Assembly (NCBI RefSeq): GCF_001427665.1
Contig: NZ_LMHC01000006.1
Coordinates: 98,928 to 162,927, forward strand
DNA length: 64,000 nt
Direction of reading: 5' to 3'
Source: Caulobacter sp. Root655
GTDB lineage: Bacteria > Pseudomonadota > Alphaproteobacteria > Caulobacterales > Caulobacteraceae
Shown: positions 1-64,000 of the stretch, one piece after another
Position numbering within the stretch: the stretch's first letter is position 1
Layout: every line of letters begins with the position of its first letter
Program-made: the position numbers and the translations under genes
Notes under the pieces: generated by a model
The model's input: the letters and a program-made list of their open reading frames with translations, nothing else
The model's database searches: none
What the model was told of the DNA's origin: nothing

Positions 1-1
1 G

Positions 2-970
2 TCAGGAGACCTTCGCGAGGGTGGAGACGGAGCTCTGTTGCGCGCCGATCGCCCAGTGCATGGGCCATTGGCGCGTGATCGTGCGGTGGGCGATGGCCAG
101 GGCGCCGGTCAGGCCCGCCGAGGCGCCGGCGGTCGGTGCGGCGACGTAAACGCTCATGTCGAGGTCCCGGACGCTGGCGTCGTAGTCGGCCAGCTTGTCG
201 GTCAGGGCGCGGCGGACCTGTTCGTACATGTTGGCCTGCTGCATGACCCCGCCGCCGATGATGATCCGGTCGGGGCGGACGATGTAGGTCAGGGTGGCGC
301 AAAGGCCGGCGATGTAGTCGGCCTCGATGGCCCAGGCGGGATGATGGGCGGGAAGCTCTTCGGCCGGCGCGCCCCATCGGGCCAGCATGGCCGGTCCGCA
401 GGCCAGGCCCTCCAGGCAGTCGCCATGGAACGGGCAAATGCCTTCGAAGGCCTGGTCGCCGACGGCGCGCGGCAGGCGGATATGGCCGGCCTCGGGATGG
501 TTGGCGCCACCGTGCGGCACGCCGCCGATCAGCAGGCCGACCCCGATGCCGGTGCCGATCGTCACATAGCAGAAGGTGTCGAGCCCCCGGCCGCCGCCGA
601 ACAACAGCTCGCCCACGGCCGCGCAGTTAACGTCGGTGTCCAGCGCCATCGGAACGTCCAGCCGCCGCCGGAAGTGGCCCAGGAGGTCGATGTCGCTCCA
701 GCCGGCCTTGGGCGTCGAGGTGATCGAACCGTAGTTGGCCGAGGTCTGGCGCAGGGACAGCGGGCCGAAGCTGCCGATCGCCAGGGCCGACAGCGGGCCA
801 TGGGCGGTCGCCGCCCGGTCGAAGAAGGCGCTGGCCGCCCCCAGGGTCTCGTCGGGCGTGGTGGTGGGGATGCGCACCTGGTCGAGGATCACGCCATCCT
901 CGTTGGCCACCCCGCACAGGAACTTCGTCCCGCCGGCCTCGACGCCGCCCAACAACATGCGATCTGACAT
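2..970 (-). CDS. ROK-family sugar kinase, probable fructokinase
   Basis: Phosphorylates a hexose, most likely fructose, with ATP in the cytoplasm. The N-terminal phosphate-binding loop GGVEAGGTKF is at residues 8-17, the catalytic-type DTDVN at 111-115 and TIGTGIGVG at 138-146. The ROK zinc site is intact, with EAGH at 160-163 and CPFHGDC at 179-185. This layout is typical of the YdhR/GmuE-like fructokinases, and about 320 residues is the usual length. I chose the ATG at 970 because the kinase homology begins four residues later; the longer frame upstream is low-complexity Arg/Pro sequence. A ROK regulator lies upstream on the same strand. Fructose is a family-based assignment; mannose or another hexose remains possible. 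Confidence 0.85.
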   Translation of the reverse strand: MSDRMLLGGVEAGGTKFLCGVANEDGVILDQVRIPTTTPDETLGAASAFFDRAATAHGPLSALAIGSFGPLSLRQTSANYGSITSTPKAGWSDIDLLGHFRRRLDVPMALDTDVNCAAVGELLFGGGRGLDTFCYVTIGTGIGVGLLIGGVPHGGANHPEAGHIRLPRAVGDQAFEGICPFHGDCLEGLACGPAMLARWGAPAEELPAHHPAWAIEADYIAGLCATLTYIVRPDRIIIGGGVMQQANMYEQVRRALTDKLADYDASVRDLDMSVYVAAPTAGASAGLTGALAIAHRTITRQWPMHWAIGAQQSSVSTLAKVS

Positions 971-1059
971 GGTTTCAATACTCGTGGATGGCGGCTTACT
1001 GGCCGGTTTGACGGAGGCGCCCGGCCGGGCAGGCGCCGTCGCGCGCCCGGACCGGGAGG

Positions 1060-1173
1060 CTAGAACCTGTGGGTGAGGCTGGCGAGATGGCCGTGTCCGG
1101 CTTGCGCCGGAGGAGCGAACGCGCGCCCCGCGGCCAGGGACACGGACGTGCGGCGGCAAGCTCTGAAGGTCAT
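1060..1173 (-). pseudogene. Possible remnant of a deleted TonB-dependent receptor gene
   Basis: A 37-codon frame with a good ribosome site (AGGA, 3 bases, ATG). It opens with a short basic, signal-like N-terminus (MTFRACRR) and ends in SLTHRF followed by a stop. Aromatic Arg-Phe ends of this kind close many Caulobacter TonB receptors. It lies where a receptor would be expected, between a ROK regulator and a sugar kinase. I infer that an internal in-frame deletion may have fused the two ends of such a gene; a chance short frame is also possible. The rest of the 318-base gap holds one palindrome (1239-1259) and nothing else I can recognise. Confidence 0.25.
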
Positions 1174-1238
1174 TGTTTCCTCACGCGATGCGTCTTTCGA
1201 GACGCTATTCTTCCCGCCGGTCGGCGGCGTTATCCAAT

Positions 1239-1259
1239 TAAATCTAGTAAAGTGATTTA
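1239..1259. promoter_or_regulatory. Operator-like palindrome TAAATC-N9-GATTTA
   Basis: Perfect 6-base arms around a 9-base spacer in an AT-rich island within GC-rich DNA, about 65 bases upstream of the short frame at 1173 and just downstream of the ROK regulator gene. It is a plausible binding site for that regulator, controlling the kinase transcript. Assignment by position only. Confidence 0.4.
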
Positions 1260-1288
1260 GTCGAGTCAACGGCGAGGATGAAGCCCGC

Positions 1289-2422
1289 CTAGTCGTCGGC
1301 GCCTTTCAGGAGCGAGCCGAGGTTGGGGGTGTAGCTGGCATAGAGCGGCAGGAGCCCGGCCCCCACCGCCGGAGCGACTTCGCCGATCCGGCCGCGAAGC
1401 AGGCTGGGCGTGAAGAAGTCCCGCGGCGCGCTGGCGGCGATCTTCCCTTCGACCAGCTGGCCAAGGGCCTCCAGGGCGGCCTCGTCCAGGGCGCCGCTGA
1501 GCACCACCGCGTCGAGGTCCAAGAGGCTGTTGGCGCCGATGGTGACGAAGGCGATGGCCTCGGCGCAGTCCTCGAGCCAGGCCTGGCGGATCGCGGCGTC
1601 GTCGCCGGACCCCAGGCGCGCTTCCAGGCTGTAGAGCGACGCCCTGTGGAGCAGGAAGTCCCGGCCTCCGGGCGTCGCAACCGGCATCGAGGCCAGGGCC
1701 GCGGCGTTGCCATGGCGGCCCTGGTGGATCTGGCCGCCCAGCACCAGGCCGCCGCCGACGAAGGCGCCGATGTGGAAATAGAGGTAGTTCTCGATCCCCA
1801 GGCCGACGCCGCACAGGAGCTCGGCCAGCGCCGCGGCGTTGCCGTCGTTCTCGAAGAACACCGGACAGTCCAGCCCGGACCGGAAGGCCTCCTCGACATC
1901 GGCCCTCCCCCAGTCCTTGGCCTGGTCGGCCGAAACGCCGATCTCGTCGCGCCATTCGCCGATGAACCACGGCATGGCGATGCCGACCCCCAGGAACGCC
2001 TCGCGCCGCTCCGGCGCCAGGGCGGCCAGCTGGACCCGGGCGAACCGCGCGATCTCGGCGATCACCGCCTCAGGCTGAGGGAACGTCACGTCATGGGTCT
2101 GGGTGGCCAGGACCACGCCGTCGAAGTTCAGCAGCACGCAGGTCAGGCGGTTGCGCCCGATCTCGACGCCGATGGTGAAGCCGTTGTCGCCGTTGATCTT
2201 GTAGATCGTGGAGGGCTGGCCCATCCCGCCCGTGCGCCGCCCGGCCACGACCAGCAGGCCGTCGGCTTCCAGGCCTTCGACGATGCGGACGGCCGCCTGG
2301 GGCGACAGTCCGGTGATCTTGGCCAGGTCGGCCTTGGAGGCGCCGTCCAGTCGGCGGATCGTCGAGAGGACGAGGCGCTCGTTGTAGCGGCGAACGCCGT
2401 TGGAATTGCTGCCGCGCGCCAT
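1289..2422 (-). CDS. ROK-family transcriptional regulator (NagC/XylR type)
   Basis: Sugar-responsive DNA-binding regulator. A winged helix-turn-helix occupies about residues 12-65 (NERLVLSTIRRLDGASKADLAKITGLSPQ is its core region), followed by a ROK sugar-binding domain to the end. Total length of 377 residues fits the family. The domain keeps ENDGNAAALAE but where kinases carry EIGH and the Cys-rich zinc site this protein reads HQGRHGNAAALAS, with no CxCGxxGC. It is therefore a non-catalytic, probably zinc-free ROK regulator. The neighbouring sugar kinase and the palindrome downstream suggest local control of the kinase operon; control of the adjacent fuconate dehydratase is an alternative. 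Confidence 0.85.
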   Translation of the reverse strand: MARGSNSNGVRRYNERLVLSTIRRLDGASKADLAKITGLSPQAAVRIVEGLEADGLLVVAGRRTGGMGQPSTIYKINGDNGFTIGVEIGRNRLTCVLLNFDGVVLATQTHDVTFPQPEAVIAEIARFARVQLAALAPERREAFLGVGIAMPWFIGEWRDEIGVSADQAKDWGRADVEEAFRSGLDCPVFFENDGNAAALAELLCGVGLGIENYLYFHIGAFVGGGLVLGGQIHQGRHGNAAALASMPVATPGGRDFLLHRASLYSLEARLGSGDDAAIRQAWLEDCAEAIAFVTIGANSLLDLDAVVLSGALDEAALEALGQLVEGKIAASAPRDFFTPSLLRGRIGEVAPAVGAGLLPLYASYTPNLGSLLKGADD

Positions 2423-2614
2423 TCGACGGACACCCTCTAGGCCGGTGGGGCCGGCATGATAGCCGCGCGGCTTCGAGTCGCTAGCCGGTCAATCCTGTCG
2501 CCCGTCGTCGGGCCCCACGCCCCTCCCCCATTCGACGAAACCTCGCTCACCGGTTCGGTGCGGGTGCGCGACGCGGATGCGGATCGGCGCCGGAAGGCCG
2601 GCGGAGTCCGCTAG

Positions 2615-3940
2615 CTAGCAGGCGATACGGTCGGCCGGCTTGGCCCCGCCGTCGGCCCGCGCTTCGCCCCGATGCCGGTACTGCTCCAGGGAAGCGGCCT
2701 TCATCTGGATCGAGAAGCCGGGCGCCCGCGGCGGCATGTAGGCGGCGTCGCGGATGACGCAGGGCTCGACGAAGTGCTCGTGCAGGTGATCGACATATTC
2801 GATGACGCGGCCCTCGCGCGTTCCCGAGAAGCACAGGTAGTCGATCATCGACAGGTGCTGAACGTATTCGCACAATCCCACCCCGCCGGCGTGCGGGCAA
2901 ACCGGCAGGTCATACTTGGCCGCCATCAGCAGCACGGCCAGGACCTCATTGACCCCGCCCAGCCGGCAGGCGTCGATCTGCACCACGTCGATCGCGCCGT
3001 TCATGATGAACTGCTTGAACAGAATGCGGTTCTGGCACATCTCGCCGGTCGCGACCTTGACCTCGCCGATGCCGGCGCGGATGCGGGCGTGGCCGTAGAC
3101 GTCGTCCGGGCTGGTCGGCTCCTCGATGAACCACGGCTTGGCGAAGGCCAGGGCGTTGACCCAGTCGATGGCCTCCTCGACGTCCCACACCTGGTTGGCG
3201 TCGATCATCAGGGTGCGGTCGGGGCCCAGCACCTCGCGCGCGATGCTGACGCGGCGGATGTCGTCGGCGCGGTTGGCGCCGACCTTGAGCTTGATGTGGC
3301 GGAAGCCGGCGTCGACGGCCTCCTGGGCCAGGCGCCGCAACTTGGCGTCGTCATAGCCCAGCCAGCCGGCCGAAGTGGTGTAGCAGGGGAAGCCCTCGGC
3401 CTCGAGGGTCTCGACCCGCCCGGCCTTGCCCTCGGCGCGGGCTTCCAGCAGCGCCAGCGCCTCGGCGGGCTTGATGCAGTCGGTCAGGTAGCGGAAGTCG
3501 ATGGCGCGGACCAGTTCGGCGGGCGACATGTCGGCCACCAGCCGCCAGACCGGCTTGCCCTCGGCGCGGGCCCACAGGTCCCAGACCGCGTTGACGACCG
3601 CGCCGGTCGCCAGGTGCATGGCGCCCTTGTCGGGGCCGATCCAGCGCAACTGGCTGTCGCCGGTCAGGTGGCGCCAGAAGCGAGCCGGGTCCTGCTTCAC
3701 CCAGTCCAGATCGATCCCGACCACCAGGTGGCGCATGGCCTCGATCGCCGCGATGCAGATCTCGTTGCCGCGACCGATCGTGAAGGTCAGGCCGTGGCCT
3801 TCCAGCCCATCCTGATCGGTTTCCAGCACGACATAGGCCGCCGAATAGTCCGGATCGGGATTCATGGCGTCCGAGCCGTCCAACGCCTGGCTGGTGGGGA
3901 AACGCACGTCGGCCGTCCGCAGGCCAGTAATTCGAGCCAT
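2615..3940 (-). CDS. L-fuconate dehydratase (enolase superfamily)
   Basis: Dehydrates L-fuconate to 2-keto-3-deoxy-L-fuconate, the central step of non-phosphorylating fucose breakdown. At 441 residues it matches the characterised Xanthomonas campestris enzyme in length and in residue spacing: the Lys pair KLK is at 217-219, magnesium ligands are Asp248 (IDAN), Glu274 (EEPTS) and Glu300 (ATGE), and the catalytic His is 350 (CPHAGG). It is separated from the rest of the pathway operon by the TonB receptor, first fucosidase and regulator. Its upstream gap contains a copy of the locus-wide operator (4044-4086), which ties it to the regulon. Confidence 0.93.
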   Translation of the reverse strand: MARITGLRTADVRFPTSQALDGSDAMNPDPDYSAAYVVLETDQDGLEGHGLTFTIGRGNEICIAAIEAMRHLVVGIDLDWVKQDPARFWRHLTGDSQLRWIGPDKGAMHLATGAVVNAVWDLWARAEGKPVWRLVADMSPAELVRAIDFRYLTDCIKPAEALALLEARAEGKAGRVETLEAEGFPCYTTSAGWLGYDDAKLRRLAQEAVDAGFRHIKLKVGANRADDIRRVSIAREVLGPDRTLMIDANQVWDVEEAIDWVNALAFAKPWFIEEPTSPDDVYGHARIRAGIGEVKVATGEMCQNRILFKQFIMNGAIDVVQIDACRLGGVNEVLAVLLMAAKYDLPVCPHAGGVGLCEYVQHLSMIDYLCFSGTREGRVIEYVDHLHEHFVEPCVIRDAAYMPPRAPGFSIQMKAASLEQYRHRGEARADGGAKPADRIAC

Positions 3941-4043
3941 CAGGACTGGGCCCCTCTCAGGCTGTGGACGCAGGTCAAGGCGGTGATCTCCAAGGGTCGC
4001 GTTCGGGGTCGGGGCGCACGCGGAGGACGATGTTTCAACGGTG

Positions 4044-4086
4044 ATTTCGTATGTGGAATATACGTTCGCATTTAAAATGCAGTCAA
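4044..4086. promoter_or_regulatory. Fucose-regulon operator, copy upstream of fuconate dehydratase
   Basis: Contains TTCGCATTTAAAATGC at 4065-4080, which fits the consensus TTCRYATWWRAAATRC shared with sites at 7280-7324, 15551-15583 and 18681-18714. Over 37 bases it matches the site at 7280 at 30 positions, including the left element ATGTGGA. It starts 104 bases upstream of the dehydratase ATG. The 543-base gap it lies in also holds a palindrome (4213-4230) and a dispersed repeat (4348-4451), but no gene. Confidence 0.6.
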
Positions 4087-4212
4087 CACCCTAGCGAACG
4101 GCGAGCGCGGACCTGGACCGCGACGCCGATCACCCGGCGGCGCGTTTTCGGGGCTGAAATCAAAGACCAACCTCAAAAAAGGTAGCGATAACATCGTCGC
4201 GGATTGTTACGA

Positions 4213-4230
4213 CAAATGCAAGCGCATTTG
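4213..4230. promoter_or_regulatory. Perfect palindrome CAAATGC-AAGC-GCATTTG
   Basis: Seven-base arms around a 4-base centre in an AT-rich stretch, about 130 bases further upstream of fuconate dehydratase than the 4044 operator. The shape is like a LacI/GntR-type operator. It shares GCATTT with the regulon motif but is not a copy of it. Confidence 0.4.
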
Positions 4231-4347
4231 CATTCTACTTTTACCAATGAACCGCCGGTGTTTCATTGCCTCGCGGACACCTGACGCTCGGAGCGCGCCC
4301 TAGGAGCCGTGGACGGTAGGCGTTGAAGGTTGGTTTCGGCCGCGCCT

Positions 4348-4451
4348 TGCGTCCTTCGAGGCTTCGCTACGCTACGCACCTCAGGATGAGGGAGGCAGCA
4401 CAGACTTCCTCATCCTGAGGCGCCCTCCAAAGGAGGGCCTCGAAGGACGCA
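4348..4451. repeat. Dispersed palindromic repeat, TGCGTCCTTCGAGG family, copy 1
   Basis: Outer arms TGCGTCCTTCGAGGC and its complement enclose inner arms CCTCAGGATGAG / CTCATCCTGAGG. A second copy with the same arms but different loops is at 45567-45673. It lies directly after the TonB receptor stop codon, so it may also end that transcript. Confidence 0.85.
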
Positions 4452-4483
4452 GGGCGCTTCAAGACCTCAGCCGCCCACAGCTC

Positions 4484-7252
4484 TTAGAACTTCGCGCGCA
4501 CGCCGGCCGTGAACCTGCGGCCGACATTCTCGTAGCCGCGGCTGTAGCCGTAGGCGTTCTGGTCGATCCGGGCGCTGTCGGTCAGGTTCTGGCCGTCGAC
4601 GGTCAGGCTGATGCTCTTGGTCAGGTCGTAGCTGGCCGAGAAGTCGACCTGCCCGTAGGACTGGCCATAGCTGCCGTCGCCGAAGGTCGAGGTCGTGCTG
4701 TTCACGAACTTGCTGCGGAAGTTGTAGGCGAGGCGAGCGCTGAGGCGGCCGTTCTCGTAGTAGCCGACCAGGTTGTAGCTGTATTTCGAAACGCCAGGCA
4801 GCGGCAGCGGCGGCCCGCCCTGCACCGTGGAAACGTCGTCGGCGTCGATGTAGGTGAAGTTGGCGATGACCCCGAAGTCGTCGAACGGCCCCGGCAGGAA
4901 GGTCAACGGGGCCTGGACACCCAGCTCCGCGCCCTTCAGCTTGCCGCCGGCCCCGTTGTCGGGCTGCGAGATCGTGAAGGTCCGCGGCACGATCGCCCCG
5001 GTCTCGGTCAGGGTGACGTTGATGTTCTCGACGCGGCTGGTCGAGACGACGAAATTCTGGACGTCCTTGTAGAACAGCGCGGCGCTGACCAGGCCGCCCT
5101 GGCCGAAATAGTATTCCACCGACACGTCCAGCTGCTTGGCCCGGTACGGGTCGACATTGGGGTTGTTGATGGTGATGAAGCTGGTGTTGGCGTTCACCGT
5201 CGTCGACGGCGACAAGGTCGACATCGTCGGACGCGACATCACCTTGGCCACGGCGGCGCGCAGCACCAGGTCTTCCCGCAGGTTGTAGCGAAGGTTCAGG
5301 CTGGGCAGCCAGTCGTGGTAGGCGCGCTTGATCGACACCGGCGTGACGCTGGGCAGGGTGGTGGTCGAGGAACCCAGCGAGAAGCGAATCTGCGTCAGGT
5401 CCGGGGCGTAGCCGGCCGAGTCCTGGTCGGTGTGCACGTAGCGGAGGCCGACATTGCCGGTCAGCCGGTCGTCGCTCGTCGCGAAATCGGCGCGCAGATA
5501 AGCCGAGGCCTCCTTCTCGCCCACCGCGTACTCATTGGCCAGGGCGCGGACCGTCGGCGCGACCTTCAGGATGGCGTCGAGCGGCGCCTTGGCGAACAGC
5601 AGCGCCGGGTCGGCCGACAGGAAGGTGCTCGGATATTTCACCGGGCCGTCATAGCTGTTGAAGAAGTGGTCGAACGAATAGAGCCGCATCAGGCTGGAGG
5701 CGTCGAACGACGGGCCGTCGACCGAGGCGACGACCGGCAGGCCCAGCAGGCCGGCCAATTGCGCGGCGGTGACCTTGATCTGGCTGGTGCCGAATTCCTG
5801 CTTGCGATCCGAATAGCGCGCGCCGGCCTTCACGCCCCGCAGGAAGCCCTGGCCGGTGTCGTAGGCCAGGTCGAGCTTGGTGTCCCAGTTGCGGTCGTCG
5901 ATCGGCCGGCGATAGTCGCCCGACAGCCCGATGCCCTTGAAGTTGGCCGGGTTCAGCGGGTCATAGCCGCGGGTGAAGTTGAACTGCGGGAGGTTCTTCG
6001 GGTCCTGGCGGAAGTCGTAGGAGGCGCTGGCGCGCCCCAGCACCGTCGGCACGAAGCTGTCGAACAGCTGCTCGGCCTTCGAATAGGAGCCCTCGCCGTT
6101 CACCGTCAGGCGGCCGAAGTCCAGCTTGAAGCCGGTCCCTCCCGATTTGAGCGTGTTGTAGGTGTTGGAGACGGTGTTGGTGTTGCGATAGTCGACACCG
6201 TCGGCGTCGAGGTAGATGACCCGGCCGTTGGCGTCGAGCGCGCTGTCGCGGATGCACCCGCCCGGCGCCACGCCCTGCTGGGCGGTCGGGCAGATGATGC
6301 TGGTGAACCGCAGGGTGTTGATCGGCTGGCTGAGCTTGGTCTCGTACTTTGAATAGAGGAAGTCGCCATACAGCTCGATGCGGTCGGTCGGTCGCGCCTG
6401 GAACCCGCCGATCGCGGTCACGCGCTTCGAATTGCCCAGGATGATCCGGGTGCCGGCCTCGTGGTTGAAGCGCAGGCTGTCGGCGAAATCGCCGTCCCGG
6501 TTGTAGTCGAGCTTGGGCGTGCGGGTGTTCTCGACGCCGTTCTCGAAGCCGAAGCCGCGGAAGGTGTCGGACCGGAAGTCGCGGCGCTGGTAGTTGACGC
6601 CCAGGCTGACCCCGAACCGGTCGGAAAACAGGTGATTGACCAGCACGGCCACCTGCGGCTCGACCTTTTGCGACTTCTGCTCGTACAGGCCTTCGGCGCT
6701 GATCGCGATGCGGTCGCGACCCAGGTCCAGCGGCCGGGCGGTGTTGATGTTGACCGTCGCGGCCAGGCCGCCGCTGAGCTGATCGGCCGAGGGGGTCTTG
6801 TAGACCTCGACCGAACTGACGAAGTCGGAGGCCAGGGTGGCGAATTCGAAGCTGCGACCGCCGCTCGGGGTGGTCAGCACGCGGCCGTTGTATAGGGTTT
6901 GGGTGAAATCCGGGCTCAGGCCGCGGACGCTGATCCGCGAGCCTTCGCCGTTGGTGCGGGTGATCTGCACGCCGGTGATGCGCTGCAGGGAGTCGGCCAG
7001 GTTCTGGTCGGGGAACTTGCCGATGTCCTCGGCCGAAATGACGTCGCTGATCACCGAGGCGGTGCGCTTGATGGTCGCGGCCTTGGCCAGGCTTTGGCGA
7101 AAGCCGGTGACGATGACCTCGTCGACCGTGCTGTCGGCGGCGGCGGGCGGCGGCGGGGCTTCGGCGGCTTGAGCATGGGCCAGGCCCGGAAGCAGGGCCA
7201 TCAAGGCCAGCGCCGAGACCCCTCCGATGAGCGAACTCTTTTCCAACGTCAT
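4484..7252 (-). CDS. TonB-dependent receptor, probable fucose-glycan importer
   Basis: Outer-membrane beta-barrel of about 922 residues that takes up an oligosaccharide at the expense of TonB energy. The signal peptide (MTLEKSSLIGG to AHA) is followed by a Pro/Ala linker, a TonB box (DEVIVTG), the plug domain (about 45-170, with GKFPDQNLADSLQRITGV) and a barrel ending in an aromatic RRFTAGVRAKF. It is of the Xanthomonas/Caulobacter long class. I chose the ATG at 7252, which has GGGAGG just upstream, over an ATG 36 bases earlier that sits inside the operator. It is divergent from a secreted alpha-L-fucosidase and carries a fucose-regulon site at its promoter, so a fucosylated glycan is the inferred cargo. 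Confidence 0.9.
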   Translation of the reverse strand: MTLEKSSLIGGVSALALMALLPGLAHAQAAEAPPPPAAADSTVDEVIVTGFRQSLAKAATIKRTASVISDVISAEDIGKFPDQNLADSLQRITGVQITRTNGEGSRISVRGLSPDFTQTLYNGRVLTTPSGGRSFEFATLASDFVSSVEVYKTPSADQLSGGLAATVNINTARPLDLGRDRIAISAEGLYEQKSQKVEPQVAVLVNHLFSDRFGVSLGVNYQRRDFRSDTFRGFGFENGVENTRTPKLDYNRDGDFADSLRFNHEAGTRIILGNSKRVTAIGGFQARPTDRIELYGDFLYSKYETKLSQPINTLRFTSIICPTAQQGVAPGGCIRDSALDANGRVIYLDADGVDYRNTNTVSNTYNTLKSGGTGFKLDFGRLTVNGEGSYSKAEQLFDSFVPTVLGRASASYDFRQDPKNLPQFNFTRGYDPLNPANFKGIGLSGDYRRPIDDRNWDTKLDLAYDTGQGFLRGVKAGARYSDRKQEFGTSQIKVTAAQLAGLLGLPVVASVDGPSFDASSLMRLYSFDHFFNSYDGPVKYPSTFLSADPALLFAKAPLDAILKVAPTVRALANEYAVGEKEASAYLRADFATSDDRLTGNVGLRYVHTDQDSAGYAPDLTQIRFSLGSSTTTLPSVTPVSIKRAYHDWLPSLNLRYNLREDLVLRAAVAKVMSRPTMSTLSPSTTVNANTSFITINNPNVDPYRAKQLDVSVEYYFGQGGLVSAALFYKDVQNFVVSTSRVENINVTLTETGAIVPRTFTISQPDNGAGGKLKGAELGVQAPLTFLPGPFDDFGVIANFTYIDADDVSTVQGGPPLPLPGVSKYSYNLVGYYENGRLSARLAYNFRSKFVNSTTSTFGDGSYGQSYGQVDFSASYDLTKSISLTVDGQNLTDSARIDQNAYGYSRGYENVGRRFTAGVRAKF

Positions 7253-7279
7253 ATCCTCCCCCGTCAGCGCTTGCCGCGC

Positions 7280-7324
7280 ATTTTGCATGTGGATTTTATG
7301 TTCGTATTTAAAATACCTGTCAAC
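7280..7324. promoter_or_regulatory. Fucose-regulon operator at the TonB receptor promoter
   Basis: Contains TTCGTATTTAAAATAC (7301-7316) preceded by ATGTGGAT, closely matching the site upstream of fuconate dehydratase. It lies immediately upstream of the receptor ribosome site, where binding would block transcription. Confidence 0.6.
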
Positions 7325-7348
7325 TCATTGGCGTAAATTCGGGAAGAC

Positions 7349-7386
7349 CAATATGAAATGCAACTTGCACATATAAACTCATATTG
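7349..7386. promoter_or_regulatory. Inverted repeat CAATATGA...TCATATTG in divergent promoter
   Basis: Perfect 8-base arms 22 bases apart between the TonB receptor and the first fucosidase. The left part reads ATATGAAATGCA, resembling ATATGAAATACA in the site at 15551, so the same regulator may contact it. It could serve the fucosidase promoter. Confidence 0.45.
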
Positions 7387-7528
7387 CCTATCTAGGGTCG
7401 CGGCCTTTGGGGGACCGGCTGAACGGACCCGGTAGCAACGACCCGGGTCGCCCGGCGCGCCGCTCCGCCACGGCCGCCCAAGACCCGTTCGGCGGTCGAC
7501 GGCTTTCGAAACCGAGGAAAAAGGTCAG

Positions 7529-9427
7529 ATGAAGAACCTTCGCATCGCGGCGCTAGCCCTGCTGGTCGCGCCCACCCTCGCCCTCGCCCAGACGCCGGAC
7601 CCGACCGCCGACCAGCGCCGAAGCGCAGAGGCCAACGAACCCACCGGGATCGGCGCGCCGGCCGCGCGCGACAGCCAGGCCCTGGCCCGCGCGCGGGACG
7701 GATGGTGGACCCAGGCCCAGCAGACCCGCGACCAGCGGCTGCAATGGTTCCGCGACGCCCGCTTCGGCGTCTTCGTGCACTGGGGCCCCTACTCGGTGCT
7801 CGGCGGTCAGTGGGAAGGCCGGCCCAATCCAGGCTATTCCGAGCACATCATGCGCGTGGCGCGCATCCCTCGCGAGACCTACAAGAACGAGGTCGCCGCC
7901 AAGTTCCGGCCCGACGCCTATGACGCCCGGGCCTGGGTCAAGCTGATGAAACAGGCCGGGGCCGGCTATGTCATCCTGACCGCCAAGCACCATGACGGCT
8001 TCGCCCTGTGGCCGTCCGACGCCAGCGACTACAACATCGCCAAGGTGTCGGGCTTCCAGCGCGCCCCCCTGGCCGAACTGGTCGCGGCGGCGCGGGCCGA
8101 GGGCCTGAAGGTCGGCTTCTACTATTCGCACGCCTTCGACTGGGAAGACCCCGACGCCCCCGGCAATGACTGGGACTACGCCAATCCCGGCGGCGACAAG
8201 AAGCTGCACGGCGTCGACTGGTGGAACAACGACCCGAAGTTCCTGGTCAACACCCAGCGCTATGTCGACCACAAGGTCGTCCCGCAGCTGACCGAGCTGA
8301 TCACCCGCTACCACCCCGACATCCTGTGGTTCGACACGCCCGGCAAGCTGCCGTTCTTCCAGCAGGCCCAGGTGGTCGAGGCGGTTCGCCGGATCGATCC
8401 GAACGTCGTCATCAACGGCCGGGCGGCGCGCACCGCCGAGGCCAATCTCGGCGACTTCCTCGACACTTCCGACCGGCCGGCCGAACTGCGCCCCACGCCG
8501 GGCGACTGGGAAGCCATTCCCACGACCAACGAGTCCTACGGCTACAACGCCCTCGACCACAGCCATAAAAGCGTCGCGCACTTCGTGCGGCTGATCGCCA
8601 AGGCGGCGGCCAAGGGCGGCAACATCCTGCTCAACATCGGTCCCAAGGGCGACGGGACGATCGACGCGCCCGACGCGGCGATCCTGCAGGGCGTCGGCCG
8701 CTGGATGGCCGTCAACGGCGACAGCATCCACGGCTCGACGCGCACGCCGCTGGACCGCCAGGCCTGGGGCGACAGCACGATCAAGGGCGACCAGCTCTAT
8801 CTGCACGTCTTCGACTGGCCCAAGGGCGGAACCCTGCGGCTGGGCGGCCTGCTGAGCCCGCCCAAGAGCGCCTGGCTGATGGCGAACAAGACGCCGGTGA
8901 CGTTCCGCCGCGTCGGCGCCGGCGACTACGAGTTCAGCCTGCCCAAACAGGCGCCCGACGCCGCCGACAGCGTCATCGTCGTCAAGACCGACGGTCCGGT
9001 GCGGGGAGAGGCCGGACGCCTGATCGAGACCCGCTGGGGCGACAACCAGCTTCTGGCCTTCGACGCCCAGGCTCGCGGCGCGGGCTTCACCTATGGCGAC
9101 GGCAAGACCGCGCGGTTCTATGTCGACGGGTTGGAACGGGCCGGAAACAGCCTGGCCTGGCCGGTCCGGGCCACGCAGGGCGCCCCGGTCAAGGCCAGCC
9201 TGCGCTACAGCACGCCGGGCCCGGTGGGTCCGAACGCCCGCTTCGTCCTGCGCTACGGCGCCGCGACCCTGTCCGCGCCGATCACCGCGACGGCCTCGCC
9301 GACGGACCTGCGGCGCCTGGATCTGGGCGCGCTGCCGCTGCGGGCCGGAGACCTGGCCGACCTGACTCTGGCCATCGAAGGCGGCGATGCGCCGGTCCAT
9401 GTTTTCGATTTGCAACTGGAGCGATGA
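7529..9427 (+). CDS. Secreted alpha-L-fucosidase (GH29), first copy
   Basis: Retaining glycosidase releasing L-fucose from glycans. The signal peptide ends near residue 20 (ALALA-Q). The GH29 barrel starts around residue 70 (RDARFGVFVHWGPYS), has KHHDGFALW at 153-161 and the nucleophile Asp269 in ILWFDT. A C-terminal beta region follows from about residue 400, giving 632 residues in total. The start has AAGG five bases upstream. It is divergent from the TonB receptor and overlaps the IclR gene by four bases (ATGA), so enzyme and regulator are co-transcribed. It probably acts in the periplasm or at the surface. Confidence 0.93.
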   Translation: MKNLRIAALALLVAPTLALAQTPDPTADQRRSAEANEPTGIGAPAARDSQALARARDGWWTQAQQTRDQRLQWFRDARFGVFVHWGPYSVLGGQWEGRPNPGYSEHIMRVARIPRETYKNEVAAKFRPDAYDARAWVKLMKQAGAGYVILTAKHHDGFALWPSDASDYNIAKVSGFQRAPLAELVAAARAEGLKVGFYYSHAFDWEDPDAPGNDWDYANPGGDKKLHGVDWWNNDPKFLVNTQRYVDHKVVPQLTELITRYHPDILWFDTPGKLPFFQQAQVVEAVRRIDPNVVINGRAARTAEANLGDFLDTSDRPAELRPTPGDWEAIPTTNESYGYNALDHSHKSVAHFVRLIAKAAAKGGNILLNIGPKGDGTIDAPDAAILQGVGRWMAVNGDSIHGSTRTPLDRQAWGDSTIKGDQLYLHVFDWPKGGTLRLGGLLSPPKSAWLMANKTPVTFRRVGAGDYEFSLPKQAPDAADSVIVVKTDGPVRGEAGRLIETRWGDNQLLAFDAQARGAGFTYGDGKTARFYVDGLERAGNSLAWPVRATQGAPVKASLRYSTPGPVGPNARFVLRYGAATLSAPITATASPTDLRRLDLGALPLRAGDLADLTLAIEGGDAPVHVFDLQLER

Positions 9428-10287
9428 TGAAGGTCCCTTCCGTTCGCCCCCACCCATCGGCTATCCCTTTGTCCATGACACGGGAGAAGCCGGTGGCGGG
9501 CGCATTGAGCAAGGCCGGGATCGACGGCGACGACGAGCAGCGCTATCGGGCGCCGGCCCTCGAAAAGGGCCTGGACATCCTGGAGCTGATCTCGCGAGCG
9601 TCCGAGCCCATGTCGATCGGGATGATCACCCAGGCGCTGGGCCGCTCGACCGGCGAGCTGTTCCGGATGATCCAGGTGCTGGAATATCGCGGCTTCATCG
9701 AACAGAGCGGCGCCGGCTATGTGCCTACGGCGCGCCTGTTCGCGCTGGGCATGGAGCAGGCCCCGGTCAAGTCGATCCTGGAGGTGGCCCTGCCGGTCAT
9801 GCGCAAGCTGGCCGAGGAGGCCGAACAGAGCTGCCACCTGGCGCTGCGGGCCGACGGCGACATCGTCGTCGCCGCGCGGATGGAGTCGGCCGGGCTGATC
9901 GGCTTCTCGGTGCGCATCGGCTATCGCCAGCCCCTGGTGCTGACCGGCTCGGGCACGGTGCTCTACGCGTTCCAGTCGCCGGCCACCCGGGCGCGCTGGG
10001 AGGCCGCGTTCGACCCGAACCTGCCGGCTGACAAGCTGGCGGCCTTCCGGGCCCGCGCCGATCGCGTCCAGGCCAACGGCTATGACGAGCATCCCAGCGA
10101 CGTCGTGCCCGGCATCGTCGACCTGGCCGCGCCGGTCCTGCGCGGCGAGGTCGCGGCCGCCGCCCTGACCATGCCCTTCGTGCGCAAGGTGCCGCTCAAT
10201 GTCGAGCAGGGCCACGCCCTGCAGATGGTGCGCGAGGCCGCGCGCGAGATCTCGTCCGAACTGGCCTCGAGCGACGTGCGGGTCTGA
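9424..10287 (+). CDS. IclR-family transcriptional regulator
   Basis: Helix-turn-helix regulator of sugar or acid catabolism. An N-terminal winged helix (about residues 42-100, ALEKGLDILELISRA... MITQALGRSTGELFRMIQVLE) precedes the IclR effector domain (about 115-280, with the conserved pattern around PVMRKLAEEAEQSCHLAL). The ATG at 9424 overlaps the fucosidase stop; an alternative ATG at 9475 would remove a basic, Pro-rich leader. As the only regulator inside the fucose locus it is the leading candidate to bind the TTCRYATWWRAAATRC sites, with a pathway intermediate as effector. That link is inferred from position. Confidence 0.9.
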   Translation: MMKVPSVRPHPSAIPLSMTREKPVAGALSKAGIDGDDEQRYRAPALEKGLDILELISRASEPMSIGMITQALGRSTGELFRMIQVLEYRGFIEQSGAGYVPTARLFALGMEQAPVKSILEVALPVMRKLAEEAEQSCHLALRADGDIVVAARMESAGLIGFSVRIGYRQPLVLTGSGTVLYAFQSPATRARWEAAFDPNLPADKLAAFRARADRVQANGYDEHPSDVVPGIVDLAAPVLRGEVAAAALTMPFVRKVPLNVEQGHALQMVREAAREISSELASSDVRV

Positions 10288-10331
10288 CCGTCGGGTGATG
10301 GGCGCCGGCTACCGGCCAGCGCCCTCCGTTC

Positions 10332-10378
10332 CCTGTCATCCCGGATCTGCGCGCTGCGCGCTTGTCCGGGATGACAGG
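10332..10378. terminator. Palindromic bidirectional hairpin, CCTGTCATCCCGGA arms
   Basis: Perfect 14-base arms surround a GC-rich loop containing GCGCGCTGCGCGC. It lies in the short gap between the converging IclR and hydrolase genes, so it can end both transcripts. The TGTCATCCCGG arm recurs at 40902-41042 and, varied, at 43848-43878. Confidence 0.65.
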
Positions 10379-10395
10379 ATTTGTATGCCCTTCGT

Positions 10396-11235
10396 TCAGC
10401 CCGCGACCACCACCTGGTCCTGCTGGCCCAGACCCGCGATGCCCAGCGAGACGCGGTCGCCGACATCGAGCCAGACCTGCGGCTTCTGCCCCAGGCCCAC
10501 GCCGGGCGGCGTGCCGGTGGTGACCACGTCGCCCGGCTGCAGGCTCATGAACCGGCTCAGATACGAGAGGATGAAGGCCGGCCGGAAGATCATCGTCGAC
10601 GTCGACCCGTTCTGGTAGCGCTTGCCGTTGACCTCCAGCCACATGTGCAGGTCGTGGAGGTCCGGCAGTTCGTCGGGGGTGACCAGCCAGGGACCCAGAG
10701 GCCCGAAGCTGTCGCAGCCCTTGCCCTTGTCCCATTGCGACGACTGCATCTGGAAGGCGCGCTCGGAGACGTCGTTGCAGACGCAGTAGCCGGCGATCGC
10801 CCGCGCGGCCTCTTCTTCCGACACATAGGCGCAGTGGGCGCCGACCACGAAGGCCAGCTCGACCTCCCAGTCCAGCTGGGTCGAGCCGCGCGGCTTGAGG
10901 ATGGGGTCGTTGGGCCCTGACAGGGCGCTGGTCGCCTTCATGAAGACAACCGGCTCGTCCGGGATGGGCAGGCCGGATTCGGCGGCGTGGTCAGCGTAGT
11001 TCAGGCCGATGCAGATGAACTTGCCGGGCCTGGCGACGCAGGGACCCAGCCGCGTGTCAGGCGCGACCACCGGCAGGCTGGCCGGGTCCAGCGCCCGCAG
11101 GCGGTCCAGGCTCTCGGGCGTCAGCGTGGCTCCGTCAACGTCGGCGATGACGCCGCTCAGGTCGCGGATGACGCCATCGGCGTCGAGCAGTCCGGGCCGC
11201 TCACGACCCTCTTCCCCAAAGCGCAGCAGTTTCAT
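10396..11235 (-). CDS. Fumarylacetoacetate-hydrolase-family enzyme: 2,4-diketo-3-deoxy-L-fuconate hydrolase
   Basis: Cleaves the diketo acid to pyruvate and L-lactate, the last step of this fucose route. The 279-residue protein has the short FAH-family N-terminal region and the catalytic domain beginning near residue 70 (KFICIGLNYADHAAESG). Metal ligands come from the DWEVELAFV segment and a downstream Asp (CNDVSERAFQ). The end VVTTGTPPGVGLG is typical of the hydrolase branch. It is the last gene of the operon, 25 bases after the dehydrogenase. Substrate specificity rests on the complete pathway around it, which also supplies a lactate dehydrogenase. Confidence 0.88.
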   Translation of the reverse strand: MKLLRFGEEGRERPGLLDADGVIRDLSGVIADVDGATLTPESLDRLRALDPASLPVVAPDTRLGPCVARPGKFICIGLNYADHAAESGLPIPDEPVVFMKATSALSGPNDPILKPRGSTQLDWEVELAFVVGAHCAYVSEEEAARAIAGYCVCNDVSERAFQMQSSQWDKGKGCDSFGPLGPWLVTPDELPDLHDLHMWLEVNGKRYQNGSTSTMIFRPAFILSYLSRFMSLQPGDVVTTGTPPGVGLGQKPQVWLDVGDRVSLGIAGLGQQDQVVVAG

Positions 11236-11260
11236 CAGAGGTCTCCGAGTTTCGAGGAAG

Positions 11261-12016
11261 CTACATCACCCAGCCGCCGTCGATGACGTGCGTCTGGCCG
11301 GTGGTGAAGGCGGAGACGTCGGAGGCCAGGTAGAGCGCCAGGCCGGCGACCTCCTCGGCCTTGCCGACCCGTCCCATGGGCTGGCGCGCGACGAAGGCGC
11401 TCCAGGCGGCGTCGTAGTCGCCGGTCGCGCGCAGGCGTTCGTGCAGCGACGGCGTCTCGACGGTTCCCGGGCAGATGGCGTTGCAGCGCACCCCCTGGGT
11501 GACGAAGTCGGCGGCGACGGCCTTGGTCAGGCCGATGACGGCGGCCTTGGTGGCGCAATAGGCGAACCGGTTGGGCACGCCTTTGATCGAACTGGCCACC
11601 GACGACATGTTGACGATGCTGCCGCCGCCCTTGGCGATCATCCCCGGCAGGGCGGCGCGGATCGTGCGGTACATCGCCGTGACGTTGAGGTCGTTGGCGA
11701 ACGCCCACTCGTCGGGCGAGCAGTCGAGGATCGTGCCGGCCGACACCACGCCCGCGCAGTTGAACAGGATGTCGAGTTCGCCAGCCTGGCCGATCACCTC
11801 GCGGACCATGGCGTCGTCGCGTACGTCGAGCCGGGCGACGCGGCAGCCGGCCAGGCCGTTCAGGGCGTCGAAATTGACGTCGGTGGCCCAGACGGTCGCC
11901 CCCTGGGCCGCGAACAGCTCGGCGGTGGCGCGGCCGATGCCCTGACCAGCGGCGGTGATCAGCGCGGTCTTGCCGGCCAGTTGTCCCAAGGCGGCCGCTT
12001 GCGTTCGGTCAGTCAT
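11261..12016 (-). CDS. Short-chain dehydrogenase: 2-keto-3-deoxy-L-fuconate dehydrogenase
   Basis: NAD(P)-dependent oxidation of 2-keto-3-deoxy-L-fuconate to the 2,4-diketo acid. This is a classical SDR of 251 residues: cofactor loop TAAGQGIG at about 21-28, NCAG in the central strand, Ser in NMSSVAS and the YCATK catalytic pair. Its first eight bases overlap the end of the lactonase gene, so it is translated within the operon. The assignment follows from the SDR fold plus position between fuconolactonase and the diketo-acid hydrolase. Confidence 0.88.
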   Translation of the reverse strand: MTDRTQAAALGQLAGKTALITAAGQGIGRATAELFAAQGATVWATDVNFDALNGLAGCRVARLDVRDDAMVREVIGQAGELDILFNCAGVVSAGTILDCSPDEWAFANDLNVTAMYRTIRAALPGMIAKGGGSIVNMSSVASSIKGVPNRFAYCATKAAVIGLTKAVAADFVTQGVRCNAICPGTVETPSLHERLRATGDYDAAWSAFVARQPMGRVGKAEEVAGLALYLASDVSAFTTGQTHVIDGGWVM

Positions 12017-12854
12017 GATCGTGGTCCTTAAGTCCGTAGAGTCGGGCGGCGTTGCCGCCCATGATCGCCGCGCGCCGCGTCTCGTCCAGCGGCGCCAGCA
12101 AGCTTGAGGTGATGTCCAGCCACGCCGCGTAGCCGCCGGCCAAGGTCAGCACGGGCCAGTCGCTGCCCCAGACGATCCGCTCCGCGCCGAAGGCGTCGAG
12201 CAGCACCGACAGGACCGGACGCAGGACCGAAACGCCCGCGCCGGGCGGGGCCTGCGTCAACAGGCCCGACAGCTTGACGCTGGCGTTCGGCGCGGCGGCG
12301 GCGGCGCGGATTCCCGCCTCCCAGGCCCGCAATCCGGCCGGCGTGAAGGTGGGCTTGCCGGCATGGTCCAGGATGATGGTCAGGCGCGGATGGCGCTGGG
12401 CCAGTTCGGCGACCACGCCCAGTTGGTCGTCCCGCACCAGGGCGTCGAGCACCAGGCCTTGCCGGGTCATGGCCTCGAGGCCCGGCGCGACGGCGGGTCC
12501 CAGGATCCAGGCGGGGTCCTCCAGGTCCTGCAGCATCGGCCGCAGCCCGACCAGGCCCGGCCGCCGCGACAAACCGACGACCCGCGCCGCCGCGTCAGGA
12601 GCCGACAGGTCGGTCCAGCCGACCACCCCGGCGATCCACGGATGAGCCTGGGCGGTGGCCAGCAGGAACTCGGTCTCGGCCTCGGTGGGCGCGGCCTGCA
12701 CCAGGATGGTCGCCCCGACCCCGCCGGCCAGCAGTTGGGGGCGCAGCGCCTCCGGCTCGAAGTCCTGGTGCAGCACGCCCATGGCCGGCGTCAGCCAGCC
12801 GTAGTCGCCGCGCGCCAGACGCCAGACGTGATGATGCGCGTCGATGCGCGTCAC
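12009..12854 (-). CDS. L-fuconolactonase (amidohydrolase-2 family)
   Basis: Opens L-fucono-lactone to L-fuconate. The 281-residue TIM barrel starts with the metal-binding RIDAHHHVWRLARGDYGWL, has ILDHAGKP in the middle and the catalytic-type GSDWPV near residue 230. I place the start at the GTG at 12854, which overlaps the TGA of the upstream aldo-keto reductase by four bases and puts the HxH motif at the expected N-terminus. The longer frame upstream is out-of-frame reductase coding sequence. Confidence 0.9.
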   Translation of the reverse strand: MTRIDAHHHVWRLARGDYGWLTPAMGVLHQDFEPEALRPQLLAGGVGATILVQAAPTEAETEFLLATAQAHPWIAGVVGWTDLSAPDAAARVVGLSRRPGLVGLRPMLQDLEDPAWILGPAVAPGLEAMTRQGLVLDALVRDDQLGVVAELAQRHPRLTIILDHAGKPTFTPAGLRAWEAGIRAAAAAPNASVKLSGLLTQAPPGAGVSVLRPVLSVLLDAFGAERIVWGSDWPVLTLAGGYAAWLDITSSLLAPLDETRRAAIMGGNAARLYGLKDHDHD

Positions 12855-13879
12855 GCCGGATCGCCCGGCAGCGCCGCCTCGGCATCGACCAGCCCTTCGC
12901 TTCGCAGCTCGCGCCAGAGGTCGGCGGGCAGCTTCCGGGCGTACAAGGCGAGCGTCTGGTCGACCCGCGCCACCGAGCCCAGGCCGGGGATGACGCTGAC
13001 GACGGCGGGATGGGCCAGGGGAAACTGCAAGGCCGCGGCGGTCAGGGGCGCGCCATGCCGGTCGCAGACGGCCTCCAGCCGCCGCACCCGTTCGACGATG
13101 TCGTCCGGGGCCTGGCCATAGTCGTAATAGTGCGGGCCGTCGCGCTTGACCCCGCTGGCCAGGATTCCCGAATTGTAGGCGCCGCCGATGACCACCGAAA
13201 CCCGCCGCGCCAGACAGGCGGGCAGGAAGGTCGTCAGGGCGGTCTGTTCCAGCAGCGTGTAGCGCCCGGCCAGCAGGACGACGTCCAGGTCGACGTGGTC
13301 CATCGCCTCCAGGCAGATCTCCCACTCGTTGACGCCCAGCCCGAAGGCGTTGATCGCGCCACTGTCGCGCAGCCGCTCCAGGGCCCGGAAGCCCCCGCCC
13401 GTGGTCAGTTGCGCGAAGGTGCGTTCGTGGTCGTCGCCATGGGTCAGGCGACCAATGTCGTGGACATAGAGGATGTCGATCTTCGCCAGCCCCAGACGCT
13501 GCAGGCTGTCCTCGTAGGACCGCATGACGCCGTCGTGGCTGTAGTCGTAGACCTGCTCGAACGGCATGGCGGACCGGAAGCCGTGCCGCTCGCCGTCGCC
13601 GCTCAGGCTTGGATCCGGCGTCAGCAGGCGGCCGACCTTGGTCGACAGGACCGTGTCCCGGCGGTCGCGCAGCAGGTCGCCCACCCGGCGTTCGCTGAGG
13701 CCGTGGCCATAGCGCGGCGCGGTGTCCACATAGGTCATCCCAGCTTCGAGCGCGGCCTCGAGCGTCGCCTTGGCCTCCCCGTCGCCGACCGGCCGATAGA
13801 GGTTGCCCAGCGACGCCGCGCCGAACCCCAGTTCGCTGATCGCCAGGCCCGTGCGCGGAATCGTGCGCTTGGGGATCAT
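12851..13879 (-). CDS. Aldo-keto reductase: L-fucose 1-dehydrogenase
   Basis: Oxidises L-fucose to L-fucono-lactone with NAD(P). This AKR of 342 residues carries the catalytic tetrad: Asp and Tyr in YVDTAPRYGHG, Lys in LSTKVGR and His in LYVHDIG. It resembles the bacterial D-threo-aldose/L-fucose dehydrogenase branch, with the GVNEWEICLEA and GGAYNSGIL segments. The start is the ATG at 13879, overlapping the mutarotase stop by four bases (ATGA). Confidence 0.88.
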   Translation of the reverse strand: MIPKRTIPRTGLAISELGFGAASLGNLYRPVGDGEAKATLEAALEAGMTYVDTAPRYGHGLSERRVGDLLRDRRDTVLSTKVGRLLTPDPSLSGDGERHGFRSAMPFEQVYDYSHDGVMRSYEDSLQRLGLAKIDILYVHDIGRLTHGDDHERTFAQLTTGGGFRALERLRDSGAINAFGLGVNEWEICLEAMDHVDLDVVLLAGRYTLLEQTALTTFLPACLARRVSVVIGGAYNSGILASGVKRDGPHYYDYGQAPDDIVERVRRLEAVCDRHGAPLTAAALQFPLAHPAVVSVIPGLGSVARVDQTLALYARKLPADLWRELRSEGLVDAEAALPGDPA

Positions 13880-14220
13880 GCGTCGCGCTCCTGTTCGTCG
13901 AGCGCGAAGATGCGGGCCATCGGCGTCCATTTTGGGCCGTCGTCGCGGATCGGCTTCTGGAAGGCGTCCATTTCCTGTTCCCAGGCTTCGACCCGCGCCC
14001 GCAACCCGGGATCGGCGGGGCGCGGGAAATCGTCCTCGACCTCGGCGATCATCACCAGGCGGTCCTCGATCCGCCAGATCTCCATCGACCGATAGCCGCG
14101 CTGGCGAATGTCGCGGACCACCTCGGACCAGACCGCGCCAGGCGCGTGGCGGGCCTCGTAGGCGGCGATCAGCCCCGCGTCCGCGACCAGGTCCAGGGCG
14201 TGGACCAGCCGCCGGCTCAC
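13876..14220 (-). CDS. L-fucose/L-rhamnose mutarotase family protein
   Basis: Interconverts sugar anomers to feed the beta form to the dehydrogenase. A compact protein of 114 residues of the RhaM-like fold, with the family pattern AAYEARHAPG-V-W-EV and an IWRIEDRLVMIAEVEDDF strand. The start is a GTG at 14220 overlapping the end of the importer gene by four bases; the family homology begins about ten residues in. Placement between a fucose importer and a fucose dehydrogenase favours fucose over rhamnose. Confidence 0.85.
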   Translation of the reverse strand: MSRRLVHALDLVADAGLIAAYEARHAPGAVWSEVVRDIRQRGYRSMEIWRIEDRLVMIAEVEDDFPRPADPGLRARVEAWEQEMDAFQKPIRDDGPKWTPMARIFALDEQERDA

Positions 14221-15497
14221 GGGCGCTTCTCGCGAAGGACGAGGATGGCGAAGCCCAGCACCACGGCGAAGCACAGCATCGGAATGGCCATCATGTGGTG
14301 GATTCCGCCGATGCGGTCGGAGACCAGCCCCATGGCCGGCGGGATCAGGGCGCCGCCGATGATCGACATGATCAGGAACGACGAGCCGTTCTCGGTTTCC
14401 TCGCCCAGGTCCTCGACCCCCAGGGCGAAGATGGTCGGGAACATGATCGACATGAAGAAGCTGGTCAGCCACAGCGCCGCCACCGCGACCTCGCCGCTCA
14501 GGGTCGCCGCCGCCCCGCAGAGCACCACATTGGCGACGGCATAGATCGCCAGCAGCCGGGCCGGCGCGACCCGGCGTTGCAGGAAGGCGCCGCTGAACCG
14601 GCCAACCATCAGCATGGCCAGGCTGCCCGACAGCAGGAAGGCGACACTTCGTTCACCCAGCTGGGGCGCCTGGCTCTTGGCGAAGTCGATGAAGAAGCTC
14701 CAGACCCCGACCTGCGCGCCGACATAGAAGAACTGCGTCACGACGGCCCGAACCAGGCGCTGGTGACGCAGGACCGCCCAGAACGAGCGGACCTCGGTCC
14801 GCTCCGCCAAGAGCCGTTCGATGCGCGGGAACCTGGTTCGCGCGATCAGCACCGCCAGCAGACAGACCGCGATCCCGATCGCCACATAGGGCCCCTGGAC
14901 CGTGGCGGCCTCGCTGGTCCGCCAGGCCGCGCGCTCGGCGGCGGTCATGGCCGACAGGGCGGCGGGGCTGTGCTCGACGCCGGAGAGCACGAAGAGACCA
15001 CCGATCACCGGCCCCAGGATCGCGCCGACGCCGTAGAAGGACTGGGCCAGGTTCAGGCGGGCCGACGCGGTCTCCTTGGCGCCGAGGATCGAGACATAGG
15101 GGTTGGACGCTGTCTCGAGGAAACCCAGGCCGATGGCGATCACGTACAGGGCCGTCAGGAACACGCCGAAGCGCTGGACCTCCGCGGCCGGGTAGAACAG
15201 GAACGCACCGGCGGCGTAGCAGCCGAGCCCGAACAGGATCGTGGCCTTGTAGCCGTAGCGCCGGATCAACAGGCCGGCCGGGATCGCCGCGCAGAAGTAG
15301 CCGAGATAGAACGCCGTCTGGATCAGGCTCGACTGCGTGCGGGTCAGGTCCAACGCCTTCTGGAACTGGCGGATCAGGACGTCGTTCAGCGCCGCCGCCA
15401 GGGCCCATGAAAAGAACAGTGTCGTGACCAGCGCGAACGCGACGGCATAGCGGCGCTCCACGATCGGTGGCGGCGCGGCCGCGACATCGGTCGGCAT
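14217..15497 (-). CDS. fucP: FucP-type L-fucose:proton symporter
   Basis: Inner-membrane MFS transporter of the fucose/galactose/glucose:H+ family, about 426 residues with twelve hydrophobic segments. Family marks include the first helix FFSWALAAALNDVLIRQFQKAL with its Asn-Asp pair, FYLGYFCAAIPAGLLIRRYGYK after helix 2 and GLGFLETASNPYVSILG. I chose the ATG at 15497 with GAGGAGGG ten bases upstream. It heads a six-gene operon running to 10396, and its promoter region is shared with the divergent lactate dehydrogenase. Confidence 0.9.
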   Translation of the reverse strand: MPTDVAAAPPPIVERRYAVAFALVTTLFFSWALAAALNDVLIRQFQKALDLTRTQSSLIQTAFYLGYFCAAIPAGLLIRRYGYKATILFGLGCYAAGAFLFYPAAEVQRFGVFLTALYVIAIGLGFLETASNPYVSILGAKETASARLNLAQSFYGVGAILGPVIGGLFVLSGVEHSPAALSAMTAAERAAWRTSEAATVQGPYVAIGIAVCLLAVLIARTRFPRIERLLAERTEVRSFWAVLRHQRLVRAVVTQFFYVGAQVGVWSFFIDFAKSQAPQLGERSVAFLLSGSLAMLMVGRFSGAFLQRRVAPARLLAIYAVANVVLCGAAATLSGEVAVAALWLTSFFMSIMFPTIFALGVEDLGEETENGSSFLIMSIIGGALIPPAMGLVSDRIGGIHHMMAIPMLCFAVVLGFAILVLREKRP

Positions 15498-15550
15498 TGA
15501 ACAAAACCCTCCTCGATCGGCGCGTCTGACGCGCGCCCTTGTTTTCTGAC

Positions 15551-15583
15551 AAATATGAAATACAGGTTCATATAAGAAATGCA
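15551..15583. promoter_or_regulatory. Fucose-regulon operator in the fucP/lldD divergent promoter
   Basis: TTCATATAAGAAATGC at 15567-15582 fits the regulon consensus. It is part of a larger inverted repeat ATATGAA-N7-TTCATAT (15553-15573). One site can control both the pathway operon and lactate dehydrogenase. Confidence 0.65.
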
Positions 15584-15606
15584 AGCGAACGCAGGGCCGG
15601 AAAGCG

Positions 15607-16743
15607 ATGATCGCCACCTCGACCGAGGACTTCAGGCAGGCCGCCAAACGGCGGCTGCCGCGCTTCCTGTTCGACTATATCGACGGCGGGGCCGGCGACG
15701 AGAGCACCCTGCGCCGGAACGTGGATGACCTGTCCACCTTGGCGGTTCGACAGCGGGTTCTCAAGGACGTTGGTGGCGTCGATCTGACGACGTCGCTGTT
15801 CGGGCAATCCCTGGCGGCGCCCATCGTGCTGGGGCCCGTGGGCCTGAGCGGCATGTACGCCCGGCGCGGCGAGGCCCAGGCCGCCTGCGTCGCCGCCGAA
15901 CGTGGTTTGCCATTCTGCCTGTCGACCGTTTCGGTTTGCGGGCTGGAAGAAGTGGCGGCCGCCTCGGCCGCGCCGATCTGGTTCCAGCTCTATGTGATCC
16001 GCGACCGCGGCTTCATGCGCGACCTGATCGCCCGGGCGAAGCAGGCGGGCGCCAGCGCCATGGTCTTCACGGTCGACATGCCGGTTCCGGGCGCGCGGCG
16101 GCGCGACGCCCACAGCGGACTCTCCGGCCCCCACGCGGCGTGGCGCCGCTATCTGCAGGTCGCCGGCAAGCCCGCCTGGGCCTGGGACGTGGGCCTTCAC
16201 GGTCGCCCTCATCAGCTGGGCAACATCGCGCCGGTCCTGGGCCAGGCCAGCGGCCTCGAGGATTTCATGGGCTGGCTGGGGGCCAATTTCGACCCCACCG
16301 TCCAGTGGCGGGACCTGGAATGGATCCGCGAAGCCTGGGACGGCCCGCTGATCATCAAGGGGATCCTCGATCCGGACGACGCCCGCGACGCGGTCCGCCT
16401 GGGCGCCGACGGGCTGGTGGTGTCCAACCACGGCGGACGCCAGCTGGACGGCGCCCCGTCCACCGCCCGCGCCCTGCCCAGCATCGCCGAGGCGGTGGGC
16501 GACAAGCTGACCGTCCTGGCGGATTCCGGCGTCCGCTCGGGACTGGACGTGGTGCGGATGCTGGCGCTGGGCGCCAAGGGCGTGCTGCTGGGCCGCGCCT
16601 GGGTCTATGCGTTGGCGGCCGCCGGCGGCGGGGGCGTTGGCCAGTTGCTCGACATGATGACGGCCGAGATGCGCACCACCCTGGCCCTGGCCGGCGTCAC
16701 GACCATCGCCGACATCGATCGCGGCCTGCTCGACCTCCGATAA
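15607..16743 (+). CDS. lldD: FMN-dependent L-lactate dehydrogenase
   Basis: Membrane-associated alpha-hydroxyacid oxidase-family enzyme converting L-lactate to pyruvate with electrons passed to the respiratory chain. At 378 residues it has the usual family length. Visible motifs are [16 protein letters not shown] near the N-terminus, [18 protein letters not shown], and the active-site [13 protein letters not shown] followed by DSGVRSG and [11 protein letters not shown]-lactate is one of the two products of the fucose pathway encoded divergently, which explains its position and the shared operator. Confidence 0.92.
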
Positions 16744-16781
16744 ACGAGGCCCCAATAAACGAAGGCCCCAATAAAAAAGGA

Positions 16782-16805
16782 GCCGGACGACGGGAGTCGT
16801 CCGGC
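16782..16805 (-). terminator. Rho-independent terminator of the second fucosidase
   Basis: Perfect 10-base stem GCCGGACGAC / GTCGTCCGGC with a 4-base loop. On the minus strand it is followed by a run of six T after TCC. It lies between converging genes and probably also slows lldD read-through. Beside it AGGCCCCAATAAA occurs twice in tandem. Confidence 0.85.
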
Positions 16806-16831
16806 CCAGGCGGGGAGGTTTCGACGCGCCG

Positions 16832-18655
16832 CTAGTTGGCGGGCGTCAGGTAGAGCGCGCGGATCGCGAACAGTTCCTGGCCGGCGGTCTGGGGCCGGAT
16901 GGCGACGGTGTAGCGGCCGGGCTTGTCGAAGTGCAGGATCCCGACCGGCTGGAACGCCAGGAACACCGGCTTGCGCCGTTCGATCTTGCCGGTCTCGACC
17001 ACGCCGAAGGCGCGCTTCTGGTCGTTCATCTCGACCACGCCCTCGCGGCCGGCCTGGGCGGCGGTCGCCGAGTACTGCAGGTCGATGTGGTAGTCGCCGG
17101 GGCGCTCCACCTGCACGGTCCAGGCGATCGACTTGGCCGGATCGTCCAACCCGACCACGGTGTAGTATTTCCGCGTGTCGTCGACCGACAACTGGGTCTT
17201 CACCGCCTCAAGCCCGACGCCTTCGCTCAGGACGGCGTCGGCGACGTCGAGCGGCTGGCGGCCATAGACGGGCGACAGGACCGCGCCCTGGTCGCGTCGC
17301 GCGGCGACCGGCTCGCGGGTGTCGACGGCGATCACCAGGTCGTCGCTAGGCGTGGCGTCCTTGGGCAGGGTGATCGCCAGGCCGTCGCCCTGCTTGAAAG
17401 GCAGGGCCGCGCCACCGGCCAGCAGCGTCACCTTGGTGACCGCTTCGGTCAGGCCCGGAACGCGGATCACGCCGTCGGCCGGACGATCCAGGACGTGCAG
17501 GTAGAGGCGCTTGCCGCGCTGGGTGGCCACGCCCCACGGCGTCTGCGGCAGCGGCGAGCGCGTCGTGCCGTAGATGCTCTCGCCATTGACCTTCAGCCAG
17601 TCGCCGACCTTGAGCAGGCGAGACTGCGCGCCCTCGGGGAAGCGGCCCCGGCCGTCGGGACCCATGTTGAGCATGAAGTTGCCGCCGCGGCTGGCCGAGG
17701 TGGCCAGCAGCTCGATCAGGGTGTCCGTCGACTTGAAGTCGTTGTCGAAGGCCGAATAGCCCCAACTGCGGTTGTGGGTGAACACCGACTCCCAATCGCC
17801 GCCATGCACCAGGCTGGCCGGGGGGACCTCGGAATCGGACGGCGAGCTGTAGTCGCCCAGGCCGTTGCCGATCCGGCTGTTGAGCAGGCAGTCGGGCTGC
17901 AGCTTCTTGACCAGCTCACGCAGGCGCTTGGAATATTCGGGCGCCATGGGTCCTGGCGTGTCGAACCAGATTTCGCGCAAGGGTCCGTAGTTGGTCAGCA
18001 ACTCGGTGACCTGCGGGACGACCTTGGTGTTGAAGTAGGAGTCGAAGTCGGTCTTCTTGGGGTCGAATTCCCAGTCGTTGCCGCCACCGTTCGGCTCGGT
18101 CCAGTCCTGGTATTGCGAGTAGTAGAAGCCCAGGCCGACGCCCTCGGCCTTGGCGGCCTCGGCCAGTTCCTTGAGCGGGTCACGGCCGAAGCGCGTGCCA
18201 TCGACGATGTTGTGCTTCGACGCCGCCGACTTGAACATCGCGAAGCCGTCATGGTGCTTGGCGGTGATCACCACATAGCGAAAGCCCGCGGCCTTGATCG
18301 TGCGGATCCAGGCCTTGGCGTCGAAATCGACCGGGTTGAACTCCTCGGCCAGGGCCAGGTATTCGGCGCTGGGGGTCTTGCTGCGCTGCATCAGCCATTC
18401 GGACGCGCCGTAGAACCGCTTGCCGCGGATCACGCCGCCGGCCTGGGCGTAGATCCCCCAGTGGATGAACATCGCGTAGCGGTCGTTGTTGAAGCGCGCC
18501 AGCGCCTGGGTCGTCGCCGCATCGTGCTGGACGGGCTCATAGACCTGGGCCTTGAAACGCGTCTGCTCCGGAGGCGCGCCGACCGCGTCCTGCGCCTGCA
18601 CGGAGGTGCTCGTCATCAAAGCCAGAACCAGCGCGCTGACCGTCAATCGTATCAT
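16832..18655 (-). CDS. Secreted alpha-L-fucosidase (GH29), second copy
   Basis: Second L-fucose-releasing enzyme, 607 residues. The signal peptide is residues 1-21 (STSVQA-Q). The barrel has NDRYAMFIHWGIYAQAGG, KHHDGFAMF at 133-141 and the nucleophile Asp232 in EIWFDTPG. It is clearly diverged from the first fucosidase, so it is not a recent duplication and may cut another linkage. GGGAGG lies six bases before the ATG. A fucose-regulon operator sits just upstream, and a strong terminator follows. Confidence 0.93.
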   Translation of the reverse strand: MIRLTVSALVLALMTSTSVQAQDAVGAPPEQTRFKAQVYEPVQHDAATTQALARFNNDRYAMFIHWGIYAQAGGVIRGKRFYGASEWLMQRSKTPSAEYLALAEEFNPVDFDAKAWIRTIKAAGFRYVVITAKHHDGFAMFKSAASKHNIVDGTRFGRDPLKELAEAAKAEGVGLGFYYSQYQDWTEPNGGGNDWEFDPKKTDFDSYFNTKVVPQVTELLTNYGPLREIWFDTPGPMAPEYSKRLRELVKKLQPDCLLNSRIGNGLGDYSSPSDSEVPPASLVHGGDWESVFTHNRSWGYSAFDNDFKSTDTLIELLATSASRGGNFMLNMGPDGRGRFPEGAQSRLLKVGDWLKVNGESIYGTTRSPLPQTPWGVATQRGKRLYLHVLDRPADGVIRVPGLTEAVTKVTLLAGGAALPFKQGDGLAITLPKDATPSDDLVIAVDTREPVAARRDQGAVLSPVYGRQPLDVADAVLSEGVGLEAVKTQLSVDDTRKYYTVVGLDDPAKSIAWTVQVERPGDYHIDLQYSATAAQAGREGVVEMNDQKRAFGVVETGKIERRKPVFLAFQPVGILHFDKPGRYTVAIRPQTAGQELFAIRALYLTPAN

Positions 18656-18680
18656 CTAGGACCTCCCCTATGAGCCATTC

Positions 18681-18714
18681 GTTTCATATGTGGCATGGCA
18701 TTTCTTATGTGAAA
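18681..18714. promoter_or_regulatory. Fucose-regulon operator at second fucosidase promoter
   Basis: On the minus strand, TTCACATAAGAAATGC (18698-18713) differs from the fucP/lldD site at one position. With the left half TTTCATATG it forms a wide inverted repeat TTTCATA...TATGTGAAA. It begins 26 bases upstream of the ATG. Confidence 0.6.
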
Positions 18715-18875
18715 GTCATTGCGCAAATCTCGGCGACGGTCAATCCCGAGTTATCGAGGGGCGCGTGATAGGGAATTGATGGCTTTCGCAGGCCGTCTCG
18801 GCATGGCCGAGGGACGCCCAGCGCGGGGGCGCTGGGGCGGGAAAGCCGTGTCGAACAGCAGGCGGGTGGCGCGGC

Positions 18876-21800
18876 TCAGCCGGCCTTTGGCTTGAAGCGG
18901 AAGGCCCCGCGGCCGGGTGGGACGGCATAGACCGCGCAGCCCGCTTCCTTGCGCAGGAACCGCGCGCCGGCCGGGGCGCGGGGCAGCCGCTCGCCGCCGT
19001 TCGGCAGCCAGGCCTCGGCCACGCAGGCCCCGGGGATGGCCACCTCCAGCACGGCCAGCCCGTCCGGCTCGCGCCGCCAGTGCGAAGCGGCCAGGCCGCG
19101 CGGCGTCAGGATCGTCGCCCCCGCTCGGTCCAGCCCGGTCGGCAGGATGGGCCGCGCCTGGAGGCGGGCATAGCCCGGCGCGGTCGGTCGCAGCCCGGCC
19201 AGGCCCTCGTAGAACCAGCTGCTGATCGACGCGAAATAGTGGTGGTTCCACGACCGCGCGCCCAGGCCCCAGCCCTCGGGCATGCTGCGGATGTCGTTCT
19301 TCAGCCAGAAGCCCCAGCTGGGTTCGTCGGTGCGAGTCGCCACCCGGTAGGCGACGTCGCCATGGCCATGGTCGCCGAGCAACCGGGGCAGGTAGCGCAG
19401 GGCGTAGACCCCGACGTCCAGGCGGTAATTCTTGGCGACCAGATCGGCCGCCAGGCCGTCGACCACCGCCTGGGCCTGGCCGTCGGGGACCAGGCCCAGG
19501 GCGACAGGCAGGACGTTCATGGTCTGGGCGTAGACCGCCGGCTTGCCGCCGGTCGCCGGGGCCAGGTAGCGCCGCCCGGCGGCGTCCCAGTAACGGCGGT
19601 TGTAGGCCTCGCGCACCTGGGCGGCGAGCGCGGCGTAGCGCGCCGCCTCCTCGGCCTGGCCCAGTTGGCGAGCGCTGGCGGCCGCGCCGGTCAGCATGTG
19701 GAAGAAGAACGCGGTCGAGGTGGCGTCGACCGGCCCGGTCGGCCCGGCGGCGGCGTATTCGCCCAGGCCCCGGTCGTAGCGGAAGTCCGGCCCCTTGATG
19801 AAGGTCGCGGTGTAGTCGGCCAGGCGGCGGCGCATGGCCTGGGTGCGGGCCTCGATCCGCCGGTCGCCGAACCGCAGGGCCATCTCCTCGGGCAGGATGA
19901 AGGCGGCGACGTCCCAGGCCGGGGTCGGGCCCCAGATATAGTTCCAGCCCGGGCTGTTTTCGTAGCCGTAGAACGGCGTCGTGGGTACGATCTCGGGCAA
20001 CTCGCCGCTGGGGGCCTGGGCGTCGCCGAAGTCGTCCAGCCACTTGGTCCAGGTGCGAGCGACGTCGAAATTGACCGCAGCGGCGGCCGAGGAGGCCTGG
20101 GCGTCGCCGGTCCAGCCGTTCTTCTCCAGGGTCGGGGTGTCGGTCTGGGCGGCGTGCAGGTTGTTGAGCAAGCCCTGACGCGCCGCGTCGTGGATCTGAT
20201 TGAGCAGGGCGTCTCCGCAGTCGAACGTCCCGATCGAGGCGACCGCCGAATGCACCTCGACAGCGGTCACCGTGTCGGGCGCCGGCGGGCCGGCCAGGCC
20301 GGTGACCTGGACATAGCGGAAGCCGCCATAGCCGAAGGCCGGCCGCCAGGTCTCGGGACCGGTTCCGGCCAGGGTGTAGCGGAAGGTCAGCAGCTGGGCG
20401 TCGATCAGGCCGCTGGCGACCTGGATCGTCCCGTCCTTGCGCGGCTTCTCGGCCAGGACCAGCGAGATCGTCCGCCCGGCCGGGCCGGCGGCGGCCAGCA
20501 CCGGCTGGCCGGTGATGATCCGGCCGAAATCGAACACCCAGACGCCAGGCGAAACCTCCCGGGTCGCCACCGGCCTGTGGGTGGCCACACCCGTGACGGG
20601 TTCATGGATCGCCGCGACCAGGCGGCCGGCTGGAGCCTTGGCGACCCGCGCCGGCTCCCAGGCCGCGTCGTCGAAGGCGGCCGTGCGCCAGCCGCGCGGC
20701 TCCAGCCGCGCGTCGTGGCGTTCCCCAGCATAGATCGAGTCGAACAGGGTCGGGCCGTCGGCGCTCTTCCACGAGGGATTGGTGACCAGCACCTGGACCT
20801 CGCCATCGGCGCGGACGATCTCCAGCCGGGCCCGCATCGCCGGCTCGGCCGTCCAGGGCGCCTTGTGGAAGTACCATTCGTTGGGTTCGGTCACGCCGTA
20901 CCAACCGCGTCCCAGTTCGGCGGCCAGGACGTTGCGCCCCTCGCCGATCAGGGCCGTGACGTCGTGGGCCGCGTAGAGCACCCGCTTGTCATAGGCCGTC
21001 CAGCCGGTGGCCAGCGGCCCCGCGCCGATCGCCCGGCCGTTCAGGCTGAAATCGGCCCAGCCGCCGGCCGCGACATAGAGCCGGGCCCGCGCCACCAGTC
21101 CCGCGACCTCGAACCCACGCCGCAGCAGCGGCGCGGGATGAGCCAGGGGCAGCATGATGTCCTTGCCAGGCACCCCGGCGGCGATGGTCAGGCCGTCGGG
21201 CCCGGGGTCGCCGCCGGTGAAGGGATTGTCGCCGCCCTCGAACCGGGTCTCGAAGCCCGGGCGGTCGGGGGCGGTCAGGCCGACGCCATGGATCACCGCC
21301 GCGCCGGCCTCCGGCGCCAGGAAGCCGAACGTGCCCTCGGCCTGGGTCGCGTCGTCCAGGGTGTCGATGACGACGCCGTCGAGGCTGACGCTCAGCGTCG
21401 CGCCCTTGGCGGTGATCGCCAGTCGCCGGCGCTGGCCGGCCAGGGTCGCGAAGGCGGCCGGCAGCGGCGTGGTCTTCAGCTTGCGCAGCTTGACCTGCGG
21501 GCTGGCCCCGCCCGGATACTGCCGGACCTGGACCATCAGCGACGGCGCGCCCTCGACCTCGCCGATCCGCAGGACATAGGCCTCGCCATAGGTCTTGCCC
21601 TCGGGCCGGGCCCGCAGCAGCACGTCGAAGAACCGGCCCTTCAGGGTGAAGTCGACGGTCAGGACCTGGTCGGCCCAGCCGCGCGGCGGGGCCAGATTGC
21701 GACCGATCCAGGCCGCCTCGCCCCAGTCGGCGGGATCGAGCAGGCCCATCTCGAAGGCGGCGGGCGCGCTCCAGGCCCCTGCCCGGTCGGCGGTGTCCCA

Positions 21801-22163
21801 CAGCCGGACCCGCCAGGCGCGACGCTGGCGCGAGGCCAGGGGCGGACCGGCATAGACCGCCTCGACCGCGTCGGCGCTGGCCACCTTGCCGCTGTCCCAG
21901 ACCGGCCGGCCAGCCGCGAGCTCGGCCTCCGACCCGGCGACCTGCACCTGATAGGCGCTCTGGCCGACCGCCGGCGGACGCCACATCAGCCGGGGCCTGG
22001 GCTCGTCCAGACCGATCGGGCTGGGCGCGTATTCCACACGCGGATCGACGGGGGCTCCCGTCGCGCCGCCGCCGGTTTCCAGCGCCGAGGCCCCGCCCGC
22101 CGTCAACCAGCCGGCCAGCGCCGCGCCGCCGCCGAGCGCATCGCGCCGCGTCGCCTTGACCAT
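18876..22163 (-). CDS. Exported alpha-L-rhamnosidase (GH78)
   Basis: Inverting glycosidase that removes terminal L-rhamnose. The protein has 1095 residues with the multidomain GH78 layout: an N-terminal Fn3-like part (PSPIGLDEPRPRLMWRP), an inserted jelly-roll region (about 190-310), the rhamnosidase N domain (GWTAYDKRVLYAAHDVT, GRGWYG) and the six-hairpin catalytic domain from about 650, with DTPTLEKNGWTGDAQ and SWGFWLKNDI. The N-terminus ATRRDALGGGAALAGWL looks like a twin-arginine signal, so export may be folded via Tat. It follows a small secreted protein by 25 bases and probably shares its TetR-controlled promoter. Confidence 0.92.
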   Translation of the reverse strand: MVKATRRDALGGGAALAGWLTAGGASALETGGGATGAPVDPRVEYAPSPIGLDEPRPRLMWRPPAVGQSAYQVQVAGSEAELAAGRPVWDSGKVASADAVEAVYAGPPLASRQRRAWRVRLWDTADRAGAWSAPAAFEMGLLDPADWGEAAWIGRNLAPPRGWADQVLTVDFTLKGRFFDVLLRARPEGKTYGEAYVLRIGEVEGAPSLMVQVRQYPGGASPQVKLRKLKTTPLPAAFATLAGQRRRLAITAKGATLSVSLDGVVIDTLDDATQAEGTFGFLAPEAGAAVIHGVGLTAPDRPGFETRFEGGDNPFTGGDPGPDGLTIAAGVPGKDIMLPLAHPAPLLRRGFEVAGLVARARLYVAAGGWADFSLNGRAIGAGPLATGWTAYDKRVLYAAHDVTALIGEGRNVLAAELGRGWYGVTEPNEWYFHKAPWTAEPAMRARLEIVRADGEVQVLVTNPSWKSADGPTLFDSIYAGERHDARLEPRGWRTAAFDDAAWEPARVAKAPAGRLVAAIHEPVTGVATHRPVATREVSPGVWVFDFGRIITGQPVLAAAGPAGRTISLVLAEKPRKDGTIQVASGLIDAQLLTFRYTLAGTGPETWRPAFGYGGFRYVQVTGLAGPPAPDTVTAVEVHSAVASIGTFDCGDALLNQIHDAARQGLLNNLHAAQTDTPTLEKNGWTGDAQASSAAAAVNFDVARTWTKWLDDFGDAQAPSGELPEIVPTTPFYGYENSPGWNYIWGPTPAWDVAAFILPEEMALRFGDRRIEARTQAMRRRLADYTATFIKGPDFRYDRGLGEYAAAGPTGPVDATSTAFFFHMLTGAAASARQLGQAEEAARYAALAAQVREAYNRRYWDAAGRRYLAPATGGKPAVYAQTMNVLPVALGLVPDGQAQAVVDGLAADLVAKNYRLDVGVYALRYLPRLLGDHGHGDVAYRVATRTDEPSWGFWLKNDIRSMPEGWGLGARSWNHHYFASISSWFYEGLAGLRPTAPGYARLQARPILPTGLDRAGATILTPRGLAASHWRREPDGLAVLEVAIPGACVAEAWLPNGGERLPRAPAGARFLRKEAGCAVYAVPPGRGAFRFKPKAG

Positions 22164-22188
22164 CGGTCGTCTCCGAAGGTGGGCGCGA

Positions 22189-22599
22189 TCAGTGCGCGCC
22201 GGGCGCCGTACCCGTCGCCGATGCGCCCGGCATGGAGCCAGCAGGGCCGGCGGCCGGCGCGGGCACCTTGGCCAGGGCCTCGCCCAGGGCCTTCAGCGCT
22301 TCCTCGTCGAGATTGGCCTGCGGGAAGCCGGCCAGTTCGCGCGGGCTCAGCCCCTTGATCAGCTCGGCCGTGGCCGCCTGCTCCTCGGGCGGCGCCTCGG
22401 GCTGGCCGGCGGCCTCGCCGCGCTTGCGGAAGAACTCGCTGAGCACCGCCCGGGCGGCCGGGTCGGCGAAGATGTCGGCCATCTTGGTGTCGACCGAATA
22501 GTGGGGCGTGGCCGGGGCCGCCTGCCGCGCCTGGGCCATGCCGCCCGCCGACAGGATCGCCACCGACGCCATCAGGGCGATCGTCAATTTCCTCGACAT
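22189..22599 (-). CDS. Small secreted protein, possible accessory domain of polysaccharide enzymes
   Basis: Function not known. It has 136 residues: a signal peptide (MSRKLTIALMASVAILSAGG...AQA), a short conserved-looking core YSVDTKMADIFADPAARAVLSEFF then GLSPRELAGFPQANLDEEALKALGEALAKV, and a Pro/Ala/Gly tail. I recall similar cores at the ends of sphingomonad and caulobacterial esterases and glycosidases, so this may be a stand-alone version; that is from memory and needs a profile search. The start at 22599 was chosen because the signal peptide begins there. It precedes the rhamnosidase gene and has a TetR-type operator 65 bases upstream. Confidence 0.65.
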   Translation of the reverse strand: MSRKLTIALMASVAILSAGGMAQARQAAPATPHYSVDTKMADIFADPAARAVLSEFFRKRGEAAGQPEAPPEEQAATAELIKGLSPRELAGFPQANLDEEALKALGEALAKVPAPAAGPAGSMPGASATGTAPGAH

Positions 22600-22663
22600 G
22601 TCGAACCTTCCATTCAAAGCCAAAAAGAGCGTTTCCAGCGAAGGACGAGCGCCTTCGTTCTTC

Positions 22664-22687
22664 GTTACGTTATGCAACCGTATAACC
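22664..22687. promoter_or_regulatory. TetR-type operator, copy 1
   Basis: GTTACGTTATGCA followed by ACCGTATAAC, containing a GTTAT...ATAAC inverted repeat with an 8-base centre. The reverse strand of 23425-23448 has the same GTTACGTTATGCA. It lies between the TetR gene end and the small secreted protein/rhamnosidase operon. Confidence 0.65.
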
Positions 22688-22701
22688 AAAGTCGAGCCTC
22701 A

Positions 22702-23313
22702 TCAGCGCACCATGATCGCCACCAGCGCGTCGGCATGGGCCTCGATCACCGCGGGGTCCGAAGGGTCCACGCCCCACACCCGCCGGACCTCCGGCGCCAG
22801 GGTGTAGAACAGCTGGGCCGCGCCGACGAAGATGTAGACCGAGGCCGGGACCGAGACCTTGGGCAGGATCCCCTCCTTCTGGCACAGCAGCACGAAGGCC
22901 TCGGCCGCCTGGCGGGTGTGAACGATGAACTCGTCGGCCGCCCAGCGGAAACGCTCGCTGTCGCGCACGCTTTCCTGGACCATCAGCCGGGCGTGCTCGG
23001 GGTGCCGCGCCGAATAGAGCACCACCGCCCGGATCACCGCCTTGGCGAAGTCGCGGTACGAGCCGTAGGCCGGATCGTCCGGAGCCGGCAGCTGCAACTC
23101 CTCGGCCTGACGCTTGAACAGGAACGACACCGCCGCCCGCCACAGGGCGTCCTTGCTGTCGAAATGGTACTTGATCAGCGCGTGGTGCACGCCCGCGTGG
23201 GCGGCGATCTCGCGCGTCGATGCGCCCTCGAAGCCCTGTTCGGAAAAGATCTCCAAGGCCGACTGGAGAATGCTGGCCTGGGTGGCCGCCTTCTGGCGCG
23301 CGCGAATGTTCAA
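22702..23313 (-). CDS. TetR-family transcriptional regulator
   Basis: Ligand-responsive repressor of about 203 residues. The N-terminal helix-turn-helix spans roughly residues 10-55 (ASILQSALEIFSEQGFEGASTREIAAHAGVHHALIKYHFDSKDALW), followed by an all-helical ligand domain. No ATG is available. I prefer the TTG at 23313, which has AGGGA seven bases upstream, over a TTG at 23343 with no visible ribosome site. Three similar palindromes at 22664, 23425 and 29595 flank it and nearby operons, so it probably represses itself and them. The ligand domain gives no substrate hint by eye. Confidence 0.85.
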   Translation of the reverse strand: MNIRARQKAATQASILQSALEIFSEQGFEGASTREIAAHAGVHHALIKYHFDSKDALWRAAVSFLFKRQAEELQLPAPDDPAYGSYRDFAKAVIRAVVLYSARHPEHARLMVQESVRDSERFRWAADEFIVHTRQAAEAFVLLCQKEGILPKVSVPASVYIFVGAAQLFYTLAPEVRRVWGVDPSDPAVIEAHADALVAIMVR

Positions 23314-23424
23314 GACGGGATCCCTGGGTCGTGGGCGCCGCAACCCGCGACGCGCGGTGAGACTAACAAGAGACTCGGCGGAAATGAAATTGGTTCACCA
23401 AGCGGTGAATCAGGCTCGACATTT

Positions 23425-23448
23425 CATTATACAGATGCATAACGTAAC
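23425..23448. promoter_or_regulatory. TetR-type operator, copy 2, in divergent tetR/esterase promoter
   Basis: The minus strand reads GTTACGTTATGCA then TCTGTATAATG, identical to copy 1 over the first 13 bases. It is placed to control both the regulator and the esterase-receptor operon. Confidence 0.65.
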
Positions 23449-23490
23449 ACAGTCGATACGGACCGCACAGAGTCCGAGGGGAAACGCGAG

Positions 23491-25095
23491 ATGCGCGATC
23501 TGAAGCGAAAGCCGTTGGCGCGCGTGTCCTACGCGCCGCTCCTCGCCGTGGCCCTGAGCCTGGCCGCTTGCGGCGCCCAGAGCCAGACCCCGCCGCCCAA
23601 CACGCCCCTGGTTCCTGTCGAAGCCCGGATCGCCGACGGCGCCCTGCGCGGCTACACGGCCTCGGGCGTCAACACCTTCAAGGGCGTGCCCTACGCCCAG
23701 CCGCCGGTCGGAGCCCTGCGCTGGCGTCCGCCGCAGGCCGCCCAGGCCTGGACCGGCGTGCGCGACGCCCAGGCCTTCGGTTCGGACTGCATGCAGAACC
23801 GCGCCGGCTGGGACGATAGCCAGTCCACCCTGCCGGTCAGCGAGGATTGCCTGACCCTGAACGTCTGGTCGCCCGACAACGCGGCAAAAGCGCCGGTCAT
23901 GGTCTGGATCCATGGCGGCGGCTTCGTGATGGGCTCGGGCAGCCAACCGGTGTTCGACGGCGCGGCCCTGGCCCGTCGCGGTGTGGTGGTGGTGACCTTC
24001 AACTACCGCCTGGGCCGTTTCGGCTTCTTCGCCCACCCGGCCCTGACCGCCGAGCATCCCAACGAGCCCAAGGCCGACTACGGCCTGATGGACCAGGTCG
24101 CGGCCCTGGCCTGGGTGAAGGCCAACATCGCCGCGTTCGGCGGCGATCCGGGCAAGGTGACGATCTTCGGCCAGTCGGCCGGCGGCGGCTCGGTCAACCA
24201 GCTGATGCTGATCCCCACGGCGCGCGGCCTGTTCAGGCAGGCCATCGCCCAGTCGGGCGGCGGCCGCGACCTGTGGCCTCTGCTGTCGTCGGACCGCCCC
24301 GGCAAGGTCTCCGCCGAGTCGACCGGGACCGCCTTCGCCGCCAAGGCCGGGGTGAAGACCCAGGACGCCGAAGCCTTGCGCGCCCTGCCCGCCGCCAAGG
24401 TGCTGGGCAAGCTGGACCTGCTGAACCAGGAGGAGGCCACCTATTCCGGCCCGGTGATCGACGGCAAGCTGGTCACCAGCTCGGCCGCCGAAGGCTTCGC
24501 GGCCGGCCACCAGGCCAAGGTCCCGCTCCTGATCGGGGCGGGCAGCGACGAAATGGGCATCATCCCCGGTTTCCTGAAGGGCATGTTCGCCGGCAAGATC
24601 GTCGCCCAGCTGGGGATCCCCGAGGACAAGCTGCTGGGCGTCTACGGCTCCAAATCGGCGCTGAACGCCGACCTGCCCAGCGACGCCTCGTTCGTCGAGC
24701 CCGCCCGCGCCCTGGCCGGACTGGCGGCCAAGTCCGGCCAACCCGTGTGGCTGTACAGCTTCGGCTATGTCGCCGAGGGCAAGCGCAAGGACTGGAAGGG
24801 CGCGCCGCACAGCAGCGACCTGGCCTATGTCTTCGACACCCTGTCGACGCTGAAGGACAAGACCTCGCCGGCCGACCAGACCATGGCCACGCGCTGGGCC
24901 GACACCTGGGTCGCCTTCGCCAGGACCGGCGCGCCCGACACCGCCGCCCTGCCCGGCTGGCCCCGCTACGACGCGGCGACCGACCTGCGCATGGCCGTGA
25001 CCAACGACGGCGCGGCGCCGGGCGCCTCGCCCGACCGCATCCGCGCCCTGGCGACGCTGCGCGACGCCCAGGCCGCCGCCACCAATCAACCATAA
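23491..25095 (+). CDS. Type-B carboxylesterase, lipoprotein
   Basis: Serine esterase of the alpha/beta-hydrolase fold, 534 residues. A signal with lipobox LAAC places the mature N-terminal lipidated Cys at residue 27, so it is membrane anchored, facing the periplasm or exterior. Family marks are GVNTFKGVPYAQPPVGALRW, EDCLTLNVW, the oxyanion segment WIHGGGFVMGSG, nucleophile Ser229 in GQSAGGGS, an acidic residue in GSDEMG and His in GAPHSSDL. It is followed 18 bases later by a TonB receptor, so it probably removes ester groups from the receptor's cargo. The exact ester is unknown. Confidence 0.88.
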   Translation: MRDLKRKPLARVSYAPLLAVALSLAACGAQSQTPPPNTPLVPVEARIADGALRGYTASGVNTFKGVPYAQPPVGALRWRPPQAAQAWTGVRDAQAFGSDCMQNRAGWDDSQSTLPVSEDCLTLNVWSPDNAAKAPVMVWIHGGGFVMGSGSQPVFDGAALARRGVVVVTFNYRLGRFGFFAHPALTAEHPNEPKADYGLMDQVAALAWVKANIAAFGGDPGKVTIFGQSAGGGSVNQLMLIPTARGLFRQAIAQSGGGRDLWPLLSSDRPGKVSAESTGTAFAAKAGVKTQDAEALRALPAAKVLGKLDLLNQEEATYSGPVIDGKLVTSSAAEGFAAGHQAKVPLLIGAGSDEMGIIPGFLKGMFAGKIVAQLGIPEDKLLGVYGSKSALNADLPSDASFVEPARALAGLAAKSGQPVWLYSFGYVAEGKRKDWKGAPHSSDLAYVFDTLSTLKDKTSPADQTMATRWADTWVAFARTGAPDTAALPGWPRYDAATDLRMAVTNDGAAPGASPDRIRALATLRDAQAAATNQP

Positions 25096-25113
25096 AAAAC
25101 GGAGGGGACGAAA

Positions 25114-27372
25114 ATGTTGAGGTTCAAGACGGGATTGGCGCTGGGCGCCTCCATGGTCGCGCTGATGTCCGGCCAGGCCCTGGCCCAGGACGCCAAACCC
25201 GCTGACGAAGCCATGCTGATCACCGAGGTGGTGGTCACCGCGCAGAAGCGCGAGGAAAAGCTGCAGGACGTGCCGATCGCCATCAGCGTGGTCGGCGAAC
25301 AGGAGCTGATCCGCCGCAACATCGGCAATATCGACCAGTTGAAGCTGGTGGTTCCCAGCTTCGACGCCACCGCGTTCGGCGTCTCGGTGCGCGGCGTGGG
25401 CACCTCGACCTTCTCGACCTCGATCGAGCCGACGGTCTCGACCGTGCTGGACGGCGTCGTGCTGGGCCGGCCGGAAATGGCCCTGGGCAGCTTCTACGAC
25501 GTGGCCCGGGTCGAGATCCTGCGCGGCCCGCAGGGTATGTTGTTCGGCAAGAACGCCTCGGCGGGCCTGGTCAGCATCACCACCAGGTCGCCCAAGCTCG
25601 ACGCGCTCGAGGCCCTGGCCAATGTCAGTGTCGGCGAGGGCGGCTACACCAAGTCCGACGCCGCCGTGAACCTGCCGCTGGGTGACAAGGCCGCCCTGCG
25701 GGTCGCCGGCTTCGTCAACAAGCTGGACGGCGTGCTGAACAACAAGTTCGACGGCCGCCAGTTCAACGGCAATGACGAGTGGGGCGGCCGGGCCAAGCTG
25801 CTGTGGCGGCCGACCGACACCATCGACGTGCTGCTGACTGCCGACTACGCCAAGCAGGACCAGTCGGTGACCTGGTCGCCCTACAAGGTGAACCCGGCCG
25901 GCGCGCCGAGCTTCGTCTATTTCGGTTGCGGCGTGGTCGCCTCGCCCGACAACACCGACCTGTGCATCGACGGACCGCAGTACAAGCGCCGCGAGAACTA
26001 CGGCTTCGCGGCCCAGGTCGACTGGAGCCTGCCCGCCGGCCTGACCCTGACCTCGATCACCGCCGTCCGGCGCGACTTCGACGACAGCAACGGCGACTCC
26101 GACAGCCTGCCGGTCAACATCCTCAACGACAACATCTCCAACCAGGACCTGCGCCAGGTCAGCCAGGAGGTGCGCATCGCCTCGCCGACCGGCGGCAAGT
26201 TCGACTACGTGGCCGGCGTCTACTACTTCCGGCAGAAGACCATCCAGGTCACCGACCAGACGGGCGGTTTCGGCCTGCCGTTCAACCTGAAGGGCAGCAG
26301 CACGATCAACAGCCTGGTGGACACCGCCAGCTACGCCGTCTTCGGCCAGGCCCACTACCAGTTGACCGAGCAGCTGAGCCTGATCGGCGGCGCGCGCCTG
26401 ACGCGCGACGAGGTGTCGCTCGACTTCCATCAGTTCGCCAAGCCGTTCCCCTACATCGCCGTCAACCCGAAGGTCGACTCCTACGACATCGCCCGGGAGA
26501 CCAACCTCTCCTGGAAGCTCGGCGCCCAGTACCAGTTCGCCGCCAAGACCATGGGCTATGCGACCATCTCGCGCGGCTACAAGGGGCCGGGCTTCAACCA
26601 GACGGGGGTCAGCAACGCCACGACCAGCCAGGAGGTCGGTCCCGAGATCCCGACCAGCTACGAGATCGGCGTGAAGACCACTCTGCTGCAGGGCCTGGCG
26701 GTGCTGAACGTCGCGGCCTTCGACACCAAGTTCGAGGACTATCAGGCCCAGACCGTCGATTTCACCCTGACGCCGCCGGCCTTCCGCACGATCAACGCCG
26801 GCGACCTGAAGACCCGGGGCGTCGAAGCCGACCTGACCGCGATCCTGGCCCCTGGCCTGATGGTGACGGCCGCCGCGGCCTATATCGACGCCAAGTACGG
26901 CCAGTTCGCGCCGATCTCCTGCGACCCCGTGGTCACGCCCGTCGGCTGCGTGGTGCTGAACCCGTCACGCCCCCCGCTCACCCCGCCGCTCTACGGCTAT
27001 GACGCCTCGGGCCAACGCCTGGGCGGGGTGTCCAAGTGGAAGGCCAGCCTGGCGGCGGTGTACGAGCGCCCGATCGGCCATGGCCTGAAGCTGGCCGGCT
27101 CGGCCGACTACGGCTGGCGCAGCGCCGCCAACGCCGCGGCGACCAAGGACCCCAACACCCTGATCAAGGCCTACGGCATCCTCGGCTTCACCCTGGGGGT
27201 CGGCGACGAGGGCGACCGCTGGAAGCTGGCGATGTGGGGCAAGAACGTCACCGACAAGCGCTTCCCCAGCGCCCTGTTCGGCACGCCGTTCGGCGGGGCC
27301 GGCGACTATAGCCAGGTGCTGACCGGCGACGCCTTCCGCCGCTACGGCGTGACCCTGAACCTTCGCTACTGA
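25114..27372 (+). CDS. TonB-dependent receptor of the esterase/GH78/GH5 locus
   Basis: Outer-membrane importer of 752 residues. The signal peptide ends at ALA-Q (residue 24), then come TonB box ITEVVVTAQKREEKLQDVPIAISV, a plug with RGVGTSTFSTSIEPTVSTVLDGV and VEILRGPQGMLFGKNASAGLV, and a barrel ending GVTLNLRY. It belongs to the shorter class often used for hydrophobic or aromatic compounds and siderophores as well as glycosides. GGAGGGG lies before the ATG. It is co-transcribed with the esterase, and a clear terminator follows, so this is a two-gene operon. Confidence 0.9.
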   Translation: MLRFKTGLALGASMVALMSGQALAQDAKPADEAMLITEVVVTAQKREEKLQDVPIAISVVGEQELIRRNIGNIDQLKLVVPSFDATAFGVSVRGVGTSTFSTSIEPTVSTVLDGVVLGRPEMALGSFYDVARVEILRGPQGMLFGKNASAGLVSITTRSPKLDALEALANVSVGEGGYTKSDAAVNLPLGDKAALRVAGFVNKLDGVLNNKFDGRQFNGNDEWGGRAKLLWRPTDTIDVLLTADYAKQDQSVTWSPYKVNPAGAPSFVYFGCGVVASPDNTDLCIDGPQYKRRENYGFAAQVDWSLPAGLTLTSITAVRRDFDDSNGDSDSLPVNILNDNISNQDLRQVSQEVRIASPTGGKFDYVAGVYYFRQKTIQVTDQTGGFGLPFNLKGSSTINSLVDTASYAVFGQAHYQLTEQLSLIGGARLTRDEVSLDFHQFAKPFPYIAVNPKVDSYDIARETNLSWKLGAQYQFAAKTMGYATISRGYKGPGFNQTGVSNATTSQEVGPEIPTSYEIGVKTTLLQGLAVLNVAAFDTKFEDYQAQTVDFTLTPPAFRTINAGDLKTRGVEADLTAILAPGLMVTAAAAYIDAKYGQFAPISCDPVVTPVGCVVLNPSRPPLTPPLYGYDASGQRLGGVSKWKASLAAVYERPIGHGLKLAGSADYGWRSAANAAATKDPNTLIKAYGILGFTLGVGDEGDRWKLAMWGKNVTDKRFPSALFGTPFGGAGDYSQVLTGDAFRRYGVTLNLRY

Positions 27373-27414
27373 CCGTCCGGAGCGGGAAGACGTCGAGCGA
27401 TTCCCGCTCTTTAG

Positions 27415-27448
27415 GACCGGAGGGTTTAGGTCCTCCGGTCTCTTTTTT
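27415..27448 (+). terminator. Rho-independent terminator after the TonB receptor
   Basis: A 9-base stem GACCGGAGG / CCTCCGGTC with an 8-base loop followed by TCTTTTTT. A second hairpin, AGCGGGAA...TTCCCGCT, precedes it at 27381-27408. Confidence 0.9.
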
Positions 27449-27484
27449 ATCCGTGACTGGACCTGGCGGACCTCAATTCTACCT

Positions 27485-27611
27485 CCGCTCATCCCGGCGA
27501 ACGCCGGGACCCAGATCCCATGGCGGCGTGGCTGATTGGAAGGGCTCAGCGCTCTTGGCGTCAGCCTCAAAGCCTTTCCATCTGGGTCCCGGCGTTCGCC
27601 GGGATGAGCGG
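27485..27611. repeat. 127-base MITE-like palindromic element, copy 1
   Basis: Perfect 32-base terminal inverted repeats (27485-27516 and 27580-27611, beginning CCGCTCATCCCGG) around about 63 bases that can fold further (GGCTGA...TCAGCC). A close copy is at 34058-34185. No transposase is associated, and it lies between converging genes. Confidence 0.9.
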
Positions 27612-27621
27612 AATTTTAAGT

Positions 27622-29571
27622 TCAGGCCGTCCTTTCCACCACCACCTCCAGCGCACCCGCCGCACCCGCCCAGACCAGGACGAGTTGCGCCTCGCGGTCG
27701 TGGGTCCAGCGGGCGTCCGGCTGTGACAGCCGCACCTGGACGCCGTTCGGGAAGTGCGCGGTCGGCAGATAGATCTCGGTCGGGGCGTCGATGGCGAGGT
27801 CGGCCTCCAGCTCCAGGTCGAACCGCCCGCCCGAGAACCGCATCGCGCCGATCACCCCCTGGGTCAGCCGTGCATAGGGCCGGCTGAAGCCCAGCAGGGC
27901 CCGCGCGCCGGCGTCGGGGTCGTTGGCCCCCTCATCGACCTGATCGGCCGAATAGATCGACAGGTCCTCCTGGTTCCAGCCGTCTCCCACCCGCAGGTCG
28001 TTGCGGTTGCTGGCGGTGTAGTTCCACTGGGTCGAGGACAGCCGCAGCGCGTCCAGCGCATCGTACATCAGGCCCAGCGCCTGGGCGTGGGCGGTCCACG
28101 GCGCCTGGCCGCGCTCGCCCCGGTCCCAGGCCTCGAAGGCGTCGCCGCCATTGAGGTCGTAGGGGATGCCGAACTCGCCGATCAGGGTCGGCGCGCCCTG
28201 CTCGCCGAACCGCGAGCCCAGCCAGCCCACATAGGCCAGCTGGTTGAAATAGTGGGCGCGCAGGGCGTCCAGATCCTGGGCCGGGTCGAAGCGCTTCTTG
28301 CGCAGGATGTTGATGTCGTACCAGTGGCTGGCGTTGACGCTGCGCTCGGGCATCGCCTCGGGGAACATCCGCCCGGTGCCCAGCACGTAGGGGCACAGCT
28401 CGGCGAACACCAGCCAGTCGGACCGCACGGCCCGGATCGTCTCGGCCACCCTGGCGAAGAACGGGGCCATGAACTGGTTCTCGTGGTCGATCGGCTGGCC
28501 GTCGCGGACCCGGAAGAAATCCTCGTCCAGCACCTGCCCGCCCTCGCCGTCGAACCGCCAGGCGCCGGCCTGTTCGAAGGGGTCGGGGCCGTCGTGCGTC
28601 CAGATCGAGACGCCGGCCAGGTTGGCGGACTGTTCGCCGACCGCGTGGAGCACGCCCTTCTCGTCGCTCCAGCCCAGGCGGGTGATCGACACCGTCTGGC
28701 CCCGCGCCGCGCGCAGGGCGTCCAGCGGCGTCCAGTACAGGCCCGGCCAGACGTGCATCGGGTCCTCGGGCGTCGCCCGCAGCCGGGGCTGGCTCATCGG
28801 CAGGCCCACCCAGCCGAGACCGGGCTCGTTGAAGGTGTCGAAGCCGATGACGTTGTCCAGGTGCGCCACCCGCGCCGCCACGACGGCCATGGCGCCCAGA
28901 TAGTGGTCCTGCAGGAAGTGCTGGACGTTGCGGCCCTCGACCGTCCAGTCCGGGGTCAGGGTCGCGCCGGCGAAGAAGGCGGTCCAGGCCACGCCATTGG
29001 CGGCCAGGCGGTAGTTCGACGCCCAGCTCATCATCGGATAGCGGTCTTCCTGCCGCGCCTCCGGACTGTCGTAGTCGTAGCGGTGCTGCATGACATGGGC
29101 CGCGTCGGCGGCGTCGAAGCGGGTGAAGTCCAGGCCCAGGGCCTCGAACACCCAGCCCGGCGCGCCATCGCCGCCACTCATCCGGCTCCAGACGTCCTGG
29201 TGGAAGTCCACGAACACCAGCAGCCCATGGGTCCTGGCCTTCTCGATGACGGCGACGAAATAGTCGAGATAGTCCTGGTCATACTGGCCGGGGCCCGCGT
29301 GCTCGACCGCCTCCCAGGTGGTCAACAGCCGCAGGGTGTTGAACCCCCAGCGCGCGATGCGCCCCAGATGGACGTCGGCCTCGTCCAGCGGGAACGGCCG
29401 GCCGATGAAGCTGACCGTCCGATGGTCGGAGAAGTCGCTGGGCCGGTCGGTGCCGCCGCCTGGCCACGGGACCTTGCAGTCGCCGCCCAGATTGACGCCG
29501 CGCAGGATCGCCTGGCGTCCGTGAGGGTCCACGAAAAGGCTTCCCCGAACATCGATCAGCGGCTTTGACAT
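27622..29571 (-). CDS. Cytoplasmic GH5 glycosidase, endoglycosylceramidase/steryl- or flavonoid-glucosidase-like
   Basis: Retaining beta-glucosidase of 649 residues without a signal peptide, so it acts inside the cell. Motifs are ILRGVNLGGDCKVPW at the start of the barrel, HLGRIARWGFNTLRLLTTWEAVEHAGPGQYD, VDFHQDVWSRMSGGDGAPGW, acid/base Glu in TFNEPGLGW and nucleophile Glu in LIGEFGIP. A C-terminal beta domain occupies about 550-649. These patterns are those of GH5 members acting on glucosylceramides, steryl glucosides or flavonoid glucosides rather than on cellulose. It is divergent from a GPH sugar symporter, fitting import of an intact glucoside followed by cytoplasmic cleavage. Confidence 0.85.
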   Translation of the reverse strand: MSKPLIDVRGSLFVDPHGRQAILRGVNLGGDCKVPWPGGGTDRPSDFSDHRTVSFIGRPFPLDEADVHLGRIARWGFNTLRLLTTWEAVEHAGPGQYDQDYLDYFVAVIEKARTHGLLVFVDFHQDVWSRMSGGDGAPGWVFEALGLDFTRFDAADAAHVMQHRYDYDSPEARQEDRYPMMSWASNYRLAANGVAWTAFFAGATLTPDWTVEGRNVQHFLQDHYLGAMAVVAARVAHLDNVIGFDTFNEPGLGWVGLPMSQPRLRATPEDPMHVWPGLYWTPLDALRAARGQTVSITRLGWSDEKGVLHAVGEQSANLAGVSIWTHDGPDPFEQAGAWRFDGEGGQVLDEDFFRVRDGQPIDHENQFMAPFFARVAETIRAVRSDWLVFAELCPYVLGTGRMFPEAMPERSVNASHWYDINILRKKRFDPAQDLDALRAHYFNQLAYVGWLGSRFGEQGAPTLIGEFGIPYDLNGGDAFEAWDRGERGQAPWTAHAQALGLMYDALDALRLSSTQWNYTASNRNDLRVGDGWNQEDLSIYSADQVDEGANDPDAGARALLGFSRPYARLTQGVIGAMRFSGGRFDLELEADLAIDAPTEIYLPTAHFPNGVQVRLSQPDARWTHDREAQLVLVWAGAAGALEVVVERTA

Positions 29572-29594
29572 TCCATTCCCTCGGAGGCATTCTC

Positions 29595-29620
29595 GTTTCG
29601 TTATACAACTGGTGAATAAA
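29595..29620. promoter_or_regulatory. TetR-type operator, copy 3, degenerate
   Basis: GTTTCGTTATACAACTG matches copy 1 at 14 of 17 positions; the right arm is weaker (AATAA). It lies in the divergent promoter between the GH5 gene and the GPH symporter. Confidence 0.5.
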
Positions 29621-29668
29621 CATGACGGGCCCGCCGGTCCAGTCCTGCCAGGGTGAAACGGGGAAGAA

Positions 29669-31081
29669 ATGTCGGGGATTCAGTTAGACGGGGCGCGGCT
29701 CACGACCTTCAAGAAGGTCGCCATCGGGGCCGGGGATTTCGGCTTCAACCTCTATTGGCAGACGGCCGGGCTCTATCTGCTGTTCTTCTACACCGACAGC
29801 CTGGGGCTGCCGGCCGCCACGGCCGGCTTCATCTACATGGCCGCCCTGATCTGGGACGCGGCGCTGGACCCGGTCCTGGGTCTGCTGGTCGACCGCACCC
29901 GCACCAGCATGGGCCGCTACCGGCCTTATCTCATTCTCGGGGGAGCGCCGCTGGCGCTCGGCTTCATCGCCATGTTCGCCGGGCCCTCGACGGGCACGGC
30001 GGCGATCATCTTCGCCGCGGCCACCCACCTGGCGTTCCGCACGCTCTACGCCGTGGTCTCGATCCCCTACGCCGCCCTGTTCGCCCGCATCACCAAGGAC
30101 AGCACCCAGCGCGGCGACATGGCCGGCATCCGGATGGTGTTCGGCACCCTGGCGGCGATCGCCGTCGCCGCCCTGACCCTGCCGCTGGCCCAGGCCCTGG
30201 GCACGCCGGAAGCGCCGCGTCGCGGCTGGCTGATCGTCGGCGCCGTCTATGGCGTGATCGCCGCCTTGTGCCTGCTGGGCGTGGCCTGGGCCGCGCGCGG
30301 CCTGGACGTGGCCGACGAGGCCCCGCCGCCGCCCCGCCCGCTGCGCGACGTGGTCCGCAGCCTGGCCGCCAACCGCGCCCTGCACCTGGTGCTCGGCGCC
30401 GTTGCCCTGAGCGCCTTCTCCGGCACGATGTTCTCCAAGAACCTGCTCTACTATTTCAAGTACGTGGTCGGCGACGCCGGCATGGGCAGCGCGGCCCTGG
30501 GCATCGGCGCCCTGACGGCGGCGATCTGCGTGCCGGCCTTCGCGGTCGTGGTCCGGCTGGTGGGCAAGCGCGCCACCTGGCTGATCGGCGCCGTGCCGGG
30601 CATCGCCGGCCTGCTGGTCTGGCACTTCGTCGACGGCATGGGGGTGATCCCGCTGTTCGCCGCCGTGGTGCTGCAGGCCATGGGCCTGGCCTCCTACGTG
30701 GTCTGCTTCTGGGGCATGCTGCCCGACACCGTCGAGTACGGCGAATGGCGCAGCGGCGTGCGCACCGAGTCGATGGTCTTCGGCCTGACGGTGCTGGGCC
30801 AGAAGGCGGCCCTGGGCCTGGGCGCCGGCTTCCTGGGCGTGGCGCTGTCGCACATCGGCTACACGGCCAACGCCGTCCAGACCCCGGAAACCCTGGCCGG
30901 GATCAAGGCCATGATGTTCTGGATCCCGCTGATCGGCGGCCTGGGCTCGGCGGGCCTGATCTTCTTCTACCCGATCAACCGCGCCGCCCACGACAAGATG
31001 GTGGCCGAGATCGCCGCGCGCTCGGAACAGACCCCCATCGCCCCGACCAAGATCTCGCTGCAAGAAACGGTGATTCAATGA
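29669..31081 (+). CDS. GPH-family glycoside:cation symporter (MFS)
   Basis: Inner-membrane transporter of 470 residues with about twelve helices. GPH-family marks are the GDFGFNLYWQTAGLYLLFFYTDSLGL first helix, the cytoplasmic AALIWDAALDPVLGLLVDRTRTSMGRYRPYL signature and PDTVEYGEWRSGVRTESMVFGL. Such proteins import melibiose-like or glucuronide-type glycosides with Na+ or H+. The divergent cytoplasmic GH5 enzyme is the likely next step. Its last four bases overlap the tannase-family gene (ATGA), so the two are co-translated. Confidence 0.9.
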   Translation: MSGIQLDGARLTTFKKVAIGAGDFGFNLYWQTAGLYLLFFYTDSLGLPAATAGFIYMAALIWDAALDPVLGLLVDRTRTSMGRYRPYLILGGAPLALGFIAMFAGPSTGTAAIIFAAATHLAFRTLYAVVSIPYAALFARITKDSTQRGDMAGIRMVFGTLAAIAVAALTLPLAQALGTPEAPRRGWLIVGAVYGVIAALCLLGVAWAARGLDVADEAPPPPRPLRDVVRSLAANRALHLVLGAVALSAFSGTMFSKNLLYYFKYVVGDAGMGSAALGIGALTAAICVPAFAVVVRLVGKRATWLIGAVPGIAGLLVWHFVDGMGVIPLFAAVVLQAMGLASYVVCFWGMLPDTVEYGEWRSGVRTESMVFGLTVLGQKAALGLGAGFLGVALSHIGYTANAVQTPETLAGIKAMMFWIPLIGGLGSAGLIFFYPINRAAHDKMVAEIAARSEQTPIAPTKISLQETVIQ

Positions 31082-32682
31082 CCTCCGCCTCCCTCCGGGC
31101 GGCGCCCCTCGTCGCGTCGTTCGCCCTGGCCGGGGCCGCCGCCCTGGCCACCCAGGCCCAGGCCGCCACCACCTGCGAGGACCTGGCCAACCTAAAAGTG
31201 GCCGGCGCGACCATCACCGCCGCGAAGACGATGGTGGTAGGCGATCGCCAGCCGATCGAGACCTTCGGCATCCCGCCCCTGCCGGTCGCCCAGGCCTATT
31301 GCCGGGTCAACGCCACCCTGGCCCCGACCGCCGCCTCGTCGATCAAGGTCGAGGTCTGGCTGCCGCTCGAGACCGCCTGGAACGGCAAGTTCATGGCCAC
31401 CGGCAACGGCGGTTACGGCGGTTCGCTGGGCGGACCGCGCCTGTCGATGCGCCCGGCGCTCAAGGCCGGCTACGCGGTGGCCGGAACCGACATGGGCCAC
31501 ACCGAGGACGGGGCCGGCGGCGAGGCCAACTGGGCGCTGAACCAGCCCGAGAAGATCGTCGACTGGGCCCACCGCGCCAACCACGAGACCGCGCTGTTCG
31601 CCAAGGCGATGATCGCCGCCCACTACGGCAAGGGACCGCGCCTGTCCTACTTCTCCGGCTGCTCCGACGGCGGCCGCGAGGCCCTGATGGAGGCCCAGCG
31701 CTACCCCAACGACTTCGACGGCATCGTCGCCGGGGCTCCGGCCAATGCCTGGACCCGCCTGATGACCAGCTTCGCCTGGTCGTGGAAGGCTGTGCACGAA
31801 GCGCCCGAAAGCCGCATCCCCGACGCCAGCCTGGCCGTCGTCCAGAAGGCCGCCCTGGCCCAATGCGACAAGCTGGACGGCGTCGCCGACGGAGTGATCG
31901 AGGACCCACGCCTGTGCAAGTTCGACCCCGCCGTCGTACAGTGCAAGCCGGGCCAGACCGCCGAGTGCCTGACCCCGGCCCAGACGGCCGGCCTGCGCAA
32001 GCTGTATGAAGGTCCGCGCGATCCGCGCACCGGCAAGTCGCTGTTCCCCGGCTACCCGGCCGGCGGCGAGGCCGTCCCCAACGCCTGGCCGCTGTGGATC
32101 AGCGGCGAGAAGGCCCAGCACCCCTCCTTCGCCCGCTCGTTCTTCGCCAACTTCGTCTATTCGGACCCGAACTGGCAGCTGGCCAAGCTGAACTTCGCGG
32201 CCAATGGCGACTTCAAGATCGCCCACGACCGGCTGGGGGCGCTGGTCGCCTCGGACAATCCCGACCTGTCGGCCTTCAAGGCGCGCGGCGGCAAGCTGAT
32301 CCTGTTCCACGGCTGGTCCGACGCGGCGATCACCCCCTACGCCACGATCCGCTACTACGACGCCGTCCGGAAAACGATGAGCGTCAAGGGCGCCGATAGC
32401 TTCTCGCGGCTGTACATGGTTCCGGGCCTGTCGCACTGCTTCGGCGGACCCGGCCCCAACAGCTTCGACATGCTGGCCACGCTGGACGGCTGGGTCGATG
32501 GCGGGAAGGCGCCGGACGTGGTCATCGCCAGCAAGACCAACAACGACTATGCCGGCCTGCTCGACATGCCGGCCAAGACCCTGCGCACCCGCCCGCTCTG
32601 CGCCTATCCCAAGGTGGCGCGCTGGGACGGCAAGGGCTCGACCGACGAGGCGGCCAGCTTCAGCTGCGCCAAGCCGGGGTGA
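31078..32682 (+). CDS. Secreted tannase/feruloyl-esterase-family hydrolase
   Basis: Hydrolyses phenolic esters such as galloyl or feruloyl esters. It has 534 residues with a signal peptide ending near AQA (residue 29). Catalytic marks are nucleophile Ser196 in SGCSDGGRE with its neighbouring Cys, an Asp in HGWSDAAITP and His453 in LSHCFGGPG; a second Cys beside the His allows the disulphide linking the catalytic residues. The loop CDKLDGVADGVIEDPRLC looks like the family calcium site. It is translationally coupled to the symporter. The real acyl group is unknown, but its pairing with glycosidases points to an acylated glycoside. Confidence 0.87.
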   Translation: MTSASLRAAPLVASFALAGAAALATQAQAATTCEDLANLKVAGATITAAKTMVVGDRQPIETFGIPPLPVAQAYCRVNATLAPTAASSIKVEVWLPLETAWNGKFMATGNGGYGGSLGGPRLSMRPALKAGYAVAGTDMGHTEDGAGGEANWALNQPEKIVDWAHRANHETALFAKAMIAAHYGKGPRLSYFSGCSDGGREALMEAQRYPNDFDGIVAGAPANAWTRLMTSFAWSWKAVHEAPESRIPDASLAVVQKAALAQCDKLDGVADGVIEDPRLCKFDPAVVQCKPGQTAECLTPAQTAGLRKLYEGPRDPRTGKSLFPGYPAGGEAVPNAWPLWISGEKAQHPSFARSFFANFVYSDPNWQLAKLNFAANGDFKIAHDRLGALVASDNPDLSAFKARGGKLILFHGWSDAAITPYATIRYYDAVRKTMSVKGADSFSRLYMVPGLSHCFGGPGPNSFDMLATLDGWVDGGKAPDVVIASKTNNDYAGLLDMPAKTLRTRPLCAYPKVARWDGKGSTDEAASFSCAKPG

Positions 32683-32686
32683 CACG

Positions 32687-32718
32687 GCCGGGGACAGGCG
32701 CATGCGCCTGTCCCCGGC
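32687..32718. repeat. Perfect 32-base palindrome, GGGGACAGGCGCATG family, copy 1
   Basis: A perfectly self-complementary sequence centred on GGCGCATGCGCC, starting four bases after the tannase stop codon. Shorter copies follow stop codons at 55600-55625 and 56444-56469. It probably folds as a terminator-like hairpin. Confidence 0.85.
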
Positions 32719-32803
32719 CAAGTCCACCTCGCAAAACCACTAGACTGACCCAAGGGCGCCGGCCGCCAGATCGGTTCAAACAACCGTTCTGGAGGAAAAC
32801 GCC

Positions 32804-34042
32804 ATGCCGCAAGCCCTGATCATCGACGCCTGCCGCACGCCGCGCGGCATCGGCAAGGTCGGCAAGGGAGCCCTGGCCGACTTCCATCCCCAGCACCTGG
32901 CCGCCACGGTGCTGAAGGCCCTGGCCGAGCGCAACGACCTGAACACCGCCCAGGTCGACGACATCATCTGGGGCACCAGCACCCAGCGCGGCAAGCAGGG
33001 TGGCGACCTGGGCCGGATGGCGGCGCTGGACGCCGGCTATGACGTGCGGGCCAGCGGCATGACCCTGGACCGGTTCTGCGGCTCGGGCATCACCACCGTG
33101 AACCTGGCGGCGGCCTCGATCATGTCGGGCATGGAAGACCTGGTGATCGCCGGCGGGACCGAGATGATGTCCTACACCGCCGCCACGGCCGACCGCACGT
33201 CGGTGGGGTTGCTGGACTCCGGCAACCTGCGCCTGCGGGCCCGCCACCCCCAGACCCATCAGGGCGTCTGCGCTGACGCCATCGCCACCCTGGAAGGCAT
33301 CGACCGCCGGGTGCTGGACGAGTTAGCCCTGCTCAGCCAGCAGCGCGCCGACCACGCCATCCGCCACGGCCACTTCGACCGGGCCCTGGTCCCGGTGCTG
33401 CGCGACGACGGCTCGGTGGCGCTGGACCGTGAGGAGTTTCCCCGCCCCGAGACCACGCTCGAAGGCCTGTCGGCGCTGAAGGCCTCGTTCGAGATGATGG
33501 CCGGCGTGCCGATCGACGAGGCGGGCACGACCTTGGGCGGGTTGATCAATCAGGTCTATCCGGACCTGAAGATCCAGCACGGGCACCATGCCGGCAACTC
33601 GTCGGGCGTGGTCGACGGGGCGGCCGCCGTGCTGCTGGCCTCGCCCGCCTACGCCGCCGCCCATGGACTGAAGCCTCGCGGCCGGGTGGTGGCCATGGCC
33701 AATATGGGCGACAGCCCGACCCTGATGCTCAACGCCCCGGTCCCGGCGGCCCGCAAGGTGCTGGCCAAGGCCGGGCTGACGGTGGATGACATCGACCTGT
33801 GGGAGATCAATGAGGCCTTCGCCGTGGTGGCCGAGAAGTTCATCCGCGACCTGGGGCTCGACCGCGACAAGGTCAATGTCAACGGCGGAGCCATGGCCCT
33901 GGGCCATCCGATCGGCGCGACGGGTTCGATCCTGATCGGCACGATCCTCGACGAACTGGAGCGCCGCGACCTCAAGCGCGGCCTGGTGACGATGTGCGCG
34001 GCCGGCGGCATGGCCCCGGCGATCATCGTGGAGCGGGTCTGA
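32804..34042 (+). CDS. Acetyl-CoA C-acyltransferase (thiolase)
   Basis: Thiolase of 412 residues joining or cleaving beta-ketoacyl-CoA. The nucleophile is Cys92 in DRFCGSG; other active-site motifs are NEAFA, GGAMALGHPIGATG and the second Cys in CAAGGMAP. GGAGG lies eight bases before the ATG. It stands alone, 121 bases after the tannase gene and behind a palindrome, so it may be independent of that operon. If linked, it would process CoA-activated side chains of a released aglycone or phenylpropanoid acid. Confidence 0.9.
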   Translation: MPQALIIDACRTPRGIGKVGKGALADFHPQHLAATVLKALAERNDLNTAQVDDIIWGTSTQRGKQGGDLGRMAALDAGYDVRASGMTLDRFCGSGITTVNLAAASIMSGMEDLVIAGGTEMMSYTAATADRTSVGLLDSGNLRLRARHPQTHQGVCADAIATLEGIDRRVLDELALLSQQRADHAIRHGHFDRALVPVLRDDGSVALDREEFPRPETTLEGLSALKASFEMMAGVPIDEAGTTLGGLINQVYPDLKIQHGHHAGNSSGVVDGAAAVLLASPAYAAAHGLKPRGRVVAMANMGDSPTLMLNAPVPAARKVLAKAGLTVDDIDLWEINEAFAVVAEKFIRDLGLDRDKVNVNGGAMALGHPIGATGSILIGTILDELERRDLKRGLVTMCAAGGMAPAIIVERV

Positions 34043-34057
34043 GAGCTCTCTATAAAC

Positions 34058-34185
34058 CCGCTCCTCCCGGCGAATGCCGGCGACCCAGATCCCATAGCGG
34101 TGTGGCTGATGGGAAAGGCTCGGCGTTATTGGCGTCAGCCTCAAAGCGATTCCATCTGGGTCCCGGCATTCGCCGGGATGAGCGG
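34058..34185. repeat. MITE-like palindromic element, copy 2
   Basis: Same architecture as 27485-27611. The two arms change together at one position (GAACGCC/GGCGTTC in copy 1, GAATGCC/GGCATTC here), keeping the stem paired. The left arm has decayed at two other positions. Lies between the converging thiolase and halogenase-like genes. Confidence 0.9.
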
Positions 34186-34197
34186 ATTGAAGGGATC

Positions 34198-35739
34198 TCA
34201 CCGCCGGTAATACGCCTCCACCAGCGCCCGGTGCGGCGGCAGGTGTTTGAGCGCCTCGGTCGCCGCGCCGGCCACCTTGGCGAAGGCCTGCTGGGCCATC
34301 GCGCCATCGGCGTAGCGGCCCTCGACCGGCGCGAAGTCGGTCGCGGCGTTCATGCCGTAGAGGATGTACTGGTAGCTGGCCGGCAGGAAGGTCTCCAGGT
34401 CGACCAGGAAGTCGAACCGCGACACCGGCCGGTGCTTCCATTGGGCCATCAGGTCCCGCAGCCCTTGCGGCCACGAGGCCGGATCGGCGTTGTCGCGCCA
34501 GTAGGGCTCGTCGCGCTTCGACAGGCAGTAGTGCAGTTTGAGGAACGACACGATCCGCTCGAAGCGGCCGGCCATCAGGCCGTTGAAGGTGCGGGCGGCG
34601 CTGTCCATCGCGGCGCGGTCGCGCAGCGGGAGCACCTCGGCGATCATCGTCGCGGCCACCTCGATCAGCATGATGCCGGTGGATTCCAGTGGCTCGAAGA
34701 AGCCGGCCGACAGGCCCACCGCCACGCAGTTGCCGATCCACTGGCGCTCGCGATAGCCGGTCTGGAACTTCAGCAGCCGCACCGGCAGGTGGTCGGCCTC
34801 GGACCCGACATAGGCGCGCAGCACCGCTTCGGCCCGCGCCTCGTCGGTGTGGCGGCTGGAAAATACGTAGCCGACGCCCCGGCGACCATCCAGGCCGATG
34901 TCCCACGTCCAGCCGGCCTCGTGGGCGGTGGCCAGGGTGTAGGGGGCGATCGGGGCGTCCGGCGTCGGATAGGGAACCTGGACGGCCAGGGCGCGGTCGT
35001 TGAACAGCACGTCGTCGCAGCGCTTGAACGGCGCGCCCAGGGCCTCACCGATCAGCAGGGCGCGGAAGCCCGAGCAGTCGATGAACAGGTCGCCCTCGAT
35101 CACGCCCAGTTCGCTGGCCGTGACCGAGGCGATGTCGCCGGTCTCGGCGTCCAGTTGCACCGTCTCGACCTTGCCGGCCAGATGGACGACGCCCAGTTCC
35201 TTGGCCACGCCCCGCAGGAAGTCGGCGAAGCGCGCGGCGTCGAAATGGTAGGCGTAGTTCATCGGCCCCTGGAAATCGGGGTCCTCCGGCCGCTTGGGCG
35301 CCAGGCCGGCCTCGATGATCCTGCCCTGGGTGGTCACCGCGTCGGCGAAGGCCAGGGGCGCGCCCGCCTGGTGGTCCAGCAGCCAATAGGGCGACAGATC
35401 GCGACCCTCTGGCCGGAGCGGCAGGTTGAAGGGGTGAAAGTATTCGGAAGACTTGCCATCCGCCGAACGCCGTTCCCAATCCACGAAACGGACGCCCTGC
35501 TTGAAGGTCGCCGAGCTCTCGCGCATGAACCGCGCCTCGCTGACGCCCAGGGTCGCCAGGGTGCCGCGGATGGTGGGGAACGTGCCCTCGCCCACCCCGA
35601 TGACGCCGATCTCGGGGGACTCGATCAGGGTGATCCGCGCCCCGCCCGGACGGTCGGCGCCCAGCTGCTTGGCCAGGTAGGCGGCCGTCAGCCAGCCGGC
35701 CGTTCCGCCGCCGACGATGACGATGCGGTTGCCCGCCAT
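34198..35739 (-). CDS. Tryptophan-halogenase-like flavoprotein
   Basis: Member of the flavin-dependent tryptophan halogenase family common beside TonB receptors in Caulobacter and Xanthomonas; the physiological reaction of these locus members is not settled. The FAD loop VGGGTAGW is at about 9-16, GVGEGTFPTIRGTL near 50, and the halogenase-type Lys is in ATFKQG (Lys80). The tunnel motif WxWxIP reads WTWDIG, so the Pro is replaced. The start is the ATG at 35739 with AAGGA nine bases upstream; a GTG six bases earlier is too close to it. 513 residues is usual. It follows the TonB receptor on the same strand but behind strong hairpins. Confidence 0.85.
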   Translation of the reverse strand: MAGNRIVIVGGGTAGWLTAAYLAKQLGADRPGGARITLIESPEIGVIGVGEGTFPTIRGTLATLGVSEARFMRESSATFKQGVRFVDWERRSADGKSSEYFHPFNLPLRPEGRDLSPYWLLDHQAGAPLAFADAVTTQGRIIEAGLAPKRPEDPDFQGPMNYAYHFDAARFADFLRGVAKELGVVHLAGKVETVQLDAETGDIASVTASELGVIEGDLFIDCSGFRALLIGEALGAPFKRCDDVLFNDRALAVQVPYPTPDAPIAPYTLATAHEAGWTWDIGLDGRRGVGYVFSSRHTDEARAEAVLRAYVGSEADHLPVRLLKFQTGYRERQWIGNCVAVGLSAGFFEPLESTGIMLIEVAATMIAEVLPLRDRAAMDSAARTFNGLMAGRFERIVSFLKLHYCLSKRDEPYWRDNADPASWPQGLRDLMAQWKHRPVSRFDFLVDLETFLPASYQYILYGMNAATDFAPVEGRYADGAMAQQAFAKVAGAATEALKHLPPHRALVEAYYRR

Positions 35740-35808
35740 GAGCACGGTTCCTTGGACTTCACCTCCGCGCGCAACAGAAGCGCGGGTCGGCGAAAGGAAA
35801 GAAAAAAT

Positions 35809-35843
35809 CCTGGGTGATGGTCAGGGGGAGACCATCACCCAGG
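35809..35843 (-). terminator. Rho-independent terminator downstream of the TonB receptor
   Basis: Perfect 14-base stem CCTGGGTGATGGTC with a 7-base loop; on the minus strand it is followed by ATTTTTTC. It lies 60 bases before the halogenase-like start, so it may attenuate read-through from the receptor. Confidence 0.8.
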
Positions 35844-35915
35844 GAGCGCAGTCTGGAGGAATGCATGCGCTCAAGGATGGCTGGCGCGACGCGCCGAGGG
35901 GCGACACGCCGCGCC

Positions 35916-35951
35916 TGAAGCGAAACCCGCCGGGAGGAGGATTTCGCTTCA
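35916..35951. promoter_or_regulatory. Hairpin TGAAGCGAAA...TTTCGCTTCA
   Basis: Perfect 10-base arms with a 16-base loop that contains GGGAGGAGG, between two other strong hairpins in the 277-base gap from receptor to halogenase-like gene. It has no T-run, so a terminator role is unlikely. Confidence 0.5.
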
Positions 35952-35970
35952 AACTCGAAAAACGGATCCC

Positions 35971-36000
35971 GCCGGCCCGGACGCTTCCATCCGGGCCGGC
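35971..36000 (-). terminator. Hairpin directly after the TonB receptor stop
   Basis: An 11-base perfect stem GCCGGCCCGGA / TCCGGGCCGGC with an 8-base loop, followed on the minus strand by GTTTTTC after seven bases. Probable first terminator of the receptor transcript. Confidence 0.7.
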
Positions 36001-36016
36001 GAGGTTTGGACCTCGC

Positions 36017-38386
36017 CTAGAACTTCGTCCGCAGACGGAAGCCCCAGGTGCGCGGCGGCTGATAGACCGCCGTCCACACCGGCGTGTAGTTCGGGGCGCC
36101 GGCCGCGCCGGCCCCGGTCTTGATGTCCTTGTCCTCGAGGTTCTGGACGAAGACCTCGGCCGACCACGGCCCTTCCGACGGCTGGTAGGTCAGGGTCACG
36201 TCGGTGCGGGTGTAGCTGCCCTGTTGGTCGGGAGCGCCCTGGTTGAAGTAGGACAGCCAGCTCTTGGTCTCGAAGTGGGTGGCGATCCGCGGGATCACCT
36301 TGGCGCCGCTGGTCAGCTCGAAGGTGTGATCGTAGGCAACCGTGCCCGAGAAGTGCGGGGCGTGCGGCAGTTCGTTGCCCTTCAGCTGGATGGCGGCGGT
36401 GACGTCGCCGTTGATCCGCTGGTCGGGGGCCAGCAGGTCCAGCATCTTGGTGTCGAGCGCCGTGGCCGAGATCTGCAGGCGGTCGTTGGGCGTCAGATAG
36501 GCCGTCAGTTCGGCCTCGACACCGTAGGCGCGGGCGCCCTTGGCGTTCTTGGTCACGACCTGCGAGCGGTTGGTGGTGCCGTCCGGATTGAAGATCGTCT
36601 CGACCTGGTTGATCTGGTAGCCCTTGAAGTCCTCGTAATAGGCCGCGAGGTTCAGGGTGGCCCGGCCGTCGAGGAAGCGGATCTTCGAACCGACCTCGTA
36701 GTTGGTCAGGGTTTCCGGATTGGCCAGGCGGCCGCCGTCCAGGATGTTGCCCGACTTGAAGCCGGTGCCGACGCTGGCATAGACGAGGACGTCGTCATTG
36801 ATGTCGGCGTCGGCGCGCGCCAGCCAGGTCAGCTTGTCCCAGCTGCCCTTCACGTCGTTGCTGCTGATGGCGTAGCCCGGGCCGAGCAGGGCGAACAGTT
36901 GCTGGGCGGTGGCGCCGCGGTCCTGGCCGAAGATGCCGGCGCTGCAGTGGGCGGCGGTGTCGACCAGCAGGCAGTTGGCGTAACCGTTGAACATCACGTT
37001 CCGGCCGCCCTGATCCTGCTTGCTGTCCTCGGTGTAGCGCAGGCCGCCGGTCAGGCGGATGCGGTCGTTGACGTGCCAGACGGCCTGGCCGAACGCGGCC
37101 TTGGACTCCACGGTCCGCTTGGCCTGGATGAAGCTGCCGGCCCAGGTCATCGGACCGTCGCGATAGCCGTCACGCTGGTCGATGTCGAAGCGGATCGAGT
37201 TGTCTTCGTGGCTGTAGTAGCCGCCGACGATCCAGTCGACGACCTTGTCGCCCGTCGACTTCAGCTGGACTTCCTGGCTCCAGGCGTCGTTGCGCGACCA
37301 CACGGTATGGTTCTCGCCGAAGCCGCCCTGGGTGAGCGCGCCGTTCTGGGTCACGCCCAGGATGCCGCCATCGGCGTCGCTGTTGGCGCTGCCGCCCACG
37401 CGCTGCCAGCCCGTGATGTAGGTCAGGGCCACGTCGTCATTGATGGCGTAGTCCATGGTGCTGCGCACGCCGTACGAGAAGCGGTCGCTCTCGGGGGCGG
37501 TGTCGATCAGGGCCGACCACTTCTTCTGGCCGGTGCGCGGGGTCTGGGCCAGGGCGACGACCGGGGCGCCGGTGTCCTGGTAGCCCTCGACATTGACGTT
37601 CCAGGTGAACTTGTCGTTCGGCTTCCACAGCGCGCTGAGGCGGGCCGAACGCTGGTCCTGAGCGTAGTATTTCTTGCCCTGGGTGACGAAGGCCGACGGG
37701 CTGACGCCGGCGATCTGCGGCGGGCGCTGGAAGTCGACATAGCCGTCGTGACGCTCGGTGATCGCCGCGATGCGGATCGCGAAGGTGTCCGACAGCGGCA
37801 TGTTGACCGAGGCCCGCGCCCCGAAGCGGTTGTACGAGCCGGCCACGATTTCGGCGCTGCCGTAGGAGTCGCCCAGCGTCGGCTTGGCGGTGCGCAGGCT
37901 GACCGCGCCGACCGTGGCGTTACGGCCAAACAACGTGCCTTGCGGACCGCGCGCCACTTCGACCGCGTCCATGTCGTACATCAGCACGGCGGCGCCTTGG
38001 GCGCGCGGCGAGTAGATGCCGTCGACATAGATGGCGACTTCCGGGTCGGCCACTTCGGTGAAGGCGGTGTCGTTGCCGATGCCGCGCATGGTGATCAGGA
38101 TCGCGCCCTGGTCGCCCTGCTGGTTGATCGCCATGCTGGGCACGAACTTGGCCAGGTCGGTGACGTCCTTGACGTGCTGTCGGTCCAGCGCGCCCTGGCT
38201 GAAGGCGCTGATGGCGATCGGGGTGTCTTGCAGGTTGGTCTCGCGCTTGGTGGCGGTGACCGTGATCTCTTCGATCAGGCTGCTGTCGGCCGGAGCCGGA
38301 GCCGTGGTCTGGGCCTGGACGGCGGTGGCGGCGATCAGGGCCGCCACGACCGACGAACCGGCCAATAGGTTTCTGCGGAACTTCAT
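36017..38386 (-). CDS. TonB-dependent receptor, beta-glucoside locus
   Basis: Outer-membrane importer of 789 residues. The signal peptide ends at VQA-Q (25), then TonB box IEEITVTATKRETNLQDTPIAISA, plug with MRGIGNDTAFTEVADPEVAIYVDGIYSPRAQG and VEVARGPQGTLFGRNATVGAVS, and a barrel ending WGFRLRTKF. GGGAGGG lies six bases before the ATG. It is divergent from a secreted GH3 enzyme and next to a LacI regulator, which suggests a beta-linked oligosaccharide as cargo. The shared promoter holds a perfect GACAACGTTGTC. Confidence 0.92.
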   Translation of the reverse strand: MKFRRNLLAGSSVVAALIAATAVQAQTTAPAPADSSLIEEITVTATKRETNLQDTPIAISAFSQGALDRQHVKDVTDLAKFVPSMAINQQGDQGAILITMRGIGNDTAFTEVADPEVAIYVDGIYSPRAQGAAVLMYDMDAVEVARGPQGTLFGRNATVGAVSLRTAKPTLGDSYGSAEIVAGSYNRFGARASVNMPLSDTFAIRIAAITERHDGYVDFQRPPQIAGVSPSAFVTQGKKYYAQDQRSARLSALWKPNDKFTWNVNVEGYQDTGAPVVALAQTPRTGQKKWSALIDTAPESDRFSYGVRSTMDYAINDDVALTYITGWQRVGGSANSDADGGILGVTQNGALTQGGFGENHTVWSRNDAWSQEVQLKSTGDKVVDWIVGGYYSHEDNSIRFDIDQRDGYRDGPMTWAGSFIQAKRTVESKAAFGQAVWHVNDRIRLTGGLRYTEDSKQDQGGRNVMFNGYANCLLVDTAAHCSAGIFGQDRGATAQQLFALLGPGYAISSNDVKGSWDKLTWLARADADINDDVLVYASVGTGFKSGNILDGGRLANPETLTNYEVGSKIRFLDGRATLNLAAYYEDFKGYQINQVETIFNPDGTTNRSQVVTKNAKGARAYGVEAELTAYLTPNDRLQISATALDTKMLDLLAPDQRINGDVTAAIQLKGNELPHAPHFSGTVAYDHTFELTSGAKVIPRIATHFETKSWLSYFNQGAPDQQGSYTRTDVTLTYQPSEGPWSAEVFVQNLEDKDIKTGAGAAGAPNYTPVWTAVYQPPRTWGFRLRTKF

Positions 38387-38435
38387 TCGTCATCCCTCCC
38401 TGCGCGCGATCCTTTTTTGGTCGCGACTTGCGTGC

Positions 38436-38523
38436 TGTGAATAGCTACAGTACGACAACGTTGTCAATCATGCTTGTATTTGGCACTTAGTTGAGACAAG
38501 CACCTCACCTGGTGTGAATAGCT
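38436..38523. promoter_or_regulatory. Divergent receptor/GH3 control region with repeats
   Basis: TGTGAATAGCT occurs twice in direct orientation (38436-38446, 38513-38523). Between the copies lie the GACAACGTTGTC palindrome and an inverted repeat TGCTTGT...ACAAGCA (38471-38502). The density suggests more than one factor binding here. Confidence 0.45.
38454..38465. promoter_or_regulatory. Perfect palindrome GACAACGTTGTC, probable LacI-type operator
   Basis: A 12-base palindrome with a central CG, as LacI/GalR regulators prefer. It lies 68 bases upstream of the receptor ATG and 136 upstream of the GH3 ATG. A LacI-family gene is 2.6 kb away in the same locus. Confidence 0.6.
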
Positions 38524-38600
38524 TGAGGTAGGCGATCAGAAACAAGAGTTATTTGAGAATACGGCCCGCCAAGGGCAAGATGTACAGGGGAGGAATAAAA

Positions 38601-40850
38601 ATGAACCGACAGCAGATGCACGGCCTGGCCATGGCCTTGATGCTGACCACGGCGCTGCCTGCCGCCGCCGCTCATGCCCAGGCCGCGACCGCGACCTCGG
38701 CGAAACCTTGGATGAACACCCGGCTGAACGCCGATCAACGCGCCGACCTGATCGTTGCCCAAATGACGCAGGACGAGAAATTGACCCTGGTGTTCGGCTA
38801 TTTCGGCTCGAACCAGGAGAAGCCGAAGTTCACGCCGCACGCCGAGGCCCGCATGGGCTCGGCCGGCTACATCCCCGGAATCCCCCGCCTGGGCGTGCCG
38901 CCGCAATGGGAAACCGACGCCGGCGTCGGCGTCGCCACCCAGCGCGAGTCGAGCGATCCATACCTGGAGCGCACCTCCCTGCCCGCAGGGATAGCCACCG
39001 CCGCCACCTGGAACCCCGAGCTGGCCTTCAAGGGCGGCGCGATGATCGGTTCAGAGGCCCGCGATTCGGGCTTCAACGTGCAGCTGGCCGGCGGCGTGAA
39101 CCTGGCTCGCGAACCACGCAACGGCCGCAACTTCGAATATGGCGGCGAGGATCCGCTGCTGGCCGGGGTGATGGTCGGGGCGCAGATCCGCGGCATCCAG
39201 TCCAACAACATCATCTCGACCATCAAGCACTGGGCCCTGAACGGCCAGGAAACCGGCCGCATGACGGTCAGCTCCAACATCGGCGACGCCGCCGCCCGCC
39301 AGTCCGACTTCCTGGCCTTCGAGTTCGCCATCGAGAACGCCAGCCCCGGCGCGGTGATGTGCGCCTACAACCGCATCAATTCGACCTACGCCTGCGAGAA
39401 CGACTACCTGCTGAACCAGGTCCTGAAGCAGGACTGGGCCTATACGGGCTATGTGATGTCCGACTGGGGCGGCACGCACTCGACCGCCAAGGCCGTCAAC
39501 GCCGGCCTGGACCAGGAGTCGGCCTACACCTTCGACAAGCAGCCCTTCTTCGGCGCGCCGCTGAAGGCCGCCCTGGCCGACGGTTCGGTGTCGCAGGCGC
39601 GGCTGGACGACATGGTCCGCCGCATCACCCGCTCGATGTTCGCCCACGGCCTGTTCGACCACCCGGTCAGCAAGAAGCCGATCGATTTTGCCGCCCACGC
39701 CAAAGTCACCCAGGCCGACGCCGAGGAAGCCATCGTCCTGCTGAAGAACGACGGCAATGTCCTGCCGATCACCAAGACCGCCAAGACCATCGCCGTCATC
39801 GGTTCGCACGCCGACGTCGGCGTGCTGTCGGGCGGCGGCTCGTCGCAGGTGTTCCCGATCGGCGGCATGGCGGTGAAGGGCCTGGGCCCCAAGGGCTTCC
39901 CCGGCCCGATCGTCTACCACCCCAACTCGCCGCTGCGGGCCCTGCAGGCTCGCAACCCCGGCGCCAAGATCATCTACAACGACGGGACCGATCCGGCCGC
40001 CGCCGCCAAGGCCGCCGCCGGCGCCGACGTGGCCGTGGTCTTCGCCCATCAGTGGGCGGCCGAATCCCAGGACTATTCCCTGACCCTGGCCGACAACCAG
40101 GACGCCCTGATCAACGCGGTCGGCGCGGCCAACCCCAAGACCGTGGTGGTGCTGGAAACCGGCGGTCCGGTGCTGATGCCCTGGCTATCCAAGGTCGGCG
40201 CCGTGGTCGAGGCCTGGTTCCCGGGCACCAACGGCGGCGAGGCGATCGCCCGGGTGCTGACCGGCGAGGTCAATCCGTCGGGCCGCCTGCCGATCACCTT
40301 CCCGGCCAGCGCCGACCAGTTGCCGCGCCAGACGATCGACTGCGACCCGGCCAAGCCGGAGGACTTCTGCGACGTCGATTACGACATCGAAGGCGCGGCC
40401 GTCGGCTACAAGTGGTTCGACCAGAAGGGCCACGTCCCACTGTTCGCCTTCGGCCACGGCCTGTCCTATTCGACCTTCGGCTACAGCGACCTGAAGGCCT
40501 CGGCGACCGGCGACACCCTGACCGTCAGCTTCAAGGTCACCAACACCGGCAAGACGGCCGGCAAGGACGTGCCCCAGGTCTATGTCGGTCCCAAGACCGG
40601 CGCCGGCTGGGAAGCCCCGCGGCGCCTGGCCAGCTTCAAGAAGATCGACCTGGCCCCGGGCGCGAGCACGACGGTCAGCGTCACGGTCGATCCGCGCCTG
40701 CTGGCCACCTTCGACTCCAAGGCCAAGACCTGGAACATCGCCGGCGGGGCCTACGAGGTGTCGCTGGGGGCGTCGTCGCGGGACCTGGGCGCGAAGGCCG
40801 ACGTGACCTTGGCGGCGGCCACGCTGCCGGTGTCGTACGACGCGAAGTAG
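38601..40850 (+). CDS. Secreted beta-glucosidase (GH3)
   Basis: Removes terminal beta-D-glucose or a similar sugar from oligosaccharides. It has 749 residues from the ATG at 38601, which has GGGGAGGA at a good distance; the signal peptide ends at AHA-Q. The GH3 barrel includes KHWALNGQETGR and the nucleophile Asp288 in VMSDWGGTHS. The second domain carries EEAIVLLKNDGNVLPI, and a fibronectin-III-like domain closes the protein from about 640 (VTNTGKTAGKDVPQVYV). It is divergent from the TonB receptor, so it probably trims the receptor's substrate in the periplasm. Family-level specificity for xylose or N-acetylglucosamine cannot be excluded. Confidence 0.93.
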   Translation: MNRQQMHGLAMALMLTTALPAAAAHAQAATATSAKPWMNTRLNADQRADLIVAQMTQDEKLTLVFGYFGSNQEKPKFTPHAEARMGSAGYIPGIPRLGVPPQWETDAGVGVATQRESSDPYLERTSLPAGIATAATWNPELAFKGGAMIGSEARDSGFNVQLAGGVNLAREPRNGRNFEYGGEDPLLAGVMVGAQIRGIQSNNIISTIKHWALNGQETGRMTVSSNIGDAAARQSDFLAFEFAIENASPGAVMCAYNRINSTYACENDYLLNQVLKQDWAYTGYVMSDWGGTHSTAKAVNAGLDQESAYTFDKQPFFGAPLKAALADGSVSQARLDDMVRRITRSMFAHGLFDHPVSKKPIDFAAHAKVTQADAEEAIVLLKNDGNVLPITKTAKTIAVIGSHADVGVLSGGGSSQVFPIGGMAVKGLGPKGFPGPIVYHPNSPLRALQARNPGAKIIYNDGTDPAAAAKAAAGADVAVVFAHQWAAESQDYSLTLADNQDALINAVGAANPKTVVVLETGGPVLMPWLSKVGAVVEAWFPGTNGGEAIARVLTGEVNPSGRLPITFPASADQLPRQTIDCDPAKPEDFCDVDYDIEGAAVGYKWFDQKGHVPLFAFGHGLSYSTFGYSDLKASATGDTLTVSFKVTNTGKTAGKDVPQVYVGPKTGAGWEAPRRLASFKKIDLAPGASTTVSVTVDPRLLATFDSKAKTWNIAGGAYEVSLGASSRDLGAKADVTLAAATLPVSYDAK

Positions 40851-40901
40851 GGATTAGGGGCGGGGCGGCGGTGGCCGCTTCGCCTTTTCCACCTCAACGA
40901 C

Positions 40902-41042
40902 TGTCATCCCGGACAAGGCCCGCAGGGCCGCCGATCCGGGACCGCCGCAAGCGCTGAGTTCACGCGTCGGTCCCGGATCTTCGCGCTACGCGCCAGCCCG
41001 CCGTCAGGCGGGCCGCTTGCGCGCCCCGAGGCCGGGATGACA
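40902..41042. repeat. Nested palindromic region with TGTCATCCCGG arms
   Basis: Outer arms TGTCATCCCGG / CCGGGATGACA enclose a second palindrome GATCCGGGACCG / CGGTCCCGGATC and a third GC-rich stem (GCCCGCC...GGCGGGC). It fills the gap between the converging GH3 and LacI genes and probably ends both transcripts. The outer arms match the hairpin at 10332-10378. Confidence 0.75.
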
Positions 41043-41054
41043 ACCGTTTTGGAG

Positions 41055-42107
41055 TTACCTCGGCGCCGGCCCCGTCGACGCCCGGACCATCAGCTCGAAC
41101 GGCAACAGCTGGCTCCCCGCCGTCAGTTTCTCCCCCGAGGCGCTGGCGGTGATCAGCATGTCGGCGGCCTTTTCGGCCATCCGCGCCACCGGCTGGCGCA
41201 CCGCCGTCAGCGACGGCACGCTGAGCCGCACCCCGATGGAATCGTCATAGCTGAGGATCGACAGCGCCCCCGGCACCGCGATACCCCGCGCCTGGGCGAC
41301 GCTGACCACGCCCAGGGCCATCTGGTCGTTGGAGGCCATGATCGCCGTCGGCGGCTCGGGCAGGTCGAGCAGGGCGTTGGCCCCCGCCACCCCGGCCTCG
41401 AAGGTGAAGTCGCCCTGATAGACCCAGGCCTCGGGCACGGCGATCCCCGCCGCCTCCATCGTCGCCACGAAGGTCTCGACCCGCTGGATCGACGACGAGA
41501 ACTTGTAGTCGCCGGCGATCATGCCGATCCGCTTGTGGCCCAGGCCCAGCAGGTGCCTGGTCGCCTGGCGGGCGGCGGCCCGGTCGTCCATGTAGACCCG
41601 CGGCCCCTGCCCGCGCACCGGGGTGTTGAGCCGCACGAACGGGATGTTTCTCTTCTTCAGCGCCCCCAGCACCACCGGGTTCTCGCAGTTGGGCGGCGTC
41701 AGGATCACCCCGTCGGGCTGCAGCGACGACAGCACCGCGGTGATCTGTTTCTCAAGCTGGTCCGACTCGCGGTCGACCAGCTCGAACATCAGGTGATAGC
41801 CCGACTGCTCGCAGCGCAGCATGGCGCCGTACAGCATCTGGTCGATCCACTCGTTGCCGCGCTCGCTGCGCCAGTTGTCCAGCGTCAGGCGGCGATCGTT
41901 GAAGGCCACCAGCAGATAGGAGCGCGAGCCGGCCATGGTGCGGGCGGCCTTGCTGGGGCTGTAGCCCAGCTTCTCGACGGCGGCGAGCACCCGCTCCTTC
42001 AGGTCTGGGGTGACGTTGGGCTCGTTGTTGAGCACTCGCGACACCGTCTTGACCGACACGCGCGCCTTCTCGGCGACATGGATGATCGTGGCCGGCCGCT
42101 TCGCCAT
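41055..42107 (-). CDS. LacI-family transcriptional regulator
   Basis: Sugar-responsive repressor of 350 residues. The N-terminal DNA-binding domain is residues 6-55 (IIHVAEKARVSVKTVSRVLNNEPNVTPDLKERV, hinge GYSPSKAARTMAG), followed by the periplasmic-binding-protein-like effector domain. The ATG at 42107 gives the standard LacI N-terminus; the frame continues upstream without homology. It is divergent from the semialdehyde dehydrogenase and near the GH3/TonB genes, whose promoter holds GACAACGTTGTC, so both are candidate targets. Confidence 0.92.
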   Translation of the reverse strand: MAKRPATIIHVAEKARVSVKTVSRVLNNEPNVTPDLKERVLAAVEKLGYSPSKAARTMAGSRSYLLVAFNDRRLTLDNWRSERGNEWIDQMLYGAMLRCEQSGYHLMFELVDRESDQLEKQITAVLSSLQPDGVILTPPNCENPVVLGALKKRNIPFVRLNTPVRGQGPRVYMDDRAAARQATRHLLGLGHKRIGMIAGDYKFSSSIQRVETFVATMEAAGIAVPEAWVYQGDFTFEAGVAGANALLDLPEPPTAIMASNDQMALGVVSVAQARGIAVPGALSILSYDDSIGVRLSVPSLTAVRQPVARMAEKAADMLITASASGEKLTAGSQLLPFELMVRASTGPAPR

Positions 42108-42198
42108 GCAGAATCCGTCTTCCCCCGTTGCGCGTTCAAATCTAGACCCCGTGCAACACTCTGTCTGCCCCACGCCGTCCTGCTCGTTCCATTCTAAC

Positions 42199-42223
42199 TT
42201 GACGGCGATGGGAGCGGTATCAT
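42199..42223 (+). promoter_or_regulatory. Candidate housekeeping promoter for the semialdehyde dehydrogenase
   Basis: TTGACGG followed after ten bases by GGTATCAT, resembling the Caulobacter sigma-73 pattern (TTGACGS, 10-14 bases, GCTANAWC) with some mismatches in the second element. It is 43 bases before the ATG. Confidence 0.35.
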
Positions 42224-42265
42224 TTAAGAGCCGCATTCGACCGCGCAGCCTGAAGGACCGTGCCC

Positions 42266-43840
42266 ATGACCCTCACCGGTGAACTCCTGATCGACGGCGG
42301 CGCGCGCGCCGGAGGCGGCGGCGCGATCACGGCGATCGATCCCAGCACGGGGGGAGCCCTGCCGGTCAGCTTCGGCGGCGCGACGCCGGCCGACCTGGAC
42401 GAAGCCTGCGCCCTGGCGGCGGCGGCCTTCGGGCCCTACCGCGCCACCTCGCCGGAAGTCCGCGCGGCCTTCCTGGAGACCGTGGCTTCGAAGATCGAGG
42501 CGATCGGCGATGAGCTGATCGTCCGGGCCATGGCCGAGACCGGCCTGCCCCGCCCGCGCCTGGAAGGCGAGCGCGGCCGCACGGTCGGCCAGCTGCGGAT
42601 GTTCGCCGGCGTGCTGCGCGACGGCGGCTGGCTGGAGGCCCGCATCGACCCGGCCCAGCCCGACCGCAAGCCGATGGCCCGTCCCGACCTGCGCCTGCGC
42701 AACGTGCCGCTGGGTCCCGTGGCGGTGTTCGGCGCTTCCAACTTCCCGCTGGCCTTCTCGGTGGCCGGCGGCGACACCGCCTCGGCCCTGGCGGCCGGCT
42801 GCCCGGTGGTGGTCAAGGCCCACCCGGCCCATCCGGGAACCTCCGAGCTGGTCGGCCGGGCCGTGCAGGAGGCGGTCGCCGCCTGCGGCCTGCCGCCGGG
42901 CGTGTTCGCCCTGCTGCACGACGCCGGCATCGCCATCTCGCAAGGCCTGGTCGGCGATCGACGCATCAAGGCCGCCGGCTTCACCGGCTCGCGCCGGGCC
43001 GGCCTGGCCCTGCTGGCCGTGGCCCAGGGCCGGCCCGAGCCGATCCCGTTCTACGCCGAGATGAGCAGCATCAACCCGGTGCTGCTGCTGCCCGCCGCCC
43101 TCAAGGCCCGCGGCGCGGCCATCGCCCCCGACTTCGTCGCCGCCCTGACCCAAGGCGCCGGCCAGTTCTGCACCAATCCCGGCCTGCTGCTGGCCATCGA
43201 TGGCCCTGAGCTGGACGCCTTCCTCGCGGCCACCGCCGAAGTGGTGGCCAAGGCGCCCGCCGGCCAGATGCTGACCCCCGGCATCTGCAAGGCCTACACC
43301 GGCGGCGTCCACGCCCTGGAGACCACGGACGGCGTGAGCCAGGTCGCCCACGGCCTGGACGGCGGCCACGGCCAGGGCCGGGCGGCGCTGTTCAGCGTCG
43401 ACGCCGCCACCTTCCTGGCCACCCCGCACCTGCAGGACGAGGTGTTCGGCGCCGCCTCCCTGGTGGTCCGCGCCAAGGACCTGGCCCAACTTCTCGAGGT
43501 GCTCGCCGCCCTCGAGGGCCAGCTGACCGTCGCCGTCCACATGGACGAGGCCGACATGGATCTCGCCCGCGCCCTGCTGCCGACCCTGGAACTGAAGGCC
43601 GGCCGGGTGCTGGTCAACGGCTTCGGCACCGGCGTCGAGGTTGGCCACGCCATGGTCCATGGCGGCCCGTTCCCCGCCACCTCCGACAGCCGCACCACCT
43701 CGGTCGGCTCCCTGGCCATCCACCGCTTCCTGCGGCCGGTCTCCTACCAGAACCTGCCCCAGGCGCTGCTGCCGCCCGAACTGCAAGACGGCAACCCGTT
43801 GGGGATCGTCCGCCGGGTCGATGGGACGCTGAAGCTCTAA
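42266..43840 (+). CDS. Alpha-ketoglutaric semialdehyde (2,5-dioxovalerate) dehydrogenase
   Basis: NAD(P)-dependent aldehyde dehydrogenase making alpha-ketoglutarate at the end of Weimberg-type pentose or hexarate breakdown. It has 524 residues. The cofactor region [33 protein letters not shown] is distinctive of this subfamily, with the active-site Glu in EMSSINPV and nucleophile Cys302 in GQFCTNPG. I prefer the ATG at 42266 with AAGGA eight bases upstream over a GTG six bases earlier. Its neighbour LacI suggests sugar-induced expression. No upstream pentose dehydratase is in the window, so its partner genes must be elsewhere. Confidence 0.9.
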
Positions 43841-43847
43841 ATAAGCC

Positions 43848-43878
43848 CGTCATCCCCCGACTTGTTCGGGGGATGACG
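43848..43878 (+). terminator. Hairpin terminator of the semialdehyde dehydrogenase
   Basis: Perfect 13-base stem CGTCATCCCCCGA / TCGGGGGATGACG with a 5-base loop, seven bases after the stop. No clear T-run; the arms resemble the GTCATCCCGG hairpins elsewhere in the window. Confidence 0.6.
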
Positions 43879-43970
43879 ACGGTCGTGTACGCTCTCGCCT
43901 TTATCGTCCGCCCCCAACCGTTCGCCAACGTGATAGACGAAGCGCCGGTTCCGGGAGCGACACGCCAGAC

Positions 43971-44813
43971 ATGAACTACCGCCACGCCTTCCACGCCGGC
44001 AATTTCGCCGACCTGCAGAAGCACGCGATCCTGATCGCCCTGCTCACCACCCTGACCGCCGACGAGACGCCGCTGTCGGTGATCGACACCCATGCCGGGG
44101 CCGGGGCCTACGACCTGGGCGGCGACATGGCCCAGCGTTCGGGCGAGGCCGCGGCGGGGATCGGCAAGCTGCTGGCGGCCGCCAAGGCTGGGGCCGCGCC
44201 CGCCGTGTTCGCGCCCCTGGTCGCGGCGGTGAAGGCGCTGAACGGCGGCGGCGAGGGCTCGCTCTATCCCGGCTCGCCGCTGCTGATCGCCCGATCCCTG
44301 CGCAAGGCCGACCGCTACGTCGCCTGCGAGCTGCGGCCCGACGACTTCGACAGCCTGCGCCGGTCGCTGGCCCCCTACCCCTTCGCCCAGGCGGTGCGGG
44401 ACGACGGCTACGCCACGGCCGTCGCCAAGGCGGGCAAGGGCGGCCAGGGCGGGGGAAAGACGTTCGTGCTGATCGACCCGCCGTTCGAGCGCAGCGACGA
44501 CTACGCCCAGATCGTCGCCACCACCAAGGCCGTGCTGGCCAGGGACAGCCAGGCGGTGATCGCCGCCTGGATGCCGCTGAAGGACCTGGAAACCTTCGAC
44601 GCCTTCATGCGCGCGATGGAAACCGTCACCAGCGACGCGCTCGCCGCCGAGCTTCGACTGCGGCCGCTCGTGGACCCCATGAAGATGAACGGCTGCGCCA
44701 TGGTCATGGTCGGGGCGCCCCGGTCCGCCGAGGCGGCGATCGCCGAGGTTACGACCTGGCTGGCCGAAAACGTGGGCGACACCGGCGCCAGGGCGCGGAT
44801 CTGGCGCGCGTGA
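43971..44813 (+). CDS. rlmJ: 23S rRNA (adenine-2030-N6) methyltransferase RlmJ
   Basis: SAM-dependent enzyme methylating one adenine of 23S rRNA. The N-terminal MNYRHAFHAGNFADLQKHAIL is the diagnostic start of this family, so the first ATG is secure. The SAM site includes DTHAGAGAYDL and the catalytic motif is DPPFE. 280 residues is the normal length. It stands alone, independent of the flanking sugar genes. Confidence 0.93.
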   Translation: MNYRHAFHAGNFADLQKHAILIALLTTLTADETPLSVIDTHAGAGAYDLGGDMAQRSGEAAAGIGKLLAAAKAGAAPAVFAPLVAAVKALNGGGEGSLYPGSPLLIARSLRKADRYVACELRPDDFDSLRRSLAPYPFAQAVRDDGYATAVAKAGKGGQGGGKTFVLIDPPFERSDDYAQIVATTKAVLARDSQAVIAAWMPLKDLETFDAFMRAMETVTSDALAAELRLRPLVDPMKMNGCAMVMVGAPRSAEAAIAEVTTWLAENVGDTGARARIWRA

Positions 44814-44939
44814 CCCTCCGCCCATCCGGCCCCTGAAGGCGGACGGATGGGCTTGACCCGGGGTCAACAATTTCGCGCTTGCGAAGCCAAAAACCGTGTT
44901 ATGCTGCATCGCAACAAAACGGTTGTTGGAGCCCGCGCC

Positions 44940-45515
44940 ATGACCTCGTTCCTGCCTGAAATCCCCAAGATCGACCCCGAAAAGGGTCCGAACCTGCTGG
45001 CGGGCGCGGCTTCGCCCCTGTGGCTGGTGTTCGGCGGCGCCGCCATGGCCGGCGCGACCTGGTGGTGGTGGACAGCGCGCTGGCGCGAGGCGGTCAATAT
45101 CGAGGCCCTGATGGCCCCGACCCTGGCGCTCAAGGCGGAACCCGCCCCGGCGCCCGTGATCGATCCGGTGACCGAGGCCCCGGTCCTGGCCTTCGCACCG
45201 GTGGAAGCCGTCGAGGTCGCCGAAACGGTCGAGGCCGTCGCCACCGAGACCATTGAAACCGCCAAGGCGGTGACCGAACCGGTCGTCGAGGCCGTCGTCG
45301 AAACCGTCGAGGCGGCCGCCGACGACCTGACCCTGCTGGTCGGCGTCGGCCCCAAGCTGTCGGCTTCGCTGGCCGAGCTGGGCGTCACCCGCTTCGCGCA
45401 GATCGCCGCCTGGGGACCCGAGGAACTCGCGGACTTCGACGCCAAGCTCAGTCTCAGGGGCCGCGCCGAGCGGGATGCGTGGGTGGCCCAGGCCAAGCGG
45501 CTGACCAACCCCTAA
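44940..45515 (+). CDS. Membrane-anchored protein with C-terminal helix-hairpin-helix domain
   Basis: Function unknown. It has 191 residues: one transmembrane helix at about 20-42 (LWLVFGGAAMAGATWWWWTARW), a Val/Glu/Ala-rich acidic linker (about 60-130) with repeated VEAVE-like units, and a C-terminal domain DDLTLLVGVGPKLSASLAELGVTRFAQIAAW that reads as a helix-hairpin-helix. Similar domains occur at the ends of NuoE-like and ribosomal proteins. GGAG lies nine bases before the ATG at 44940. Upstream, ATGCTGCATCGCAACA resembles sites seen before phasin genes in alphaproteobacteria, so a link to storage granules is a guess. Confidence 0.6.
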   Translation: MTSFLPEIPKIDPEKGPNLLAGAASPLWLVFGGAAMAGATWWWWTARWREAVNIEALMAPTLALKAEPAPAPVIDPVTEAPVLAFAPVEAVEVAETVEAVATETIETAKAVTEPVVEAVVETVEAAADDLTLLVGVGPKLSASLAELGVTRFAQIAAWGPEELADFDAKLSLRGRAERDAWVAQAKRLTNP

Positions 45516-45566
45516 ACCATCATCCCCGCCCTCTGCGGGAGACCCCAAATCGAGGCGGCCATACCC

Positions 45567-45673
45567 TGCGTCCTTCGAGGCGAGCCTGCGGCTAGCACCT
45601 CAGGATGAGGTTCGTGGACTGGCTCTGAATTCCTCATCCTGAGGCGCCCGCGCAGCGGGCCTCGAAGGACGCA
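45567..45673. repeat. Dispersed palindromic repeat, TGCGTCCTTCGAGG family, copy 2
   Basis: Same outer and inner arms as 4348-4451, with different loop sequences. It lies between the converging helix-hairpin-helix and MeaB genes. Confidence 0.85.
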
Positions 45674-45678
45674 AGGCG

Positions 45679-46662
45679 CTACTCCAGCCCAAACGCCGCC
45701 AGCAACCGGTCGGCCGCTGCAGAGGCCGGCAGCTCCCCCGCCCGCACCGCCCGCTCGACTTCGGCCGAAATCCCCGCCACGGCCGGCGCGGCCCTGAACG
45801 CCTCGGCCAGCCGGTCCTGGACCATCGCCCACATCCAGCGGCTGTCCTGGTCGGCCCGCCGCCGGGCGCGGTCGCCGTTGGCGGTCATGATCTGGCGGTG
45901 GCGCCGGATCTGGTCCCACAGCCCGTCGAGCCCCGCGCCCGTCAGGCCCGAGGCGGTCAGCACCGGCGGCGTCCAGTCGGGCGAGGCCGGCGTCAGGATG
46001 TGCAAAGCGTTGCGGTAGTCGCGGGCCGAGCGCTCGGCCCTGGCCGGATCGGCGTCGGCCTTGTTGATCACCAGCAGGTCGGCCAGTTCGATCAGGCCCT
46101 TCTTGATGCCCTGCAGTTCGTCGCCACCGCCGGGGATCAGCAGGGCCAGGAAGATGTCGACCATCTCCGACACCACGGTCTCGGACTGGCCCACGCCCAC
46201 CGTCTCGACCAGGATCACGTCGAAGCCGGCCGCCTCGCACAGCAGCATGGCCTCGCGGGTCTTGCGGGCCACGCCGCCCAGCACCCCGCCGGATGGCGAC
46301 GGGCGGATATAGGCGTTGGGGTCGACGCTAAGCCGCTCCATCCGGGTCTTGTCGCCGAGGATCGAGCCGCCGTGCCGGCCGGACGACGGATCGACCGCCA
46401 GCACCGCCACCCGGTGGCCGGCGGCGGTCAGCATCGTGCCGAACGCCTCGATGGTGGTCGACTTGCCGGCCCCCGGCACGCCGGTGATGCCGATCCGCTG
46501 CGCCCCACCGGTGCGTGGCATCAGCCGTTCGAGCAGGGCGCGGGCGGCGCGCTGGTGGTCGTGGCGGCGGCTCTCGACCAGGGTAATGGCGCGGGCCAGG
46601 GCGGCGCGGTCGCCGGCGACCAGGCGGGTTTCGAGGTCGGCGATGTTCGGCTGGGCGCTCAC
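45679..46662 (-). CDS. meaB: Methylmalonyl-CoA mutase-associated GTPase MeaB
   Basis: G-protein chaperone that protects and reloads adenosylcobalamin-dependent methylmalonyl-CoA mutase. It has 327 residues with Walker A GVPGAGKST at 61-69, DPSSGRHGGSILGDKTRMERL, ETVGVGQSE and the base-recognition NKAD. The start is a GTG at 46662, nine bases after the YbjQ-type gene, with which it probably forms an operon. The mutase subunits lie 3.3 kb downstream on the same strand, with unrelated genes in between. Confidence 0.93.
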   Translation of the reverse strand: MSAQPNIADLETRLVAGDRAALARAITLVESRRHDHQRAARALLERLMPRTGGAQRIGITGVPGAGKSTTIEAFGTMLTAAGHRVAVLAVDPSSGRHGGSILGDKTRMERLSVDPNAYIRPSPSGGVLGGVARKTREAMLLCEAAGFDVILVETVGVGQSETVVSEMVDIFLALLIPGGGDELQGIKKGLIELADLLVINKADADPARAERSARDYRNALHILTPASPDWTPPVLTASGLTGAGLDGLWDQIRRHRQIMTANGDRARRRADQDSRWMWAMVQDRLAEAFRAAPAVAGISAEVERAVRAGELPASAAADRLLAAFGLE

Positions 46663-46671
46663 CCGTCCCGC

Positions 46672-46989
46672 TTAGAGGACGACGGCCGTCCCGGAAACCG
46701 AAACCATCATCATCGAACCGTTGGGGCCGACGGTGTTGTAGTCGAGATCGACGGCCAGGATGGCGTTGGCGCCCAGCTTCTCGGCCTCTTTCACCAGGTT
46801 CTTCATGGCGTCCTCGCGGGCCCGGGCCAACACCCGCTCATAGGACTTCGAATGGCCGCCGATGAAGTCGCGGATCGCCGCCATCAGGTCCAGCACCACG
46901 TTCGCGCCGAGGATCGACTGGGCGTAGATCGCGCCCTTGTAGTCCTGGACCGGCCGTCCTTCGATGAAGGGGGTGGTCGAGATCAGCAT
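46672..46989 (-). CDS. YbjQ/UPF0145-family protein
   Basis: A small cytoplasmic protein of 105 residues of the pentamer-forming YbjQ family (DUF74), sometimes called heavy-metal-binding. The N-terminal TTPFIEGRPVQDYKGAIYAQSILGANVV and the ARAREDAMKNLVKEAEKLGANAILAVDLDYNTVG core are typical. The biochemical role is unknown. GAGGAT lies seven bases before the ATG. It immediately precedes meaB, a pairing that may reflect shared expression only. Confidence 0.85.
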   Translation of the reverse strand: MLISTTPFIEGRPVQDYKGAIYAQSILGANVVLDLMAAIRDFIGGHSKSYERVLARAREDAMKNLVKEAEKLGANAILAVDLDYNTVGPNGSMMMVSVSGTAVVL

Positions 46990-47159
46990 CGATGGATCCT
47001 CGTCAGCCGGGTCGGCGCGCCGTCAGCTTAAGCATAAACCGGCCGTTTGCCGAGGGGCTCCCGCCAAGCGCTCGCGTCCGGCGGGAAACTGTACCGTAGC
47101 CCTTCCTGCGCGCTCATGGTTAAGGCAGATTGGCGGCTTCTCGCCGCTGGGGGCTGCCG

Positions 47160-47621
47160 GTGATCTTCGCCAAATCGCATCTGGATCTTCACAACATCCG
47201 CAACAACGTCGAGCGGGTGAAGAAGCTGTCCGACAACGTCGTCGGCATCGGACCGCTGGGCATCGGCCTGGATGGCCTGCTGACCTGGATTCCCGGGGCC
47301 GGAGAGCTCTACAGCCTGGGGGCCGGCGGGCTGATCATCATCGACGCCGTGCGAGCCCGCGCCGCGCCGATGATCGTCATCCAGATCACCGCCATCATCC
47401 TGATCGACACCGTGGCCGGGGCCGTGCCGGGCATCGGCAACGTCGCCGACATGCTGTTCACCGGCCACAAATGGTCGGCCGACATGCTGACCAAGCACAT
47501 GGACGACACGATCTATTTCGAAGGCACGCGCAAGGACGTGCAGGGCTCGGCCGAGTACCGCGACCTGCTGGGCCGCATCCAGGCCGGCAAGGAAAAGCGC
47601 CGGGTGGTGTTTCTCGGTTAG
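47160..47621 (+). CDS. DUF4112 membrane protein, first of a tandem pair
   Basis: Function unknown. It has about 153 residues from a GTG at 47160 with GGGGG upstream; a TTG 30 bases earlier is an alternative. The family core is NNVERVKKLSDNVVGIGPLGIGLDGLLTWIPGAGELYSLGAGGLI, followed by a hydrophobic helix (IVIQITAIILIDTVAGAVPGIGNVADMLF) and a charged tail. The next gene is a paralogue on the same strand. Confidence 0.8.
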   Translation: MIFAKSHLDLHNIRNNVERVKKLSDNVVGIGPLGIGLDGLLTWIPGAGELYSLGAGGLIIIDAVRARAAPMIVIQITAIILIDTVAGAVPGIGNVADMLFTGHKWSADMLTKHMDDTIYFEGTRKDVQGSAEYRDLLGRIQAGKEKRRVVFLG

Positions 47622-47709
47622 CATCGGCCCGAAAAGTGGGGACCGGTTTTCGGAACGAGCCGATGCATGGTCGGAGACAACCAACACCTCGCCGGAGCGT
47701 TGACCCCAG

Positions 47710-48165
47710 ATGACCGACCGCACCGCAGAGCCCTATGTCGTCGATGAAGGGCCCGCCAGCCACCGGCGCAAGGCCCATCACGCCTGGCGTCAGGCCGAAA
47801 CCGTCAAGCGGCTGTCGGACCGGCTGATCGGCATCGGACCGTTCGGCATCGGGCTGGACGGCGTGCTGGCCTGGGTCCCCGGCGTCGGCCTGGCCTACGG
47901 CCTGGGCGCCGGCGGGCTGCTGCTCTACCACGCCGTCAAGGCCAAGGCCTCGGCCGCGACCCTGGCGCGGATGGCCGCCTACCTGGCCGCCGACAACCTG
48001 TCCGACACCGTGCCGATGCTGGGCTGGGCCGTCGACACCCTGTTCCCCGGCCACCTGATGGCCGCCAAGGCGCTGCAGAAAGACATCGAAGGCCGCCACG
48101 GCCTGCCCGACGACATCGACGCCAAGACGCGGAAGAGGCGGCGGATGAAGGCGGGCAAGCGGTAG
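47710..48165 (+). CDS. DUF4112 membrane protein, second of a tandem pair
   Basis: Paralogue of the preceding gene, 151 residues. It shares VKRLSDRLIGIGPFGIGLDGVLAWVPGVGLAYGLGAGGLL and SDTVPMLGWAVDTLFPGH with it, and ends in a strongly basic tail (KTRKRRRMKAGKR) that the first copy lacks. The two genes are separated by 88 bases and have probably diverged in interaction partner. Confidence 0.85.
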   Translation: MTDRTAEPYVVDEGPASHRRKAHHAWRQAETVKRLSDRLIGIGPFGIGLDGVLAWVPGVGLAYGLGAGGLLLYHAVKAKASAATLARMAAYLAADNLSDTVPMLGWAVDTLFPGHLMAAKALQKDIEGRHGLPDDIDAKTRKRRRMKAGKR

Positions 48166-48166
48166 G

Positions 48167-48742
48167 TCAGCGGATCGGCGGCAGATCGGCCAGACACAGC
48201 GTCAGCGATGGGAAGGCCAGCGACGCGACCGTGTCGCGCGCCGAATACTGAACGACATCGCGATAGACGCCGCCACTCAGGTCGCGATGGACGGTGATCG
48301 TGCTGGTGTTGACGTCCACCACCCAATAGTCGCGCACGCCGTGCTGGGCGTAGAGTTCGGCCTTGATCGACAAATCCTTGGCCACGGTGCTCTGGGCGAC
48401 CTCGATCACAAGACCAACGTTCGCGCCGTTCACCCCGTCCAGCGGCAGGTTGGCGTCGTAAAGGTAGAGGTCTGGGTCCGGCGCGTAGGTCGGCGCCAGT
48501 CGCAGGGTGGAATCGACGATGACGATGGTCTTGCCTTGGGCCTGGGCCATGAAGGCGTAGGCGATCTGCATCTTGGCCCGCGTATGCGGCGCGCCTTCCG
48601 AAGCCATCTCGACCAGCCCCCCGTCGATCAACTCCACCTTGGCGCCCTCGTCGAGGATTCCCGCCGCCTGCATGCGCAAGACGTCGTCCAGGGTGAACCT
48701 GTGCGGCTGGGAGGTTTCGAGCGCGCGGGCCAGGGCGTTCAT
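48167..48742 (-). CDS. Uma2-family (DUF820) restriction-endonuclease-fold protein
   Basis: PD-(D/E)XK-fold protein of 191 residues; family function is not established. Visible marks are KVELIDGGLVEMASEGAPHTRAKMQIA at the start of the fold, PDPDLYLYD supplying the Asp, VIEVAQST with the Glu, and a Lys in DLSIKAELYAQHGVRDYWVVD. All the nuclease-like residues appear present. It lies nine bases after a membrane-protein gene on the same strand and converges on the DUF4112 pair. Confidence 0.85.
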   Translation of the reverse strand: MNALARALETSQPHRFTLDDVLRMQAAGILDEGAKVELIDGGLVEMASEGAPHTRAKMQIAYAFMAQAQGKTIVIVDSTLRLAPTYAPDPDLYLYDANLPLDGVNGANVGLVIEVAQSTVAKDLSIKAELYAQHGVRDYWVVDVNTSTITVHRDLSGGVYRDVVQYSARDTVASLAFPSLTLCLADLPPIR

Positions 48743-48751
48743 GGGGAGAGG

Positions 48752-49222
48752 CTAGCACGAACCCGCGCGGCTCGGAACGGCCGCTCGCGGAGCAGGAAGG
48801 CGGCCCTGCCGACCATAGGCGATCGTCCAGACACCCAGGCCCGTAGCCAGACCGAGCACGGCGCTGAGCGGGAAGACCACCAGGGTGTCGGTCGCGTGCC
48901 AGCCGAGCAGTTTGAACGCCACCGCGAAACCCGTGATCGCGCCGATCAGTCCGGCCAGCGCGCGATGGTGCCGCCCGAACTGGTGCAGGCAGGCCCAGAC
49001 GCAGCAGGCGCTCAGCACGTAGGGCCAGCCCAACACCGCCCCGAACGGCAGGGCGGCGACCGCGCCCGAGGCGGCCGTCGCGGCGCGCGTGGCGTAGGAG
49101 GTGGCCTCGTCGGTCCAGATCATCACCTGCGACAGGCCCAGGGCCGGAAAGCCGAAGGCGAAGACGACGGCCAGGACGATGCGGTTGACGCTGGTCTTCT
49201 CGCGGGCGGGCGGCGGGAGCAT
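48752..49222 (-). CDS. Small integral membrane protein, paralogue of 49510-49959
   Basis: Not recognised. It has 156 residues with about four hydrophobic segments: an N-terminal helix (IVLAVVFAFGFPALGLS), one around residue 60 (YVLSACCVWACLHQF), ALAGLIGAITGFAVAF and VVFPLSAVLGLATGLGVW. It ends in TIAYGRQGRLPAP plus a short tail. The W-x-IAYGRQ-xx-LP-P ending is shared with the protein at 49510-49959, so the two form a small family. Confidence 0.6.
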   Translation of the reverse strand: MLPPPAREKTSVNRIVLAVVFAFGFPALGLSQVMIWTDEATSYATRAATAASGAVAALPFGAVLGWPYVLSACCVWACLHQFGRHHRALAGLIGAITGFAVAFKLLGWHATDTLVVFPLSAVLGLATGLGVWTIAYGRQGRLPAPRAAVPSRAGSC

Positions 49223-49392
49223 GGGGGCCTCGATGGGATGTGCGTGACATCCTCATCAGGGGTGATGCGCGTGCGGATGGATCGGTGAGCGCCGTGGAAA
49301 TCCCGTCAAGCCGTGGTGCAGAGAGCTGTCGTCGATCTTCTTCGCCAGAACGCGTTTGCTTCCCTTTGAAGCGCCTTGTCTCTATCGCCGTT

Positions 49393-49470
49393 TTCCCGGC
49401 GAAGGCCGGGACCCAGCTTCATCCGGAACGCCTCGTGGGTTTCACCTGGGCCCCGACCTTCGTCGGGGAA
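49393..49470. repeat. Short relative of the MITE-like palindromic element
   Basis: Arms TTCCCGGCGAAGGCCGGG and CCCCGACCTTCGTCGGGGAA with CCCAG / CTGGG inside match the CCCGGCGAAnGCCGGGACCCAG core of 27485 and 34058. The centre differs. The 287-base gap between the two paralogous membrane-protein genes holds only this. Confidence 0.6.
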
Positions 49471-49509
49471 TCGGAAGAAGGGATCGCGTTCAACCGCGAA
49501 AATCACGCC

Positions 49510-49959
49510 CTAGATGGCGGATAATGGCTCAATGACCGGTTCGGGCAACATTCGTTGGCGGCCATAGGCGATCCACCAGGCCAGCAGTCCGCAGCAGACC
49601 CCCGTGAATGGAAAGGCCAAGCCCGGCCAAGCCCATGCCCGGCTCAGCAAGAGCAGGCCGCCATTCAAGCCCCCGATGGCCGCCGCCATGATCGCGAAAT
49701 GTAGTCGCAGACGGTGCAGAACAGCCCAGACAAGGAAGGATGGGAAGGTGATGGCCGCCGCGAGCAAAGGCATAACCGTCAGCATCGCCGGGATCATTGG
49801 CCTCAGTCCCGCGAGCGTCTCCGCAGGGGTCTTGTCGTAGTCGCTATAGCCGAGCGCCAGCGCGCTCGTGGTCGCCAACGGGTAGGCGACCACGAGCGCG
49901 ACGTAGATGGCGGCCAAGACCCTCGCCCCCGTCGTTCGTCGTTCACTGCGCGGTCTCAT
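49510..49959 (-). CDS. Small integral membrane protein, paralogue of 48752-49222
   Basis: Not recognised. It has 149 residues with four hydrophobic segments (VLAAIYVALVVAYPLATTSALAL, MIPAMLTVMPLLAAAITFPSFLVW, AIMAAAIGGLNGGLLLL, LAFPFTGVCCGLLAW) and the ending WWIAYGRQRMLPEP shared with its neighbour. It lies seven bases beyond the stop-side edge of the methylmalonyl-CoA mutase gene and runs in the same direction. Confidence 0.6.
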   Translation of the reverse strand: MRPRSERRTTGARVLAAIYVALVVAYPLATTSALALGYSDYDKTPAETLAGLRPMIPAMLTVMPLLAAAITFPSFLVWAVLHRLRLHFAIMAAAIGGLNGGLLLLSRAWAWPGLAFPFTGVCCGLLAWWIAYGRQRMLPEPVIEPLSAI

Positions 49960-49966
49960 GTGCAGA

Positions 49967-52137
<2,171 letters not shown>

Positions 52138-52141
<4 letters not shown>

Positions 52142-53595
52142 GCTTGCGCTCCCTCGAAGGCGGCGGCGAAACGGATCGGCGTCAGCGGCGGGCAGCGCGA
52201 GTCCGGCCCCGGCAGGCGGACGCTGGGCCCGTCGACCGCGAAGTCGGCGACCACCGGCGTGGCGACCTCGGCCGGCTTGTCCTCGCCGTTGGGGAAGGCG
52301 GTGACGCCGAGGATCTTGCGGCTCTTGTCGGCGAACTGGGCTTCCTGGCCGGCGCGGGTTTCGCCGACGATGTCGGCGATCAGGCCGCTTTCCAGCGCCT
52401 TGATGATCCCGCCGTCCGCCTCGATGGCCTGGAAGCCGCCCCAAGCGGCGCGGGCCAGCAGGTCGGTCAGGTTGTCGAGGTACCAGGCCCCGCCGGCCGG
52501 GTCGGCGACGCGGCCCAGGTGGCTCTCCTCCATCAGCACCAGCTGGGTGTTGCGCGCCTGGCGACGGCCGAAAGCGGTGGGCAGGCCGATGGCGTCGGTG
52601 AAGGCCCCCAGCACCACCGCGTCGGCCCCGCCGACCGCGCCGGCGAAGCCTGCAGAGGTCAGGCGCAGCAGGTTGGTCCAGGCGTCGGCCCGGGTCAGCA
52701 TGCGTTGCGACGAGCGGGCCTCGATGACGGCCGGGACCGAGACGCCGCAGGCCTGGGTGATCCGCGCCCACAGCGCCCGGGCGGCCCTCAGCTTGGCCAC
52801 GCCGGTGAAATATTCGGCGTCCAGGCTGACGCCCAGGACGATGCGCGAGAAGGCCTCTTCCATCGACAGGCCGGCGCGGACCAGGGCCTTGGCGTAGGTC
52901 ACGGCGCTGGCGGCCATCGTCGCCAGTTCCTCGGTGTTGGAGCCGCCGGCCTCGTGGGCGGCGCGGCCGGTGGCCAGGAACAGGCTGGCCTTGGCGTAGG
53001 TCGTCGCCAGGCGGGCGCCGACCGTGGCGGCCGAGACCAGATGGCTCTCGATCGGGCCGGGGCTGGTCCCAGCCTGGGCGAAGGCGGTCAGCGGGTCCAG
53101 GTGGAAGGCCAGCGGCGCGTTGGGCGCGGACTTGGCCAGGGTTCCCAGCCAGTCGGCGGCCTTGGGACCCAGGAAGCCGGCGTCGAGGGCGACGGGGGCG
53201 AGGTCCAGCATCACGCCGTTCAGCGCCTGGGCCAGGTCCTGCAGCGAACCCACCGCCACGCCGTTGAGGCCGGACGGGTCGAGGGCCAGCAGCACCGAGG
53301 CCGCGCCGCCCTCCAGGTCCTTCATGATCTCGGCGGCCGCCTGGCGCGGATCGGGATGGGCGGCGCGCATGCGCAGGTCCCACGGCCGGTCGGCGTCGCG
53401 AGCCCGCAGGTCGCGGACCACGGCCACGCCGTCCTCGATCGTATAGAGCGGCTGGATGGCGATGCCGTCGGGGGTCTGGGTGACCAGGGCGTCGTCGAAC
53501 GTCTGGCCCTTGAGGGTCTTTTCGACCAAGGCCATCCACTTCGACCGATCCGGGGCGCCAAAATCCTCGGCTAGCGGGGTGGTCGGGTGATTCAC
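52138..53595 (-). CDS. mutA: Methylmalonyl-CoA mutase small subunit
   Basis: Structural partner of the catalytic subunit, about 485 residues. The barrel fold is conserved ([63 protein letters not shown]) but the C-terminal region is short and lacks the DxHxxG cobalamin motif, as in other small subunits. I prefer the GTG at 53595, which has GGAG nine bases upstream, over a GTG at 53613 lying before that site. Confidence 0.9.
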
Positions 53596-53690
53596 GACGT
53601 CTCTCTCCTGCACCGCAGCATTTTCTTGTTTTGGCCAGCAGATGCTCCTCTGCCCTAGGGTAGGTCAAGCGCTTGCGCATGTCGCGAACG

Positions 53691-53708
53691 AGCGTTTAAA
53701 CTAACGCT
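53691..53708. promoter_or_regulatory. Palindrome AGCGTT-N6-AACGCT in divergent mutase/nitronate monooxygenase promoter
   Basis: Perfect 6-base arms in an AT-rich centre (TAAACT), about 95 bases upstream of the mutase small subunit and 48 upstream of the monooxygenase. The shape fits a TetR/GntR acyl-CoA-type regulator site; the regulator is not in the window. Confidence 0.45.
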
Positions 53709-53755
53709 GTTTACATGAGCGACCCGGAGCGGCCGCCGAACAGGAGACGACTTCC

Positions 53756-54763
53756 ATGGCCTTGCCGCCGATTCTGCGCGACCGTCTGCGCCTGCCCGTC
53801 ATCGCGTCTCCGCTGTTCATCATCAGCAATCCGGACCTGGTGATCGCCCAGTGCAAGGCGGGGATCGTCGGTTCGTTCCCAGCCCTCAACGCCCGGCCGA
53901 TCTCGCAACTGGACGAGTGGCTGGCGCGGATCACCGAGGAGCTGGCGGCCTATGACCGGGCCAATCCGGACGCGCCCTCGGCCCCGTTCGCGGTCAACCA
54001 GATCGTCCACAAGACCAACAACCGCCTCGAGGAGGACGTCGCCCTCTGCGTCAAGTACAAGGTCCCGGTGGTGATCACCTCGCTGGGCGCGCGCGAGGAC
54101 CTCAACGCGGCGGTCCACTCGTACGGCGGCGTCACCCTGCATGACGTGATCAACGACCGCCACGCCCACAAGGCCATCGAGAAGGGCGCCGACGGCCTGA
54201 TCCCCGTCGCGGCCGGGGCCGGCGGCCATGCCGGCACCCTGTCGCCGTTCGCCCTGGTCCAGGAAATCCGCCAGTGGTTCGACGGGCCGGTGGCGCTGTC
54301 GGGCTCGATCGCCTCGGGCCGCTCGATCCTGGCCGCCCAGGCCATGGGCGCGGACCTAGCCTATATCGGCTCGGCCTTCATCGCCACCCAGGAGGCCAAC
54401 GCCGTCCAGGGCTACAAGGACATGATCGTCGAGAGCCAGGCCGACGACATCCTCTATTCCAACCTGTTCACAGGCGTGCACGGCAACTACCTGCGCCCGT
54501 CGGTGGTCAAGGCGGGACTGGACCCGGCCAACCTGCCGGTCAGCGATCCGTCGGCCATGAACTTCGGCTCGGGCGGCAACCAGGACGCCAAGGCCTGGCG
54601 CGACATCTGGGGCTGCGGCCAGGGCATCGGCGCGATCGGCGCGGTGCTGTCGGCCGGCGAACTGGTGGCCAAGTTCGCGGAGGAATACGAGGACGCCAAG
54701 GCGGAGCTGGCGGCCAAGACCGCGCTGACTTCGGGAAACCGCCTGGCTTTCGCCGCCCAGTAG
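53756..54763 (+). CDS. Nitronate monooxygenase-family flavoenzyme
   Basis: FMN enzyme of the 2-nitropropane dioxygenase family that oxidises propionate-3-nitronate and related toxins. It has 335 residues. The barrel begins LRLPVIASPLFIISNPDLVIAQCKAGIVGSFPALN, with the FMN phosphate region VAAGAGGHAG and SGSIASGRSILAAQAMGADLAYIGSAFIATQEA. The His in GGHAG is the family's catalytic-type residue. AGGAG lies before the ATG. It is divergent from methylmalonyl-CoA mutase; detoxifying a propionate analogue would make sense of that pairing. Confidence 0.88.
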   Translation: MALPPILRDRLRLPVIASPLFIISNPDLVIAQCKAGIVGSFPALNARPISQLDEWLARITEELAAYDRANPDAPSAPFAVNQIVHKTNNRLEEDVALCVKYKVPVVITSLGAREDLNAAVHSYGGVTLHDVINDRHAHKAIEKGADGLIPVAAGAGGHAGTLSPFALVQEIRQWFDGPVALSGSIASGRSILAAQAMGADLAYIGSAFIATQEANAVQGYKDMIVESQADDILYSNLFTGVHGNYLRPSVVKAGLDPANLPVSDPSAMNFGSGGNQDAKAWRDIWGCGQGIGAIGAVLSAGELVAKFAEEYEDAKAELAAKTALTSGNRLAFAAQ

Positions 54764-54855
54764 ACGGGGACGCGCAGGGGGATGGACGCGCGTCCGTCCT
54801 CCCTGACTCCCGGCGGGCTGACACTGGAGGTCTCGAAACCTTCAGGAGCAAGCCC

Positions 54856-55593
54856 ATGTCCGACGACGCCACGCCTCGCCTGTCACTGCCCTATGTGGCG
54901 GCCGGCCAGGCCCAGAAGCACATCACCGTCAACGAGGCCTTCGCCCGGCTGGACGGCCTGGTCCAGCTGGCCGCCGAGAGCCGCGCGGTCGCCGCCCAGC
55001 CCGCCTCGCCCGGCGACGGCGCGGTCTGGATCCTGCCGGTCTCGGCGACGGGTTCGGCCTGGGGCGGCAAGCCGGCCAGCCTGATCGCCCGCCACGAGGC
55101 CGGCGCCTGGGAATTCCTGACGCCGAACGCCGGCTACATGGCCTGGATCAAGGACGAGGGTCAGGCCCTGGTCTTCGACGGGGCGGTCTGGACGCCGATC
55201 GCCTCGACCTTCAAGGCCATCAACGCCGCCAGGTCGGCGTTCGGGGCCAATACGCGCTTCGAGATTCTCGAGCAGGAGGTGACCCTGTCGGGCGCGTCGG
55301 TGGCCACGACCGTGGTCATCCCCAACCGGGCCATCGTCCACGGCGTCTCGACCCGCACCAGCGTGGCGGTGACGGGGGCGACGTCCTACAGCTGCGGCGT
55401 CGCGGGCGAGGCCGGCAAGTTCGGCGCGTCCCTCGGCGTGGCCAAGAACGCCAGCAATGTCGGGGTGATCGGGCCGACAGCGTTCTACGCCGACACCCCG
55501 GTGGTGATCACGGCGGCCGGCGGCGGCTTCACCGGCGGCAAGGTGCGGGTGGCGATCCACATCGAGCGCTTCGACGCGCCGGCGGCGGTGTAA
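54856..55593 (+). CDS. DUF2793 protein, phage/gene-transfer-agent-like
   Basis: Function unknown, 245 residues. The N-terminal DUF2793 domain TPRLSLPYVAAGQAQKHITVNEAFARLDGLVQLA through WEFLTPNAGYMAWIKDEGQALVFDGAVW covers about residues 6-115, followed by a beta-rich C-terminus (GASVATTVVIPNRAIVHGVSTRTSVAVTGATSYSCG) that looks like a tail or adhesin module. Such proteins occur near phage-like tail genes in alphaproteobacteria, but no other phage gene is here, so this is an orphan. AGGAG lies before the ATG at 54856. Confidence 0.8.
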   Translation: MSDDATPRLSLPYVAAGQAQKHITVNEAFARLDGLVQLAAESRAVAAQPASPGDGAVWILPVSATGSAWGGKPASLIARHEAGAWEFLTPNAGYMAWIKDEGQALVFDGAVWTPIASTFKAINAARSAFGANTRFEILEQEVTLSGASVATTVVIPNRAIVHGVSTRTSVAVTGATSYSCGVAGEAGKFGASLGVAKNASNVGVIGPTAFYADTPVVITAAGGGFTGGKVRVAIHIERFDAPAAV

Positions 55594-55599
55594 GCGAAC

Positions 55600-55625
55600 G
55601 GGGACAGGCGCATGCGCCTGTCCCC
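55600..55625. repeat. Perfect 26-base palindrome, GGGGACAGGCGCATG family, copy 2
   Basis: Identical to the central 26 bases of 32687-32718, starting six bases after the DUF2793 stop. Probable terminator-like hairpin. Confidence 0.85.
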
Positions 55626-55670
55626 AGTCCAGCTTGACCCCTCCCAGCAACCCCGGTACCAACCGCCCAC

Positions 55671-55785
55671 CTTTGGGGAGTAGCCGCCCGCACCGATCAG
55701 CGGGGCCTGTCGTCAACACACTTATCCTTCGGGATATGGCGCAGGTGGAGGAAGCCACCAGCTTCCGCGGCGAGACCAATGGCGT
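55671..55785 (+). ncRNA. yybP-ykoY manganese riboswitch
   Basis: The leader of the GDT1-type transporter starts with the class hallmark CTTTGGGGAGTAGCC (55671-55685), followed by a GC stem, GTCGTCAACACACTTATCC, and the second conserved part near GGCGAGACCAATGG (55769-55782). This element binds Mn2+ and commonly precedes UPF0016, MntP and P-type ATPase genes. The downstream gene is a UPF0016 member, which supports the call. Boundaries are approximate; the expression platform is probably the 70 bases before the ATG. Confidence 0.85.
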
Positions 55786-55857
55786 CGGTTTCCGTTCCGG
55801 GCTGGGCGGGGTCTCCGACGCTATTGGCATGCGCTCGGCCCGGACGGTATCTGATCC

Positions 55858-56424
55858 ATGGAATCCCTGCTCGTCTCGGCCCTGGTCGTGGCCATCGCCG
55901 AAATCGGCGACAAGACACAGTTGCTGGCCATCATCCTGGCGACCCGCTTCAAGAAGCCCGTGCCGATCATCCTGGGCATACTGGTCGCCACCCTGGCCAA
56001 CCACGCCCTGGCCGCCCTAGCGGGTTCTCTGGTCTCCGACCTGTTCGACGGCGCCTGGTTCCGGTGGGCGATCGCCATTTCCTTCATCGCCATGGCCGCC
56101 TGGGCCTTGATCCCCGACAAGGTCGACGACGACATGCCCGGCGGCGCGGGCCGCTATGGGGTGTTCCTGACCACCACCATCGCCTTCTTCCTGGTCGAGA
56201 TGGGCGACAAGACCCAGATCGCCACCGTCGCCCTGGGCGCGCGCTTCCACAACGTGCCGCTGGTCGCGGCCGGCACCACCCTGGGCATGATGGCGGCCAA
56301 TGCGCCGGCGGTCTATTTCGGCGAGGCGGTCACCAAGGTCGTGCCGCTCAAATACGTCCGCCTCGGCGCGGCGCTGATCTTCCTGGGCCTGGGGATCTGG
56401 GCGGCGGTCGAGGCGATGGGGTGA
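55858..56424 (+). CDS. GDT1/TMEM165 (UPF0016) family cation transporter, probable Mn exporter
   Basis: Inner-membrane cation antiporter-type protein, 188 residues, about six helices in two inverted halves. Each half has the signature E-x-[16 protein letters not shown] near residue 15 and [11 protein letters not shown] near 115. A short hydrophilic loop ([16 protein letters not shown]) joins the halves. Bacterial relatives export Mn2+ or Ca2+. The manganese riboswitch in its leader makes manganese efflux the likely role, induced when Mn2+ is high. Confidence 0.92.
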
Positions 56425-56443
56425 GGCCGGCCGGGGACATGAT

Positions 56444-56469
56444 GGGGACAGGCGCATGGGCCTGTCCCC
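56444..56469. repeat. 26-base palindrome, GGGGACAGGCGCATG family, copy 3
   Basis: Same as 55600-55625 except for one base at the centre (CATGGG for CATGCG), 20 bases after the GDT1 stop. Confidence 0.8.
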
Positions 56470-56545
56470 GCCCGTGCCTGTCGCCACGGCCCTTGATGCC
56501 GCCGGCCCCCAGCGCCAAAAGGGTTCCAACGAAGGGGAACCTTGC

Positions 56546-60157
<3,612 letters not shown>

Positions 60158-60229
60158 CATCTGGGCGCAGAATATTATCGTTTGACAGAAATTATTTTCG
60201 GAATGAGTTTGGCGTCACAGGAGGACGCC

Positions 60230-60832
60230 ATGGCCACGGTCGTGAAATTCAGACCCATCGTCGACGCCGCGCCGGACACGGGAGAGACCGCCGCCCAGCG
60301 CCGCGTGCGCCTGGGCAGCCGCGGCCTGTCGGTGCTGTTCACGCTCCTGCTGGGCGTGTCGGCGGCGATCCTGGTCACCGCCTTGATCACCATGCTGTTC
60401 TACAAGGGCGAACTGGTCAGGATCGGCCCCGACAACTGCTACATCGGCGAGGGCCCGCCCAACTCGGTGGCCTTCGGCTCGCTCCCCCTGCCCCACCGCC
60501 TGGTCTACTGCGTCGTCGCGATCGTGCGGGCCACGCCGATCATCATGCTGTTCGCGAGCCTGCGGACGCTGTTTGGCCTCTACGCCAAGGGCCAGGTGTT
60601 CTCGCGCGCCGCGGCCGAGAGCTTCGGCCGGATCGGCGGCTGGCTGTGCGCCTACGCCCTGTCGCCCTTCGTCTGCCACCTGGCGCTCAGCGCCACCGGC
60701 TACGAGATCGACAAGAATTGGGCCCACATGGCCAGCGTCCAGGCCTTCGTGCTGGGCCTGCTGGTGCTGGTGATCGGCCAGGTGATGCGGGTCGGGCGCG
60801 AGATCGAGGAAGACCGGGAGGCGTTCGTCTGA
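60230..60832 (+). CDS. DUF2975 membrane protein
   Basis: Function unknown, 200 residues, four hydrophobic segments (VLFTLLLGVSAAILVTALITMLFY, LVYCVVAIVRATPIIMLFASLRTLF, WLCAYALSPFVCHLALS, FVLGLLVLVIGQVMRVG). The pattern FGLYAKGQVFSRAAAESFGRIGGWL and the ending REIEEDREAFV are typical of DUF2975. The ATG at 60230 has GGAGG five bases upstream. Its stop codon overlaps the start of a small HTH gene, the standard DUF2975-HTH pair, in which the HTH protein is thought to regulate the operon. Confidence 0.85.
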   Translation: MATVVKFRPIVDAAPDTGETAAQRRVRLGSRGLSVLFTLLLGVSAAILVTALITMLFYKGELVRIGPDNCYIGEGPPNSVAFGSLPLPHRLVYCVVAIVRATPIIMLFASLRTLFGLYAKGQVFSRAAAESFGRIGGWLCAYALSPFVCHLALSATGYEIDKNWAHMASVQAFVLGLLVLVIGQVMRVGREIEEDREAFV

Positions 60833-61089
60833 TGCCGATCATCCTGCGCCTCGACGTGATGATGGCCCGGCGCAAGGTGCGCTCCAACGTGCTGGCCCGC
60901 GCCATCGGCATCACCGAAGCCAACCTCTCCCTGCTCAAATCAGGCAAGGTGAAGGGCATGAAGTTCGACACGCTGGAGGCCCTCTGCGCCTTCCTGCACT
61001 GCCAGCCGGGCGACATCCTCGAATACGCGCCCGAGCAGACGCCGGACCAGCTTCCCGACCACGAGCAGGACACGCTCAAGCGCGCCTGA
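60832..61089 (+). CDS. Small Cro/CI-type helix-turn-helix regulator
   Basis: DNA-binding protein of 85 residues of the YozG-like group. The helix-turn-helix is MMARRKVRSNVLARAIGITEANLSLLKSGKVKGMKFDTLEALCAFLHCQPGDILEY (about residues 11-66), followed by an acidic tail. Its ATG shares one base with the stop of the DUF2975 gene (TGATG), so the two are translationally coupled. Confidence 0.9.
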   Translation: MPIILRLDVMMARRKVRSNVLARAIGITEANLSLLKSGKVKGMKFDTLEALCAFLHCQPGDILEYAPEQTPDQLPDHEQDTLKRA

Positions 61090-61113
61090 CGGCGCTTCTC
61101 ACTGGAGACATCG

Positions 61114-61959
61114 ATGAAACCGCCTTCAACGCCCGCCCGGGCGATCGCCTTCGGCTGCCTGCTGCTCGGCGCTCCCCTGGCGGCTCAAGCCGCCCCCAGC
61201 TTCGCGCCGGTCGAGGGCGGCAAGATCGCCTATGAGACCTGCGGGACGGGACCCAAGACGATCGTGCTGCTGCATGACGGCATCCTCCACTCGGCCGTGT
61301 TCGACGGCGTCTGGCCAACCTTGTGCGAGCGCTTCCGGGTCGTGCGCTATGATCGCAGAGGCTACGGCGCGTCGCCCGCCGCGACGGCGCCCTATGCGCC
61401 GGCCAAGGACCTTGAGGCGCTGATGAAGACGCTTGGGATCGAGCACGCCACGCTGGTCGGCTCGTCGTCGGGCGCCGGTGTCGCGGTCGACTTCACCCTG
61501 GCGCATCCTGAATCAGTCGACAGGCTGGTGCTCGTGGGCCCCTGGGTCAGCGGCTACGACGCCTCCTTCGGCTTCCTCGCGCGGACCCTGAAACTGCTGG
61601 TCCTCTTCAAGCTTGGGAACATCGATGGCGCGGTGAAGGACCGCTACATCCTGACCAAACACGCCGACGCCGAACGAGCGCGGGTGGCGGCGTTGCTCCG
61701 CGCCTATCCGGGCAATGTCACCGCCGGAACCAAGGAGCAGCCGTTGGCCGTGGCCAAGCCGCGTCTGGGCGAAATCCGCAAGCCGACCCTGATCGTCGTG
61801 GGCGAAATCGACATCAAGGATGTGCAGGAACAGGCCAAGGCGCTGGAGACCGCAATTCCCGGCGCCCGGCGCGTGGTCGCGCCAGGCGGTCACCTCCTCT
61901 ATCTCGAACATCCGAGGGCCTTCGCCGACCTGGTCGCCGGGTTCGTGGACAAGGAGTAG
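61114..61959 (+). CDS. Exported alpha/beta hydrolase
   Basis: Hydrolase of unknown substrate, 281 residues, with a signal peptide ending at AQA-A (about 26). The fold marks are IVLLHDGILHSAVFDGVW (oxyanion region), RYDRRGYGAS, nucleophile Ser in LVGSSSGAG, an acidic residue in VVGEIDIKD and His in PGGHLLYLE. The middle HDG in place of the usual HGG/HGF is slightly unusual. It follows the HTH gene by 24 bases and may be part of that operon. Confidence 0.85.
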   Translation: MKPPSTPARAIAFGCLLLGAPLAAQAAPSFAPVEGGKIAYETCGTGPKTIVLLHDGILHSAVFDGVWPTLCERFRVVRYDRRGYGASPAATAPYAPAKDLEALMKTLGIEHATLVGSSSGAGVAVDFTLAHPESVDRLVLVGPWVSGYDASFGFLARTLKLLVLFKLGNIDGAVKDRYILTKHADAERARVAALLRAYPGNVTAGTKEQPLAVAKPRLGEIRKPTLIVVGEIDIKDVQEQAKALETAIPGARRVVAPGGHLLYLEHPRAFADLVAGFVDKE

Positions 61960-61972
61960 CGACCCGCGTCGC

Positions 61973-62965
61973 CTAGATCGCAGGCGCCTCCTCGTGCGCC
62001 TTCAGCGCCACCTTCAGTTCCTCGACCATCATCTCCCTCAGCACCGGCGGCGAGACGATCTCGATCGCGTCGGCCCAGGTGAACAGGTGCCACGACAGCT
62101 CCAGCATGCCGCTGGCCCGGAAAGCGACCAGCACCGAGCCGTCCGCCTCCTGGGTCACGGTCTGGTTGGAGTGGAAGCGCCAGCGCAGGGCGTCGGCGGC
62201 GCGGTCGGGACGGATGCGCAGCGCCACGTCGTACATCTCGCCGTGATAGATGCCGAAGCTCTCGTCGGCGAAGGCCTGCAGCGAGAAGTCGGGGGGCGGC
62301 GAGGCCGGCTTGTCGAGCACGGCGATGTCGTGGATGCGGTCCAGCCGCCAGGAGCGCGGGCGCGGATTGCTCCCCTCCAGGGCCACCAGATAGTTGCTGC
62401 GGCCGAACAGGATGCCCAGGGGGGTGACCTCGCGCACCCGGCCCGGCGTGCCGCCGCCCTGGTAGCGGAACGACACCGCCTGCAGGCTCTTGATCGCCGT
62501 GCGGATGGCGGTCAGCACCTGCTCGTCCTCGAACGGGCGCGGGCCGGCGTGGACGGCTATGGTTTCGGCCTGGACCAGGGCCTCGACGTCGGGGGCCACC
62601 CGCCGACGGGCCGCGCCGCGCAGGGCCGACAGCAGCTTGCGCTCCAGGGCGTACAGCGCCGAGGACCGCGCCTCGGCCCCGGCGGCGGCGTAGGAATCGG
62701 CCGCCGTGCGCAGCGCCGCCAGTTCCTCCGCGGTCGGGGTCTGGAACAGGCTGTCCAGGCCGGACGGGATGCGGAAGCGCTTGGTCGGCGGGTCGTCCAT
62801 CGCCTCCATCTGCGGGAAGGCGGCCCAGACCGCGTCGCGCATGCGTTCGGCCGTGCGCCGACCCACGTCCATGGCGCGGGCCATCTCGTCCAGGGTCATG
62901 CCTTCGGACGATCCGGCCAGCATCCGGGCCAGGTCCAGCAGTCGGGTCGCCTTGTCGTGCCGCAT
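61973..62965 (-). CDS. WYL-domain transcriptional regulator (YafY/PafC type)
   Basis: Regulator of 330 residues. An N-terminal winged helix (LLDLARMLAGSSEGMTLDEMARAMDVGRRTAERMRDAV), a central WYL domain (about 155-225, with AVSFRYQGGGTPGRVREVTPLGILFGRSNYLVALEG) and a C-terminal WCX domain (VALRIRPDRAADAL...VLVAFRASGMLELSWHLFTWADAIEIVSP). Such proteins respond to nucleic acids or DNA damage. A perfect ATACGTC palindrome just upstream is its likely operator, shared with the divergent small gene at 63062. Confidence 0.92.
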   Translation of the reverse strand: MRHDKATRLLDLARMLAGSSEGMTLDEMARAMDVGRRTAERMRDAVWAAFPQMEAMDDPPTKRFRIPSGLDSLFQTPTAEELAALRTAADSYAAAGAEARSSALYALERKLLSALRGAARRRVAPDVEALVQAETIAVHAGPRPFEDEQVLTAIRTAIKSLQAVSFRYQGGGTPGRVREVTPLGILFGRSNYLVALEGSNPRPRSWRLDRIHDIAVLDKPASPPPDFSLQAFADESFGIYHGEMYDVALRIRPDRAADALRWRFHSNQTVTQEADGSVLVAFRASGMLELSWHLFTWADAIEIVSPPVLREMMVEELKVALKAHEEAPAI

Positions 62966-62974
62966 ACGCGCTCC

Positions 62975-62995
62975 ATACGTCCGGATTTGACGTAT
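62975..62995. promoter_or_regulatory. Operator ATACGTC-N7-GACGTAT
   Basis: Perfect 7-base arms ten bases upstream of the WYL regulator ATG and 67 bases before the divergent small gene. Position and symmetry suggest autoregulation plus control of the divergent gene. Confidence 0.6.
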
Positions 62996-63061
62996 CGCAC
63001 ATGGATAAGGGAGTCATCGAAAAACGCCCCCGAAAAACGCCCCAGGTCCGGAGCCTCGAAC

Positions 63062-63421
63062 ATGACCCGTCCCAACCGCGAAAATTGGGCCTCCCAGGAT
63101 TGGCATACCGCCCCGGTCAGCGCCGCGATGATCTCGGCCGTGCTGGACTTCGCCGACATCCACCGCGACCTGGGCGGCGGGCGCACCCTGTTGCGGCTGA
63201 GTCCCGAGCGGGTGCTGCGGGCCGACATCATCCTGCTGCTGGGCCGCGACGCCGGACGGGCCGCCGATATCGGCCTGGTGTGGAACGATCGCGAGGACCA
63301 GATCGTCCGGGTGATCGACGACGCGGCCCTGCGCGCCTCCCGGCAGGCGGCCTGGGAAGACGCCTTCGACCTGTTCGACGGCGAGGACCGCGAGGCGCCG
63401 CCGCAGCGGTTGTGCGCCTGA
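63062..63421 (+). CDS. Hypothetical 119-residue protein divergent from a WYL regulator
   Basis: Not recognised. Soluble, no signal peptide, mixed alpha/beta character: MTRPNRENWASQDWHTAPVS, then SAAMISAVLDFADIHRDLGGG, and an acidic C-terminal half (DDAALRASRQAAWEDAFDLFDGEDREA). GGAG lies before the ATG. The shared operator with the WYL gene suggests it is that regulator's main target; such small partners of WYL regulators are often of unknown function. Confidence 0.6.
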   Translation: MTRPNRENWASQDWHTAPVSAAMISAVLDFADIHRDLGGGRTLLRLSPERVLRADIILLLGRDAGRAADIGLVWNDREDQIVRVIDDAALRASRQAAWEDAFDLFDGEDREAPPQRLCA

Positions 63422-63794
63422 AGCGGCGCGGCGGCCCTCGGACAACGCCTGGCGACTAGGGGGTCCTCGGACTCGTTCGTTTTTCATGCACGAGAGTCAG
63501 GCGACCCACACGATCTAGTCCCTTCCCCTTTCCACGCCACCAGGGATGGTTTTCGCATCGAGCATCTTGAGTCTAGAGATTCATAGCCGGATCTTGACCG
63601 AGAGTTCACCCCTGCCATCGCCAGGAATAGATTCAGCCGACAAAGTCTTAATGCCTAACGGTGCGTTAGCCACATCCTGAAAATAGCCACGACACTTTCA
63701 CACTATCGCAAGGACGTTCTCGCACAGTGCTCCCGAGCAAAATGCTCCCGGCCGTCAAAATGACGTCGGACACCTTGAATGGGAACCTGCCGAA
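63422..63794. other. Gene-free leader region before the flagellin
   Basis: 373 bases with no coding frame I trust and lower GC than its surroundings. TGCTCCCG occurs twice close together at 63729-63751 in what is probably the flagellin mRNA leader. I see no convincing sigma-54 (GG-N10-GC) or sigma-28 promoter by eye. Confidence 0.5.
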
Positions 63795-64000
63795 ATGGCT
63801 CTGAATAGCATCAACACCAATTCGGGCGCGATGATCGCCCTGCAGAACCTGAACGCCACGAACGCCGAACTGGGCGTCACGCAACAGCGGATCAACACCG
63901 GCAAGAAGGTCGGCAACGCCAAGGACAACGGCGCGATCTGGGCGATGGCCAAGAACCAGTCGACCACCGCCAACTCCCTGAACGCCGTCAAGGACTCGCT
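63795..64000 (+). CDS. Flagellin, 5' part only
   Basis: Filament subunit, cut by the window edge after 68 codons. The N-terminal D0/D1 helix [27 protein letters not shown] followed by [24 protein letters not shown] is that of Caulobacter FljJ/K/L-type flagellins. This is the strongest marker for the genus. Which flagellin paralogue it is cannot be told from this part. Confidence 0.93.

Follow-up and report, generated by a model that had tools for sequence, protein, structure and literature searches.

We analysed a 64-kb window (the whole stretch of DNA given above) from a Caulobacter host whose 5.2-Mb genome lies in 27 contigs. Gene finding and Pfam scans recovered every gene that an initial annotation of this DNA had named at the locus, and a small exported-protein gene ahead of the GH78 gene that was missing from it. 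The genes and features of the locus are as follows.

18876–22163, minus strand: GH78 alpha-L-rhamnosidase, from its Pfam domains
22189–22599, minus strand: small predicted exported protein, 136 aa from the ATG at 22599, no known family
22669–22686: TetR-type operator of the GH78 transcript, 1 mismatch to RTTATRCANNTGYATAAY
22702–23343, minus strand: TetR-family regulator (TetR_N, 3.7e-14); the true start may be a few codons downstream
23426–23443: TetR-type operator between the TetR and carboxylesterase genes, 0 mismatches to RTTATRCANNTGYATAAY
23491–25095, plus strand: carboxylesterase (COesterase, 1.4e-113) with lipobox LAAC and nucleophile motif GQSAG
25114–27372, plus strand: TonB-dependent receptor with plug and barrel domains
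27622–29571, minus strand: predicted cytoplasmic GH5 beta-glucosidase, sterylglucosidase type
29600–29617: asymmetric TetR-type operator, GH5/GPH, 3 mismatches to RTTATRCANNTGYATAAY
29669–31081, plus strand: GPH-type glycoside symporter (TIGR00792)
31078–32682, plus strand: tannase/feruloyl-esterase family protein (PF07519, 1.1e-125), signal peptide by eye
32804–34042, plus strand: thiolase (Pfam scan), judged outside the system

With the thiolase left out, the genes fall into about five transcripts (small gene–GH78, TetR, carboxylesterase–receptor, GH5 and GPH–tannase). The receptor gene starts 18 bases past the carboxylesterase gene, and the GPH stop and the tannase start share bases in the sequence ATGA. 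Inspection of the N-termini by eye revealed a lipobox in the carboxylesterase, a signal peptide in the tannase-family protein and a twin-arginine-type sequence (TRRDAL) in the rhamnosidase, in agreement with the earlier view that the rhamnosidase and both esterases bear export signals; no such signal was seen in GH5. The window also contains two GH29 genes, one GH3 gene and deoxy-sugar (fucose-type) catabolic genes on either side of the locus.

The closest known enzymes to the GH5 protein, whose nearest named relative is from Caulobacter sp. AP07 (97%), are the fungal sterylglucosidases Sgl1 (Cryptococcus, 7LPO) and SglA (Aspergillus, 8EXD), both of which we take to belong to GH5 subfamily 12. 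The predicted model aligned with Sgl1 and SglA over 575–602 residues, versus 404–425 for endoglycoceramidases, and the Foldseek TM scores by query length were 0.74–0.85 and 0.50–0.54, respectively. The model has low confidence at residues 34–47, 50–57 and 133–137, and the comparison concerns the overall fold, not the pocket; at that level it has a two-domain fold with an enlarged cap, unlike endoglycoceramidases. The active site of Sgl1, as set out in the portions of PMC8497620 used here, comprises Lys47, Asp144, Asn269, Glu270, Tyr453, Glu520, Trp570, Trp584 and Glu587, of which Glu270 and Glu520 are catalytic and the others bind glucose, with the cap residue Trp584 blocking a second sugar. 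The catalytic and glucose-binding residues have counterparts in the window GH5 (E249, E466, K33, D126, N248, Y418, W516 and E535), all invariant in 40 aligned GH5s, while H124 is found in at least 90%. W532, the equivalent of the cap Trp584, is likewise invariant in the 40 aligned sequences, and in 95/95 rows when near-duplicates are included. These active-site residues are predicted to be those of a pocket for one glucose and a hydrophobic aglycone, and the initial assignment of GH5 to the steryl/ceramide/flavonoid-glucoside type, with no signal peptide by eye, was borne out. Subfamily 12 includes a flavonoid glucosidase and ceramide glucosidases (PMC3526467). Because it spans flavonoid, ceramide and steryl glucosides, the subfamily does not fix the aglycone; the nearest solved relatives, which act on steryl glucosides, lean away from phenolics.

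Five Pfam domains scored above curated cut-offs in the GH78 protein (PF17389, PF08531, PF05592, PF17390 and PF25788), and PF05592 had one match in the host genome. Its closest PDB relative is 3w5m, which we take to be the Streptomyces avermitilis alpha-L-rhamnosidase, with its general-acid and general-base Glu presumably numbered 636 and 895. The two proteins share their domain order, and the candidate catalytic residues Glu680 and Glu963 align with these Glu of 3W5M and are kept in 15/15 aligned GH78 rows, one being the window's own and three being other GH78s; by contrast, GH78 here has TDTPTLEKNGW where 3W5M has TDTPARDERLGW. Rhamnose release by GH78 is a prediction from sequence. The small gene upstream, present in both Caulobacter and Brevundimonas loci, is the first gene of the GH78 transcript. 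A scan on the longer ORF (22189–22689) gave no Pfam or NCBIfam match, and none of the 53 proteins found by its sequence, the window's own included, has a Pfam domain.

The tannase-family esterase matched PF07519 at 420.7 bits and contains the motifs GCSDGG and SHC, which are presumably parts of the CS-D-HC motif (Cys and His parts matched). The GPH symporter matched TIGR00792 at 318.6 bits (cut-off 231.35), with MelB as the nearest solved structure. The TonB receptor scored 36 bits against SusC/RagA (TIGR04056; cut-off 368.25) and is not of the SusC/RagA type. In related loci, acyl-CoA ligases that exceed the PRK12583 cut-off adjoin the tannase gene in L010 and L012; another, below that cut-off, is in the L008 cluster, and family clustering places one in each of L006 and L007. 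The L010 ligase has its nearest relatives among the fatty-acyl- and feruloyl-CoA synthetases. In L004, GH78 is followed by a different AMP-binding protein, for which family clustering gives relatives in L005–L007 and L081. The Caulobacter clusters yielded no acyl-CoA ligase. The presence of such ligases in the clusters of other lineages supports the release of organic acids by the esterases.

Next, we examined the operators. The palindrome was read in three intergenic regions, as GTTATGCAACCGTATAAC at 22669, ATTATACAGATGCATAAC at 23426 and GTTATACAACTGGTGAAT at 29600; the claim of a palindrome at three promoter regions beside the TetR gene is therefore correct, with the third copy being a variant. 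A first version of the pattern gave four strand-matches (two sites) in the window, against a shuffle mean of 0.2. In a scan of the 5.2-Mb genome with RTTATRCANNTGYATAAY, the best two matches (0 and 1 mismatch) were the sites at 23426 and 22669, a fit that is not independent, since the pattern was first drawn from the window. The site at 29600 is weak on its own, because it is one of 16 genome places with 3 mismatches and a reversed control pattern gave 11 matches at that same level; it was accepted because it is conserved at the GH5/GPH promoter among relatives.

To follow the operator across relatives, we used 19 loci with a TetR of at least 55% identity near GH5 (the window, L002–L008, L010–L012, L015, L031, L081, L092 and L094–L097), including L008 and L031, where the TetR gene is cut or split and lies at a distance of about 10 kb, and excluding L009, a near-duplicate of the window. 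These loci contain 44 sites at no more than 3 mismatches, against a block-shuffled expectation of 1.1, and every one of them falls between −60 and +350 bases from where the TetR, carboxylesterase, GH5, GPH or small gene is projected to start; in L015, one site is that of a second TetR copy and a receptor. Sites with at most 1 mismatch were present in 15/19 loci with TetR versus 0/66 loci without; at up to 3 mismatches, the latter (1.2 Mb) had 14 sites, spread over 11 loci. This count left out five loci whose TetR genes are more distant (L043, L063, L072, L075 and L078), together with L009 and short or duplicate loci (L001, L084–L091 and L100–L103), and the 66 keep at least one overlapping pair (L014 and L098, whose contigs are of equal length).

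A site occurs at TetR and/or carboxylesterase in all 19 TetR loci. The GH5/GPH promoter carries one of at most 3 mismatches in 16 of the 19, and one of 4 mismatches in L012 and L015; the L081 sequence begins inside GH5 and does not cover this promoter. On the GH5-sense strand, the 16 sites listed all read ATTnnnCnnnYGYATAAY, centred 36–43 bases from the GH5 start, with one weak and one strong half in constant orientation. The operator was also present at the small gene–GH78 transcript in 7/7 Caulobacter loci counted with the small gene, window included. The five Brevundimonas loci have no site of up to 4 mismatches at that transcript, and all share a 4-mismatch site, one half good, between a downstream esterase and receptor pair. 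As these positions differ from those in Caulobacter, the layout of the regulon varies between lineages. A shared palindromic operator thus stands at the promoters of the system, with GH78 in Brevundimonas as the exception; we infer that TetR binds it, and the three promoter regions of the window likely form one regulon under its control.

Among 390 Caulobacteraceae genomes, TetR of at least 68% identity was found in 15, and exactly these 15 also carry a GH5 of at least 60%, always on the contig of the TetR gene and within about 7 kb. TetR relatives of 41–46% were present in 11 further genomes and GH5 relatives of 53–58% in 11 further, both in two (G323 and G356), on different contigs. GH78 of at least 57% was present in 14 of the 15 cluster genomes (split over contigs in G215, and with one internal stop in G093) and in 0/375 others; GH78s of at most 35% occurred in 23 further Caulobacteraceae genomes. 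In the 15th genome, G207, the cluster is intact and a different GH78 (33–36%, DERLGW motif) lies downstream of the tannase gene. Since two GH78 lineages entered one cluster at different places, their arrival suggests that rhamnose removal is wanted there. Rhamnose mutarotase-family genes were found in 10/15 cluster genomes. Comparison of gene order in other Caulobacteraceae, which the initial annotation had proposed, found the order kept, and the TonB receptor is retained between carboxylesterase and GH5 in the Caulobacter loci L002, L003, L092 and L094–L097.

The conserved core comprises TetR, GH5, GPH symporter, tannase-family esterase and carboxylesterase. The loci of Solimonas, Stenotrophobium, Hydrocarboniphaga and Nevskia (L010–L012 and L015) have the order tannase, carboxylesterase, TetR, GPH, GH5. 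No GH78 was found in these Nevskiales clusters or in rearranged sphingomonad clusters, in the stretches as fetched, and rhamnose is therefore not universal to the system. Because Caulobacteraceae are the one group in which GH78 was observed beside the TetR cluster, the core would serve an acylated glucoside, with rhamnose as a local decoration. In a GH5 tree (87 sequences, FastTree, midpoint root), the TetR-locus tips formed one clade across Alpha- and Gammaproteobacteria (19/19, support 1.0; the tips include L009 and leave out L081, which is too short), a pattern that would fit transfer of a gene block between the two classes. L062 and L075, the latter outside the operator count, combine GH5 with a 29–30% GH78, an esterase, an acyl-CoA ligase and a GPH symporter, with no operator at GH5.

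Several other candidates were set aside. The thiolase, which the initial annotation had placed in the pathway, has a promoter without an operator, is preceded by an inverted repeat (32681–32724) and has no syntenic partner; the remaining 18 TetR loci gave no thiolase match, two of which, L003 and L081, end before the tannase side and are uninformative. A palindrome in the thiolase promoter, CGGTTCAAACAACCG at 32772, gave 30 window matches (at most 2 mismatches) versus 29.95 expected, and is no shared motif. A reverse-strand ORF (31192–32727) opposite the tannase gene had no family match, and the same holds for three stretches in the flank of the Brevundimonas locus L007 and, in L092, for an ORF of 629 aa that lies between GH5 and the receptor gene and may not be a gene. 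GH5 relatives on plasmids (12 records matched; Sphingobium and Rhizobium fetched) have annotated neighbourhoods without the esterase–GH78–TetR set, and in the Sphingobium record the GH5 match is divided between two annotated proteins. A weak GH3 relative is present in L004, L008 and L031.

Collectively, gene content, operator distribution, co-occurrence, the predicted GH5 fold and its conserved residues make it probable that 18876–32682 is a TetR-controlled catabolic regulon, which is predicted to serve for importing, trimming and then splitting acid-esterified, rhamnose-capped beta-glucosides of a flat hydrophobic aglycone. The compound would pass the outer membrane through the TonB receptor; in the periplasm, the lipoprotein carboxylesterase and the tannase-family esterase would take off the acyl groups and GH78 the alpha-L-rhamnose; the GPH symporter would bring the monoglucoside into the cell, where GH5 would free glucose and the aglycone; and TetR would leave its operators in response to an intermediate of the pathway, which may be the aglycone. 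The substrates, the cellular locations (from N-termini read by eye), the order of steps, the inducer and the TetR ligand are put forward as parts of this proposal. The pathway first sketched for this DNA survives in outline, without the thiolase and with rhamnose as a lineage-specific feature; it had placed the trimming outside the cell, and the periplasm, after TonB-dependent uptake, is as likely a site. Plant phenolic glycosides would be the most likely substrate class, and are favoured over saponins because of the tannase/feruloyl-esterase member, the ligase near feruloyl-CoA synthetase and the flavonoid glucosidase of the subfamily. The resemblance of GH5 to sterylglucosidases speaks against a phenolic substrate.

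That resemblance, with fungal sterylglucosidases as the closest solved GH5 relatives, is also what brings in steroidal or triterpenoid saponins or acylated steryl glucosides, from which GH78 would trim rhamnose and the esterases the acyl groups, with GH5 acting as a true bacterial sterylglucosidase. Sphingobium GH78 enzymes are active on saponins, according to the parts of PMC10653915 used here, and a GMC oxidoreductase lies near the GH5/GH78 pair in L075. However, none of the scanned cluster genes was recognised as a steroid-ring gene, and KshA_C (steroid 9-alpha-hydroxylase) was found in 0/15 cluster genomes, a result that counts little, with one match, below cut-off, in 14 controls; we regard this substrate as unlikely, though worth keeping in mind. 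It is also doubtful, and rather more so, that the locus handles a glycolipid of microbial or plant origin, for example a resin-glycoside-type rhamnosyl-glucosyl hydroxy-fatty acid, whose acids and aglycone would enter beta-oxidation. Neighbours of the fatty-acid-CoA ligase type in several lineages and the hydrophobic pocket described in the source text for GH5 fold relatives point that way; against it, no recurring beta-oxidation gene was seen in the clusters, and the window thiolase lacks both operator and syntenic partner.

A loose grouping of unconnected carbohydrate genes, with no single substrate and set in a region rich in glycosidases, would accommodate the GH29, GH3 and deoxy-sugar genes flanking the locus and the GH3 relative of three other loci. 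However, operator and co-occurrence are common to two classes, and searches of the other Caulobacter loci, as fetched, did not find GH29, GH3, thiolase or halogenase genes with the cluster, which makes this reading very improbable. We also consider, as an unlikely extension, a regulon transferable between Alpha- and Gammaproteobacteria, in which the one-glucose pocket of the sterylglucosidase would force outside-in dismantling of acylated rhamnosyl sterol or triterpenoid glucosides, TetR would sense the aglycone once it is released, and each lineage would exchange the glycosidase for the outer sugar (of a GH78 type or perhaps GH3) to match local plant compounds.

The regulon for acylated glycosides favoured here is a regulated glycoside-utilisation locus, an already known kind. 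Like SusC/SusD polysaccharide utilisation loci, it combines a TonB receptor, exported hydrolases, an inner-membrane sugar transporter and a local regulator; in contrast to them, its receptor falls far under the SusC/RagA cut-off, and its esterases and lipid-type glucosidase point to small glycosides. Compared with Sgl1 and SglA, its GH5 is bacterial and belongs to a regulon of predicted catabolic function that also includes a rhamnosidase, esterases and transporters. In steroidal glycoalkaloid catabolism by Sphingobium RC1, GH78 and other glycosidases also strip sugars from a plant glycoside, but in the portions of PMC10653915 used here the candidates are GH3, GH39, GH78 and GH106, and its main text has 0 occurrences of the terms 'GH5', 'TetR' and 'TonB'. 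In the open-licence PMC literature searched (mostly titles and the starts of abstracts), we found no description of a regulon of such make-up, and no characterised member of the bacterial branch of GH5 subfamily 12.

Among plant chemicals, acylated glycosides form a large class, and they are predicted to be a likely diet of the bacteria that carry the regulon. One operator links esterases, rhamnosidase, transport and glucosidase as a testable unit in culturable genera, and the TetR would be a candidate biosensor for the freed aglycone. The regulon also points to the bacterial branch of GH5 subfamily 12, whose fungal relatives are drug targets.

GH5 enzymes of the same predicted sterylglucosidase type as that of the system also occur in other genomic settings. 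In Parvibaculum/Rhodobiaceae loci (e.g. L024, L025, and L032), they lie in a conserved neighborhood, and searching around the GH5 gene in such loci revealed no relatives of the esterases, TetR, or transporters that belong to the system. This conserved neighborhood without relatives of those partners suggests that GH5s of this type have a second, perhaps housekeeping, role there. A Porphyrobacter and a Sphingomonas locus (L062 and L075) carry GH5 together with GH78, an Abhydrolase_3 esterase, an acyl-CoA ligase, and GPH, with GH1 additionally present in L062 and a GMC oxidoreductase in L075. L082 comes from a plasmid in Sphingobium sp. TomTYG42; its GH5 relative, annotated there as two proteins, follows genes for a TonB receptor and for an MFS transporter. 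Isolate names of this strain's series occur in a study of steroidal glycoalkaloid (tomatine) catabolism (PMC10653915). The Caulobacteraceae genome G000 contains a second GH5 of the same type (54–56%; L093, G000:C23:108500-128400) that is accompanied by a TonB receptor, GPH symporter, PhyH-family gene, and GntR gene of its own, and the putative TetR operator had no match in this locus.

The small predicted exported protein of the system (22189-22599) belongs to a family with members of ~130 aa. None of the 53 proteins found, including the window's own, contained a Pfam domain, and their genes were upstream of GH78 wherever seen in the fetched loci.

The system is adjoined on both sides, with a deoxy-sugar block located on the GH78 side by gene finding and family scans:

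2615-18655, deoxy-sugar block: enolase-family dehydratase, TonB receptor, two GH29, IclR, FAA hydrolase, SDR, aldo-keto reductase, MFS transporter, FMN dehydrogenase
13900-14205, rhamnose-mutarotase-family gene in this block
34198-42236, tryptophan-halogenase-family protein, TonB receptor, GH3, LacI

The halogenase-containing region is apparently a second glycoside locus, separate from the system, and contained no match to the TetR operator at up to three mismatches. From its gene content, the deoxy-sugar block looks like a pathway for breakdown of L-fucose or L-rhamnose, and may use the rhamnose freed by the adjoining system.
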